Shown here: piece by piece, positions 1-64,000 of the stretch
How positions within the stretch are numbered: position 1 is the first letter of the stretch
Layout: every line of letters begins with the position of its first letter
Source of the DNA: Rhizophagus irregularis
Taxonomy: Eukaryota; Glomeromycota; Glomeromycetes; Glomerales; Glomeraceae
Assembly (NCBI RefSeq): GCF_026210795.1
Contig: NC_089446.1
Coordinates: 2,075,001 to 2,139,000 of the forward strand
Reading direction: 5' to 3'
Length of the DNA: 64,000 bases
Position numbers and translations under genes: made by a program
Notes under the pieces: model-generated
Database searches by the model: none
What the model was told of the DNA's origin: nothing
Seen by the model: only the letters and a program-made list of their open reading frames with translations

Positions 1-765
1 ATATTGAGAGAGAGAAATTTAACAGAATTTATTGATAATTTTTAATAGCTTTTTTTGGGTAGTTTAAATAAATCATATTATTATACAGAAGTACATTTTT
101 TGTTGTCAGACACTAAATTGATAATTCTGGCCCAAGTTATTAATTCTGCCCAAATTTAAGATTAGAGATGCGTAATTTGGATTAAGCATTAACTATCACA
201 TGATTTAAATATTATATCACAAAATTCAACAAGATATACATACACTTTTCACCTCCCGAACGAGATGAAAGTAAATGTGAATTGAGGCCAAATTACAGTA
301 TTCCAAGGGTTGATACGGTAGTCCGGCACAGTTCATGTATATGGCATAAAACATTTTGCATCCAATCATCAATTAAAGAAATTAATTACACTTCATCTAT
401 CTATTCTTCCCTGCGTTCTGGAAGAATGTTGGAATTAATAAGTCGCATAACTTTCAAAAATTCATTCTCTCTCTTTATTTTTATTTGTCATAAGCTTTCT
501 TATTTATCAATTTAGCTCAAAAGATTTCTTGTTCTAATGGAACGGTCGTGTACTACTGTACAAAATAGGAATTTTTATTAAAGAATTCGAAATACAGTAT
601 ACAGTATAGTCATTATATTGACAAATAATATTTATAAACGGTATGGTTTATATATTCAGCAGTAAAAATACAAATATCACACTGTTAAGTTATTACAAAT
701 TTAACTATATATTAATAAGAATTTTCAACTCAAAGAAACGAAGTAACAAAAATAAGTTGCTTTCT
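1..765. other. intergenic, no gene seen
   Basis: AT-rich sequence downstream of the Sel1-repeat gene. The motif ATAATTCTGGCC occurs near 120-131 with a partial second copy about 20 bp on. The same word occurs twice in the enlarged intron of the second channel gene near 17.5 kb, so it may be the end of a dispersed element. A 77-codon open frame near 282-515 begins with TTG and resembles nothing I know, so I do not call it. Confidence 0.6.
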
Positions 766-2700
766 TTAATGAATATTTTTAAGCGTTTCTTCATTATTGT
801 TGTAGTAATACTTTAATTCATTCACATATAATTTTAAAATATTTTCGATATCTTCACCTGCTGGAATTATATCTAAAGCACGTAATTCTCTGAGACGAAA
901 TTGTGCAACGTGACTATAATATCCATTGTTTTGTTCAGCAGCTTTAAAATAGAATTTAATGGCCTCTTCAATATTTTCTTCCTTTCTTCCTATTTGTCCT
1001 CTTTCATAAGCTTCACCAAGAAATGTTTGACCCATAACTAATCCATTTTCCGCTGCATATTTCAACATTCGAATCCCTTTCATTTTTTCATTTTCATCTA
1101 TACCATCTTTATTAATTAAGATTCTTCCAAGTTTGGCTTTTGCATATAGATTATTTTTATCAAGTTGTATGGCCTTCTTAAACCATTTTTCTGCTTCCTT
1201 TTCATCTTTAATTTCATCATCACTTTCATACAGTAATCCAAGATGGTATGCGGATAGACTATCTCCTAATTCGCAAGATTTTTCATACCATTTTATTGCT
1301 ATGTTTAATTTTTTTCTAGATAATTTCTTAATATTAAAATCATTTGGTCTGGATAATTTAATAAAATTTTTCCATTCAAAAGGTTTTATAACGTAACTAC
1401 TATGATATATTATTGCCATGTTTCTCATTGCTATTCTGGCTAGTTCTTTACTTGTTACTTCACTATCTATTGCTTCTTTATTTACAGATAGTTTCTCCGT
1501 TGCTTCTTTGTCTGCACCTGAATCATCTGTTGCTTCTTTATAATCATTCGTTACTTTTTTGTCTGCAGTTGCTTCTTCTGTTACATTTTTGTTTGTAGTA
1601 GATTCTTTTGTTATGATTTTACCTATAATCATTTCTTTCATTGTAGTCGTTTCCTCTGTTGCTTTCTTTCCTGTAGTCCCATTTTTTTCTGTTGTTTCCT
1701 GTTTTACAATTACATCTATTACTTCTTTAAACAATTTTTTAGCTTTTTGTGGATTATAAAATGACTTACTATAACCAATAGAATACAAATACCCTAGACA
1801 TAGTTTTGCTTCTATAGATCCTAATTTTTCAGCTTCTTGACACCATTTTTCGGCTTCTTTATACCATTCTTCAGATTTTGGGTCCAAATCTGTAGAATTT
1901 GAATAATTCTCTTTAATTCCTAACATATAATATCCAAATAATGTCAATTTATGAATAAAACCATCTTCACTTATTACATTTTCTTCTAATTCTTTTAATT
2001 TAATATCTTTATATATATCCATATTTCCACTTTTTTTGATTAATACTTTATAAGTTCCAAGTCCTTTCATGAGTGTACCATTTATTAAATGTTTAATGGT
2101 ATTATCCCGCATCCATTCAGGAAATTCATTAAATTTTATTCCAGTCCATCCTGTACCAGATAAATTTTTTTTACTTTTACCAGTAATAATAAATAATGAA
2201 ACAATCTTATTATTAAACGGATTAAATGGTGATTCTTTAATTTTAGTTAAAACAAGCCGTTTTGCTTTTTCAGGATTTTCTGATTTTTCTTCGTGTAAAT
2301 CGATTCTAGCCGTAGATAAAATAATTTTTGGTATGGATAATTCCTTATTACTAGGAATCAAACATTCATAATAACCTAAAAAATTATCCTCTAATCTTTT
2401 TTCTTTTTGTTTAGCCATTAAATTCTTAAAATCATTACTAAAACTTGGCGAAACCTTATTTAATTTATTTTTAACTGATGAAACAAATTGTTCTTTTTTT
2501 CTTTTTATGGACATACTAATACTAAGTTTAGATACAGAATATGAGAGAGATTTTATTGAAAAATCTACGGTTGAATTAGTTTTTGTTTTAAATGATATGA
2601 AAGATTCATTTTCAAGACTTATAGAATCAGGAGATTCAATATCAGAACTTGAAGAAATTTTCGGTTCAATATTTTTATTTTTTGACTTTCTTTTAAACAT
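766..2700 (-). CDS. Sel1-repeat (TPR-like) protein
   Basis: Predicted 644-residue, intronless protein with Sel1-like repeats, the alpha-helical scaffold family that assembles complexes. Repeat-like helices with A-x-G-L/A spacing lie at about residues 277-335 (EAEKWCQEAEKLGSIEAKL) and 467-600 (AIKWYEKSCELGDSLSAYHL, then a further AAENGLVMGQTFLGEAYERG unit). The two groups are separated by a low-complexity Thr/Lys/Glu stretch (about 333-420) built from degenerate EAT-xx-K-xVT words. The N-terminal 110 residues are basic and Ser-rich. The frame extends 16 codons further upstream but begins there with TTG, so I chose the ATG at 2700. An A13/T7 tract lies just 5' of that ATG. There is no signal peptide or membrane segment. 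Sel1 proteins, often fused to kinases, are expanded in Rhizophagus; no kinase domain is visible here. The function is unknown. Confidence 0.8.
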   Translation of the reverse strand: MFKRKSKNKNIEPKISSSSDIESPDSISLENESFISFKTKTNSTVDFSIKSLSYSVSKLSISMSIKRKKEQFVSSVKNKLNKVSPSFSNDFKNLMAKQKEKRLEDNFLGYYECLIPSNKELSIPKIILSTARIDLHEEKSENPEKAKRLVLTKIKESPFNPFNNKIVSLFIITGKSKKNLSGTGWTGIKFNEFPEWMRDNTIKHLINGTLMKGLGTYKVLIKKSGNMDIYKDIKLKELEENVISEDGFIHKLTLFGYYMLGIKENYSNSTDLDPKSEEWYKEAEKWCQEAEKLGSIEAKLCLGYLYSIGYSKSFYNPQKAKKLFKEVIDVIVKQETTEKNGTTGKKATEETTTMKEMIIGKIITKESTTNKNVTEEATADKKVTNDYKEATDDSGADKEATEKLSVNKEAIDSEVTSKELARIAMRNMAIIYHSSYVIKPFEWKNFIKLSRPNDFNIKKLSRKKLNIAIKWYEKSCELGDSLSAYHLGLLYESDDEIKDEKEAEKWFKKAIQLDKNNLYAKAKLGRILINKDGIDENEKMKGIRMLKYAAENGLVMGQTFLGEAYERGQIGRKEENIEEAIKFYFKAAEQNNGYYSHVAQFRLRELRALDIIPAGEDIENILKLYVNELKYYYNNNEETLKNIH

Positions 2701-3524
2701 TTTTGCTAAAGAAAAAAAAAAAAATTTTTTTGGAAAATTTGTTTTCAAACGAATGAATGAAATTCAATTTTTCTTTTAATACAAATTTCCAAATTTAACA
2801 CTTTATTAACCTTAAAGGGGAGGGATTGCGGAGTTACGGAAATTATAATTCGATTAATTGGTAAAGATCGGTGCTTTTAATGTAACAAAAAAAAAATTTC
2901 AGTTTTTAATTCAAGTATTACCGTTTTGCTGCGGTCAAGATAAAGTTATTTTAATTTAACGCGTTATTGTATCTATAATATTTGAGTAACCAATAAATTT
3001 AATTATTTATACTGTATATGCTGTTTTATTATATTATCATTAGCATGCGATTAACTTTATTAAATTCTTGAATTTTTATTTATTTATATAAAAGTAATCA
3101 TTTTTTTAATAAAAAACGAGATCGGCAGTTTTTAAGATTGTCGATAGCAGTCATCAAGTCGAATTTATTTTATTTTATTTATTTATTTATTTATTAAAAA
3201 ATCCGTAATTATGTTTTAATATGTATAAGTAAATATATTAATGTCTAATGTTTTAAATTTTGCAAAGATAAGCCGCGTAAAAAAAAAATATGGTATTATG
3301 TATGATTTAAAAAATCTTATCAAACCGAATTTTTACTTAATTTGTACTGAGCATTTGTTTGTTACTAATTTCTAAAATGGTATTAATGTTCGTATTACTA
3401 TTTTTTTTTTAAAAAAAAAAATATAATATTTATCTTACAACAATTACACTTGACCCATGTTTAAGACAAAAATTCTATTAAAGCGCATATATTTCAAATT
3501 TATCCAAAAATTTACGGTTAAAAT
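2701..3524. other. intergenic upstream of the Sel1 gene
   Basis: No gene seen. It contains a short run of tttat repeats near 3170-3195 and a T10/A11 dyad tract at 3401-3421, like those upstream of other genes here. Confidence 0.5.
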
Positions 3525-3720
3525 GATATTGAATACGATATATACCTCCGATGTTGTATAGAATAGTGTAAAAAACCATACAGTATAGATAAAAGCTATA
3601 CTGTATAAATAAAAAATTATACTGTATAGATAAAAAATTATCCTGTATAAATAAAAACTATACTGTATAGATTTTCGTCAACTATACTATACATCGGAGG
3701 TGTATATCATACTCAATATC
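3525..3720. mobile_element. MITE-like element with internal tandem repeats
   Basis: About 196 bp flanked by imperfect terminal inverted repeats of about 40 bp. The left end reads GATATTGAATACGATATATA and the right end, reversed, reads GATATTGAGTATGATATACA; both continue through CCTCCGATG. The centre holds about four copies of a ~19-bp unit resembling TATACTGTATAGATAAAAA. No clear target duplication is seen because the outermost bases are themselves palindromic; a TA dinucleotide duplication is possible. There is no coding capacity. Confidence 0.6.
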
Positions 3721-5612
3721 GAGAATCAGGAGGTATTCTAGGCGCACAACAAGCTATACATTGACCTCTACAACTTCCTCTGTAATCAATTTCTATTATT
3801 TCATTTGATTTAATGAGATAATTAATGTTAACAAATCTGTTAGATTTATTTTTAATAGATAAATAAAATAATTACTATTATATATCGTAGAGCAAACAAA
3901 GTTGGACTTGCTAGAGCAATGACAGTAAAAGTGGTTAAAATGTTGATTTTCATCTTGTTGATTGTTTTCATCTGTTTTGTTGATTTTTTACTTCTTTTTT
4001 TTTTTGTAAAAAAAATCTTCGAAGTTAAGAACTTATTTATACATGTAAAAGTCAGTATAAAAGTTATGTCATAATGAATTGCTTAGCGAGACGAATGTTT
4101 AGATTATTAGAATGCTTAGTGAAGGCTTAGACTATAAGTTTAAATGCTTCAAAAAATAAATCTCTTCTAAAAAGAATATACTTAAGTCGACAGAATTAAT
4201 GGCCTAAAGATCGAATGATTACGTTAATAATAAAAACTAAAGCACATCTTTAAAATTTGTATTGCGACTTAGCCGACCAATTTAGCAAAGACATACCCTC
4301 ATATATATAGAGATTCTATACATAAATATTAAACAAAAAAGGTTTCATCCATTGGTAACAAATAGCATTCGAACAGAATTCTACAAGTTTATATTTTCTG
4401 GTTTTTATTTCAAAAAAAAACTCAGAAACCAACTTGATAATGCGTAGCAGTTTGTAACATGTATTATGTATATTTCTATCAAAGATACAATATACAGTAA
4501 CTCGATTTATAAAAAGGTTAAAAGATTTTTTGGGAGAATTTAACAACACGTGATTCTTTCCTCCTAACCTTTAACACTAATAATTACATCATCTACTGAT
4601 CTACACAATCCAAGTAATTAGCCAACAATGTGTGGCTATCCTAATTCGATATTTTTAGTAAAATTTATCCTTTATGCTGGTTTTGCAATATCACATGAAT
4701 ACCGACAACTGTTTATATTAAGGCAATGTCGTAATTAGTACTGCAACCAACTGTATATTAGTTTCGGCGTTAGATTGTAGACTTGTAGTACAATTTTTCA
4801 AATTAATTTTGGTTTAGTTTTTAAATTTATGCTCCGAAGACTAGAAAAATACTTTTTTGATCCGTTAAAAGAATTCGCGAAAAATTCATTATAGATTATT
4901 TGTATATTAAACAAACAAAACAAACATTCATTCAATTACTACATATTATCAATCTAATCTAATCTGTAATCTGTCCCCAAAAGTTGTACACCCATACTCT
5001 TTTAATATTACAGTACAATATTAAACTTATTTTAACACTAAAACAGTAGTGTCACGACATTTGAAAGCAAATTTGGATATAAAAAGATAATCTAAGCGGA
5101 ACATAATATATTGTTTGTGTATGGCCCGTGCATCTTTTTTTTCTTTTTGACTCGTTTTTGGCAAAAATTGAATGCTAGTATCCAAAATAAATCCAAATTA
5201 ATTGTTGTGAAGTTTATTAAACTCCGACAACATGCAGTGGATTTGAAGCTAGACTTAAATTGGTAATCTCACAGCGCACTAAGATTTTACATCTTCTAAC
5301 CTCAATCATTACTCAAAAAAAAAAAAAACTTTATTAAATTACTAAAACATACATTCTCTTTCATTAAATTCTAAATTGACGTTTATTCATTTATTAAAGT
5401 CATTATGATTATCAAAATCTTCCAAAATCTTTATAATGTTTTCTATCTTTTTTTTTTACAAGCAAAATAAATATAAATTCAGGATGTTTCAGTTCTTTTC
5501 CAGAAGATTATCTCTCCATTTTTCAATTGAGTGAATAAAGTTATTCGTGGCACAGTGTAAATGGTGCAAAATTTCCTTTTTTTATAAAAAACAAAAATAT
5601 TTTTAAATTATT
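3721..5612. other. intergenic upstream of channel gene A
   Basis: AT-rich, with no supported gene. A 77-codon minus frame at 4316-4549 has no recognisable features. The promoter of channel gene A must lie in the 3' part. The bases just before its ATG are a T-run followed by an A-rich leader. Confidence 0.5.
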
Positions 5613-8600
5613 ATGGATGGTAATAATATAGAACAATATCACTATATAGCGGTAAGCCCATCTGGTGGAGAGATCGCAACACTCGATCGTAATGCCCACA
5701 AATTAGTAATTTGGCATGTTACCGAAGGAAATGCAATAGAACACAGATCTACATATCCGTTACGACATAATATTACGGAAAATAGTATCAATTGGTCTTT
5801 AGCTATTTCGGATGAAGATTCTGATGGAAATACATTGATTGCGCTTTCTTGTTTTAATTTCAATAATTTGGAAGATGATGAAAATGAAAATTCTTCACCA
5901 TTAACGCCATTAACGGAGGTCATTGCAGCTTCTGAAAATGATATTTCGCAAGTAAATCCGTTCTCTTCTAGTTCAACTGAACGATTAGTAAATAATGAAG
6001 CTTCAACTAGCGATAACGCGAATTATGAAGGTATTATAAATTATTTGAGTTCCATCGAACTACGTACTACTCGAATAGTATCAATTTCATCAGGATTAAA
6101 AAAATGGCCTGAGATCGAAGGTTTTTACGGATTTTTACAATTCTTTAAAGGAAGTACGTTGCTTACTATATCAAATAATTTTGGAATTATAAGAATATGC
6201 AAAGATGATTCAAAAGATTTATCAAGTGGATCTAAATACATTCATAATCTTTTAACCAGACAAACTAGATCAAGAACTATTGATTACCACAATAGATCAG
6301 ATGATTACGAAAAGAAAAGTTATGAAATAATCGGATATCCTAATAATTTTGTTGAAAATCTTGAAATTATGTATGAAGAGGAACAAATAAATTTCATTAA
6401 AAATTCTATTATGTGTGGAAAATTGATCATTCAAAACGAAGAAAATAATTTAGAAATGTATAATTTATTAAGCAAAAATATGGAAATGTTATATTATCAT
6501 TCCAAATTTCAAACAGAATTAACAAATAATATTTTAGCTATTTCAAAGAATGCAAAATTATTAGCGGTTACGATCAATAAAAATTCAGTGGCATTGTATT
6601 TAAATGAAAATAGTTTAAATATTGCATGTAAGGAATTTTCAATGATTGATGGAAAAATAATTTATATGACATTCTTTAACGATGATGAGAAATTGTTATT
6701 ATTAGAGAAAGATGAGACTAAAAATAATTTAATCATTTGGAATATTTTTGAAGATACTGAGAAAATATATTCATTTGATAATCAAAGATTTCAAATTTTG
6801 GATTTATTTGGTACTATAGCATATATTGATAATTCTCGAGATATAAATGATAATCAATTTATTAAATTATTTGATGAAGAAAATCCAAATGAATTTGAAA
6901 TAAGAAATAATGACGAAATATTAATGATTAATTTATTTGAAGTACTTGAATCATTAGAATTATCAGAAATATATAATACTAGAGGTTATGACCAACATGA
7001 AAGAAGAAAGAAGGATACTGAACCATGGCTTGATTCAGATCATTATCAAACATTCCGTTGGCTTGATAATAACGAAACAACAAGAATTTCATATGGATTT
7101 TATACGATTCAAATTTGGAAAAATAACGAATTAATTTATATTTATTCCGCTAATTATAATAATGTGCAAGAAAGTAGTGAACCATTGAATGACAACAATG
7201 TTAATGAATTTGTCAATGGATGCTTTACAACAGAACACGTAAATGATGCATATAATAGTTTGATCTTTTTTTGTAATTTGAAGTTATCAACAATAAAAAT
7301 TAAAAAACTTAAAGTTGATGAATTCATTGAAAAAACAAAAAGAATTATTCATAATGTTATTAATAATAATCCAAGTCTTTGGAGGTTATTAGATGTCAAA
7401 TATAATTTAACGGAAAATCTTATTCGTAGTCAATCGAATGATATTATTGAACTAATTCTTAATTCAACTGAGGAAAATACTAAATTACATATTCCTCAAC
7501 TTTATGATTGGAATGGACGTAAAAAAACGAGACATGAACTATTAATTGCTTTGGAAAATAATAATATTAGAATTATTCAACGACTATTAGATTATTATTC
7601 TAATAATGCGATGGACAATGCAGGATGGATGATTACTTTAACTCAAGCATTACCCAAAATAAGCGAAAAATTCCCTGAACTTATAAAAGAATTGTTTAAT
7701 AATCCAGTATTTTATGAGAAGAAAATGCATTTAGCAAAATCTAGGATTAAAACAATCTTATCGTCAAATCCTTACTCTACATTTATTGTAGATACAAGAT
7801 TACCTACGAAATATAAACTTAGAGATAAAATTCCGAGAGATTTAAATGATAATCCAATTGAGATTGAAATATATATGATACCTTTACCGGATTTTAATGA
7901 ATTCCTAGAAGGACGTAAACAAACCATTAATTGTCCTTTTTTCAAGTTGGTGGCACAAAAAAATTTAGATCTATTTTATAAGAAAAATTCTACTCTTGAA
8001 GCCACCGTAAGGTTTAATTGGAAAGTTCATGTTTTCCAATTTATGATAAGATTACTATTTTATATTGTTGATTTTATTATTTTTAATGCGCGTTTAATTT
8101 TTATTTCTTATTTTATTGAAAAGAGAGCCGAATTAAAAGTAATTCTATTAAACATATTTCATCTTTTATTTCATTGTATTAAGTCTTATTTCAAGATGGT
8201 TGATTTACATATTTTAAAAGATGTCAAACCAACAAAGTATCAACTCTTTTATGGACTTTCCAATATTTTACAATTATTAACCCTATTTCTATTCGCTTTT
8301 ACCAATTTTTATAATCTGAATGATTCAATACTCTTAGGAGTATCATTAAATTTTATTTCAATTACGATATTAATTGTGTGGATAGAATTGGTAAGAATTT
8401 AAAATTTCAAAATTAATGTATGATAATTATAACCATTATTAATTTATTATTTTTTCATAATTAAGTTTTTATTTTTCAGATTTAATTCCGGCAATTATTA
8501 ATTTTATTATATATATTTTATTTTATGAAAAAATTCATTAACATAATTCTTATTACTATTCATTTTAGTTGTTGGGAAATATATTATAATTATCGCTTAT

Positions 8601-9454
8601 CTGGTTTCAACAATTATTCCTTATTTTCTTACATTGATGATAATGATTGTTGGGTTTAGTTTCTCCTTGTAAGATTTATATTTACAATTTGTTATTTAAT
8701 TTTAGAATATTATATTATATAATAATATATATTAATGTCCTAAATTTCTTTTAGTTTTGTTATTTTTACTAGCGCGAAAGAATTAGGAATTGGACCCGAA
8801 GGAGAGAAATTTATTTTTGTTGAAACTGGTTCCGGTACAAGAAATTATTCGTATGCATATATAGAAAAAGAAACAAATACACCTAATTTTCTTGAAACTT
8901 TGGAAATGGTTTATCTTTGGTTATTTGGAAGCTGGGCGAATGTACAAGATTGGAATTATATTAGTGTTAAAATATTGGCTATAGTTGCAAGTTTCTTTTT
9001 AATTTTGATCATGACAAATATTTTTGTGGCATTGATGACGTAAGCAATTTTTATAACAATTATGTCAATATATATCAGATATATAATTTAAAAATTAACA
9101 TGAATTTATTATTGGTTTTTTTTTAGGGATGATATTAATAGGGCAATAAAATACAGTGAAATAACATCTTTTAAATATAAGGCTGATTTCATTCTAGAAT
9201 CTTATCTTTACCCTTTATTTGTAATAATTGAGAAATTTTACTCTAAAAGAAAAAAAGAATTTACTTTTGAACATACTTTTTATTATCAACCAACTTTTCA
9301 TTTATTACTTGATAGATACATTTTTTATATTAGAACTGATAGAAAAAGTTGGAAAACGGAAATTTCTAAAGGTACAGATGAATTAATTGAAAATATAAAT
9401 GAAAAAGTTAGAAAATTAGATGAAAAACTTGATAGATATATATGTAATTCATAA
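5613..9454 (+). CDS. WD40-like / TRP-like ion channel protein (paralog A)
   Basis: Five exons by splice sites and phase: 5613-8390, 8466-8490, 8569-8668, 8755-9039, 9127-9454; 1171 residues. The N-terminal half has beta-propeller-like strands near residues 10-45, 305-345 and 350-400 (KLVIWHV and LIIWNIF are WD-type strand ends). A helical, ankyrin-like region covers about 590-720. Hydrophobic segments near 804-835, 876-902 and 906-930 precede the S5-like VGKYIIIIAYLVSTIIPYFL, a pore-helix-like FLETLEMVYLWLFGSW (about 1014-1029), and S6-like ISVKILAIVASFFLILIM. The last ~30 residues form a probable coiled coil (DELIENINEKVRKLDEKLD). This is the layout of TRP-type cation channels with a large cytosolic sensor. 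Exon 2 is only 25 nt; the next intron starts with GC rather than GT. A polyadenylation-like AATAAATAAA lies near 9508. The channel assignment is by pattern; the ion and the stimulus are unknown. Confidence 0.72.
8466..8490 (+). other. 25-nt microexon of channel gene A
   Basis: Flanked by AAG upstream and a GC donor downstream. It codes for FLFFRFNS plus one base that completes a Val codon with exon 3. It is needed to join phase 0 of exon 1 to phase 1 of exon 3; joining exon 1 directly to exon 3 gives a stop after six codons. The second paralog has an equal-length exon at the same place, which supports it. Confidence 0.75.
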
Positions 9455-10177
9455 ATCTGTTGTATTTTTCTCCTTGTAATGAATCAACATATACTTATTT
9501 GAAATATAATAAATAAACAATATTTAATAATTTATGAATTATATCTTAATTTTTCATACATGGAAATCTGGTGACCGTAAAGGTTATGTCAAATGACTTC
9601 TTGTGAACATCTGAAATATCATTGAATCGAAGGTGTTACTTTTCAACGCCTGCGGCCTGCCACAGATAATTGTGAATACAGAAATCAATATAGCGAGGTT
9701 GCTGTTTTGGATCTCAAATTCGTTGGCACATTACACCAATTCGGCATTACACAGATTTATCATATGTTAATACGAATGTTTGAACACTATTTCACTATTA
9801 CGCCTCCTTAAATATCCCTACACTTGAGCTTGATTTTGAATAAAAATAAACATAAACATTAAATGTGTATATATATTAATTTAAAAATGTTTTTATATTA
9901 TAAGATCACATTACATTCCATATTTCTATATATCATAACAGGAAATAGTGATGGTTTCTATATAACATCACCCTTCATCACGCCTGGCAACGTCTCATCT
10001 TTACTAGATGTTTTAGTGACTCAATTTTTTATGGTGAATTTTGGCCAGGAAAATTCATAATATATCAAATAACTATAAATTAAACTAATTAAATTAAATA
10101 AACTTTACTATTGCATACCATAATATACTAAAGAGTAATAAGTAATGCCTTAGGACCTTTGATCAACAAACGTCTCA
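9455..10177. other. intergenic between convergent genes
   Basis: Shared 3' flank of channel gene A and the inositol-type transporter. The 65-codon plus frame at 9863-10060 has no visible domain, and I take it to be chance. Confidence 0.5.
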
Positions 10178-12738
10178 TTAGAATAACCCTTGAATTTCTT
10201 CAAGAGATAACCCAGCAGTCTCAGGTACCATGAAATAAATAAAAAACCAACTAAAAATCATAAATATAGCGTATAACCAAAATGTTCCCGTTGTAGTTAT
10301 TATTTCGGTCAACGGAAGGAAAGATACTGTAATTAATAAATTAAATAACCAATTCGTTGCTACAGGAATTTAAAATAATTTATTTTAATAAATATTTAAT
10401 GTGGGGCAATATATATATATACTCGGGTAAACATACCTGTTCCTATTCCTGATGCTCTACCGCGTACATTTAATGGGAATATTTCACTCTGTATTAACCA
10501 AGGCGCATGCCCTAATCCCAAAGCATAAGCTAAATTCAAAATAGAACCGTTTAGTTTCACTCTCAAACGTTTTACAAACAATCACTTAAAATTACTAAAT
10601 TATGCACTCACCCATGACATAAATGATCAGACTAACTAAAGTAAACCAAGTATAAATGGGCTTCAAAGATGGACAATTCTCATAAAATTCTTCATCGGTA
10701 GAATTATCATTCTCTTGTTTATTTCCATTTAGTGGTGAAAAGAAATTAATTTTACCAATGCTAGTTGCTGTATTTTTAGTGTTTCTGGGTAAACAAGTCC
10801 CGCCATCACGTTTAGAAAATCCACACCTATCATCTAATAAGCAAGCACCACATTTGTCTCCATAATCTATGCAATTTGGTTGTTTGGGTGTGAATCCTGT
10901 TGTGAAATAAAATCCTAAACCTAATAAAAGTAATCCCAATATTGTAGCTATTACTGTATATATAAGTATTTTACGTCGACCCACTCCGTCGATTATATAT
11001 AATGCAACTCCTAAAGTGTTAATGAGAGAAAATCAAGAAAGTCAAGGAGAAATTAATTTATTAAAAAAGAGGTTACAAAATAACGTAATTATGTATTACC
11101 TGTCATAAGGAAATTAGTCAGGGAAACCACAAGTGAAAAGACAATAGCATCTCTAATATTAACGAATCCGGCCATTTTCATTATGGTTCCCTAAATTATA
11201 AAGTAAAATCAGTATACTTCTCTCATTAAATATTTAAAACTTGTTATCAAAACTTACACCATAATACATTGCAGTATCAAATCCAGAAACTTGTTGAATA
11301 GTTTGTAGTCCACATGCAATTATGAGTGGTTTTAAATTTGGATAATGAAATAATTGTTTATATGATCCTGCCTCATCTACCGCTATTGTCTCATAAATTA
11401 TATTAATTTCTATGATATAACAGAGAGAATTAAGATTTAATTAGAAAAAAAAACACCACTCCATTCCTACCTAGCAATTAAAAATAGGCACTTTTTATGT
11501 ATGAATTACCTTTATCTATAAAATCATGTGAAGAGTCTGGATATATTTTTTTTAAAACACTTTTCGCTTCTTCATTTTTCCCTTTTTTAATAAGGAATCT
11601 AGGACTTTCAGGTACAATTGGCATAACTACAATATGTAATAACGAATTCGGGCAAAGTTAGAATGTTTTTATATTCTATTAAATTCTAAAAAAAAATACT
11701 TACTGAATAATTGAATTAAAGGAGGAATTCCAGAGATACCAAACATCCATCTCCACCCTCCAAACTCTACAAAAACAATTCCTATGAGATAAGCGATAAC
11801 TTGCCCACCAGTAATGAATAATACATTCAATGTTACCAATCTTCCCCTATATTTTCTTGGGGAAATTTCACTGATATAAATGGGAACTACCATCGAAGCT
11901 AATCCTACTCCTACGCCAATTATCAACCTTCCAGTAACTAATAACGAATACGTATTTGCTATTGATAATATTATTGCACCACCTAAAAATATTAATGCTG
12001 AAAATATTGACGTTATCCATCTTCCGACCCAGTCCGATAAATATCCTAGTAAATCAATTGGAGTAAATTTTTGAATTTGATAATTAAAATTCAATCAATA
12101 ATTAATTTACCAGCTACAGCTCCGCCAAATACAGCTCCTAACGTTGTGGCTGTCAATTTATTTAAAAATTAATTAATATTGCATGTAAAAAATTTATTGA
12201 TATATCAATATTTGGTTAATTAAAACACGTTACTTACCGCCAACTACTATTCCCTTTTGTAATGCAGTCATGGTAAAATCTTGTTCAAGCAGTAACATAG
12301 CACTACTTATAACTCCAGTATCATATCTAAAAAAGAAGTAGTAATTTAGTTGATCTCATTAAACATTAATATCACTCCCTTAAAAGAAGAAAAATTTAAC
12401 TACCCAAACAAGAATCCACCTATAGCAACGACTACAGCAATGAAATAAACGTATAAAGCAACACCTGCTGTATCTCTATCTTTTGATATTTGTTCGGTAT
12501 GTTCAAAATCTCGTGAAGAAATTTGTCTTGGAGAGGAAGCATTGCTTGATTGTTCTAATTCTTCCTCTTCTTCCATAAGCGGCTGATAAGAGGTATCCAG
12601 CTAAAAAAAAAAATTTAAATTCAACATCAATTACTAAAATTACCAAATTATCACAAATAGAGTTTGTGTTGGATTTAATTTTTTCTTTAAGATAAGAGAA
12701 AGAATTTACGTACATACGTTTAAATTCAGTTTACTCAT
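10178..12738 (-). CDS. proton/myo-inositol-type MFS sugar transporter
   Basis: Eleven exons, all in phase: 12718-12738, 12404-12600, 12238-12326, 12111-12149, 11704-12045, 11510-11626, 11258-11409, 11100-11190, 10612-11010, 10437-10529, 10178-10359; 573 residues. Sugar-porter signatures occur in order: GGFLFGYDTGVISSAMLL in helix 1, GYLSDWVGRW in loop 2-3, GRLIIGVGVGLASMVVPIYI, the helix-6-end PESPRFL, GLQTIQQVSGFDTAMYYGG in helix 7, DGVGRR in loop 8-9, PWLIQSEIFPLNVRGRASG in helix 10, and PETAGLSLEEIQGLF at the C-terminus. Loop 9-10 (about residues 384-460) is long and Cys-rich (NC-x6-C-x2-C-LLDDRCGF...TCLP), as in HMIT/SLC2A13 and plant INT inositol transporters, where it is called PSI-like. 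It probably imports myo-inositol or a related polyol with protons across the plasma membrane. Loop 2-3 has GRW instead of the usual GRR. One base of uncertainty remains at the 5' edge of exon 5. Confidence 0.88.
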
Positions 12739-14221
12739 TTTTTATAAGTTATAGCTTATGACAAAAATAGCTGGGGCTTAGATTATGGCTTTCAATAAAA
12801 TATGAATTCGAATCTGTTAGCTTTTTTAATTTGAAGAATTTTTTTTTGTGATAAATGATCGTTTTCATCAAATATATAATAATATATTTTGAAAATAATT
12901 GAAGAATTAAAGAATTATATTATTAAAGAAATAAACTTGAAGAAAAAACCCTTTCTGAATTAGATAAATTATTTTTTAGATAGATGATTGATAAATGAGT
13001 CCTATCTCACATGATCTTTCCGAAAAGGGAGTGTACTTTTTCAGTTAATACATGGCTATGGCCTATGGGTAACTAGTAACTAGTCCTAATGTGGTATGTT
13101 GTTATGCTGAAATATTTGGGTAGAATTAGTATTGACCAGATAATTCTGGTAAAATTTTCCGAACATCTTGTCATCGAAAACACACATGTGCTATGTTTGT
13201 AAGATGACATATCTAATATCTGATATGGTTATTTAATTTTGATCTACCAATTCATCATCAAGTGATTGAATATAATACAATAAGAAACGTCAAATAATGA
13301 ATTGATAGCAATTTCTTAAGGGTAAGGTCCCGTAGGGGATGAATTTCCAAATTCTATACACGTATATTTGTTGTCAAACATGTAAATGTTGTCTTACTTT
13401 TATTTGTAATAGTTTTGGTTATACTACTCTTCTAGTAATAAAACAAATAATAAATAATAGCAATTTCTTAATATAAATGTTCATCTATTAATGCTAGAGA
13501 CAAATTTATTACTATTCAATACGTCTTATTATGTTACTATGCTGAATTCAATGAGTTGTTACATCTTTCTATGATTACTAATGTGCTAATATTCTTGACA
13601 TATTCCCAGTAAAATATATAATTGTTCATCCCTTGTAATATTCATTAATACTCGGCGAATTTTTTCAATAGATAAATATCAGCTGCGGAATTATTACGAA
13701 AAGTGATCATGTGAACATATAAACTATAAATGTTATTTGTTCGCTAGCAGTGGGTTTCTACGATTTCTATAATCTATTTCCAACTTCTTTTGTAATTCTT
13801 ATTATTTCATAACAAATCACCTGATCACACTAATTCGAAAACCACAATAATTAATTAATTCCGAAATTTACACAAATAGTACCAGTACCCAGATATTGTA
13901 GGATATTGTAGGATAATTTTGGCCGCAATCTATTCCTATTTATAATAAGCGCAGTTAAAAATAGCTTTCGTATTTGACCAAAATTAATTAGTCACAAGGT
14001 ACAAGATTCCAAATCAAGTTAATTTTTAAAAAGTATTTGGGCGTCATGACGTTCATCTCGTGATCTATATACTAACTAATTTACCATAAACAATAAATAG
14101 ACTTAAATTAATTTCCTAAAATATTAAATTAAATATAAACACCGTTTTTTTTTTAAAAAAAAAAAAAATTCCGGTCCTTTTACTTTTCTTAATAATTTTG
14201 AGGCGCAGTATTATATAGTAT
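12739..14221. other. intergenic between divergent transporter and channel gene B
   Basis: It must carry both promoters. A T10/A14 dyad tract at about 14145-14168 sits 54 bp before the ATG of channel gene B. No other gene or repeat is seen apart from a triple GATATTGTAG-like run near 13898. Confidence 0.5.
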
Positions 14222-17200
14222 ATGGCTTCAACAAGTGGTAACAACGTAAAACAACGCTATAATATAGCTATAAGTCCATTCGGTAAAGAGATCGTAATTT
14301 TCGATTATGTTTCACATATTTTAAAAACCTGGCGGTTTACTCAAGATATGATAGCGATTCCCACTAATTTTGAATGTGAATTACGAGAAGATATTGGAAT
14401 TAAAACAGAAGAGATCAATTGGTCTTTAGCTATTTCGGATGCAGATTCTGATGGAAATACATTGATTGCACTTTCTTGTTTTAAGTTTATTAGAACGAAT
14501 AATGATAGTTCCAAAGAAATTGATATAATAACCAATAATAAAAATGAAAATGAAATAAATGAAATTAATATGCAACAAAAGTCAACTAAGTATGATTCAA
14601 AATATTCTAATGAGAAAACTGCTCTTAATGACGAAATTTCTGATGAGAATAATATAAATAATATAGCCATGAAAATATTAAATTCGATTCAAATAAATTC
14701 TACTCGAATCGTATCAACATCAGGGAATAAAGTATGGCACAAGATCAAAAATTTTTATGGATTTTTACAATTTTTTCAAGGAAACATGATATTAATTTCA
14801 AATCATTTAGGAATTGTAAGAGGGTTATGTATTGATAATAAGTCAGATATTGATGATTTAACAAATCTTTATAATAATAATTACACTTCATCAAAAAGAA
14901 GATTAAAATTAAAAAATGTGAATGTTTATGAAAAATATTGGAAACCAATATATATAATAGAGAAACCATCTTATATGGATAATGATAAGAGGAAATCAAA
15001 ATCAAAATATGCTAGATATTATGAAATATGTTTTGATAGAAAAATTGATAAACCTCTTTTTATATATCAAGATTTATATTATCCTAGAACATTTAATAAA
15101 CAATTTAAAAAGCATATAATTAATTATCATGAACAATCAGAATCTTATGATAAAGAAGAGAAGAAATTTTATGAAATATTTGGATATCCTAGCGATTTTA
15201 TTAAAAATCTTGAAATTTTGAATGAAGAGGAACAATTAAATTTCATTAAAAATTGTGTTATTTGCGGAAAATTAATTATTCTTAACGAGGAAAATAATAT
15301 TGAAATGTATAATTTATTAAGTAAGAATATTGATATGTTATATCATCATTCCGATTTTCAAACAAAATTAACAAATAATATTTTTGCAATTTCAAAGAAT
15401 GCAAAATTATTGGCAGTTACGATTAGTAACGATTCAATAGCATTATATTTGAATGAAAATAGTTTGAATATTGCGAATAAAAAATTTACTAGTAATTCAA
15501 TAATTAGTAGAAAAATAATCTATATGACATTCTTTAATGATGATAATAAATTGTTATTATTGTTAAAGAAGGAGGATAAAGAGGATAAGATCTTAATCAT
15601 TTGGAATATTTTTGAAGATTCTGAAAAAATATATTCAATCGATGAAAAAGTTCAAATAATGGATTTATTTGGTATTATAGCTTTTATTAATAACTCTGGT
15701 AATATTCAATTACTTGATGAAAAGAATCTAAGAGAATTTGAAATAAAAAATAATGACGAAACTCGACAAGAATTATTAAAATTATCGGAAAGTATTACTA
15801 GAAATTATAATAAACGTGAAAAAAGAATAATGGATAATAATATTTTTGATATTGAACCATGGCTTGATTCAGATCATTATCAGATATCTTATTGGCTTGA
15901 TTATAGTAAAACATTAAGAATTTCATATGGATTTTATACGATTCAAATTTGGGAAAATGATGAATTAATTTATATTTGGTCCGATTACAATATTGATAAT
16001 TATAATTTATCTAACAAAATATTAACACAATATATTGAATTATTGGATATATCACAAGATGATAATGGGAATATTACTTCAAAATTCAGATGTATTGATG
16101 TTGAACATGAATTACAAATTAGTAAACTTGTCAATAACGAATTTTTAACAAAAGATCACGCAATTGGTGCCTATAATAGTTTGATCTTTTTTTCCAAGTT
16201 AAAGTTAACAAATATATCATATAAACTTAAAATCGATGAATTAATTGAACAAACGAAAAGAATTATTTATAATATTATTATTAAGAAACCAAATCTTTGG
16301 AGGTTATTAGACGTTAGATATAATTTAATGGAAAATCTAATTTACAACCAATCAAATGATATTATTAAATTCATTCTTAATTCAACAGAAGAAACTAAAA
16401 AGAATGCTAAACGTAATCAGAAATTACATATTCCGCAACTTTATGATTGGAATGGGAATATAAGATCGAATCATGAATTATTAATTGCATTAAAAGAAAA
16501 TAATATTGAAGTTATTCAACAAATTACAAATTATTATTCATGTAATGCTATAGAAAATACAGGATGGATGATTACTTTAACTCGAGCATTACCAGAACTA
16601 AATAAAAAACTTCCTGAATATGTAATTAAATTATTTAAAAAACCAGTGTTTTCTCAAAAACAAATGCATCTGAAAAAATCCAGAATTAAATCAATCTTGG
16701 CAACAAACCCATCTTATAATATATTTATTGTGGACACACGATTACCTTCATTAACGAAAAAAGAATATCAAAATCAATCCTTTTCTCTCAGAGATTCAGA
16801 ACATTCTAATGATTATTTAAATGATAATATTAAAATACGTATGATACCTTTACCAGATTTTAACAAATTTGCAGAAATAAGTGGAATTAAGCAAATTGGT
16901 TGTAGTCCTTTTTTTGATTTGATGTCAGAAAGGCATTCAAATTTAATTTATAACAATTCCACAATCGAAACTATTATAAATTTTTATTGGAATACTCATA
17001 TTTTTAGAATAACTTTACCTAAATTAATATTATATGTCATATATTTTATTGGTATTAATGTACATTTGTTACTTTTTTCTTTTTATCCTATATACAGAAA
17101 CATTTCTAAACATTCTAATATTGGTGGTACCCTTGCATCTTTACAAAGTTTAAAATTTTTTAATTTTATGGGCTCAGAGACTAAACGAACATTTTATTAC

Positions 17201-18594
17201 TATATTTTTCATTCGTTCAGTTATGCTTTGCTAATAATAACATTATATTTATTTGATGAGTTTAGTGATTTAAACATAGTCGTGATTTTGGTTACATTTA
17301 CAATGTTAATTTTATGGGTAGAATTTGTAAGTATATTTTCTTAATATAATTTGTTATATTTTTTGTATCATAACTAATAATATTTTTGATATAGTTTTTG
17401 TTCTTAAGAATAATTCCAGGTAAAAATTAAATTAGATCTCTCCAAGCCAATTCTTTGTTTAACATATCGTAATTTTTATTTATAATTCTGGCCAAAATTT
17501 ATAATTCTGGCCTAAATTATATATATAATTTTCCTGAACTAAGCAAGGATGAGTAAACGAAGAATTGAGTTGGAGTGGCCTTATTATCCTTATTATTATA
17601 ACAAAAAAAATTTTATTTATTTATTTTTACTAATATATTTATTATATTATATTATATATATTAAAGTTGTTGGCGAATATATTTTTATTATAACCTTCTT
17701 GATATCAAAGGTTATTCCATATTTTCTTACAATGATGATAATGGTTTTTGGTTTTGGCTTCTCAATGTAAGAATATTATTATATAATTATATATATATTT
17801 ATTTATTTATGTGTTATTGTGTTGTTATTTATACTAAATAAATACTTTATTAATTATTTAGGTTTATAATATTTAGTAATGCTGCAATATTAGGGATTAA
17901 ACCACAAAGTGATGAATATCAATTCTCAAATATAACAATACAACAAAAAATTGATTCCCCTAATTTTTTTGAAACATTGGAAATGGTTTATCTTTGGTTA
18001 TTTGGAAATTGGGATGATGTTAAGAATTGGGATTATATTCCTATTAAAATATTAGCTCTATTAGCAAGTTTTTTTATTGTTATTATTATGCAAAATATAT
18101 TTGTGGCATTAATGGCGTATGTACTTTATTGAATTATTATTTTATATGTGTTTTGAATTATCAATTATTAACATAACATTTTTTTTTTTAATAGTGAAGA
18201 TATTTCTACAGCGAGGAATTATAGTGTAATAGCATCTCTTAAATCAAAAACTGATTACATTATACAAGCTCAATATCAAAATTATTATTATCTTCGTAAT
18301 TTTGGATCGTATTTCTATTTAAGTACAGAATCTTCTTTTAATTTTAGGTTTTATCATTTAACAACTTTTAATTCAACTTATAATAGACACATTTTTTATA
18401 CTGTAAATAGAGATAATATAAAAAATTGGATAACAATCGATGATGATACTACTTCAAATGATTCGGAATTTTCTGGAAATATTAATGAATTAATTGAGAA
18501 AATATCTGATAGGCAATTATTTCTTGAAAATGAGGTTCATAAATTAAATGAAAAATTTGATAAATTATTAGTGTTATTAAGTAAGAAACAATAG
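14222..18594 (+). CDS. WD40-like / TRP-like ion channel protein (paralog B)
   Basis: Five exons matching paralog A: 14222-17326, 17395-17419, 17667-17766, 17862-18116, 18195-18594; 1294 residues. It shares with A the opening YNIAISPFGKEIVIF, the propeller-like half, the conserved PWLDSDHYQ and YGFYTIQIW blocks, the LWRLLDVRYNLMENLI helical block, and the membrane part: S5-like VVGEYIFIITFLISKVIPYF, pore-like FFETLEMVYLWLFGNW, S6-like IPIKILALLASFFIVIIM. The C-terminus ends in a coiled coil (INELIEKISDRQLFLENEVH). Compared with A it has an extra Lys/Tyr-rich stretch of about 80 residues near residues 215-300 and longer Asn/Glu-rich linkers. Exon 2 is again 25 nt. Intron 2 is 247 nt against 78 nt in A. 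The two genes are probably old tandem duplicates now separated by the transporter. Ion and stimulus are unknown. Confidence 0.72.
17395..17419 (+). other. 25-nt microexon of channel gene B
   Basis: Preceded by a branch-point-like CTAATAA and ATAG, followed by a GTAAAA donor. It codes for FLFLRIIP plus one base. It has the same length, phase and place as the microexon in paralog A. Confidence 0.8.
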
Positions 18595-19106
18595 GAACTT
18601 TTATCTAGTAGTTCTTTCTTTATATATATATATATATTTATTTATATATAATGATAATGTATTTAAAGTATTAGTTTACTTTTCCCTTTGCGCAACCTAT
18701 TTTATATATAAAATAAAATACATTCAATCACATGCGCGGAAATTTAAAACGATGTACGCTGCGCCTCGAATTTTACTCAGCTTACTCAGCTGAAAATTTA
18801 TAAATCTGACTAATGAGTCACGATAAAAATGAGATTATCATACGTCATTATCTGGATTTATTATTATTACGTAATTAACTTAGTACGCGTTTCACGCGAA
18901 ATTGATCTATTTAGATTCAATTAATATAAATACTCTCTTCAATTTCATCTTTCATTCTCACAAAATTAAAAATTCTGCTAGCAAGATATAAAAATATAAA
19001 GGAACGTATTTTTTTGGTGTATAGTATGATCTTTCGGTATGTTTGATCTTTGGCAATATACAGTATATAAAGGAACGTACTTTTTTGGTGTACAGTATGT
19101 TTGTCA
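18595..19106. other. intergenic with a short direct duplication
   Basis: Downstream of channel gene B. A ~34-bp unit beginning TATAAAGGAACGTA occurs at 18995-19028 and again at 19066-19099, just before the tandem array. Open frames on the minus strand here come from this duplicated sequence and are not called. Confidence 0.5.
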
Positions 19107-21155
19107 GTGAACACAACTTGAAAGTAGTTAGCTTTTGGGGAAAGCTTATGGACAAACTCAAAATGTAAGTCCTTCACGTTCTATACCATGTCTGGCGAAA
19201 CTAGGCCTTCAACACTCAACCTAGTATAGTTTCTGGTTTAACCTACTTCGTTCCTTGCTGAAATCAGTTCTGGTAACGTATCAACTAGGCAATCTTAGAA
19301 ATATCAGTTAATGACTTCCTAGCATTCGTCTATTTCGTGTCTTACTACACCGGTCCTAGCAACGCTCGCAATTAGTCAATCCTAGCAACATCAACTGATG
19401 ACTTTGCTAGTATTCGCTTACTTCGTTCCTTGCTAACACCTGTTGGTAACGCTCGTACCAGACAATCTTGGTAACATTAGTTAATGTTTTCTTAATATTG
19501 TCCTACTTCATACTAACTGCAACTGCATCTTTGGCAATGGTAACAACTAGGATAAAATAGATTCTAAAAATGGTCTGAATGTTATCCTTTTTCGTGGATG
19601 TGAAGCTTTTTTTTTAACTAAATCATCCTTAGTTGGTAAAGACGCTTTTCATCCTTCCAAGACTCATGAAACTGAAACTGGTCGGCATGTCACATGTATT
19701 ATTAACATGTTTTTTTATTCCATTAAAAGGGTGAAGTTAAAGATTATAGATGATTCTGAAAAGATTCTTAAATTTTTTAATAAAGTTACGTGAAAGTAGT
19801 TAGCTTTTGGGGACAAAAACCGAAACTCAAAATGTAAGTCCTTCACGTTCTATCTATACCATGTCTGGCGAAATTAGGTCTTCAACACTCAACCTATATA
19901 TAGTTTCTGGTTTAACCTACTTCGTTCCTTGCTGAAATCAGTTCTGGTGACGTATCAACTAGGCAATCTTAGAAATATCAGTTAATGACTTCCTAGCATT
20001 CGTCTATTTCGTGTCTTACTACACCGGTCCTAGCAACGCTCGCAATTAGTCAATCCTAGCAACATCAACTGATGACTTTGCTAGTATTCGCTTACTCCGT
20101 TCCTTGCTAACACCTGTTGGTAACGCTCGTACCAGACAATCTTAGTAACATTAGTTGATGTTTTCTTAATATTGTCCTATTTCATACTAACTGCAACTGC
20201 ATCTTTGGCAATGGTAACAACTAGGATAAAATAGATGCTAAAAATGGTCTGAATGTTATCCTTTTTCGTGGATGTGAAGCTTTTTCTAACTAAGAACTGA
20301 TTATCATCCTTAGTTGCTAAAGACGCTTTTCATCCTTCCAAGACATGAACTGAAACTGGTCGGCATGTCACATGTATTATTAACATGTTTTTTTTTGTTC
20401 ATTAAAAGGGTGAAGTTAAAGATTATAGATGATTCTGAAAAGATTCTTAAATTTTTTAATAAAGTTATGTGAACACGAAAGTAGTTAGCTTTTGGGGAAA
20501 GCTTATGGACAAAAACCGAAACTCAAAATGTAAGTCCTTCACGTTCTATCTATACCATGTCTGGCGAAATTAGGCCTTCAACACTCAACCTATAGTTTCT
20601 GGTTTAACCTACTTCGTTCCTTGCTGAAATCAGTTCTGGTGACGTATCAACTAGACAATCTTAGAAATATCAGTTAATGACTTCCTAGCATTCGTCTATT
20701 TCGTGTCTTACTACACCGGTCCTAGCAACGCTCGCAATTAGTCAATCCTAGCAACATCAACTGATGACTTTGCTAGTATTCGCTTACTCCGTTCCTTGCT
20801 AACACCTGTTGGTAACGCTCGTACCAGACAATCTTAGTAACATTAGTTGATGTTTTCTTAATATTGTCCTACTTCATACTAACTGCAACTGCATTTTTGG
20901 CAATAACAACTAGGATAAAATAGATTCTAAAAATGGTCTGAATGTTATCCTTTTTCGTGGATGTGAAGCTTTTTTTTTTAACTAAAAAATGATTATCATC
21001 CTTAGTTGCTAAAGACGCTTTTCATCCTTCCAAGACATGAAACTGAAACTGGTCGGCATGTCACATGTATTATTAACATGTTTTTTGTTCATAAAAAGGG
21101 TGAAGCTAAAGATTATAGATGATTCTGAAAAAATTCCTAAATTTTTTAATAAAGA
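19107..21155. repeat. three tandem ~680-bp repeat units
   Basis: Copies begin with AAAGTAGTTAGCTTTTGGGG at 19121, 19793 and 20478, giving periods of 672 and 685 bp; the third ends near 21155. The copies differ by only scattered substitutions and small indels, so the expansion looks recent. Each unit contains three to four diverged monomers of about 84-89 bp starting with CTACTTCGTTCCTTGCT-like words (in copy 1 at 19243, 19330, 19419 and 19503). It is richer in C and G than its surroundings. No convincing coding frame runs through a unit. Confidence 0.9.
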
Positions 21156-22743
21156 TTTTTGGCATATTCCAAAGAAAAGAAAAGAAGAGAGAAGCAATGA
21201 TGAATTCAAGTAGTAGAAAGAAGATTGGTGCAGTGGAACCAATTTACCAATTTGGTAAGGAGAGAGAATTCTTACTTTTCAGGAATGTAAATAAATATTT
21301 CATGGACTAGCAGTATTTTATTAAGGAAATTTCTTGGTCCTATGGAATATACTGTGATACGCTATACAGTTATTTATTTAATTCTATTATTACATATTTA
21401 AATTACATATATTTAAACTGACCAATTTTTTATTTAAATATACAGTAAATAATTGATCATAACAAAATTTTTAATTTTAGACGGATATGGGCCAAATTTA
21501 ATAAAGCCTAATATTTCTGATTAATGAAAGCCACAGGTGATACTCGAAACTCGATAATTGGAGGGTGGGTATTTTTATGTTTAGTTCAGTTGATGGTGGA
21601 TAGTCTGCTCTCGTTCCGTTCCGTTACGATACACTATATTCTTAATTGGGATTTTGGTAGTAATTTGAATCTATTGTCGTTCCCTGATATTAGGTGAGTT
21701 ATTGTGTTCAATTGAGCTTTAATTGCAGTGAAGGCTTTTTTACGATTTAGTTAACATATTAGTACATCCTTGAGTCACCTAGTGTTTAATATCGAAAATG
21801 TTGAAAAAATTTATTGCTGTAAATAATTACATTAGAAATTAGAAGACGCAGCTTACCATTAATATACATATTTCGGATAACTTAAATATGGGAAATAATC
21901 ATCTGTATTATCCTTCCATTGTGCCTAAATTCTGAATAGTCAAAACGAAAATGATTTTAATGCATGCAACATAAGATTTGTTACACTACAGATTGTCATT
22001 TTTAATTCCGACAGATTTATTATTTTGACAAATTCGACATCATTACCTAAAATCGCGCAATTTTTAGATGTTTGATTGCAGCAAACTGAAAAAATATATC
22101 CTAAATTGTCTATTTGATAAGATAAGATATTCAATACACTGAATTTTCCTATCCATCTGATGTCCATATGTGATCTGCGAGATAATCTAATTTATGTAAA
22201 TGAATTTAAATACACGGCTTACAACAGAAAATTGTATTTATATATATGTTTTTATGAAAAAAGAAATAGAGAATATTTTATTAAATAAACATTTATTACA
22301 TTTATTCCAATTTGAATAATTATTATGTATGCTGATAATTCTTAGACGAATATGATATAAATTTATTTTATTTTTATAATAGAATCTTAGGTTTAAATAT
22401 TGAAGAATAAATTATACATAAACATTGTTTTTATTATATATATAAATATATATATATATACTGGCTACTACTTGTCTAGGATTTGTCAACTCTTATTCGG
22501 AGATAATCTAGAAGTCAGAATATGGAAAGATAATAAAAATAGACCCTTACCCAAGAAGGAGACATCAATCTGTCTGACTATTATTCCTGTTGATAGATGT
22601 CGATATACAATAGCAAGATTGATGAATTATTTAATCGTTTGGCACAGCAGACGTACAATGGATGCTCTCTTTTGAGCAGCAATTCCTTTTTCTCTTAAAA
22701 TTATGTCGCTATTATAAATAATTCGGCAAAAAACAAAAATTGG
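21156..22743. other. intergenic, no supported gene
   Basis: Unique AT-rich sequence after the array. A frame at 22400-22675 ends in a mixed-composition peptide (RICQLLFGDNLEVRIW...) that could be a coding remnant, but it starts in an AT microsatellite and matches no family I know. Confidence 0.4.
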
Positions 22744-22745
22744 TA

Positions 22746-23696
22746 CAGTGGCCTACAAAAAGTCAGTGAGTACCCGTAAAATATAATAATCATTACACAA
22801 ATATGCTCCAATGTAAAGTTTTTTTTTTATTAATTGACTCACCTTTTGTATTATAAGTTAAGTTGATTACCAAGTTGAATTATGCTTACTCTGAAAATTA
22901 CATGAATTTCTGATTAAAATTAATTGTTATATTTTGAAATTTATTAAAATATTTAGATATTTTAATGGAAATCTATGGTAATAATTTAGCATTAAAATAT
23001 TTGCTTTAAAACACTTAATTTTTTTTTAATAAAATTATTTGTCATAATTTACAGCATAATGATCACGAAGTATCATCAACATTAACAAAATAATTAGCAA
23101 GTTACACACATTTGGCAAAGATATTTGGCATCTATTAATTATTTGTAAATTGTTAAATAAAGAATAAATCATGATCTTATATTATGATTATAATAAAAAA
23201 GTTAGAAACAAATAGTCAAAATTTCCAACATTCATACAAAAAAAATTTGGCTAAATTTAATGCACTAGTTTTGCTAAATTCCGGTAAATAATCTGGTAGT
23301 GATCTACAAATGATCGGCAAATGCCAGTAAAAATGTTGTAACTTGCTGATCATTGCGTTAATACTGATGATAGATACTTCATATAATGTTATAAATTATG
23401 GAAAATAATTTATTTAAAAAATAAAATATGATCAAATAAGTTAGTTTATCGTTGTATTAATACTAAAAGATTTCTATTAAAAATCTAATTTTTTTCCAAT
23501 AAATTTTAAATACAAAAATCAATTTTAATTAGAAGTTCGTGTAATTTTCAGAGTAGGTGTAATTCAACTTGGTGATCAACTTTACTTATAATACAAAAGG
23601 TGGGTCAATTAATAAAAAAAAAACTTTACATTGGAGCATATTTGCATAATGATTATTGTATTTTACAGGTACTCACTGACTTTTTGTAGGCCACTG
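22746..23696. mobile_element. 951-bp fold-back Tc1/mariner-type MITE
   Basis: Begins CAGTGGCCTACAAAAAGTCA and ends with its exact complement, flanked on both sides by TA (22744-22745 and 23697-23698), the target duplication of Tc1/mariner elements. The arms stay about 95% alike for around 200 bp. Weaker pairing continues inward: GAAGTATC...ATTAGCAAGTTAC on the left is matched in reverse near 23335-23380. Almost the whole element is therefore a palindrome with a loop of about 200 bp. There is no transposase; it would need one supplied from elsewhere. Confidence 0.88.
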
Positions 23697-23698
23697 TA

Positions 23699-25946
23699 CA
23701 TTCTACCTGTTTTATATAATCGTATTCCACGTTTTTTCAGTAAATGTGGTATATTATATTTTTATACATAAATATTACAGAATTTATAACCTGAAAATTA
23801 TTGTGTAAAAGATTCACGAAGTTTTTATAAAAATTATGAAAATATAATGGATAAAATTTTTACGGGATGTTATTAAGAAAGTAACTGTTAGCCATTTTAA
23901 TGTCCAATATGGAGAATGTTAAAAATTTTTGCTAATTCAAGTTATTAATAATTTTTTTTTTATATACTACCTGAGATCTTACTTAGATTTTGCTAAAAAC
24001 AAGTCAGTAACAATACTGTATAAGCATACATTTTTACATCTAGAGTATTCTTAGTCAAAAAATATACTACTCTAGCTAAGAAAAAGTGTTTCTAGTTAAT
24101 CAATTGCTGATAACAAAAGCTAATATTTTTTATTTTAATTAACAGGAGGATGATTACCTTTTTAAAGAAAATCGTAATTTTTATTAAGTATATTGAGGTG
24201 TATGTAATCACATTTCACACAAACTAATGTTATTACTGGATTACAAATACAAATATAAAGTGTACAGTGTATTCATAAGCTTGGTCCTAGAGTTAAGACT
24301 AAGATATTAAGTGTATTAGGAAAGGTGTGTTCTTATGGAAATTATATTTATAGAATTAAAAATTACTACTAAATGGGTAATATTACTTTTACAGAGTTGA
24401 CTATTAATTGTCAAACAAATGAAATTTACAATATACTACTATATTTGTATAATTATATAATTAGTTAGTCAATATATGCGGAAAATCATTAATTCTAGAA
24501 GAATTCTAGAATTTTAGATTTTTCTGTCAATCCATTGTTAAAAATATTAGATAATTCGTTTCCTTTTTTAAAAAACAAGTTAAAACCGTAGTCTATTTAT
24601 TCACATAATCGCTATATCAAACTTATTTTAATTCTTATTGGATCCTTAAAAGAATAGATTTCAAACCAAATTTGATTTTTCGTCATTTTAAAGAATTCTT
24701 GAATTCTTTTTTCTTTCGATAATGACTGAAACTTTAAATCATGATCTTCATTATCATTTTGGCTACAATGTTTATTTACAGAATATTCATGTACAATATG
24801 AATTATTTCATATTGTATATATATGCTAAGCTTTTGTAGATTCATTTTAGAATTAGGGGATTGTAATACAAGGAGGACATTTTTCTCTTCACTATAAATG
24901 GCTACGATTGATAATGCCGACCAAAAAGATTTAAATTTTTAAAGCGGTTTATATCAACTGAATGTATTATATGCAATTATTAAATGGAGTATGTTATAAT
25001 GAAATTTTATTATTACTTTAGATTCATCTTCAAAAACCAAATTTCTATAATGTTGAATTTAATATAAGATATACAATATATAATAATTTTATTTTAAATC
25101 TTTATCATGAAAATCAAATGTTTTTGAATCTTAGCAAGTTTTGATTGATATAAAAAAAAACCCAAATATTTGTATCATTAGTATATCATGTGAATTAAAC
25201 CTTTCAACTATTACCAAATACTGCAAGGTTTCTTTTAAATCGTTTTCAAATATGATCTACGTTCATATAAATAATCAAATAAGCCTTTGCAGGAGTTTTG
25301 ACAATTTAAAATGGTTATTAAAGAATAAGAAGCCAATTATATGCCTGATTCCACATAAAAAAAGTACTTTAAAGAAATAAAAATAAATTGTTAATGTTTG
25401 ATTAACTGTAAAGTTTTCTATTTAATTTCTAATCATATAAAATTAGGATGATAATTTCACGTGAAATTATTACTATATAATAAACAGAAATTAATTTAAG
25501 GTTGCTACACAAGCTGAGTTAATAAAATGATATTTAAAATTCTTTTATATGTTCTTTTTTTCTGGTTTTTTTTAAACTGATCAAATATTGCATCATTAAA
25601 AATTAAAATAGAATCTATTATTCACTATTTTTAGTGAACAAGTTGCATTTGTTGAAATCGAAGCAAGTTAAAAAACTGTTATTCGTGGAAACTGGTTTTT
25701 TTTGCACGTTATTTCGGAGGATTTGTTCCGGGAGATATTTTCTAAATCAAGAAAATTTTTACTTCATCTATACTATATTTTAATATATATTTGTTCTTTT
25801 TTTTTTGCCGAATATATTGGATATATTGATATTATAATTTAACACTAAAATAGTAGGTATGTATATATCAAAACATTATAAATAAACCTAAATTTTCTTT
25901 ACCCTTGATTTTCAAAAAAAAAAACATTAAATTTAAGGTTTATAAT
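23699..25946. other. intergenic, only weak open frames
   Basis: Upstream region of the first HMG-box gene. A 77-codon minus frame from a true ATG (24612-24845) has mixed charged composition and might be a small gene, but nothing is recognisable and no homology can be argued. A frame at 25141-25380 is similarly unsupported. Confidence 0.4.
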
Positions 25947-26282
25947 ATGCAAGAAATTATTGAGGCGAACCGCAGAACATTGCGGGAAAATATAGATCAG
26001 AATAGATTGGAATTTTTTCCACCTCCAACTTTGGATCCTGTCATTACTCTTGATCGTTTAAGCTATGTTAATCGACGTCATCCCAGAAATAAAAGTGTTA
26101 CTGGTTTTGGTATTTTAAGATATTACGTCTCATTACAAGGGCAAATTATAAACTGTGATGAGGCTGTAGTCGGTAGGGTAGCAACTGAAGTATGGAAATC
26201 TGCTACCGCGGCAGAAAAAAGAGATTATACAAATTTATCGAACCAGGTTAAAGCATTAATCGCTAGCCAAAATAGAAGCTAA
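25947..26282 (+). CDS. HMG-box (MATA_HMG-like) protein
   Basis: Predicted 111-residue protein. After a short helical N-terminus the core reads LDRLSYVNRRHPRNKSVTGF, then GILRYYVSLQ, and ends with an HMG-like third helix VATEVWKSATAAEKRDYTNL. The Trp-Lys-x-Ala-x(4)-E-x(3)-Y pattern is the usual end of an HMG box that bends DNA. Rhizophagus carries a large family of small MATA_HMG proteins, and this fits that type. The frame opens upstream with TTG; I chose the ATG at 25947, which follows an A-rich leader. It is likely nuclear and DNA-binding, with no known target. A second intact member lies at 49.6 kb and decayed ones at 28.9, 31.8 and 44.3 kb. Confidence 0.65.
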   Translation: MQEIIEANRRTLRENIDQNRLEFFPPPTLDPVITLDRLSYVNRRHPRNKSVTGFGILRYYVSLQGQIINCDEAVVGRVATEVWKSATAAEKRDYTNLSNQVKALIASQNRS

Positions 26283-28935
26283 TTTTCTAAGAAACCATTA
26301 ACCATAAATCTAAGCATTATCCGCGTTCAATTTTTCATCTTCATCTAAGTTTTTTTACGTATAAGAACTCTTTCCCTGATTTTATTTAAATATTAGATAG
26401 CCTGGTTGCTTTCAGTTTTTAATTATTTATTGTTTAGTTAGATTTAAATCTTTCAGGGGATTTTTGGGATTTTTTTTTTTTAAGGATTTATTCGTACTTT
26501 TCTTTTGATTTTTAAGGTCTTTTTTTTTGTGTTTTTTTTAGGCTTTTTTATTTTCCGGGTTTTAAGGCTTTTTTAGTGATTCTTATGGTTTTAAGGTGTT
26601 TATAGGGTTTAAGATTTTTTTTGGGACTTTTTTTTTCTTCGACATTTCGAAGTTTTTTTTTTTGATATATTATTGGGTATTGTTCAAGTAGTAGGTTTGA
26701 AATTTTTTTAATAAATTGATTTTTTATGGTTTTTATGCTTTAAAAATTATCATTTATTTTAAGTGATCTTACAAAGTTACTAAGTTACTCGTATTACTTA
26801 GCAAAGATTGCAAAACTAGTTTAATCATCTCAGATTAACATACAGTACATACTGTTTCACGCTTTCTTACAGCCAGTAGCGATAGCTCAATTTTCTTAAA
26901 GTTTTCTAGAGAGCTATTTAATTAATCGCACACAAATAATATAATTCTTTTGTTCAAGGTTTGCAAAAAGATTATAAGAATCATAAGATCTCTTTGTTCG
27001 TTCTTAAATGAGAAGTACAATATAAGCACTTCCTAAAGTACCCGGATAATTTATAAATATCCCGGTTTAAATTCGCGGGAATTACATTATATGCCGATCA
27101 TAAAAAATTAATTCTTTGCGAATTTATCGAGTTTGTAAGTTCTTTATGTGTAAATTAATAACGTATATTTCGAATAATAAATTTTTAAAGAAAAAGCGGA
27201 ATTACAATTATAAAATTTATAAAACTTTTGTTAAATTTCTAACTGGTGTTTAGTTGCAATAGATCTATGTTTATGCAAGATTATGCATGTGACCACATTT
27301 ATAATGCATTAAACTGAGAGTTTTCTTTAAAGATTATTGGAAAAAAAGTGAACTTGTCGAAACTTGTACATATGTAGTAAGAAATACTATTTTTTAATAT
27401 TACGAAATAGTTGAGAAAATAATTTATCTATGCTATTAAAGGATTATGGACACGAACTTTTTTTGGGGGCTATAGATCTTTTTAAAACAACCCAAAAATA
27501 TATTTTTATACTATGATTTAATAATTTATCTATAGGGTGAATCCGGATAAGAGAGTCCGATTTTATTACAAAATAAGAAAAACATAGAGTCTAAGCCATC
27601 GTGTTACCCATATTTTTTTTTTTGTGTCCTCATGTTTGATTGTGTCGCGAAAAAAAAAACGCGATAATATCGAGCTACTTGTTTTTGTTTTATTTATTTA
27701 TTTATTTTTTTTTTCCATCGATTTACTTGATATATTCGAAATATTGTAATATTGTAACAGAAAAAAAAAATTAAATGGTAAATATTTACTATGATCGACA
27801 CATAACAACAATACGTTTTTTTATCCTTTCTTCTTTTCTTTTAAATGGTACAAATTAAGTTTCTTTTGCAATATGTTCTGCGAAACTAATAATAGTAATC
27901 CCTTCTTTTTTCTTTTTCTTCTTATTCACCTGATTTTTTTTTTAAAACAAATAAAATAAAAATAAATAATTTATATTAATAAAATTAAAGTTTTGGAAAA
28001 ATTAAGTTATTCTCTTGGGATTCGAAGTTCGCAAAAAAAATATTTTTTTTTTTCAGTTTAAAAATCACATGAAGATTAAAAAAAAATCCGTATAATATAA
28101 TACGATGATACGAATGATTGGCTGAAAATAAACCACGTTATGTCTTTCGTTAAACTTAAGACAATTATGGTCAAATCAAATATAAAAGATAAAAAACAAA
28201 AAAAAATTCTGCATAATTTATAAAATAGAATATTCTAAAAAAACAGTAGTTCTGCGTGCACTTAAAATTAAAAGGTAAGTAATTTTTGTAAATTGGCCAA
28301 TCATGCGTAGCATATGAATAAAGTTCTTCGTTTAATATATAATTACTTTATTTTGATCAGCAATGATTGAAAATAGGTAAATTGGTTTAAAAATTATATC
28401 ACAAGCAATAGGTACGTGCAGAAACAGCCAATGTGCCAAGGAATAATTATCACATGAATTAATATCAATTAGACCAGGGTAACCCTGTAATTGCATGATT
28501 AAATTTTAATTTAATTTTTTTTTTAAAGCAGAAAATACGCCACCCGACATTAAATCAGAAAATATTCACAGGTCGAAGAGATATGGTTTACATAAAAAAT
28601 TTTCTGGGGAAAATTCTGATAAATGATCATTTTTCTAGTTTTCATTCCAAAAAAAAAAACTCCGACATGTGATCAAAGATCATCCATTTAATTTCCATGG
28701 AGTATATCATATGCACAAAATAATATCTGAAAATTATCAGTTCAATTTTAAAGTAGAAAATTTATTTTTATTAAAATACTAATTATAATAAATTGAAAAT
28801 ATACGGTACATATGTGTCTTAGTTTTAAAAAGTAAAATTTATGCTATAATATCATAATTAAAGTGGTTAAGCTACCACGGCGCAAATGTATGCGCTTGAA
28901 ACTTATATGACAATTTGTGTCTTTGATTTTTTTCT
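26283..28935. other. intergenic; G/T-skewed 3' flank, then poly-A/T-rich DNA
   Basis: At 26440-26700 the plus strand is almost devoid of A-runs and C, with repeated TTTTAAGGCTTTTTTA-like words directly downstream of the HMG gene. The remainder contains many homopolymer A or T runs and no supported gene. Confidence 0.5.
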
Positions 28936-29190
28936 TTCCCAATTATGGGTCACTATAAAATAATCAACGTTTAAGCTATGTTAATCGAAGAAAAAAATAA
29001 AAATTCCCAGAAATAAAAGTGTGAGCAGATGTAGACTTTTGCGATATTTCGTTCCATCGCAAAGTAAGACCGGAGAATTAATTCGAATATATGAGATCGA
29101 AAACAAATCGACGAATTATAATATAAAAAGCGAAATTGAATTATGTGGTAATAACATTATTTCATTGGGTTAATTTATTCCTTCTTACTC
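28936..29190 (+). pseudogene. decayed HMG-box gene (relic 1)
   Basis: Contains TTCCCAATTATGGG followed by a frame-shifted but clear copy of the family core (RLSYVNRR, then PRNKSV), and a diverged RLLRYFVPSQ. An insertion of A residues separates the two core blocks and no frame spans the unit. The 3' flank TTATTTCATTGGGTTAATTT is shared with the relics at 31.8 and 44.3 kb. Confidence 0.7.
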
Positions 29191-31750
29191 TTGATTACAG
29201 AACGTTTCAAAAGTTTTAACGCGGTTAAAAAACTTTTAAATGTAATCAAATCTATTATATGCGAAGGTAAGAACGAAAAATTCGTTGATCGTATGTTTTG
29301 ATGATTCTTTGCGCATAACTTAGATCTTAAAGTTTTTCTTAGGTTTTTTTTAGATGTTTTTAAATCTTGATCAAGATTTACATTTTTTTTTAATTTTTTT
29401 TTATTTTTCATAAAAGTCCGTTCAGTTTCTCTCGCTTCTTTTTATAAGTTATTTAGATAATAAATTTGGTGTTTTACCAAATTCTTTTTGCAAACTGAAA
29501 CGAGCACTTGACAAAGAAATTTACATACGTAGACAATAGTAACACACCCAAAAAAAGACTTAGTTTCAGCCATTTTGCAAGAACTAGGTAAACAAAGGAA
29601 ACAAAGTACGTCATTTAATTTTAAAATCATAATTACAAAAAACCCTTTAATTATTTAAATGTTTTATGTAATTTCTTTTAGTAAGTAATTCATTTTATAA
29701 ACGGGGGGAATTATAACCGATATAGTTTCTCTTTAATAATGCGCTTCTTAATAATTTAATTTTTTTCTTAGATAATATGTAAGTTATTCTAAGAAAAACT
29801 AATTCTAAATATAAAAGTCTACAAGGGTTTTGCAATCCCATATGAAATTATGTGTGATATGCAAAGAAAAGTGGTGATATCGAATAAAACTTCATAAATT
29901 CACAATATTCTACAAAATTTGTTTATAACTCGATGAACTTAGTTCTAACCTTAAAAAAATCAAAAAAAATGGCCAGTTTAATTTCAATTTTCAAACTATC
30001 CGTTAAAAGATTATGCATGCGAGATTAAAGGTTTTACTGATACTGTTTAATGCGTTATTTGTTATGCGGTAAATAAAAATAATTCTAGTACATGTCAAAT
30101 TAATTATAAACGTAATTTTCACGAGTAATTCGCGTGATTGCATATTTAGCTGCAGCTAAAAGCCGAGATGTTTTAACTGGTACTTGACAGCTGAACTATT
30201 AAAATGTATATTAAATATCAGATGTATTATGCACGCTATGCGTGTGTCTAAATTATCTTTCTTAATAAATTTATAACTAAAAAATCTAATTTTGATATTC
30301 TCAAACTATTTTGTAAATAACGATTTAATTACGGTTCCATTAGTATATTGAATGTATCAGATTCAGACGAAAGGAATTTTAATGTCACATCACAATGACA
30401 CAATGAAAGCTGATTAATCACATGATGACATGATTGACCGGAAACAATTTTACCCCTTTGTCCGTTTCGATCATTCAAATTTATCTATTAAGAAGCAATT
30501 TTTTTTTCTTTGTGCTCAATCTTTGCCTCGAATATCAAAAGAACTTGTGAAAAGGAATCATAAATTATTTTCTTCTTTTTTATAATAAAAAAAATATTCT
30601 GCCAAAATTACCAAAATCCAAATGTATCATTAATTTTTTATCATGAGATTTTAATTTTTGATTTGATTGATTGTAAAAAATTTTCTATATAATATATTAT
30701 ATAATCTTGTATGAGTTATTGAGTTTCCTAAGTTGCGTAAATTTTACGTATAATAAATATATCAAAATTCATTAAGTATTATTTACAGTAAGGCTGAGTT
30801 TTTTTTTTCATTGATAAATAGCTATTTTTTATCATGATCTACAACAATATTTATTTCCCTTTCATGCAAGTAATTAAATACCAAATGTTTTTGCGCGGGC
30901 TGTACCTTTATTACAAAATTTACTATTTATAGTTTTTTTTTTATTTCCCTTTTTTCTTTATTTTTTTTTTAAAAAAAAAGAAGAAATTAATGATATTGAT
31001 CTGTTTAGACCACGTGTAATAAAATAAAACGCCTGTACATAGATTTCGGTGATAAAGAAGTGAAACAGATTTTCTATCGCCATTCTATATACATAATTAA
31101 AATAATACATTTCAAATCAATATAATTATTATCATTTTAAAGTTTATATTGTTTATATTTATATAAATTTAATTGGAAACTTAAAAAGAAAAAGAAAGAT
31201 CAACAAAACACTTTTCATAGTCTATCCTTTTTAGGATTATTCAAAGAGCAATAAAAAATTACGTAGTTCAGCCAATGCTACAGCTGAAACTTTATTATCA
31301 ATGTTTAAAATATGGATTCCTTTTTAATACATATCATATAAAATCGTTATAAAGCGAAAAAAAAAAATAAAGATCAAAGAAATTTTATTAAAAATTATAA
31401 CAACGATGATCATAAAAGTAAAATTTAGAAAGTCCGGAAAGTCCGGAGCTCCGTTGTATCAAAATATTTCTTTTATGAAAAGAGTATTTGCTTTCTTCAG
31501 CCAATTTTTTGAATAAATCACATGTTTAGAAATTTCTCGGAGATATTTCCGCGTGAAATTTCTAAATTTAAAGTGTATCCGAAATACAATTTACTATTAT
31601 TATATCATTATGCATGCGAAAAAAAAAAACTATTTCATATATAAATTATATAAATTCATCTTTTATCGTTCACTTCATATATTAATTTTGTCAAAAAGTA
31701 ATAATACTTTTTAATATTAAATAAACCAACATCTTGAGTTGGTTTTTCTC
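29191..31750. other. intergenic, no supported gene
   Basis: AT-rich, with a T10/A9 dyad tract at 30961-30979. The minus frames at 29175-29411 (Lys-rich) and 29442-29630 are compositional. Confidence 0.5.
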
Positions 31751-31995
31751 TTCCCAATTATGGGCCTCGATACTATATTCGGACGTCTTAACTATGTTAA
31801 TCGATGAAATCCCAGAAATAACAGTGTTATCGGACGTGGACTTCTGATATTTCGTATCATCGCAAGGCCCAAGTGAAACAAACCATTACCGACCGTGGCA
31901 CCCCACTCCCGATTACCTGAAAAGAGAATCGAGTTATTATGCTTCAACAACTTTATTTCATTGGTTAACTAAATTCCTTCTCGCACTTGTTTCAA
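31751..31995 (+). pseudogene. decayed HMG-box gene (relic 2)
   Basis: TTCCCAATTATGGGCC opens an in-frame stretch FPIMGLDTIFGRLNYVNR that lines up with FPLPIRDVGTMMKRLSYVNR of the intact gene at 49.6 kb. A TGA then replaces the next Arg codon (CGA or AGA in the intact genes), and the frame continues PRNNSVIGRGLLIF before a second stop. The helix with EVWKSAT is not recognisable. The 3' flank is again TTTATTTCATTGG. Confidence 0.75.
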
Positions 31996-33577
31996 GTAAT
32001 GCATATGATTTGATTCTCTTTTCCACGATTTTTTTTTCCTTCTCAATTACGATCGTATCAAATTTTCTTCTCATGAAATATTTTCAAAAAATCTTTCTTG
32101 TAAAAAATTTTTTTTCGTTAATATGTATGAGTGTAATAACGTACTTCTTAGATGTATAATTGATTATTTTTTTTTTTTACCATTTGATAAATTGTAAGCA
32201 TTCAGTTCATCATCCACTTTATAATAATAAGAAAACGATATTTAATTGTTTTAGAAATATAGCATAAATAATAAAATATAAATTTTAAGTTGAAAAGAAT
32301 AATACACATTGCAATTTTTGAAATTTTGAAAAAAATTCTTTCGTGTGTCACGTGATCAATGCATCTTATCTCGTGATTCTGTGCAGAAGTTAATATTTCT
32401 TTGTGCAATAAAACAAAGGCAATCGGAGTTGAACTTTTTTGCCTTTTTCATCATTTGACATATTGAAGTAGTGATACGACGATTTTTTAACAATTGAAAG
32501 TATATGCTATAGTTTATAGTTTTGAAATTTTAAATAAATGCATTAATAAATTTTAAAGTAATTCCATTATTTACTTATAATAGAACTAATTACAAATATG
32601 ATTTAATTAACATTTCCTTTTCTGAATTATTTTTTTCACTGAATTATAAATTTATTAAACCTGTCCTATAAAAAAATTTTTGATCAGATGTTAGTTTTTT
32701 TTAGTTTTTTGGAATAATTTTAACGAAATTTTTTTTATAGTGCTGATGATAGATGCTGTAATGTAAAAACATAAATTTATAAGGTAATAAGCATGCAAAA
32801 TGTAAGTGCTACTGCAACTTTTTATTTTAGTAATGTTAAATATATACATTCATTTTTTTTCAAGCGGTCATCACAAGATGTATGCTGAAAGAATTTTCTT
32901 ACATGGTTACCACATAAGTATACCGTCAAAATCAAGTGGCTGATTCTTACATGCTCGGCTAAAGTACATTTATTAATCATTTGCAATATCTTTGAAGAGA
33001 AAGAAGAATAAAGGCTGAAAAGTTATTACTTGGCTTTTTTTCACAAGGATTTTTGATCTTTGATTATGCAAGTGGGCGAGAGATTAATCTATTCTGGCAT
33101 TTTATTTCGATATACTGTATATATCTTTTTTATCTTTGTTTAAACCGTTAATTAATCGTACAAAAAATATGTCAGAGCTGCAATGACTCATGTTTAGATA
33201 TGTTACAAATTTTGCCATATTTTCTATATGTTGTTGGATTTTTATTGTACGTTCTTTTCGTACTAATTGTAAAACCTTGATATTTTGACATTATGTCTAT
33301 GTGATATGTTCAATATATCACAACTAATTTTTTTTTAAAATTTATAATAATTATAGTTTTGCATTTATGGAAAAAAAACACGGAATAATTTTTTTTTTCA
33401 CTAAATTTGTTAAGAGTTCGGAATTTTTTTTTACCTTAAGTTGGCGCTTTGAGATAGTCAAGTTTCAAGTTTGATAAGATATTGTTCAGCCATTTTATTT
33501 TTTTAAAACACGTTGAAAAAAAAAAAGTATTTATATATATATAATATATATATTATTTTATTTATAGTTACTGTACA
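31996..33577. other. intergenic, no supported gene
   Basis: AT-rich flank between HMG relic 2 and the F-box pair. A minus frame at 32202-32408 has no features. Confidence 0.5.
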
Positions 33578-35030
33578 TCAAATTAAAAGAAACTTTGTTT
33601 TTTTAATCACTCCTTCATCAAAATATTTTTTTATGATCATTTTAAAATCATCTGTAAAATATTTTTCCTCATAAGTTATAAAAAATGAGCGGTTTTCTAC
33701 CTTTCCAATTCTCAAAAAAATCTATCAGACCATCAAGAGTAAAAATAAAATTTGCACAAAAAGTGATTTCGTGTAAAGTTTCTGGGGAAAATTTAACTAT
33801 AATTTTTAATATTTCATCACATTCGAGTTCATCCTCATTATTTATTGATAAATTCAACTTTATTAACCGCGAACAATTTATTAAAATTTCTTTTATTCCA
33901 TGTAAATCTTCAAGTTCAACTTCAATGATTAATCTCTCAATATTTGGACAATTTGTAGAAATTGCTTTAATTAATTTTTTAGTATAATTAGGATCTTGAT
34001 TACACATTCGGCATATATCAATGTCTAAAATGTTTCCATTTGATTTCTCAATCAAATCACATTCTATGGAGAATGGTAAAAATACGGTTTCAAGATATTG
34101 AAGATTCGGAAAAGATGCAAGAGATAAAGATACTTCCCATTCACTTTCCCTAAATATATCCATCACATTAAATGCACTAAAATTTTTAAGTTCCAAATGT
34201 TGTAAATTTATTAACGATGGAAGAAATTTAGGTGAGAGTGAAATGATCCATGGTTCTATAGAAAATTTTCTTAATGTACTAGCTTTTCTTTCAATTACTT
34301 CGCTTAATCCTAAACATTGTTTTTCAAAACTTTTAAAATGTAAATATAATGATCGTAAAATTTTTTGGGTATCAATGAACCAAATTAATCCTGGAATATC
34401 GTCATAGCATTCAAATATGGATAATTCTTCAATATTTTGACAAATTTGCGACATTGCAAATAATTCTCTTGAAGTAACAAAATCAAGATCCATTATTAAG
34501 GAACGAAGTTGAGAAAAACAGGTTGGTGCTCCATGAAATTGAGACAAAGGTTGTGTTGTTTGCCAATTAAAATATTTTATGTCCTTACAATTATTTATAA
34601 ATAATTTATAAATTTCTTGTTCCAACAGATATTTTTTGCCTGTTTCTTTATATTTATTAAATCCATCTTCTTTTTTAATTAAGTTATTTATCATATTATT
34701 AATGAAATTTGGTGGAACTTGTGATGAAAAGCTAATATAGTTGAACAATGGTTGGTTTGAAAATTCTTGTATAGTAGGTAATTCAATATTATTATCCAAT
34801 AAAAGTTTTTTTGAAAATGTTGGTAATAAATAAAATATTAAGTTATAAAGTTTACGATTAGAAAGTGAATCCCAGTTACCAATATCAAATTCGAAAGGAA
34901 CTTTCCATAATATTGGCATAGCTGTACGACACCAGTATCTATTTACCAAAATACATGAATATAGAGATGATGCTTTCTCTCTCAAATCATTAAAAATAAT
35001 TATAAGACAATCTGCGATTAGACGTGACAT
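33578..35030 (-). CDS. F-box / LRR-like protein, 3' end frameshifted
   Basis: The open frame runs 33669-35030 (453 residues) from ATG. An N-terminal F-box (residues 1-45: LIADCLIIIFNDL, then SLYSCILVNRYWCRTAMPIL) would bind Skp1 in an SCF ubiquitin ligase. The rest carries irregular leucine-rich repeats (LRSLIMDLD, NIEELSIFE, LRSLYLHF, LQHLELKNF) for substrate binding. It is about 70% like its neighbour at 35318-36781. The reading stops at FYNL after KGRKPL, where the neighbour continues about 40 residues. Downstream, in the next frame, the lost tail is still visible (YFTDDFKMIIKKYFDEG) down to a stop at 33578. The switch falls in an A6 run at 33680-33685, so one extra base there explains it. 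It could be a real truncation or a homopolymer sequencing error. The target is unknown. Confidence 0.8.
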
Positions 35031-35317
35031 TATTGTATTCGTAAAACGAAAGAGAAAAAAAGATAGGATTTTAAAAAATAATTTTTTTCTTTATCAGACT
35101 CTAAATTTATTTTGCTAAAGGCGTGTAACGATATTCATATGATCTGTTGATCAATACATAGGTTTTTGATCCATAATCGGGTTATAAAAGCAAAAGATAA
35201 ACATGATTAATAATAGATTTATTTTCATATTTTGACAGGTTTTTATTTAAAAATACGTTATTAACGCAATTAAGTAAACAAATGCAAGTTTGGCGATATG
35301 CCGACAATTTATAATTA
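35031..35317. promoter_or_regulatory. short spacer between tandem F-box genes
   Basis: 287 bp containing the 3' end of the upstream copy and the whole proximal promoter of the downstream copy. AT-rich, with no distinct motif I can assign. Confidence 0.35.
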
Positions 35318-36781
35318 TTATTGTTGTACGAATGGAACATCCTCGTCTAGTAAATTTTCTTTGATTATTCCTTCTTCATAATATTTTTCAACAATCCTTT
35401 TGTATTCCTTATCTATGTCACCAATAAATTTCATAGTAAATGCGAGTGGTTTCTTATTTCTCCAATTTTTAAAAAATATTTCCAACCCTTCAATTGAAAA
35501 TTTCCAATTTTCATTAAAAGAAAATTCATATAAAGTTTTTGGTGAATAATTTGTTAAAATTTCTAATAATTTATCACAATTATTTTTTTCTTTGTTATCT
35601 GTTGAAAGATTTATCATTTTTAATTGTGTACAATTTAAGAGAATTTCTTTTATTCCATCTAAATTCTCAAGTTCAGCATTAATAGTTAAGTTTTCTATCT
35701 TTGGACACTTTTCAGCGATCGCTTTAATTAATTTATTGGTATATTCTCGATTTTGATCAAATGTATGAAGTATATTAATTTCTAAAATATTTCCAATAGA
35801 TTTTTCGATTAACGCATGATATTCACAAGATGCTAAAATTGCGGTTTTAAGGTATTGAAGATTTGGAAAAGAAGATATTAACAAATGTTTCTTCCATTCA
35901 CACATTTCTATACTTTCGGTTTTATATGTTTGTTCGTTAAGTTCTAAATATTCTAATTTAATTAATGATGGAAGAAATTTGGGCGAGAGTAATATAATAT
36001 TTGGTCCTATGCTAAGTTTTTTTAGTGTAGCAGCTTTTCTTTCGATTACTTCACTTAATTGTAAACATTGTATTTTAACACCTTTAAAATATAAACTTAA
36101 AGATCGTAAATACTTTTGAGTATCAATAAACCAAATTAATCCTTCTGGAATGATATTACAACAACCAGATATGGATAATTCTTCAATATTTTGACAAATT
36201 TGTGTCATTGTAAATAATTCTTTCGGATTAATCATTTGTAGATCGATTATTAAGGAACAAAGTTGAGAAAAACATGATGATGCTCCTTGAAATTGAGATA
36301 AAGGTTGTGTTGTTTGCCAATTAAAATGTTTGATGTCCTTACAATTATTTATAAATAATTTATAAATTTCTTGTTCCAATAGATTTTTTTTATTTTTTTC
36401 TTTATATTTATCAAACCCAACTTCTTTTTTAATTAAGTTATTTATCATATTATTAATGAAATTTGGTGGAACTTGTGATGAAAAGCTAATGTAGTTGAAT
36501 AATGATTGGTTTGAAAATTCTTGTATAGGTGATACAATATCTTCATCTAATAAAAGTTTTTTTGAAGATGTTGGTAATAAAGAAGTTATTAAATTATAAA
36601 GTCTATGATGAGAAAGTGAATCCTCGTCACCAATATCAAATTCAAAAGGATCTTTCCATAATATTGGCATAGCTATACGACACCAGAATCTATTTACCAA
36701 AATACATGAATATAGAGATGATGGTTCCTCTATCAATTCATTGAAAATAATTATGAGACAATCTTCGATTAGTTGTGACAT
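35318..36781 (-). CDS. F-box / LRR-like protein
   Basis: 487 residues, intronless, ATG start. The F-box covers residues 1-46 (LIEDCLIIIFNEL, SLYSCILVNRFWCRIAMPIL). A block of Asn/Lys-rich helices (FINNMINNLIKKE) follows, then about eight degenerate leucine-rich repeats up to NWKFSIEGLEIFFKNW, and a C-terminal helix KRIVEKYYEEGIIKEN. The expected role is the substrate-recognition subunit of an SCF E3 ligase; the substrate is unknown. It lies head-to-tail with the gene at 33.6 kb, 287 bp upstream of it, a clear tandem duplication. It keeps the full-length tail that the neighbour has lost. Confidence 0.85.
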   Translation of the reverse strand: MSQLIEDCLIIIFNELIEEPSSLYSCILVNRFWCRIAMPILWKDPFEFDIGDEDSLSHHRLYNLITSLLPTSSKKLLLDEDIVSPIQEFSNQSLFNYISFSSQVPPNFINNMINNLIKKEVGFDKYKEKNKKNLLEQEIYKLFINNCKDIKHFNWQTTQPLSQFQGASSCFSQLCSLIIDLQMINPKELFTMTQICQNIEELSISGCCNIIPEGLIWFIDTQKYLRSLSLYFKGVKIQCLQLSEVIERKAATLKKLSIGPNIILLSPKFLPSLIKLEYLELNEQTYKTESIEMCEWKKHLLISSFPNLQYLKTAILASCEYHALIEKSIGNILEINILHTFDQNREYTNKLIKAIAEKCPKIENLTINAELENLDGIKEILLNCTQLKMINLSTDNKEKNNCDKLLEILTNYSPKTLYEFSFNENWKFSIEGLEIFFKNWRNKKPLAFTMKFIGDIDKEYKRIVEKYYEEGIIKENLLDEDVPFVQQ

Positions 36782-37929
36782 TATTTTGATATTTTGTCTA
36801 ACTGTGTGTAATAATTGTAATAATTTAATAATTGATACGCAAACTCAGGATTATGGGTTTTATGTAGTTTAGCCCTGTACTGCGGTGAATGATCAAAATA
36901 TGTGGTTATTGTTGTAATTATTGTTATTGTTGACGATCAACTGACATTATATTTCATATGTAAAAATTATTTAATTAATGACAATTAAGGACATAAAAAC
37001 AAAGCATTTTTAAATAGGAAACAATAGTTCATAAGTTATTACTGTAATTGTTTATTTCTTTCACTTTTATTACGTTATTATTTATTATTTATTTATTATA
37101 TTTTGATTCTTTATACGTTGTTTTGATTGTTTATTAGTAGTAAAGCCTTGGCGTATAACTTTAGAATTTTAATAAACATATTTATTTTATAAATAAAATG
37201 ATATAACATACGGATATAATACTAAATTCTCTCTTTTTTTTTTAATTCTTCGTAGCTTTGGTCAATATCTTTACTCGTATTTAATTATCCAAGATGATGA
37301 TGCTGGGCGAAATCGAAATATTTAGTCATTTTGACGAAACCGAAATATTTAGTAATGCAGGGGCCGTAAAATTATTTTTTTAAAAGACGAAATTGCCGAA
37401 ATTCAATATTCCATAAAATTTCCATGGATTTTTAATTATAATTATAATAATTACATAAATATAAATAATATTTTTTACCTGTATAAATTTTGGCAAGGGT
37501 GCATAAAATTTAAATTTATTATAAAAATTTACAATTTTACGCATTATATAAATTTACCTGAATGCACATATTTTTTTTTTTACGCATCCCTAATAATAAT
37601 AAAATTACTTATAAAAATGAAACTTTAAATAATACGTCTACAATATCCCTGTAAAAAAAGTTGTTCCGTTTTTTATTTTCCATCTTTTTTTCGTAAATTG
37701 CTCATATTTCCGGAATTAATATCCTTATATCATGAAATTTATCGAATTATTTACCTTTTCCGTGAATAGATCCGTGAAAGGCTCATTTTTGCGGAGTTTT
37801 TACAGAAATAACGGATAAAATTTTTTATGGGGTATTCTATAATAAAACAATGATAAGTTAGCAATTTTTCGTCATAAATATCAATTAACAATCCTATATA
37901 AATAAAAGTGAAAAGTAAAAACTCATATT
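36782..37929. other. intergenic with recurring GACGAAATT-type words
   Basis: No gene. Words such as GAAACCGAAATATTTAG and GACGAAATTGCCGAAATT recur near 37310-37410, and related ones near 39520-39670, bracketing the satellite and transposase relic. They could be degenerate ends of one large element, but I could not fix termini or a target duplication. Confidence 0.4.
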
Positions 37930-39060
37930 TTTCCTGAATCCGTTAATATTATAAGCCAATGTCTAAACTTAAGCCAACTCCTAGACCCGAAGCTAATATA
38001 TAACCCTAAGTCAATGCAAAATCCTACATAATTAAAAAAGAAAAATAAGATTAGTATTTTTTTTCCCTAAACTGTCCCCAACCCTAAGTTAATGAAGCCA
38101 ACTCCTCAGGGAGTAAAATTCAAACTCAAAATTATGTGCGGTACTAGCACATTATTTACCATAATAAAGTGAGCTGATGACTATATCCGCACATTTAGCC
38201 ACAAAATTTATGATTTATGTGCGCACATGCACATCCAAATAAAAATTGAGGGCAGATTTGAACACATATATAAAATTATATTGTGCGCAAATTAATTACC
38301 ATGCTCGAAGCGAGCATTCCGCACATCAATTTTAGACACTGCAACTCCTAACCATAAACAAAATTATATTGTGCGCAAATTAATTACCATGCTCGAAGCG
38401 AGCATTCCGCACATCAATTTTAGACACTGCAACTCCTAACCATAAACAAAATTATATTGTGCGCAAATTAATTACCATGCTCGAAGCGAGCATTCCGCAC
38501 ATCAATTTTAGACACTGCAACTCCTAACCATAAACAAAATTATATTGTGCGCAAATTAATTACCATGCTCGAAGCGAGCATTCCGCACATCAATTTTAGA
38601 CACTGCAACTCCTAACCATAAACAAAATTATATTGTGCGCAAATTAATTACCATGCTCGAAGCGAGCATTCCGCACATCAATTTTAGACACTGCAACTCC
38701 TAACCATAAACAAAATTATATTGTGCGCAAATTAATTACCATGCTCGAAGCGAGCATTCCGCACATCAATTTTAGACACTGCAACTCCTAACCATAAACA
38801 AAATTATATTGTGCGCAAATTAATTACCATGCTCGAAGCGAGCATTCCGCACATCAATTTTAGACACTGCAACTCCTAACCATAAACAAAATTATATTGT
38901 GCGCAAATTAATTACCATGCTCGAAGCGAGCATTCCGCACATCAATTTTAGACAATGCAACTCTTAACCCTAAACCAACTCCCTAATCTAACTCTAAGCA
39001 ACGCCTAACCCTAAGCCAACGCCTAACCCTAAGTCAACGCTAACCAACTCATAATAACTA
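37930..39060. repeat. 88-bp minisatellite, eight copies, in telomere-like CCCTAA words
   Basis: The word TTGTGCGCAAATTAATTACC recurs at 38281, 38369, 38457, 38545, 38633, 38721, 38809 and 38897, exactly 88 bp apart. Units 2-7 look identical; the last differs in a few bases. Each unit holds a 7-bp stem hairpin, ATGCTCG-AAG-CGAGCAT. On both sides (about 37950-38110 and 38955-39055) are degenerate runs of CCTAACCCTAAGCCAACG, which contain the fungal telomere word but are too irregular to be telomere. Confidence 0.92.
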
Positions 39061-39080
39061 CCAATTAGAATTTTTGTTTG

Positions 39081-39486
39081 TCATTCTTTTTTTCTTTTGA
39101 CAGGATTTGATGAACAAGTAGTATGATTATGTCTTTTATTACTACAATAACTACACTTATTTTGATTCCGCCCATTAGTGATTTTATTAGAGTCATTTGA
39201 AATTTCTAAAGGTCTTTTAAATCTGGTATTACCTGGCGGTCTTCCCTTTGGATGTCTTATCACGAGATTTCTAACATTTTCCTGATCAAATTTTGATAGG
39301 TTATTCATATTCTTAGGCTGGTCTAATTCTTAAGCCAACTTCTAATGTTAAATTTGTATTTGTTTCCGCAGTATTAATAAAGCAGACTTCATTATCACTT
39401 AAGTCGCTGTCATTTAAGAAATTCTTCAGTAAAAGATCACTATTAGAGCTATCACTGGACATAGATTCAATATCACTCATTGACAT
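39081..39486 (-). pseudogene. MULE/FAR1-type transposase, internally deleted
   Basis: An acidic N-terminal segment starts at ATG 39486 (SDIESMSSDSSNSDLLLKNF, ending LTLEVGLRI). A different frame then carries the C-terminal tail at 39081-39308: a GRP-type AT-hook (HPKGRPPGNTRFKRPLE) and a perfect CCHC zinc knuckle (CSYCSNKRHNHTTC). In intact MULE/FAR1 transposases these two parts flank a long FAR1-plus-catalytic core; here only a few bases separate them. The core with the DDE triad is missing, so it cannot transpose by itself. The adjoining minisatellite is probably part of the same non-autonomous element. The 75-codon C-terminal frame could still be transcribed. Confidence 0.65.
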
Positions 39487-41490
39487 TGTTAAAGCCGTAA
39501 ATAAAGTTGCTTGCCAAAAATAAAAAGATCATTGCCGAAATGGTAAAGATAATTTTGACATTTTGACATTTTGACATGACGAAATTATTCTATTATTAAA
39601 ATTGACCAAAATGCAAATGACGAAATAGAAAAATAATTTCGACAATTTCGACATGACGAAATTCACGAATTTGCAGCTTTAGCCGTAAATAATAAATGAG
39701 AGAAAAGAAAAATAAGGAGAGCGTGAGAAAGAAAAATGGAGCTTATAAAAGCTTATTAAAACGTGATCGTAGGTAAAAAGTTTTGGATAAATCACGTGAT
39801 GATCACAAATATCTGACAAATAAATTTTATGCTGGGGGTGCATAAAATGCACGCACAAAATTTAAATTCCCCTTTTTTATATAACTAAAATTAAATTAAA
39901 AAATTATTACTATATGATGAAACCGAAATTTTTGGCAAAAAGAATTTAGGCAAACATCACAGATCCAAGACCTTGGTTGTTTTAAAACCGAAATTACCAG
40001 GATCATAATATAATGGTAGAGTCCGAGTTTGCGGATAATCATGTAGGTATTTCCGTTTTTATTAACTCAACCGAGTTGTTAACTTGTATTACCGCCATTA
40101 TGCAATTCCGCCGTTATCTTATTATGACATGTTTTACATTTAGTTGATAAAAAGGTTATTTAAAAAATATTTTATATTTAATAAAAGAATGAACGAATAT
40201 TTATCATACAGTATATTTCGGAATTCTAGATAAGTTACTTTCTACATTTTTTACTTGAGAATCAACATTAGTTGGAGCGAAATCGACCAAACAAATTGGA
40301 TTTACTTTTAGTTAATAAGAATATTTCCATATCCGTTATTGTTTTATATTTGTTTCTTATGATTGGCGTGATTTTAAACATAAAATTTTATCCAATATTA
40401 AAAATAATAATTATGATAAAAAATACGGTTATTCACTCGACGACCGACAGGAAGTTTGTTCGACACTTTTGACCAGCATGTAGGCTAAAAGTGTCAGGTA
40501 AATCTGAGGGGAGGGAATCAATTTTCCTAAGCAGAGTTTTCCTTGAATATTAAGATTTATCCTATCCTATTTATCCGGATTTATATCCTGTTATTTTGAA
40601 CGAATCTAAAACTCGTGAAATGGGTAATAAATCGGATTATCCTAATATTTTCATAATCAGCTCGGTTCTTGGATAATTATTCGGATCACCGATACCTTAT
40701 TTTTGACAGGATATCCGGAACTTAAATTTCCAAATGGATTATCCTTAATCCGGTGAAAAGCTCTATTCCTGTGGAAAATAATTTGTGAAATTTAAATATA
40801 TACAAAGGAATATGTTTCATTTTAATAAAGAAAAGGAACATGTTACATTATAATAATAATGTAAGATGATTATACGTGAACGTGCCACTCGCTCATCATA
40901 GAGCAAATTCGTTTCTTTGATTATTCCTATTATTCCTTCATTTTAAAGAATTGTCCAGAGTGTGAAAATTTTGTGGTCACGGTGTCTATATCCACTCACG
41001 TGATCTTCGGCCAATAAATTCTCAAGTTTGTTCCGGTTCACAAGTCACAACTGGTTCCGTTCCCTAGTATTATGCTAAAAAATGATGATTGTGAATAGAA
41101 GAAAATTTTTAAATTGTTATTATGAAAAGTCTGTATGACGTTCCTGCAGATCTCTAAATTTCGCGGACCATCCGATGAAATAGATGATATGGGCGATAAA
41201 ATAAACGATGAGCACTTTTTCTAGTATAAAACGGGTTGTGTTACCTAATTATTGCATAATTATGAAATAATTTTACGTCACGAGTCAAAATATATTACTT
41301 TGTTATATGTGTTACAGTATAATAACTGCATAAGCCACTTTCATTATCTATGCAATCTACAACACACTCACGTGACTTTTTTCTTGCTTTGTAAACTTCT
41401 TTAGATTTGATTGTTAAAGCAATCTGCTTTTTACTAACTACGAAAATTTCAAAGCGAGTATATAATATTTCATAGTTTGGAAGGTCTATC
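39487..41490. other. intergenic, no supported gene
   Basis: Contains repeated TTATCCGGAT-like words at about 40560-40745. The frame at 40272-40472 starts with a non-ATG codon and has no features. Confidence 0.45.
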
Positions 41491-41499
41491 TACCATAAT

Positions 41500-42115
41500 T
41501 TCGATCTTGTTAATTTTTTTTCATCTAGTTAGGTTCAAACTCAACCATCTGTCAATTCTGTCAATACTTCTTTAAAAGTTCCTCTTTCTCAGCAACTTTC
41601 TATCGACATTAATTTTCGATTCAGTAAATTTTTGTCGATTTTGCTTCAAACTGATTATTATTAAGTAATACTTTCAGTTCAACCACAATATTCTCTTCCA
41701 TAATAATATACAGTGATATTAAACTATTTGTTGTATCAATAGCAGTCCAAACTCCGAAGAAACCGGAATCACTTGTCGTAGTAAGTTTAAGCTGTGTTGG
41801 TAAAATTAAATGCCCGAAGGACCAGTGTTAGAGCTACAGAAAGTCCTTCTACAGTTGCGGAGCAACTTTCTAAGAAAGTGTTTATTTACCCAAGTATCAA
41901 CACTGAGTAGAAGTATGAAATTTAGAACGTCCCGAGATTTTCAAAGAGCATCCATAGAAACCAGAGTTTGAAGAATTTCCAAATTCATCAATAACAAATA
42001 AACATCACATACTATGTTGGGAACTGAACTAGAAATTTTAATCAAGAACTTGGAACCAAACACAAGAACAATTAGATTTGAAATGCTAACTAAAGGTTAG
42101 AATTTGAGTTAAAAA
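41500..42115 (+). pseudogene. decayed coding remnant of unknown family
   Basis: Coding-like stretches occur in shifting frames. One reads LKVPLSQQLSIDINFRFSKF near 41570-41632. Another holds QTPKKPESLVVVSLSCVGKI near 41735-41810. A third has RATESPSTVAEQLSKKVFIY near 41828-41890. The last, at about 42020-42100, reads LEILIKNLEPNTRTIRFEML. Stops separate them. Composition is more balanced than the flanks. I do not recognise the family. Confidence 0.35.
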
Positions 42116-42594
42116 TTAGTTATATATATATATTTATTTCTTATTAATTAATACGTTAATTTCATTTTTTTTTTGAGCATTAGTATTTATCCTCTTAAAG
42201 AAGTACCAGTGTAAGTGGTGGATAAAGGATTAACATTAAAAAATCACGACCTCTACAATTCGAGTTCAACATTTTTTTGCTATGTTATTAGTAATAGCGC
42301 GCAATCTTAAAATATTTTTGAACGGTGCTTCTGATTGAGCGATCTAGGGAGTGTTTGTAATTTTATACTTTATATTTTTTTTAATGTCTTCTTCTTAGGA
42401 GACTATTTAGCTTTATTTTAGTTTAGGTTTTCGTTTGTTTTCTTTTACCGTAAACGCAAATAAATTATAAATAAAAATAATGGCTGCTATACCCATGTTT
42501 GCCCTAAAACTTTTTTTTTACATACTATTCCTTTCTATGCTATACGTTATGCTTTTGTAAATTTCTTTGTACTATATATCAATGAAATTAATTA

Positions 42595-42880
42595 AGTTTG
42601 GAACATCCTTCATTGCAATAACATAATCAATAATATTGTAAATTTGTGTCATTCAATAAATAAGGAATGAAAGCTGATAAAACTTAATACTCCCCGATAT
42701 TGAGATAAATGCTGTTCCGCTTTCCAATGAAAATCTCCGATGACATTCTTATAATTATTCAGTTAATAAAGTCTTTGATCAAACATCATCTTATTGACAT
42801 TATGCGGATTGAAATTTGTGAGGAAAGGTTCGTGTCCTGTAAAACTAAAATATAACTATAGATAAAATACGTTGAAAAGT
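42595..42880 (-). pseudogene. F-box gene fragment, decayed
   Basis: The plus strand at 42700-42780 (GATATTGAGATAAATGCTGT, then TTTCCAATGAAAATCTCCGA) lines up with 36290-36360 inside the intact F-box gene (its WQTTQPLSQF / CKDIKHFNW region). The preceding 42640-42660 matches the AQICQNIEEL region (AAATTTGTGTCATT). Many indels destroy the frame. It covers only the middle of the gene. Confidence 0.55.
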
Positions 42881-42929
42881 AATTGAAGGAGTCGCCTGCA
42901 TTCTATAACTTTGTACAAAATGTAGGGTG

Positions 42930-43158
42930 TCTCAAGCCATTGGCAACATATATGTGTTGAGAATATTGAAAGAACAATATTGGAATCCAAAATCTATTCT
43001 CTAAAATATTCATCAATGAACTCACTATTAGAGAGAAATGGTCAAAATTTTTTATTCATTGCATCGTAATTAATAATGAACCCTTCTATAATCTAAGATT
43101 AAGTTTAAATGAAAGCCTTTACATAAATATATTCGGGGCTGATAATTTCAATCTATAA
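42930..43158 (+). pseudogene. short coding-like remnant
   Basis: One frame reads VENIERTILESKIYSLKYSS before a stop near 43070. An overlapping second frame reads NEPFYNLRLSLNESLYINIF up to TAA at 43158. The composition is protein-like, but the family is not recognised and no start is visible. Confidence 0.25.
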
Positions 43159-44309
43159 TTTAAATTCTTTTATTAAAATTTTAGACATTGTTTATAATAA
43201 AAATGATTGTAATGTGCCTTCCTTTTATAATATTAAAGAATTGAAAAGAAGAAATATTTAATATTTTTTTTCATTCTTCCCTTCCTACAATAAAATGAAT
43301 GACGAAGATAACAAAAATACGAAATAATTTCGGCTGGAATTATCCAAAAAAGGAAGGATATTGATTTCTACATCGTGTCTTTTATGCAGAGCTCGGGAGA
43401 GCATAATATGAATATTATCTCAAAGTCTCTATTACACATGTATTCTAACTAGAAACAATAATTTCTATAAAACTTAATCAATTACTAAATTCGATATCGG
43501 CTGGAGACATTTTCGATATTCCGTTGAACTTTTAAATATGTTATGCACAGCAAGTTGAAAATTACCAACCAATGGAGTATGAACATTATCGTCATTGTAA
43601 ACCATAAATTCATGATGACCAATTACAATACTAGATCTGATGAAAACATAATACCACCTTATCAGGTTTGTGATTATCTTTATTAACCGATGTTGATCAT
43701 ATGATTATATTGATAAACTGGTTTTTTTTCCAGTTTCTCTTAATTTTAATGCATAAATGACAAAGTTCCACTGTTTAATTTTACCCTTTTTAGATAAAAA
43801 AAAAGTTCGGTACATCCGTTCAGCCCAAGAAACCAAAAAAAAGAGGTCATCTTAATAAAAATCGCATGAATCATATGCCCTGAATGCATTTCGGAATCGT
43901 TGGCGTGTTCAAATGCGATAAAGTTTTTTTTTTTTTTTTAGAGAATTTTTTTACACGGCGCTTTTCATTCATATTAATGAATGGCAGCTAATTCATTCAT
44001 GTCAATGTTAATGAATGGCAGCTAATTAATTCATATTAATGAATAGCAGCTAATTTTTCTTTATTTTTTTTTTAAAAGAAAAAAAGAGAAAAAAAAATAA
44101 GGATATTGACAATAAAGAAACCAAAACCATTAATAACCACAGTTTGTACGTGTTATCGATTCTATAAATTCTCTTGGTTTACATTAAAATCTATTCGAGA
44201 AAAAAAAAAAATTTTAAAATTATGTCTAAAATTATTTAATTATCTTCCTTAATTTAAGATTTAATATAAGTTTTTTTTAATGACTAAAAAACAAATATGA
44301 CATTTATAA
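43159..44309. other. intergenic with a short minisatellite
   Basis: No gene. Three copies of a 28-34-bp unit lie at 43967-44054; see the separate entry. A T10/A4 tract follows. Confidence 0.5.
43967..44054. repeat. three-copy ~30-bp minisatellite
   Basis: Units resembling ATTCATATTAATGAATGGCAGCTAATT start at 43967, 43995 and 44029. Each includes the palindrome ATTCATATTAATGAAT. Confidence 0.7.
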
Positions 44310-44500
44310 TTCCCAATTATAGCCTGATGAAAGTATTACCGGTAAATTACTTCGAATAATATCGACTTCGAATAATATCGATATGAATACAATCGACGAT
44401 TTTGTTGTATACTACTTATGATAGTAAAACCTTATTTCATTGGATTGATTTATTATTTCGTACTTTTTATTACATAACTTTCGAAAATTTTATGTAGTTA
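44310..44500 (+). pseudogene. strongly decayed HMG-box gene (relic 3)
   Basis: Recognised only through shared flanks with the other relics: TTCCCAATTAT at the 5' side, an AATCGACGA word, and CTTATTTCATTGGATTGATT at the 3' side. The YVNRR core is lost. It is probably a copy of the same ancestral gene as relics 1 and 2. Confidence 0.45.
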
Positions 44501-45365
44501 AAATTCGTTCGCTTTGAAAATATAGTGTATATATCATTTTTTACCCCTTTTTTTTATAAGAGTGATAAATAACAACATACTTAAAAAATCGCTACTTTTT
44601 TTTTTATATTATCATTGAAATATTCATAATGAAAGTATAGCAAAGATAATATCAAGAATTTAAGTTTATGCGATGTAACAAAGGTTTTTAATTTTACAAA
44701 CTTTTGCATACAATTTTTATTTTATTTTGTAAATCAAAAGTCATGTGAAATTACGTGCATTATCCAATCGAATTATCGTACGTATTTTTTTTTTTATTCC
44801 AAAACCCTCGCTTCATAAATCTCACTTTCGCAAACCTTAACTGTTAACTGCTACATACAATATTATAAAAATAGAATAATTCGTCAAACGTTACAATTAG
44901 TCGAGAAATTAATATGTAACAATTATATTTTATTAAGTTTTTATGAGATTTTTTTTTTTTTATGAATAAATTTCCTCTTTAAATAATGTTTTAAGTTTAT
45001 TACATATAAAACATCTCCAATTTATAATGAATTCAAATTCCGTGTAGTGCTTCCGATTTTATCCGGATCACGGGGTTTCAAATTGGTTTGGGAACACGTG
45101 ATCCGAGATTTCACATTTTCACATTAGATGGTTTGACCAGAATTATGATTTCTAACTGATTAACCGTCTAAAATCGGTTAATTAATCGATTAACGTTAAT
45201 AATTAATTACAGATTGAATAAAATTACATTGTCCGATAACAACTAATCTTGTGAATCTGTTACGTTTACGAAAACACATCATTGTAATACTTTTTAATTA
45301 ATATCTATTTTAATTACTTATGATTTAAATTTAATATTAATAGTTTATTAATGTTCTTATGACCT
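44501..45365. other. intergenic, no supported gene
   Basis: AT-rich with homopolymer runs; no repeats or frames worth calling. Confidence 0.5.
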
Positions 45366-45888
45366 TTTTCAACAGCAGTTGCAACTAGTGTACCTAATAT
45401 CCGGTTCGACCGTCCGATTTACCGATAACAAAGAAAAATCTTATATTCAGGAAACCCTCTATACCCCGCAGGAAGGCGATAAAGGGTATAGCGAAATTAA
45501 GATAACCGTCCACGTTCAAGTGAACTACAAGTCAAACCAATGGAGTCGTTACTATTGAATTCATCGGTTTGACTACTCCATCAATCGAACTTGACTAATT
45601 ACAGCAGCAACAGAAACGATATTATTAACAATAAAAGCTACAAGAGAATTGCAGGTTGAAATAACAATATGAACAACATCAACAGAAACTTGAAGACATC
45701 ATAGAGTAACTATTAAAGATATACTATAGTAGCAATGATTTTTCATATCAGACATACAAAGAGATTAACAATATCAAGACCGTCGGTGATGTGTATCATC
45801 GTTACAGACTGGTTCATCGTTGAGTGGCTGAAATTGCTGCTAGAATTATAGAGTTTAAAAAGGATAGTGTTATTAGCATTTAAAATAT
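45366..45888 (+). pseudogene. GC-richer coding remnant of unknown protein
   Basis: Opens after an acceptor-like TTTTTCAACAG with a frame of about 60 codons (SGSTVRFTDNKEKSYIQETL, then YTPQEGDKGYSEIKITVHVQ) ending in TGA near 45558. About 100 bp later a frame with two internal stops reads YEQHQQKLEDIIE, YSSNDFSYQTYKEINNIKTV, then VAEIAARIIEFKKDSVISI. It uses CCG, GCG and CGT codons, unlike the neighbouring genes. Clearly once coding, but I do not recognise the family. Its base use suggests a different origin or an old transposon gene. Confidence 0.5.
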
Positions 45889-46683
45889 CTCTAAATAATT
45901 TTAAAATGATAGTAACACTAATAACTTTAGAAATATGTATGATGTCATATTTCCAACAAATTTAACATTACATGATTACTTACTTCATATGAGCGATTTG
46001 TGCCAGATGATAAATGACGTGCACTGACGCGTTGATTATGAACAATGAAAGTAAAAATTCAGATATTGTGTAAAGTAAATAAATATAAACTAAATTTTTT
46101 CAGTCTTTAGGTATTCTAAAAAATCAATAGTTGAATTCGAAATTTGAAAAATCATCTTGAAGATTTGTAAGTAAAGCAATTTATGAAATTTAATCCATTC
46201 TTGTTTCGTTATAATTACATGATATTACTTTAATAATGATATTGCTTTAGTAAAGTATTTGGAACGTTTGTCCTAAAGTCTTTGTCAAAATTTTATCCAT
46301 TACACAATTTACGTCTAGAATTTAGAGTTACAAGACATTTGGTGTGTAACGAAAATTTTGTCAGCTGATCAAATGGTTTTCTAAAGATTGATAATCATTT
46401 TTTTTTTCACTTGGCTCAATAACTATTTTTTCTTTGCAAAAAATAAAATTAAAAAATATGTTGACGTAATATTATTATATCTTTATGATAATTACTTTTT
46501 CCTTTTTATAATTTAACAATTACGGTAAGGCTTTTATATTTCTAATTGTTTTTATTTACTTTAATGTTAACGTTATACCTTTACACAAGGCTCTTGCAAG
46601 AATCCTTTTTATAAGAGAGCTTTAGTCCTAAGTTAAACTAGAATCAGTAGCAGTAAAATTATCGCTCATTTAGAGAAAGTACA
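45889..46683. other. intergenic, no supported gene
   Basis: AT-rich; nothing distinct seen. Confidence 0.45.
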
Positions 46684-46824
46684 ATGAAACCAACTCAAGG
46701 AACCTTATATATCAACGATTTAGATCTAGAATTTTCAAGAGTTCCTGACATTCATGGATTGGATACTCATGGGTGGGTATATTATGGTATTTATGAGAGG
46801 AGTACTAGGGGGAATAGGCCTTAG
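46684..46824 (+). CDS. possible 46-residue small protein or gene remnant
   Basis: ATG frame beginning MKPTQGTLYINDLDLEFSRV and ending WVYYGIYERSTRGNRP before TAG. The composition is diverse and protein-like, with Trp, Gly, Pro and His, and unlike translated AT-rich noise. No family is recognised and the neighbours give no context. It could equally be the first exon or a fragment of a lost gene. Confidence 0.25.
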   Translation: MKPTQGTLYINDLDLEFSRVPDIHGLDTHGWVYYGIYERSTRGNRP

Positions 46825-49625
46825 TAGTTAGGTGGCATATTAAAGAAAAATAATAAACGTTTAATTTCCTAATTATTAGATGTGTTATGATGTAGTATGG
46901 ATAATTTACTTTTCACAACACCAAAATTTTATAATCTTTGGATCTATTTTCCCGTTACTTATAAATTTTTCCGAAAAATTTTGCAAGAATCAAAATCAAT
47001 GTCCGTTCTTATAGTGTGGAAAAATGTGAGGTAAAAATGGTTGTTACAGATATCTATTTATTCTCTAATTTTTAATTAATCAAATGTATGTCATTTGAAT
47101 TTATATTCAAGATCACTTTGACGACTATCTTAAACGAAGGAAGAAGTTCAATATAACATCAGGTACTTACGATGTTCAGTTAATCTAATATTATTAATTA
47201 AAAATCTATATCTAGTTCTTATTTGCGAGATAATAATATGATCAAATAAAAATTGATGGTGAATTAGAGGCTGAAAAATAATATTGATCTGCCCTCTTAT
47301 CTAATTTTATTAATTTTTTCTCTAATTAAATATAATAGTGCAAGTTTATTAAAACCTACAGCGATAACTGTATGTCCGATTGGCTTGAGTCATTAGATTA
47401 TACATGTTTGGACATTGTAATAATCCAATTGACGAAGTCTTTATTATAACGACATTCTTTTAAAAATTTTCATATCGATATGGATCCCGACATATCGTTA
47501 TAACGGGTCTGATTGAAAGGTATATGCTCTTGAATTTTGGAATTGATGACATGATTAAATATAGTGATTTGGTAATTTTCTTTGATATTTGTTTATTATT
47601 AATTATACATATCATTTAATAAACTTGGTGAAATAATAATATATATTTAGTAGTGAAAATATTATGTACCTTGATTATTTAGGACGTCAATGTAATTATT
47701 AATATTCTCTCTTTTTTTCTTACTATTTAGAAGTCTAATACATATAAAACAAGAGGTAGAGAGAACAGGAAGTTTTTTTGGCGTTAAAGAATATTCAAGA
47801 GGTAAGACGATGCTAGTATTTTTTTTTAAAAAAAAAATTTAATATCGGTATGACGTAAAAGAAAATCATTTATTAACTATATATTACTATTCAAATAACG
47901 TATAATTTATTGCATACATGAATATTAATAGTAATTCTTTAAAAGCTGTAGAACGTATTGTAATCCCTTTGATCTTTCGAACATAAAGAGAATTCTTAGC
48001 TAAAAAGGTACAATTTTTATTTAATTCCGCGCCTTGTTGAAAGCTTACATGTTTATATTCATTTTATTGATAATAAATATTTTACTCTATATTGTATTTT
48101 ATATTTTACTAAACCTCTTTTAGACAAGTTTAAATGAAGGCAGTCACACGAACGGATAATGAAGTCCGTTTTTTTTTATATATTTGGACCGGAGCAATTT
48201 GTAAACTTTTTTTTTAATAAATTTCTTTAATGTATTGCCAAATTTGCATTTTTAACTCACTATTTTAAGTGGAAAATTCTTTCAGTAAAAAAGATAAGAT
48301 TGATATAAAATTTAAATATAATAATGTACGTATAATAATATAATAATATACATATAATAATATATATAATATATATTTCAATGAATCTTATTAAATGAGA
48401 AATGATTAGGGAGAGCCAAATAGTAACATGTGATGGTTTATTTATTTTCTTGTGTGTTCCATATTTATATATTTGATTGTTCTTAAATTGATTGTTGCTC
48501 AGTTTTTTTTTTTTTTTTTTTGAAAAAAAAAAATTAAAGGAATATTGTGATCTTTTAATTTTTTGATCAAAATTGTTAATAAATATCAAATTTAAAAATT
48601 AAAACATCAATATTAGGAAAAAAAAAATGTATTGTTATGTTTTAAAGTTTGCTGATGGAGTTTACAGTTAAAAATATTCCGTTAATAAGATAACGTAATG
48701 CCGAATATGTAACAGGTCGGGAATTAAGAAATACTGTACAGTATCTACAGATTTCCCGTTGGCGGTAAAAAATATAAACCACATAACACCAATTACTGTA
48801 ATTAATTATATATATTTTTTTTTTCCTCAAAAAAATTAAAAAATAACCTTACTTGAATTTTAAGAGGAATAGAAGTTTTATTTGTTACGCTAAATGATAT
48901 AATTGCATAAATAAAGGAGATTCATTAGTTACTTCAGTTCCTCAGACTGTGCGTACATTGTACATATGTCAATTACCAGTTAAAAATATTTGTTATATTT
49001 AATTTCAGGTAATGAAACAAGTTTAACGGATTTGTCCGTAAAAGTGAATTCGGGGAGCGTTTTAATTCTCTCCTTTATTTTTTTATCTTTCATTTTTTTT
49101 ATTTTTTTTTATTTTATTTTTTTTGAAAAAAAAAAGTGTTCCCTTTCAACTTATGTGATTAATTAAATACACATGCAACTTCATGCATATATTGTTTTTG
49201 ATATTGTTCTTGCCTCTACAGTTCTACCAGTAAAAACCACCACCTTGATTAAAGTTGAACCAGTTAATTTTTATTATTTTACATATATATACATATATTC
49301 ATACATATGAAAAAACAAGTTTAAAACTTGATTACTATAAACCAGTTAAACTTTCAAAGATTTATTTTTTTCTTTTAAAAAACCTCATATAGCATACAAG
49401 GGAATTAAAATCGGAGCTAGTAGTCCGTTTTTTTTTTCTACTTAAATAAAAAAAAATATATATATATAAATAGATATAATTTTTTTTTTTTAAAAAAAAA
49501 AAAAGAAAAAAAAACAGAAAAATTTTTTAAAATTTTTTAAAAATTAGAAACCTAAAAAAAAAATTTTCAAATCGACGTAATACGTATATATATATTATAT
49601 TATATATATACATATATATGTTTAT
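46825..49625. other. intergenic, poly-T/poly-A rich
   Basis: No supported gene. T-run/A-run tracts lie near 47820 and 48502-48533, and at 49480-49504 just before the second HMG gene. The minus frames at 48260-48589 and 48642-48830 are translated AT-repeats. Confidence 0.5.
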
Positions 49626-49976
49626 ATGTTAAAAATGAGTGTTATGGAAAGGAACCGTTTAATCCAACAATATGAATTATTTTTGACTATGATTCTCGAA
49701 GATAGACAGCAGGTTTTTCCCCTACCAATTAGAGATGTTGGTACCATGATGAAACGTTTAAGTTATGTTAATCGAAGAAGTCCCAGAAATAAAAGTGTAA
49801 CCGGACGTGGAATTTTGAAGTATTTTGTATCTTTAACATTACGAGATCGTAACGTTCATTCTTCCGTTATCGGGTTGACCACGGATTCTTTATGGAAAAG
49901 CGCTACATCACACGAAAGAGCGGAATACGTAATCATGTCGAAAGATTTGAATAAAAGAATGATGCGATTTAAATGA
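49626..49976 (+). CDS. HMG-box (MATA_HMG-like) protein
   Basis: 116 residues from ATG at 49626 (a second ATG, three codons on, may be the true start). The core MMKRLSYVNRRSPRNKSVTG, then RGILKYFVSL, and the third-helix-like LTTDSLWKSATSHERAEYVI match the gene at 25.9 kb. The LWKSAT-x-x-ER-x-x-Y pattern is the HMG-box end. Small, basic and probably nuclear. The promoter side contains a T12/A13 dyad tract at 49480-49504 and AT microsatellites up to the start. A DNA-bending role is inferred from the family; targets are unknown. Confidence 0.65.
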   Translation: MLKMSVMERNRLIQQYELFLTMILEDRQQVFPLPIRDVGTMMKRLSYVNRRSPRNKSVTGRGILKYFVSLTLRDRNVHSSVIGLTTDSLWKSATSHERAEYVIMSKDLNKRMMRFK

Positions 49977-52900
49977 GAAATTCTTTCTCATGAAATATTT
50001 TCAGAAAAAAATTTTCTAACGAGTTGTAAGAGTTGTAAGAATGTTATACGTAACATCCTTATTAATTAAAGAAAGAAAATGAATTTTGAATCGACATTTT
50101 CGAAATTCGAACTAACTAAACGAAACGAGAAATATTATTCTTTTTATTTTTGTTTTTTTCTTTCAAGGGGGGGGGGGATTTTTTTAAATATATAAATAAA
50201 ATCGATTATATATTTTCAATAACTTTCAAATTTTACAATGCAAACAATATTTTACAATTATTACAATCCACGTATATTGTTTTTTCTAATATGCCACTTA
50301 ACGTTTTTTAGATTTTTTTAGACGACAATAAGACAACAATGTAAACAAGGAATTATTAATTCACGTGATTACAGTTTACCTAATGCTTGACTATGAATAA
50401 ATTAATCTAATTTCACGTTTTATTCATTTAATCAAAAACGAATATAAAATAATTGGATTAGGCGTAATTTGGGAACAATCCCTAATTAATTATATTCATT
50501 CACAAGCCCTCCTTTTTTTTCGAAATGTGAATATTTCCTTGTAATATTTCACACAATATTAGATTCTCATAAATTGTTTATGGGTTAAACCGAAAAAGAA
50601 CATTCGATATATTTAGGGCGTAATTGACGACGAAAAAGAAAACGAAAAGGTAGAAATTTTTTTTTTTAATTACATTTTTTATTATGATCTTTCTTAACTT
50701 TACAATACTCATTTTTCATATTATTGTATTTCTAGCTTTCATCTGATGTTTGAAAATTGAGAACCTTAACTCGATATATCTTATTTGTATAATTGTATTA
50801 GAAGAAAGGTAGAAACAGAATATCATTTCCATATACCGAACTTTTATTAGATTTAACGATAATGTATAGTAGGTAAATGAAAATTTACTTAATATAATGA
50901 TACCGATTCTAAACATAGAATAATGATACTAAACAAAGAGATAATCATCAGCTTTGTTCCCTGATCTCTTAAAAAGTACTTCCCCATTTTTAGTATTTCT
51001 TCTCACTAATCATAATTCTTCCATAAAGATCGAAATTTAGGCTTTTTCATCATCAAGTTCACGAAAAGATTGGGCACTGGGTGGGTTGGATGACACAAAG
51101 AGGTGTACTACCTGATTATTCACTTATATACACTCACTTTACCGAATACAAATACTTTTTATTTTAATTTTTATAATTCGAAAGATACATATATAATAGT
51201 TTTATGCGTACCGAAGCTTTACATAAATTCAAGTGAGTGTACAACGCCCTCTAATAATAATAATTGCCTGCGAACTACCTCCTTGCCGACTTTTCATGAA
51301 ACATACTATTGTACCCGCAAAGTTACGAAGTGGAGAGTAAAATAGGAATAAGAAAAGATAATAACTGATCTATAAAGATCCGAATTTTTCTTTTGTTTTC
51401 GTAAAGAAGATTTAACCACACGTATGTGCAGAACGATACTACTGTCACTTTAAATCTTCTTAATTCTTATTAATCAAATGATTGAACGCTAACAAGAATC
51501 TTTTTGTTTTCACTAATAAAAATAGGGAATTATGAAAGAATTTAAGACGCGCTAACTAATCAGCCAATCTTGGGACAACCATTAAATTTTCCGTTAACGC
51601 TAACTATAATAGTACATCTAAATAGTCATTGTCTCTATATTTTAGTAATATTAATATACCTTTAATAGAAGATAATGAGATCCAACAATAATCAAGGAGT
51701 GTGCACGATGCTATAATGTAAGAATTATCCAAACTTAATAAAAAATAATTATTAAAAGATGTATAAACTGTTAAAAAGCACGACAAAATCCGACAAAACC
51801 ACTTTCATTATAAAATAATTGACCCATTTAAAATTCTGCCACGAAAGTTCGAATAAATGTACGGCCAGTAAAATTTTAAAAAAATCTATGAATCTATGAT
51901 GGTCATTTTCAAAAATTTTTTGGTCGGGATCACGTGGACGCAGCACGTGACCAGGATTAACAAATTAAATACTTCAAAAACATACACTTGGTCATCCTTG
52001 TTTTACTAATAGATTTTCTTTTTTTGGTTAGTTCTGTTCTTTTTTTTAGTTCGTAAACTTGATCAATCGAAGAGTGAGGTCCTGCGCGTCGGGTTGTTTA
52101 TCAATGATCTGGCTCTTAGATAGTCCCTTGGTTTTACCATGTACTATTCATGTACTACCACTCTTTAAAAATAAAATAAATAAAAAATTACCATATGTTT
52201 CTGCTTTTGTCCAAACTCGATAATTCCTAAATGTTGGATATTTTGCACATGATTCAAAAATTTTATATCCTGATTCTACAGACTTTGGTCAAACTTTTAA
52301 AACTTTGGTAATAAGATTATGACAAGAGCTGCCATGATTCATCGGCGCTATGATATCCTTTGTATAATATTAGTATTATTTTTCGGGAAAAAAACCCTAA
52401 TGTTTCCCTCCCATCCTTCCCATGAAATAAATGGGTAATCAATCCCCTGGAGTGTGTCACTCATTAAATATTAACTATTTTAAACTAAATTAGTAATTTC
52501 CCGGCTATCTGTATGAGGCTGGGAAATAAGTAAACGAAGATTCCCGGTCATTTATAAACTCAGCTAATCACTCGCAATTTTTAAAAATTAGTATAAAAGT
52601 GATCCTGAGTGACACTTAGTGCGACAGGGGATTATTAATTTTATTTTTTTAAATTGATGGAATTAAAGAGTTATCCTAAATTAAAATCGAAAATTCGCCG
52701 CATGAAACTCAGTTGATCATTCGTCAATGATAATGAGAATGTTGAGTTACACCAATCCTACTTTAGTTAAACTCCTGGTGTAATTATATAAATATGGGTA
52801 AGGAGATGAAAATTCGTTCAAGTTCTCTCATTCATTTTTAATCGCCGTAATACCGTGAAAATAATAATTAAGCATTATATATATATAATATATATAAATA

Positions 52901-52981
52901 TATATATAACAAATTACATCAAATCTAAACCAAGTTATAAAGTTTATTAGACTCAATTTTTGCGTATAAGAAAAAAAGAAA
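49977..52981. other. intergenic, no supported gene
   Basis: Contains an unusual G11 homopolymer at 50167-50177 and AT microsatellites at about 52878-52910 just upstream of the next F-box gene. Several short frames (50716-50916, 51103-51345, 51604-51946) lack any recognisable feature. Confidence 0.5.
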
Positions 52982-54439
52982 ATGTCTAAATTCGATAAAG
53001 ATACTCTTTTCTTGTTATTTGAAGAACTACAAGATGATTCAAAATCGCTCTTTTCATGTTTAATGGTTAATAGACTTTGGTGCGAAACTGCAATCCCAAT
53101 ATTATGGAGGAATCCTTGGAGTTATGGTATTAATTATGGTAACAAAAACTATTTGTTCATCATTATTGCTTATTCTTTATCTGATAATGATAAAAATATT
53201 CTAACGAGGCGAGGAATTCAATTACCTCCAATTTCACATCAATCACTTTTATTTGATTATTTGTCTTTCTGCAGAAGTTTTAATGTGAACATTATTAATA
53301 ATATAATTTCTACTAGAACTACTTCAACTTTTAATCAAGTACTTTTACGACAAGCATTTTATAATCTTTTAATGATAAAAAGTTCGGGGTTGAAATTTTT
53401 GGATATGGTATCAATTAATCAACAAATATTTTATCTTTCGGGAGCGTTTCATTTTGAATCACTTTGTGAATTAAAATGTGAAACATCAACTGATTCATCA
53501 TACTTTTTTGAATTAGCGCAGATCTGTCAAAATATACAAAGAATCATAATTAATAATACGAAATCAAATGCTAATGATGGAATTGTTCGATTAATTGAAA
53601 TTCAGGAGAATTTAAAATATTTTGAGTGGAAGGATAATATAGATGATGATTTAACATTCGACCTTGATGAGAAATTTTTTCTTGTATTAGAAAAAAAAGC
53701 GAATTCTCTTAAGCATTTAATAGTAACTTTTAAACTTACTGATTATTATGAACACTTACAAAGTATATTACCAAAACTTAACAAATTGAAAACATTGAAA
53801 ATAGATAATATTCTTTTACATAATGAAGAACAATTAAAAATGTCAATATATCATGATCTTGAAATTTTTAATACGGATTACATTAAAATCGACACAGCTG
53901 CTAGTGTAATTAAAAATAGTGGAGGTCATATTAGAAAAATCTTATTAAAATATTCTTATTATTATTATGAAGATGAAGATGAAGATAATTTTGATGAAGA
54001 TTTTATTATCCTTATTCGTTCAATTTATGAAAATTGTCCTTTAATTGAATATTTATCAATTCCATTTTCAGCATCAAAGGAACGTTTCATTGAATTTGAA
54101 AATTTATTAATACGTTGTCAAAAATTAAAATCAATATTATTAATTTCATCAAGATATGGGAGAAAATTGGAAAATGGGGATGAAATATTAAAAATTTTAA
54201 TTAGATCTTCTTCAAAAAATTTAAGAGAATTTAGATTTTTTGATTCTATTAAATTTTCTTTAGAAGATTTGAAAACATTTTTTGAAAAATGGAAAGGTCG
54301 ACCCGCAATTTCTATAATTACTTCTAATCTTATTTATAGGAGGACCGATTATACAAATCTTATCAATAAATATAAAAATGATGGCGTGATTAAAGAATTT
54401 AAGTATGATATAAATCTTAATATTTTTTATGATAATTAA
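52982..54439 (+). CDS. F-box / LRR-like protein
   Basis: 485 residues, intronless. The F-box is at 1-45 (MSKFDKDTLFLLFEEL, SLFSCLMVNRLWCETAIPIL). It is followed by LRR-type strands (LKFLDMVSI, LCELKCETS, NIQRIIINN, LKHLIVTF, LKTLKIDNI) and a C-terminal block FSLEDLKTFFEKWKGRPAIS that all family members here share. An Asp/Glu-rich run (EDEDEDNFDEDF) sits near residue 325-336. It probably confers substrate choice on an SCF ubiquitin ligase. Its closest relative in the window is the minus-strand gene at 60.4 kb (same length, about 55-60% alike by eye); the pair at 33-37 kb is more distant. AT-dinucleotide repeats lie 70-110 bp upstream. Confidence 0.85.
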   Translation: MSKFDKDTLFLLFEELQDDSKSLFSCLMVNRLWCETAIPILWRNPWSYGINYGNKNYLFIIIAYSLSDNDKNILTRRGIQLPPISHQSLLFDYLSFCRSFNVNIINNIISTRTTSTFNQVLLRQAFYNLLMIKSSGLKFLDMVSINQQIFYLSGAFHFESLCELKCETSTDSSYFFELAQICQNIQRIIINNTKSNANDGIVRLIEIQENLKYFEWKDNIDDDLTFDLDEKFFLVLEKKANSLKHLIVTFKLTDYYEHLQSILPKLNKLKTLKIDNILLHNEEQLKMSIYHDLEIFNTDYIKIDTAASVIKNSGGHIRKILLKYSYYYYEDEDEDNFDEDFIILIRSIYENCPLIEYLSIPFSASKERFIEFENLLIRCQKLKSILLISSRYGRKLENGDEILKILIRSSSKNLREFRFFDSIKFSLEDLKTFFEKWKGRPAISIITSNLIYRRTDYTNLINKYKNDGVIKEFKYDINLNIFYDN

Positions 54440-54808
54440 TTAGGCAAATGTTTAAATAATTAGTGAAATAGTTTTTGTAAAAGTTCATGTAGTGGGATAA
54501 GTTCAATTTAATAAATTCAAGAAAATTTTTCTTAAATATAAAAGCAAAAAATATAATATAATTTATTACTTTATTTTACTAATTGAATCTTTATATTCTT
54601 CTCGGTTAAAATACCTTCGTAGAGCTGCATACATTACCCCGAATTTTATTCAAGGAAAGCTAAGTTAGATTGAATGAATACTAAGTAAGGAAGGAATTAA
54701 TAACTTGGCCAAAATTAGCACCCAAAATATCAAAATTTGTACGAGGATCGGTTCCCGTGTGTTAAAAAGTTTTAGTTAGAAGCAGGTGTCAAGTAACATA
54801 ATAATTTA
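54440..54808. other. intergenic 3' flank of F-box gene
   Basis: No features supported. Confidence 0.4.
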
Positions 54809-54882
54809 TTATTGCACGGGCGTGCTTATTAATGGTATGATGTGGCACCCAGTGCCACATCTCATAAGCACCCGTGCGATAA
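54809..54882. repeat. 74-bp near-perfect hairpin
   Basis: The outer arm TTATTGCACGGGCGTGCTTA pairs with the far end ATAAGCACCCGTGCGATAA, and an inner arm ATGTGGCAC pairs with GTGCCACAT around CCA. It stands out as GC-rich in AT-rich DNA. It could be a tiny MITE or the stem of a structured RNA; no target duplication is clear. Confidence 0.75.
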
Positions 54883-55145
54883 CATTAAAGAATTTTTTTA
54901 TTTTAATTCAAAAAAATTTTGTATTTAGATTATAAATATTAATACATTTGAAACGAAAGCCTTTCAAACAAGAGGTAATATTGCACAATATTCACGAAAT
55001 CCATTTGATATAATTAATTGCCTTATAGGAAATTTGATTTAATTTTCCTTAAATTAATTGTTATGTAGCCTTCCAATAAAAAATTGTCAAAATAAAATGA
55101 ATAAAAATTTGCATGGTTGTTAAAATAATATTTGAATTATTATAT

Positions 55146-55439
55146 GGGTTTTGTTTTTTATCTCACCTGCGTTATGTCGCACCCCTATAATATGTTACAT
55201 ATAAAAGTCAAAAATGACATTCTAAATCCTTTTTGATATATTAAGAAAACTTGTAGAACGGTCAAAAATACGTATAGTATAAGGTTTCTTATAGTACATA
55301 AGGTCTCACGCAAGGATTTTTTAAAAAATGGGAAATCTTAACGAAGTCATGTGATAAAAATGATCGACATAATTAATATATAAAAATTACCAAAAAAGGG
55401 AGATGCGACATATTGCAGGTGCGAAAAAAACACATTCCC
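55146..55439. mobile_element. ~294-bp MITE with GGG...CCC ends
   Basis: Left end GGGTTTTGTTTTTTATCTCA and right end (reversed) GGGAATGTGTTTTTTTCGCA continue as CACCTGC-GTTATGTCGCA and CACCTGC-AATATGTCGCA. The flanks TTATTATAT and TTATTATTA agree in 7 of 9 bases, a weak 9-bp target duplication. No coding capacity. Similar terminal GGG to the element at 59.3 kb. Confidence 0.6.
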
Positions 55440-55598
55440 TTATTATTAATATATTAATAATTACAAAATGAAAATATTGAGCACAAATTATAATCACATT
55501 ATTTCAATAATAAAAATTGTTAAAAATCACCATAACTTTCTTGTTAGTTATTACCTAAGGTATAAATTTAAAAATAAAATATATAGCAAAAATATATT

Positions 55599-56602
55599 AG
55601 AAGACTCAAGTACTCCCCCATGTCTACTATCAACTGACATTAATGATATATTATGAGTGATTAAACTCATGCAGAGGTATTGTCATATTGATAATAAGAC
55701 AGGAGAATAACTGAAGCACTCTAGGTGCACAAATCCCTTATACATCCCAGCTTAGTCATTTCCACTTACCAAAATAATAAAAAAATAGAAATTTTCCAAG
55801 CCTTTTGAATGTTAAGAAGATATAACCACTTTTACATAAATCATAGAATCTAAAAATAGAATATATGGTAAAAAATATATTAGAAGACTCGAGTACTCTA
55901 AGTAAGCTTTGTAGAAAAGACAGATTCAAGCCCCCATGCCTGCTATCAATTGACATTAACGATATATCGTGAGTGATCAAACTCGTGCAGAGGTACTGTC
56001 ATATTGATAATAAGACATGAGACCCACCACCAAAGGGAAGGGCCCCACATACAGAAGTCTGCGATATAGCTTGAGATATTATTATTTTTCTCATTAAGGT
56101 AACCAGACTTCTAGAAGAGGAGGATAACCGAAGCACTCTAGGTGCACAAATCCCTTATACATCCCAGCTTAGTCATTTCCACTTACCAAAATAATAAAAA
56201 TAGAAATTTCTGAGGCTTTGAAGGTTAAAACTTTTACATAAATCATGAAATCTAAAAAATAAAACATATGATAAAAATGTTAGAAGACTCGAGTACTCTA
56301 AGTAAGCTTTGTAGAAAAGACAGATTCAAGCCCCCATGCCTACTATCAACTGACATTAACGATATATCGTGAGTGACCAAACTCGTGCAGAGGTACTGTC
56401 ATATTGATAATAAGACATGAGACCCACCACCAAAGGGAAGGGCCCCACATACAGAAGTCTGCGACATAGCTTGAGATATTATTATTATTTTTCTCATTAA
56501 GGTAACCAGACTTCTAGAAGAGGAGGATAACCGAAGCACTCTAGGTGCACAAATCCCTTATACATCCCAGCTTAGTCATTTCCACTTACCAAAATAATAA
56601 AA
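55599..56602. repeat. three partial tandem copies, ~283-400 bp unit
   Basis: AGAAGACTC starts the copies at 55599, 55882 and 56282. The first lacks an internal block of about 120 bp, including GGGAAGGGCCCCACATACAG. All share CTCTAGGTGCACAAATCCCT and CAGCTTAGTCATTTCCACTT at their 3' part. Inside, AGAAGTCTG and CAGACTTCT face each other about 60 bp apart and could form a stem. The 55468-55656 and 55756-55980 open frames fall inside it and are not genes. Confidence 0.85.
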
Positions 56603-56735
56603 TCCCAAGAAATTTATTAATGTTTAAGTAGAAATCTTCCTAATAAATAAAAATATTAGTTATAATAAATAGAAAATGATGAATATTACGAATATTACCG
56701 AAAAAGAATAAAATTTTGGTAAAAGAAATAAAAAA

Positions 56736-56990
56736 TTTCGGTTTTTAAAAACCGAAAAATAATAAGAAAAAAAGTAAAATTTCGGTTTAAAACCGAAAAA
56801 GAAATAAAGAAAAAGAAATAAAAAAAAATAATAAAATTTCGGTTTTAAAACCGAAAAAGAAATAAAAATTTAGAAATAAAGAAAAATAATAATATCGGTT
56901 TTAAAAACCGAAAAAGAAATAAAAAAAAATAAAAATATCGGTTTTAAAAACCGAAAGGATAAAAAAGAATAAAAATTTCGAACCGAAAAA
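56736..56990. repeat. array of TTCGGTTTTAAAACCGAA palindromes
   Basis: Palindromic cores at 56736-56757, 56781-56797, 56838-56855, 56895-56911 and 56939-56955, plus a shortened one near 56976-56987, separated by A-rich AAGAAATAAA spacers. The spacing is 40-57 bp. Confidence 0.85.
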
Positions 56991-57484
56991 GAAATATTAA
57001 AGAAAAAAAAGTAGCAAATATTTGTATTTAAGAAAATAATATTTGAAGACTAAAAGTTTCGAAAACTAAAAAGTCTAATGAGAAAAAAAAGCGATTTTAT
57101 AGATAATTTCTCTCATGGGAAAATCATTAAAATCATATACTTGTGATTAGTATGATGTAAGGTTGTTTACGCGCCATATCGTTACGCGTATGTTGATCAC
57201 GTTGGTCAATATTACTCACTCTTAAAATTATAGATGATTTCGTTGAGGAAATAAGATCAGTGATTCCCAATAATCATATCAATCATATCTAAAATTATAA
57301 AAATTTAATTTCAGCTGTTTTAAACATTACTAGTCCTGTTCCGCACTTTATCTAACAGAACGTTAACTTTTAATAAAAATTATACACTTAATACGTCAAT
57401 AATATATAATGTAAATTAGAATTACTAGTCCGTCTACGATTTGTCTTTTGTCATTTCTTGCTACTATTTTTCTTCGTTTTCTTT

Positions 57485-58090
57485 TACTAAAAATTTCTTA
57501 TACTCTGTTATTAACCTCAATTTAGCTGATGATATCCCTTCATTTCGCGCAAATCACTTTCTATTTGATTATTAATCTTTTTGCAAGAGTGGACAATATA
57601 ACAATTGTTGGAGATTTTCAGTTTATGATCAATTTCTTTTACAACAAGAATTTATAAACTCTTAATGAGAAAATGTTCAGAATTGAAGTATTTGAATATG
57701 ATATCACATAGACACCAAATAATTTATTTTCTAGGAGCGGTCCATCTTGAATCACTTTGTGAATTCATCAACTGATCCTTCATACTTGCGTATATCTGCA
57801 GAAATATAAAGTGACGGAATTGTTAAATTAACTGAAACTCAGAAGAATTTAAATTTTGGGTGGATGGGTGAATGATAATGAGTCATGATGAAAGACAGTT
57901 TCTTGCATTAGCAAAAATACAGTCATTTAATAACAACCTTTTTTTATATTGATTTTTAGGCACTTTCAACTAAAACCATTACTGTAAATTGTTGAAATTT
58001 ATTTAGAAGAAAAGGAACTAAAAACTGTGATCTTGAAATTTTTACATTGAAATTGACGCAGCTGCTTGTATTATTAGGAATGGGGAGTCA
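57485..58090 (+). pseudogene. decayed F-box gene
   Basis: Lines up with the F-box genes at 53.0 and 60.4 kb from their residue ~50 onward: KNFLYSVINLNLADDI matches NSLYSVITSYLSEDI, then FLFDY-stop-SFCKS, and VYDQFLLQQEFINS matches LYNQFLLQQEIYKLL. Stops and frameshifts are frequent, and the F-box itself is not recognisable. Similarity fades after about 58090. Confidence 0.75.
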
Positions 58091-58130
58091 TAATAGCATG
58101 AATTATGAATAGCATGAACTACACTCCCCA

Positions 58131-58215
58131 AAAAAAAGCTCGAACACGTGACATTCAGAATTCAGCCAATAATATCACCACTTCTAGATACCAACATCGC
58201 CTCCTTCGGGTCGCG
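58131..58215 (-). ncRNA. tRNA-like / SINE-like Pol III element, doubtful
   Basis: Read on the minus strand, GTCACGTGTTCGAGC resembles a tRNA T-arm (box B GTTCGANNC) and is followed at once by a T8 run that could end Pol III transcription. Upstream GGTATCTAGAAGTGG is a weak box A. The arms do not fold into a clean cloverleaf by eye, so a functional tRNA is unlikely. A tRNA-derived SINE relic or chance are both possible. Confidence 0.2.
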
Positions 58216-59310
58216 GTTTGGTTTGTAGTGTTAGAATTGCTTTGGCGGAATTTTTTTGTTTTGACCTTATAATTTGTTCTGCAACCTCGTACATTCGGTG
58301 TTATAAAAATAAAAATAAAAATATTACCTAAACCAACATACCTAATACTAACTCTAATCTAGTTCTAGTGATCAAATAATGGGTGACAATTAGCACTAAA
58401 AAATTCTAGTCCAGTGAATGTGTGACAAATATTTCACTATAATCATGTGCTTGTGATTTTCTGCCTAACATTTTACACATTATATCTACATTTAAATTAT
58501 CATACGAAAATAATTGTAAATTAATTCAGACGATCATCTAATTTATAAATTCATTTGGAAAAAAAACTAGGCGAATTAGCTGGAGCGAGTTTCTTGACAA
58601 AAATATTATTCTGAAATACTATTAAAATTATAAATAACGTCGTATATTTTATTCTTTTTTTTGTCTCATGTTTTTTTAACATATCAACTATATTATTACC
58701 AATAATAAATATTCTTTTTATCCAAATTAGCGTTAATAAATTTTTATTTCGTTTTCTCTTTTCTCCTTTTTTAAATTTTAAGTATTTACATTTTATATTC
58801 ACTCACTCCACAATAATTTCAAAATTAAACAATTCTTTTCCTTTTTTATTAAAAAAAAATTAGTTGGCTAGAGTATTCGATCGGCCATTGGCGAGAAATG
58901 TGAGCAATTTTTATGATCGAATATTCGAATTATTAATGCAATTTATGTGTAAACTCATCAGCGAAAACTGCTCGTAAAATTTTTGGATGCTTTGTTTAAG
59001 ACTTCCCATATATCAAATTACCAATTATCTAATGCAAATTTTTCTCTGAAGTTCTTTACTAGTTTTTATAACGCGTAATATGTAAATAGTATCACTTTAT
59101 TTATAATATTATCATTTACGTGATTTAACCTGATAATGTTTTAGAATATAGATACTTGATTTTACATCATTGTTAGAATAACATGCAAAATTACTGCAAA
59201 ATTATTTATTTATTTGAAAGTTTGATAAATAAAGTTTTGGTAAAATCATCAAAAGAAATAACCAATTTTTAGAAAAATTCATTATTTCCAACTCAAACTA
59301 TTATAAATTC
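58216..59310. other. intergenic, no supported gene
   Basis: AT-rich; the minus frame at 58551-58802 is Lys/Ile-rich and unsupported. Confidence 0.45.
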
Positions 59311-59483
59311 GGGATCACCCAAAAAATCCTGACAACCATAATATGATTAATATCGACAGTCTATAAAAATCCTGACAGTCGACTATCGGGATTTTGTTTC
59401 AACCGGGATTTGGGTTTATCGGATTTTGGTGTCGGAATTGTAGGCTGTCGATATTATGGTTGTCGGGAATTTGTGGTAAACCC
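59311..59483. mobile_element. 173-bp MITE with 9-bp target duplication (MULE-like)
   Basis: Flanked exactly by TATAAATTC (59302-59310 and 59484-59492). Terminal inverted repeats begin GGG, include ACC, and then TCC-GACAACCATAATAT on both sides; the left arm carries a small insertion before ATCGACAG. The inner part repeats CGGGATTT words. A 9-bp duplication is typical of Mutator-like transposons. There is no coding capacity. Confidence 0.85.
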
Positions 59484-59492
59484 TATAAATTC

Positions 59493-60380
59493 ATACAGCG
59501 CAGAAAAATAAAAAATAACAAATAAATTAAGAAAGTGAATACGAATTCTTTACATATATAATAATATAAACATGTGGTTATGACTAAACTATTTATTTTA
59601 AATTTGATAATGTATTTTTATATTTATTAATCGATTTCGCATATTCCTTTCCTTTGTACAGTATATAGATCAGATATAAGTATTTTAAAGGATTTCTCCA
59701 AATTATCCAAAGAATTCATTCTTATTTCAAATTGCTCAATAAATGTAGATTGGGGCACTAACGAATTATTTATGCTGTTTATCTGGGCGATACTTATTAT
59801 GTCTAATATATAGAAGTTATGTTATTCATTATTCAAGACCAACATATTTGCAATATAAACTTGTGCAATCAAATAGAGAATAAAAATTTATATAATAAAA
59901 CAAGAAATTTAACATATTGATAATATTGATCAGCAGATGCTCTATAATTCTTTTGAAGCACTTTAGTATTGTGATATATGACCAGTAGATGAACGATCAT
60001 ACTAGAAAAAAGCGCTGGACGTGATTTGATTGACATATTTTTGATATAAACTTCAAAATAAATATTTGTATATGGATTATTCCAAAAATATAGAATTGTT
60101 AACGGAATATTAAGCTTGATCGCAAAAATTCAAATACTCAATCTTACGTTATTAATAACTATGACTACTTATATTGCTATAACTATAGGTTTGGCTTAAT
60201 CCCTTGGGTCCTTTATGTCTTCTTATTATTTGTAGTTAAGTCTAAAGCAAGTAGTACCCCTTATAATAACAAACAAAACTGAAGTACTGTATGCATATCA
60301 GACTTTTAAATATAATATATATATACAGTATATAAATTTTTTTATTTGTAATAAATTGATTAACGAGTATAAACATGTGG
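59493..60380. other. intergenic, no supported gene
   Basis: 3' flank of the F-box gene; an AT microsatellite lies near 60312-60333. Confidence 0.45.
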
Positions 60381-61832
60381 TCAATGATGATAGTACATAT
60401 TTTTTTTAGATTCATACCTAAATTCTTTAATTACTCCATTGTCTTTGTATTTATTGATCATTTTCATATAGTCATCTCCCTTACACATAGGATTAGATGT
60501 AAGTATAGAAAGTGCAGGCCGACCCTTCCAATTTTCAAAGAATTTCTCCAAAATTTTCAAAGAAAATTGAAATTCTTCAAAAAATCTAATTTCTCTTAGG
60601 TTTGTTGGTGCTGATCTAGTTAATATTTCTAATAATTCTTCTCCAGTTTCTTCTTTATCACTATTTTTTATTCTTATTAATACAAACTTCAATTTTTTAC
60701 ACGATTTTAACAACTTTTCAAATTCAATGAAATGATCCATTGTTGATGGAAATAGTAATGACAAATATTCAATCAAAGGGCAATTTTTGTAGACTTTACG
60801 AATAAAATCAAGAGATTCTTCATCAACATTTTTTATATACCATCCGTAATCACAATATCTTAATAGGATTTCTCTAAGATGTCCTCCATTATTTTCAATT
60901 ATAATAGAAGCTTCGCTTAACGAAATGAAATCAATATTAAGGGTCTCAAGTTCATGATGCGCCAACATTTTTAATTGGTTTTCAGAAAAATAAATATAAC
61001 CACTATTGATTATTAATGTTTTTAATTTATGAAGTTTTGTGAGTACATTTTGTACGATTGTGTGTTCAGAAAGATCAAGGAACATTATTAAATGATTAAG
61101 AACATCAGCTTTTTTTGCTAATGCAAGAAAAATTTCTTTATGAGGATCTTTTATAAAATCATTATCTTCAAAATCATCCTTCAATTCGAAATACTTTAGA
61201 TTTCTTTGATTTTCAATTAATTTAACTAATCCATGATTGACACTTATTTTTTTGTTTATAATAATGAGTCTCTGTATATAATGACAAATACTAGCTAATC
61301 CATGAAAGTATGGAGAATCAATAGATGTATCACATCTTAATTCACAAAGTGATTCAAGTCGAGCCCTAGCTTCTGGAAAGTAAAATATTTGATGTTTAAT
61401 TGATTTAATATTCAAATACTTTAATTCAGAACATTTCCTCATTAAAAGTTTGTAAATTTCTTGTTGCAAAAGAAATTGATTATATAAATCTGAAGTTCCT
61501 ATAGTAATTATATTATTCAATATGTCTATATCAATACTTCTGCAGAAAGATAAATAATCAAATAGAAGAGGTTGGTGTAAAATGGGAGGTAAGAAGATTT
61601 CTTGTCTTATTAGAGATTCTTTAATATCTTCTGATAAATAGGAAGTGATAACAGAGTACAATGAATTTTTATTATGATAATTAATACTATAGCACCATGG
61701 GGTCTTCCATAAGGTCGGAATAACAGTTTTGCACCAAAGTCTATTAACCATTAGGCATGAAAAGAGGGATTTGGAATCTTTTTGTAATTCTTCAAAAATT
61801 AAAAAAAGAATATCTTTGTTAAGTTTAGGCAT
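60381..61832 (-). CDS. F-box / LRR-like protein
   Basis: 483 residues from the ATG at 61832; the frame opens four codons earlier at a TTG, which I reject because the paralog at 53.0 kb begins at the equivalent Met (MPKLNKDILFLIFEEL against MSKFDKDTLFLLFEEL). The F-box is at 1-45 with SLFSCLMVNRLWCKTVIPTL. LRR-type strands follow (LKYLNIKSI, LCELRCDTS, YIQRLIIIN, LNHLIMFLD, LKTLIINSG), then the shared FSLKILEKFFENWKGRPALS block and the tail MINKYKDNGVIKEF. Presumed SCF substrate adaptor with unknown target. The middle of the same family is also seen as a pseudogene 2.3 kb away and as a 3' end at the window edge, so this is a local cluster. Confidence 0.85.
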   Translation of the reverse strand: MPKLNKDILFLIFEELQKDSKSLFSCLMVNRLWCKTVIPTLWKTPWCYSINYHNKNSLYSVITSYLSEDIKESLIRQEIFLPPILHQPLLFDYLSFCRSIDIDILNNIITIGTSDLYNQFLLQQEIYKLLMRKCSELKYLNIKSIKHQIFYFPEARARLESLCELRCDTSIDSPYFHGLASICHYIQRLIIINKKISVNHGLVKLIENQRNLKYFELKDDFEDNDFIKDPHKEIFLALAKKADVLNHLIMFLDLSEHTIVQNVLTKLHKLKTLIINSGYIYFSENQLKMLAHHELETLNIDFISLSEASIIIENNGGHLREILLRYCDYGWYIKNVDEESLDFIRKVYKNCPLIEYLSLLFPSTMDHFIEFEKLLKSCKKLKFVLIRIKNSDKEETGEELLEILTRSAPTNLREIRFFEEFQFSLKILEKFFENWKGRPALSILTSNPMCKGDDYMKMINKYKDNGVIKEFRYESKKNMYYHH

Positions 61833-63946
61833 TTTTCTATTCAATAAATAAAGAAAAAACGTTTAATATCTGTTATAACTAGAATATTATTGAAATATAT
61901 AATTTCAGAAAGACAAATAAAAGGAATAAAAAACTCCAAATTTTATGAATGAAACTAAATTATAAAACGGAACCAAACTCCGGGGCCAATTGGATCATTC
62001 TGTGAGACTAAACGCTTGTTCAAAAATAATATTTCATTTAAGAGCGCTAATCACCCGATTTAGTAGGGATTTACTAATTATTATTAGTGGACTATACTAA
62101 AATTTGTTCATAAAAAGTAATTTTTATTGTTCCATATGAAATATATTTATGCATGTAAGTGTTCATTAATTATCTAAATTTATAAAGTTTATTTTTTCTG
62201 AATTTATTTAATTTATTTGAAATTGGTTCATAATTTTTTATAAATTTTATTTTATTCAATGAGAAAAACTTTCTTATTCAGTTATTATACACGGATATAA
62301 ATAAACTTTTTCATGAATTTTAAATACAAAATATGACCTCCCACACGTGACTTCATAAATTTACTACGCCAAATTATTACAAAACTCTAGGCGCAGCTAA
62401 AAATGCTACTCCAATAGTACTTCAATTAAATTTCTGCTATAAAAATCCGACGTTATTGTTATTGTTTTTTATGCATAGACATAATTAAGAGTCATATTGC
62501 CATATAAATTGCATTAATCAAGAACAGAAATTGAGACATGCTATTTAAATAATTTTAGAAATAAAATAAAAGTAATCGTAAAAGAATTTATATTTTCTAC
62601 TTATTTGTAAACATAAAACCGTAAGGTTATTTTCCAAAGAATTTTATAAATTAAATTTGAGAAATTTTTCTTTCTTTCTTAATATACAAAGATTATCGCT
62701 ATAAATACCAAAATTAAATATTCTCTGATCTGACACCAAAATCCATAATATTAGAATATGTTAATATTGCTCTAATAATTTTTTTGCCGCAACAATCAAT
62801 CTATATCACAGAGTAGTAGACATTTGCATTTCTTCTACTTCGTGTCACACCCTCCGCGTTATTCGTTCCACTATACGTGACCTTGAGGCGCAGTATATAT
62901 TACGCCTTCGAATACTACAAATGATTCTTTTTATTCAGCAAACATAATTTATGTTTAACAAATTTGGTTTTTATTACTTTCAAAGTGATTGCTTATTTAA
63001 TAAATTATTTAATTTATAATTATTTTAAAGTTTCATTTAAATCAATATCATAAATATGTTTTACGAAAGTGCGACTATCTTTCCAGATATTTTTCCAATC
63101 GAATCTATTTTAGTTTTAATGGTAAATTTAAGAATTTTTCGGATCTGCATCATCCATCAAATCATGAAAATTTGACGAGATTCTAAGCTAATTGGATCGA
63201 TAAGTCGAATGAGTTGGTATATACAGCAGGTAATATAAATAGTGTACATTTATTTCTTAAGTCCAAAATATCGTGTTTATTTGTGAATAAACTTTTGATG
63301 CGAATCAACTTATTTTCAATGTTACGCTGAGAAATCTTTACTTGATTGCACCAGTTTGTTTATATTACAAACATGATCGATCTAACCTTGATCGATCACG
63401 CGCAGTCGATTTTTTGAAGAATTATTGTTTTTGTCGTTGTTTTAGTTCTTAACATTTACAGCGTTTAAATAATCAATAACTTATCGTTTTTTATAGAAAA
63501 AAATTGTACATTTGGACCTTAGAAGTGCAAATATTTTATTGAAATATGACGAAAATGAAAAAACGTTAATGCCAAAAATATCCAATTTCCTTTGGAGCAG
63601 AGATTTTTATTCCGGAAAAACTTCAGCGTATCTAACAATAATAATTATTACGATTTTAATCGATTTGATTGAAATCAATCAATGATCGGTTCGATTAAGA
63701 ACTTTAATTAGATGCTTTAAACATAAACATTTATTGTATTTCCTTTATTTAATCAGTAATTTTGGTTATGATAAACTGATAATAATGATTGAATTGTCGG
63801 ATACTTAAAAGTCAAATACTTAATTTACATTAAAATTTGATAAATACAGTTAAGGTTTTGCTAAAGATTTTTTTTTTACTTGTAATAAACTTACAATTAT
63901 TGATACTTATTAATCGAGAGGAACCATGAAAAATTCATTATCAAAT
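61833..63946. other. intergenic, no supported gene
   Basis: Divided between the promoter of the 60.4-kb gene and the 3' flank of the next one. GAGGCGCAGTAT at about 62883 also occurs just before the start of channel gene B at about 14201; the meaning is unknown. Confidence 0.45.
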
Positions 63947-64000
63947 TTAATAGTATATATTTCTTTCAAAATCACACCTAAATGCTTTAATTACTCCATT
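63947..64000 (-). CDS. F-box protein, 3' end only (runs off the window)
   Basis: The last 17 codons and TAA of a minus-strand gene: NGVIKAFRCDFERNIYY. This matches the tail NGVIKEFRYESKKNMYYHH of the gene at 60.4 kb, so a further member of the same F-box/LRR-like family probably lies just beyond the window in the same orientation. Whether it is intact cannot be seen. Confidence 0.65.
   Translation of the reverse strand, partial: NGVIKAFRCDFERNIYY

Follow-up and report, generated by a model that had tools for sequence, protein, structure and literature searches.

Gene organization at the locus

Two paralogous genes were identified on the forward strand of the window, that is, the whole stretch of 64,000 nucleotides of Rhizophagus irregularis DNA that was analysed. 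Gene 1 occupies positions 5613-9454 and gene 2 positions 14222-18594, and each was predicted to comprise five exons with open frames throughout, giving conceptual translations of 1171 and 1294 amino acids, respectively (Table 1). The pair of related genes proposed in the preliminary description was therefore confirmed at the level of predicted gene models. In both cases, one large open reading frame (931 codons from stop to stop in gene 1 and 1041 in gene 2) is followed downstream by short exons. The window is AT-rich, with a GC content of 23-33% in 2-kb steps. The two genes are not adjacent, being separated by 4767 bases. A sugar-transporter-like gene lies between them on the opposite strand, and other open reading frames of the window encode Sel1-repeat, sugar-transporter and weakly F-box-like proteins. 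Such a composition is in keeping with a Rhizophagus-like species of the Glomeromycotina.

Table 1. Predicted exons of the two paralogous genes (positions within the window) and the protein regions assigned to them.
Feature	Position	Strand	Description
Gene 1 exon 1	5613..8390	+	926 aa; probable beta-propeller (~1-515), helical linker (~540-735), pre-S1, S1-S3; structure models of low confidence
Gene 1 exon 2	8466..8490	+	25-nt microexon, S3-S4 region; followed by a GC donor
Gene 1 exon 3	8569..8668	+	100 nt; S4 and start of S5
Gene 1 exon 4	8755..9039	+	285 nt; end of S5, pore-like loop YLWLFGSW, S6; in-frame skippable
Gene 1 exon 5	9127..9454	+	post-S6 region, C-terminal tail with short heptad run, stop codon
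Gene 2 exon 1	14222..17326	+	1035 aa; layout as in gene 1, but the first half carries a longer insert
Gene 2 exon 2	17395..17419	+	25-nt microexon, S3-S4 region
Gene 2 exon 3	17667..17766	+	100 nt; S4 and start of S5
Gene 2 exon 4	17862..18116	+	255 nt; end of S5, pore-like loop YLWLFGNW, S6; in-frame skippable
Gene 2 exon 5	18195..18594	+	post-S6 region, C-terminal tail with short heptad run, stop codon

The genes share intron phases (0, 1, 2, 2) as well as the lengths of exons 2 and 3. Seven of the eight introns have GT-AG boundaries, the exception being intron 2 of gene 1 (8491-8568), which is GC-AG in the model. Retention of any of the four introns, or omission of exon 2 or exon 3, would introduce an early stop in either gene. 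Because the junctions and the reading frame are conserved in both genes, it is unlikely that the channel exons form part of a separate gene. Skipping of exon 4 is frame-neutral in both genes and would delete the pore and S6, so that a product lacking these elements is conceivable.

Divergence and selection between the paralogues

The two proteins are 53.9% identical over 1116 aligned codons, with no stop. dN/dS was estimated by the Nei-Gojobori method at 0.53 overall, a value that, like those for individual regions, is rough owing to the simplicity of the method and the base composition. By region, dN/dS was 0.55 for residues 1-515, within which the variable stretch 84-262 gave 0.65 and residues 263-515 gave 0.43; it was 0.39 for the helical part and 0.53 for residues 736-926. 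The lowest of the seven regions measured was S4-S6 (0.31), and the last 108 codons, at the C-terminus, reached 1.17. As dN/dS lies below 1 everywhere outside the C-terminus, these estimates indicate that, this end excepted, both copies are kept under purifying selection as two maintained genes rather than decaying.

An alternative is that at least one of the copies is decaying or yields altered products, either because the microexon of gene 1 is left unspliced or because skipping of exon 4 gives a poreless protein. The GC donor that follows this microexon, the frame stop caused by skipping it, the in-frame exon 4 of both genes and the elevated dN/dS of the C-terminal codons are all compatible with such a scenario. 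GC-AG introns, however, are a known minor class and the remaining junctions are normal, and the stop-free alignment together with the low dN/dS of S4-S6 argues against decay. We therefore regard this alternative as quite improbable.

A tblastn search of the window recovered no third copy, all non-self matches having E-values of at least 0.067. Relatives were also sought in pattern-matched stretches (282, 36, 82, 164 and 371) of bacterial, archaeal and viral contigs, where none was found at E ≤ 1e-3; given the composition of these collections, this absence says little. Every alignment in the analysis accordingly consists of two sequences, those of genes 1 and 2.

Membrane region

In both proteins, a conserved segment, PNF-x-ETLEMVYLWLFG-S/N-W, precedes the last helix. 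The pore-like YLWLFG-S/N-W motif pointed out in the preliminary description is thus present in each gene. Several hydrophobic segments lie in the membrane region. Hydropathy analysis, a simple method, gave no clean set of six: it listed ten entries at approximately seven places in gene 1 and five entries at approximately four places in gene 2, where S4 and S5 did not appear separately. Neither full-length protein matched Ion_trans or any other channel family in Pfam at E ≤ 10.

When the membrane region of gene 2 was compared with the PDB by phmmer, eight sequences were retrieved at E ≤ 10. Among them, TRPA1 (7ykr; E = 0.04) aligned in register into S6 over 164 query residues, and TRP1 (6pw4, which we take to be the Chlamydomonas protein; E = 0.15, or 0.32 for the best stretch alone) did so over 175 query residues, with its LGN falling on the FGN of the gene 2 pore segment; for a search set of 177,635 sequences, neither E-value is significant. 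The same list contained five PPR chains (E = 0.026 to 0.72), including the best match overall, whose scores against gene 2 are built from many short repeats, and one chain named 'subunit-g' (E = 0.19). The two TRP channels were the only ones of the eight to cover most of the membrane region. The reversed gene 2 region yielded no match at E ≤ 10; nor did the gene 1 membrane region alone, or a two-sequence profile of the membrane region. With the full-length two-sequence profile, the single PDB match at E ≤ 10 was again TRP1 (E = 4.5).

When hhalign was used to align the membrane profile to the segments of TRPA1 and TRP1, it gave a probability of 90.7 and a score of 47.1, compared with a best score of 20.4 among 100 column shuffles and 14.6 for the reversed profile. 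These templates were picked from the phmmer search and are not independent of it, and the P-value of 1.2e-6 multiplied by the library size amounts to approximately 0.2.

The six-helix, TRP-like channel proposed earlier was consequently supported in part: gene 2 resembles TRPA1 and TRP1 in register, through matches that are individually non-significant, whereas gene 1 and the Pfam searches provided no match. The proteins might instead be membrane proteins of another kind, either of a different channel class or not channels at all, with a TRP likeness that arose by chance. Such a reading would account for the lack of a Pfam channel family, for the silence of gene 1, and for weak TRP matches interspersed with PPR chains. 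It would not readily explain why the sole two matches spanning most of the region are both TRP channels aligned into S6, nor why the reversed control is empty, and we consider it very unlikely. On the sequence comparisons above, a TRP-type channel is the likely identity of this region.

N-terminal half

The N-terminal half had been described as propeller-like, of a WD40-like kind, and helical. Profile searches did not uphold the family assignment, as neither WD40 nor ankyrin families matched in Pfam at E ≤ 10. Below the threshold, gene 1 gave matches to RMC1_N (E = 0.037), which we take to be a propeller family, and to EML (E = 0.28), likewise propeller-type; gene 2 gave no sub-threshold propeller-family match in Pfam. 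Searches against the PDB were similarly unproductive. The N-terminal profile had no match, residues 250-516 of gene 1 retrieved only a proline aminopeptidase (E = 0.97), and for residues 345-600 of gene 2 the only matches were three sequences of kinesin KIF20A, at E-values between 0.66 and 0.89, both results being unconvincing. No internal repeat was found among N-terminal pieces using hhalign, with scores under the shuffled null.

An ad hoc blade-like sequence pattern was also considered. In gene 1, three occurrences fall within residues 1-520, a count reached by 4 of 1000 shuffles, and in gene 2 two fall within residues 1-600, reached by 147 of 1000. The pattern was rejected as propeller evidence, since it occurs equally often in the rest of the proteins (3 and 2) and does not discriminate.

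Structure models were built with AlphaFold2 from the two-sequence input. The model of gene 1 exon 1 was poor (mean pLDDT 31), and that of gene 1 residues 258-435 had a mean pLDDT of 46, with 67 of its 178 residues at 50-70; at this low confidence, the latter shows two helices followed by eleven strands. In Foldseek searches, the 258-435 model had 1028 matches at E ≤ 10 and none at E ≤ 0.001 (best E = 0.0063), and the best 50 of the 1028 were beta-propellers by name, mostly WD40. The exon 1 model had 464 matches at E ≤ 10, again with none as low as E = 0.001, the lowest E-value being 0.034. The best 50 of these 464 were mainly propellers; among the entries not taken for propellers are a Listeria protein and, possibly, a galactosaminidase. 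Entries were sorted into propellers and others by name, the matched chain being unnamed for several complexes (GPCR, cilia, HOPS). These counts lend weak support, as low-confidence models may match randomly, propellers are common in the PDB and the matched part of the model is not shown.

The propeller proposal is plausible in its structural form, given models of low confidence that Foldseek places mostly next to propellers, and was not borne out by any propeller profile above the cut-off or any PDB sequence match. Both of the latter results, together with the low pLDDT values and the missing internal repeat, would also be expected of TRP-type channels in which some other beta-rich or mixed domain, and no true propeller, makes up the N-terminal half. 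We judge this rather unlikely, because models of two overlapping stretches both most resemble propellers, and because two weak, sub-threshold Pfam matches, both in gene 1, fall in families of the propeller type. A beta-propeller formed by the first ~515 residues is plausible and, given these models, appears to be the most economical reading.

Helical part and C-terminal tail

The helical part of gene 1 (residues ~540-735) shows an ankyrin-like rhythm by eye only. Searched alone, it matched no ankyrin family in Pfam at E ≤ 0.1. The sole match, RHD3_GTPase (E = 0.1), was taken as chance. A profile of the helical part retrieved only a 'Maturation protein' from the PDB, at an unconvincing E = 0.28.

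The C-terminal coiled coil that had been described is represented by a heptad run in both tails, which is short and weak, comprising six a/d positions. Runs of six positions were reached by 53 of 2000 and 68 of 2000 shuffles of the two tails, respectively, so that a short coiled coil is possible and weakly supported.

Proposed architecture and gating

Taken together, we propose, with a probability of roughly two in three, that the two intact paralogues encode divergent TRP-type cation channels that carry an N-terminal propeller and are gated by a ligand or a partner. According to this model, the first ~515 residues would fold as a beta-propeller and serve as a cytosolic binding platform, which the helical part would connect to the pre-S1 helix, while the S5-loop-S6 segments of four subunits would build the pore of a tetramer. 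The propeller may bind a ligand or a protein partner in the cytosol; this may shift the linker and the post-S6 helix and thereby open the pore, letting cations pass, Ca2+ perhaps among them.

More broadly, arbuscular mycorrhizal fungi may possess a class of TRP channels, expanded in their lineage, whose pore is gated by a cytosolic sensor made of a WD40-like propeller, either in place of an ankyrin domain or alongside one; genes 1 and 2 would belong to this class. We advance this tentatively, at slightly below even odds. Obligate symbiotic fungi need to sense and answer their host, and to our knowledge their cation entry channels have been little characterised. If the proposal is correct, an expanded channel family that carries a distinct sensor would supply concrete candidates to test.

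Comparison with known systems

WD40 propellers such as Cdc20 and Hir2 are the best Foldseek neighbours of the 258-435 model, at E-values of at least 0.006 and for a model of low confidence; genes 1 and 2 differ from them in lacking a WD40 profile match. For the membrane region, the likeness is to TRPA1, through its in-register alignment with gene 2. TRPA1 carries long ankyrin repeats before S1, whereas N-terminal ankyrin repeats of the TRPA/TRPV type were absent from the Pfam matches of both proteins at E ≤ 10. Chlamydomonas TRP1 (6pw4, 6pw5) aligns with gene 2 including the LGN/FGN pore segment, but this protein, with 901 residues in the entry, is missing from the PDB matches of the N-terminal searches.

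Among fungal systems, R. irregularis has been reported to carry 32 TRPV-like genes whose products are predicted to be permeable to Ca2+ and which underlie an enrichment seen at the level of Mucoromycota (PMC10234402). These are likewise TRP-like genes of an arbuscular mycorrhizal fungus, and many of them bear neighbouring gene numbers; in the accessible sections of that paper, the set is described without a domain layout. Proteins of the TRP-CC family (TCDB 1.A.4) seem to have been duplicated in Glomeromycotina and Neocallimastigomycota (PMC8778642). Genes 1 and 2 would share this superfamily and, probably, this lineage with them, but the statement is made at the family level, and the available portion of the source does not mention a propeller. 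Similarly, the available part of PMC7935092 contains nothing on a propeller-TRP layout, and no description of such a layout was found in the open-access literature, which is weak evidence of absence.

Given PMC10234402 and PMC8778642, the TRP expansion in Glomeromycotina is itself already known, and it is the propeller-sensor layout that is probably new. The best reading is that the two genes are divergent candidate members of this published expansion, with an unreported N-terminal sensor. If so, they would offer a gating design that can be compared with that of the ankyrin-bearing channels of animals.

Exon structure of the probable channel genes

The two paralogous genes read as likely TRP-type channels (gene 1 and gene 2) share a conserved 25-nt microexon on which the reading frame depends in both, with a GC donor directly following that of gene 1. 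Since the exon carrying the pore-like loop and putative transmembrane helix S6 has a length divisible by three in each gene, its in-frame skipping is conceivable, and a poreless product is therefore possible from either. The C-terminal tails have diverged, with a dN/dS above 1 (1.17 over 108 codons) that is confined to them and distinguishes them from the remainder of both proteins.

Features of the probable channel genes and neighbouring ORFs (window positions)
Feature	Position	Strand	Remark
Microexon, gene 1	8466-8490	+	S3-S4 region
Microexon, gene 2	17395-17419	+	S3-S4 region
Pore/S6 exon, gene 1	8755-9039	+
Pore/S6 exon, gene 2	17862-18116	+
Tail exon, gene 1	9127-9454	+
Tail exon, gene 2	18195-18594	+
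Sugar-transporter-like gene	10595-12094	-	flanked by genes 1 and 2
Long open ORF	766-2760	-	664 codons; Sel1 repeats
Short ORF	25857-26282	+	YVNRR-x-PRNKSVTG
Short ORF	49581-49976	+	YVNRR-x-PRNKSVTG
Long single ORF	33669-35090	-	weakly F-box-like
Long single ORF	35318-36844	-	weakly F-box-like
Long single ORF	52970-54439	+	weakly F-box-like
Long single ORF	60381-61862	-	weakly F-box-like

Neighbouring ORFs

Sel1 repeats were located in the C-terminal half of their ORF (Pfam, E = 1.2e-16). The two short ORFs, which have their motif in common, appear HMG-box-like to the eye; a Pfam search of both returned nothing at E ≤ 0.1. Similar N-termini unite the four F-box-like ORFs, whose Pfam matches are weak (4/4 under the cut-off) and which resemble the F-box expansions of Glomeromycotina fungi. 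The sugar-transporter-like gene matched Pfam Sugar_tr at 11669-12094 (-) (E = 1.4e-29); its 10595-11032 (-) part gave no Pfam match and encodes a Cys-rich loop reminiscent of the extracellular loop in animal HMIT-type transporters.
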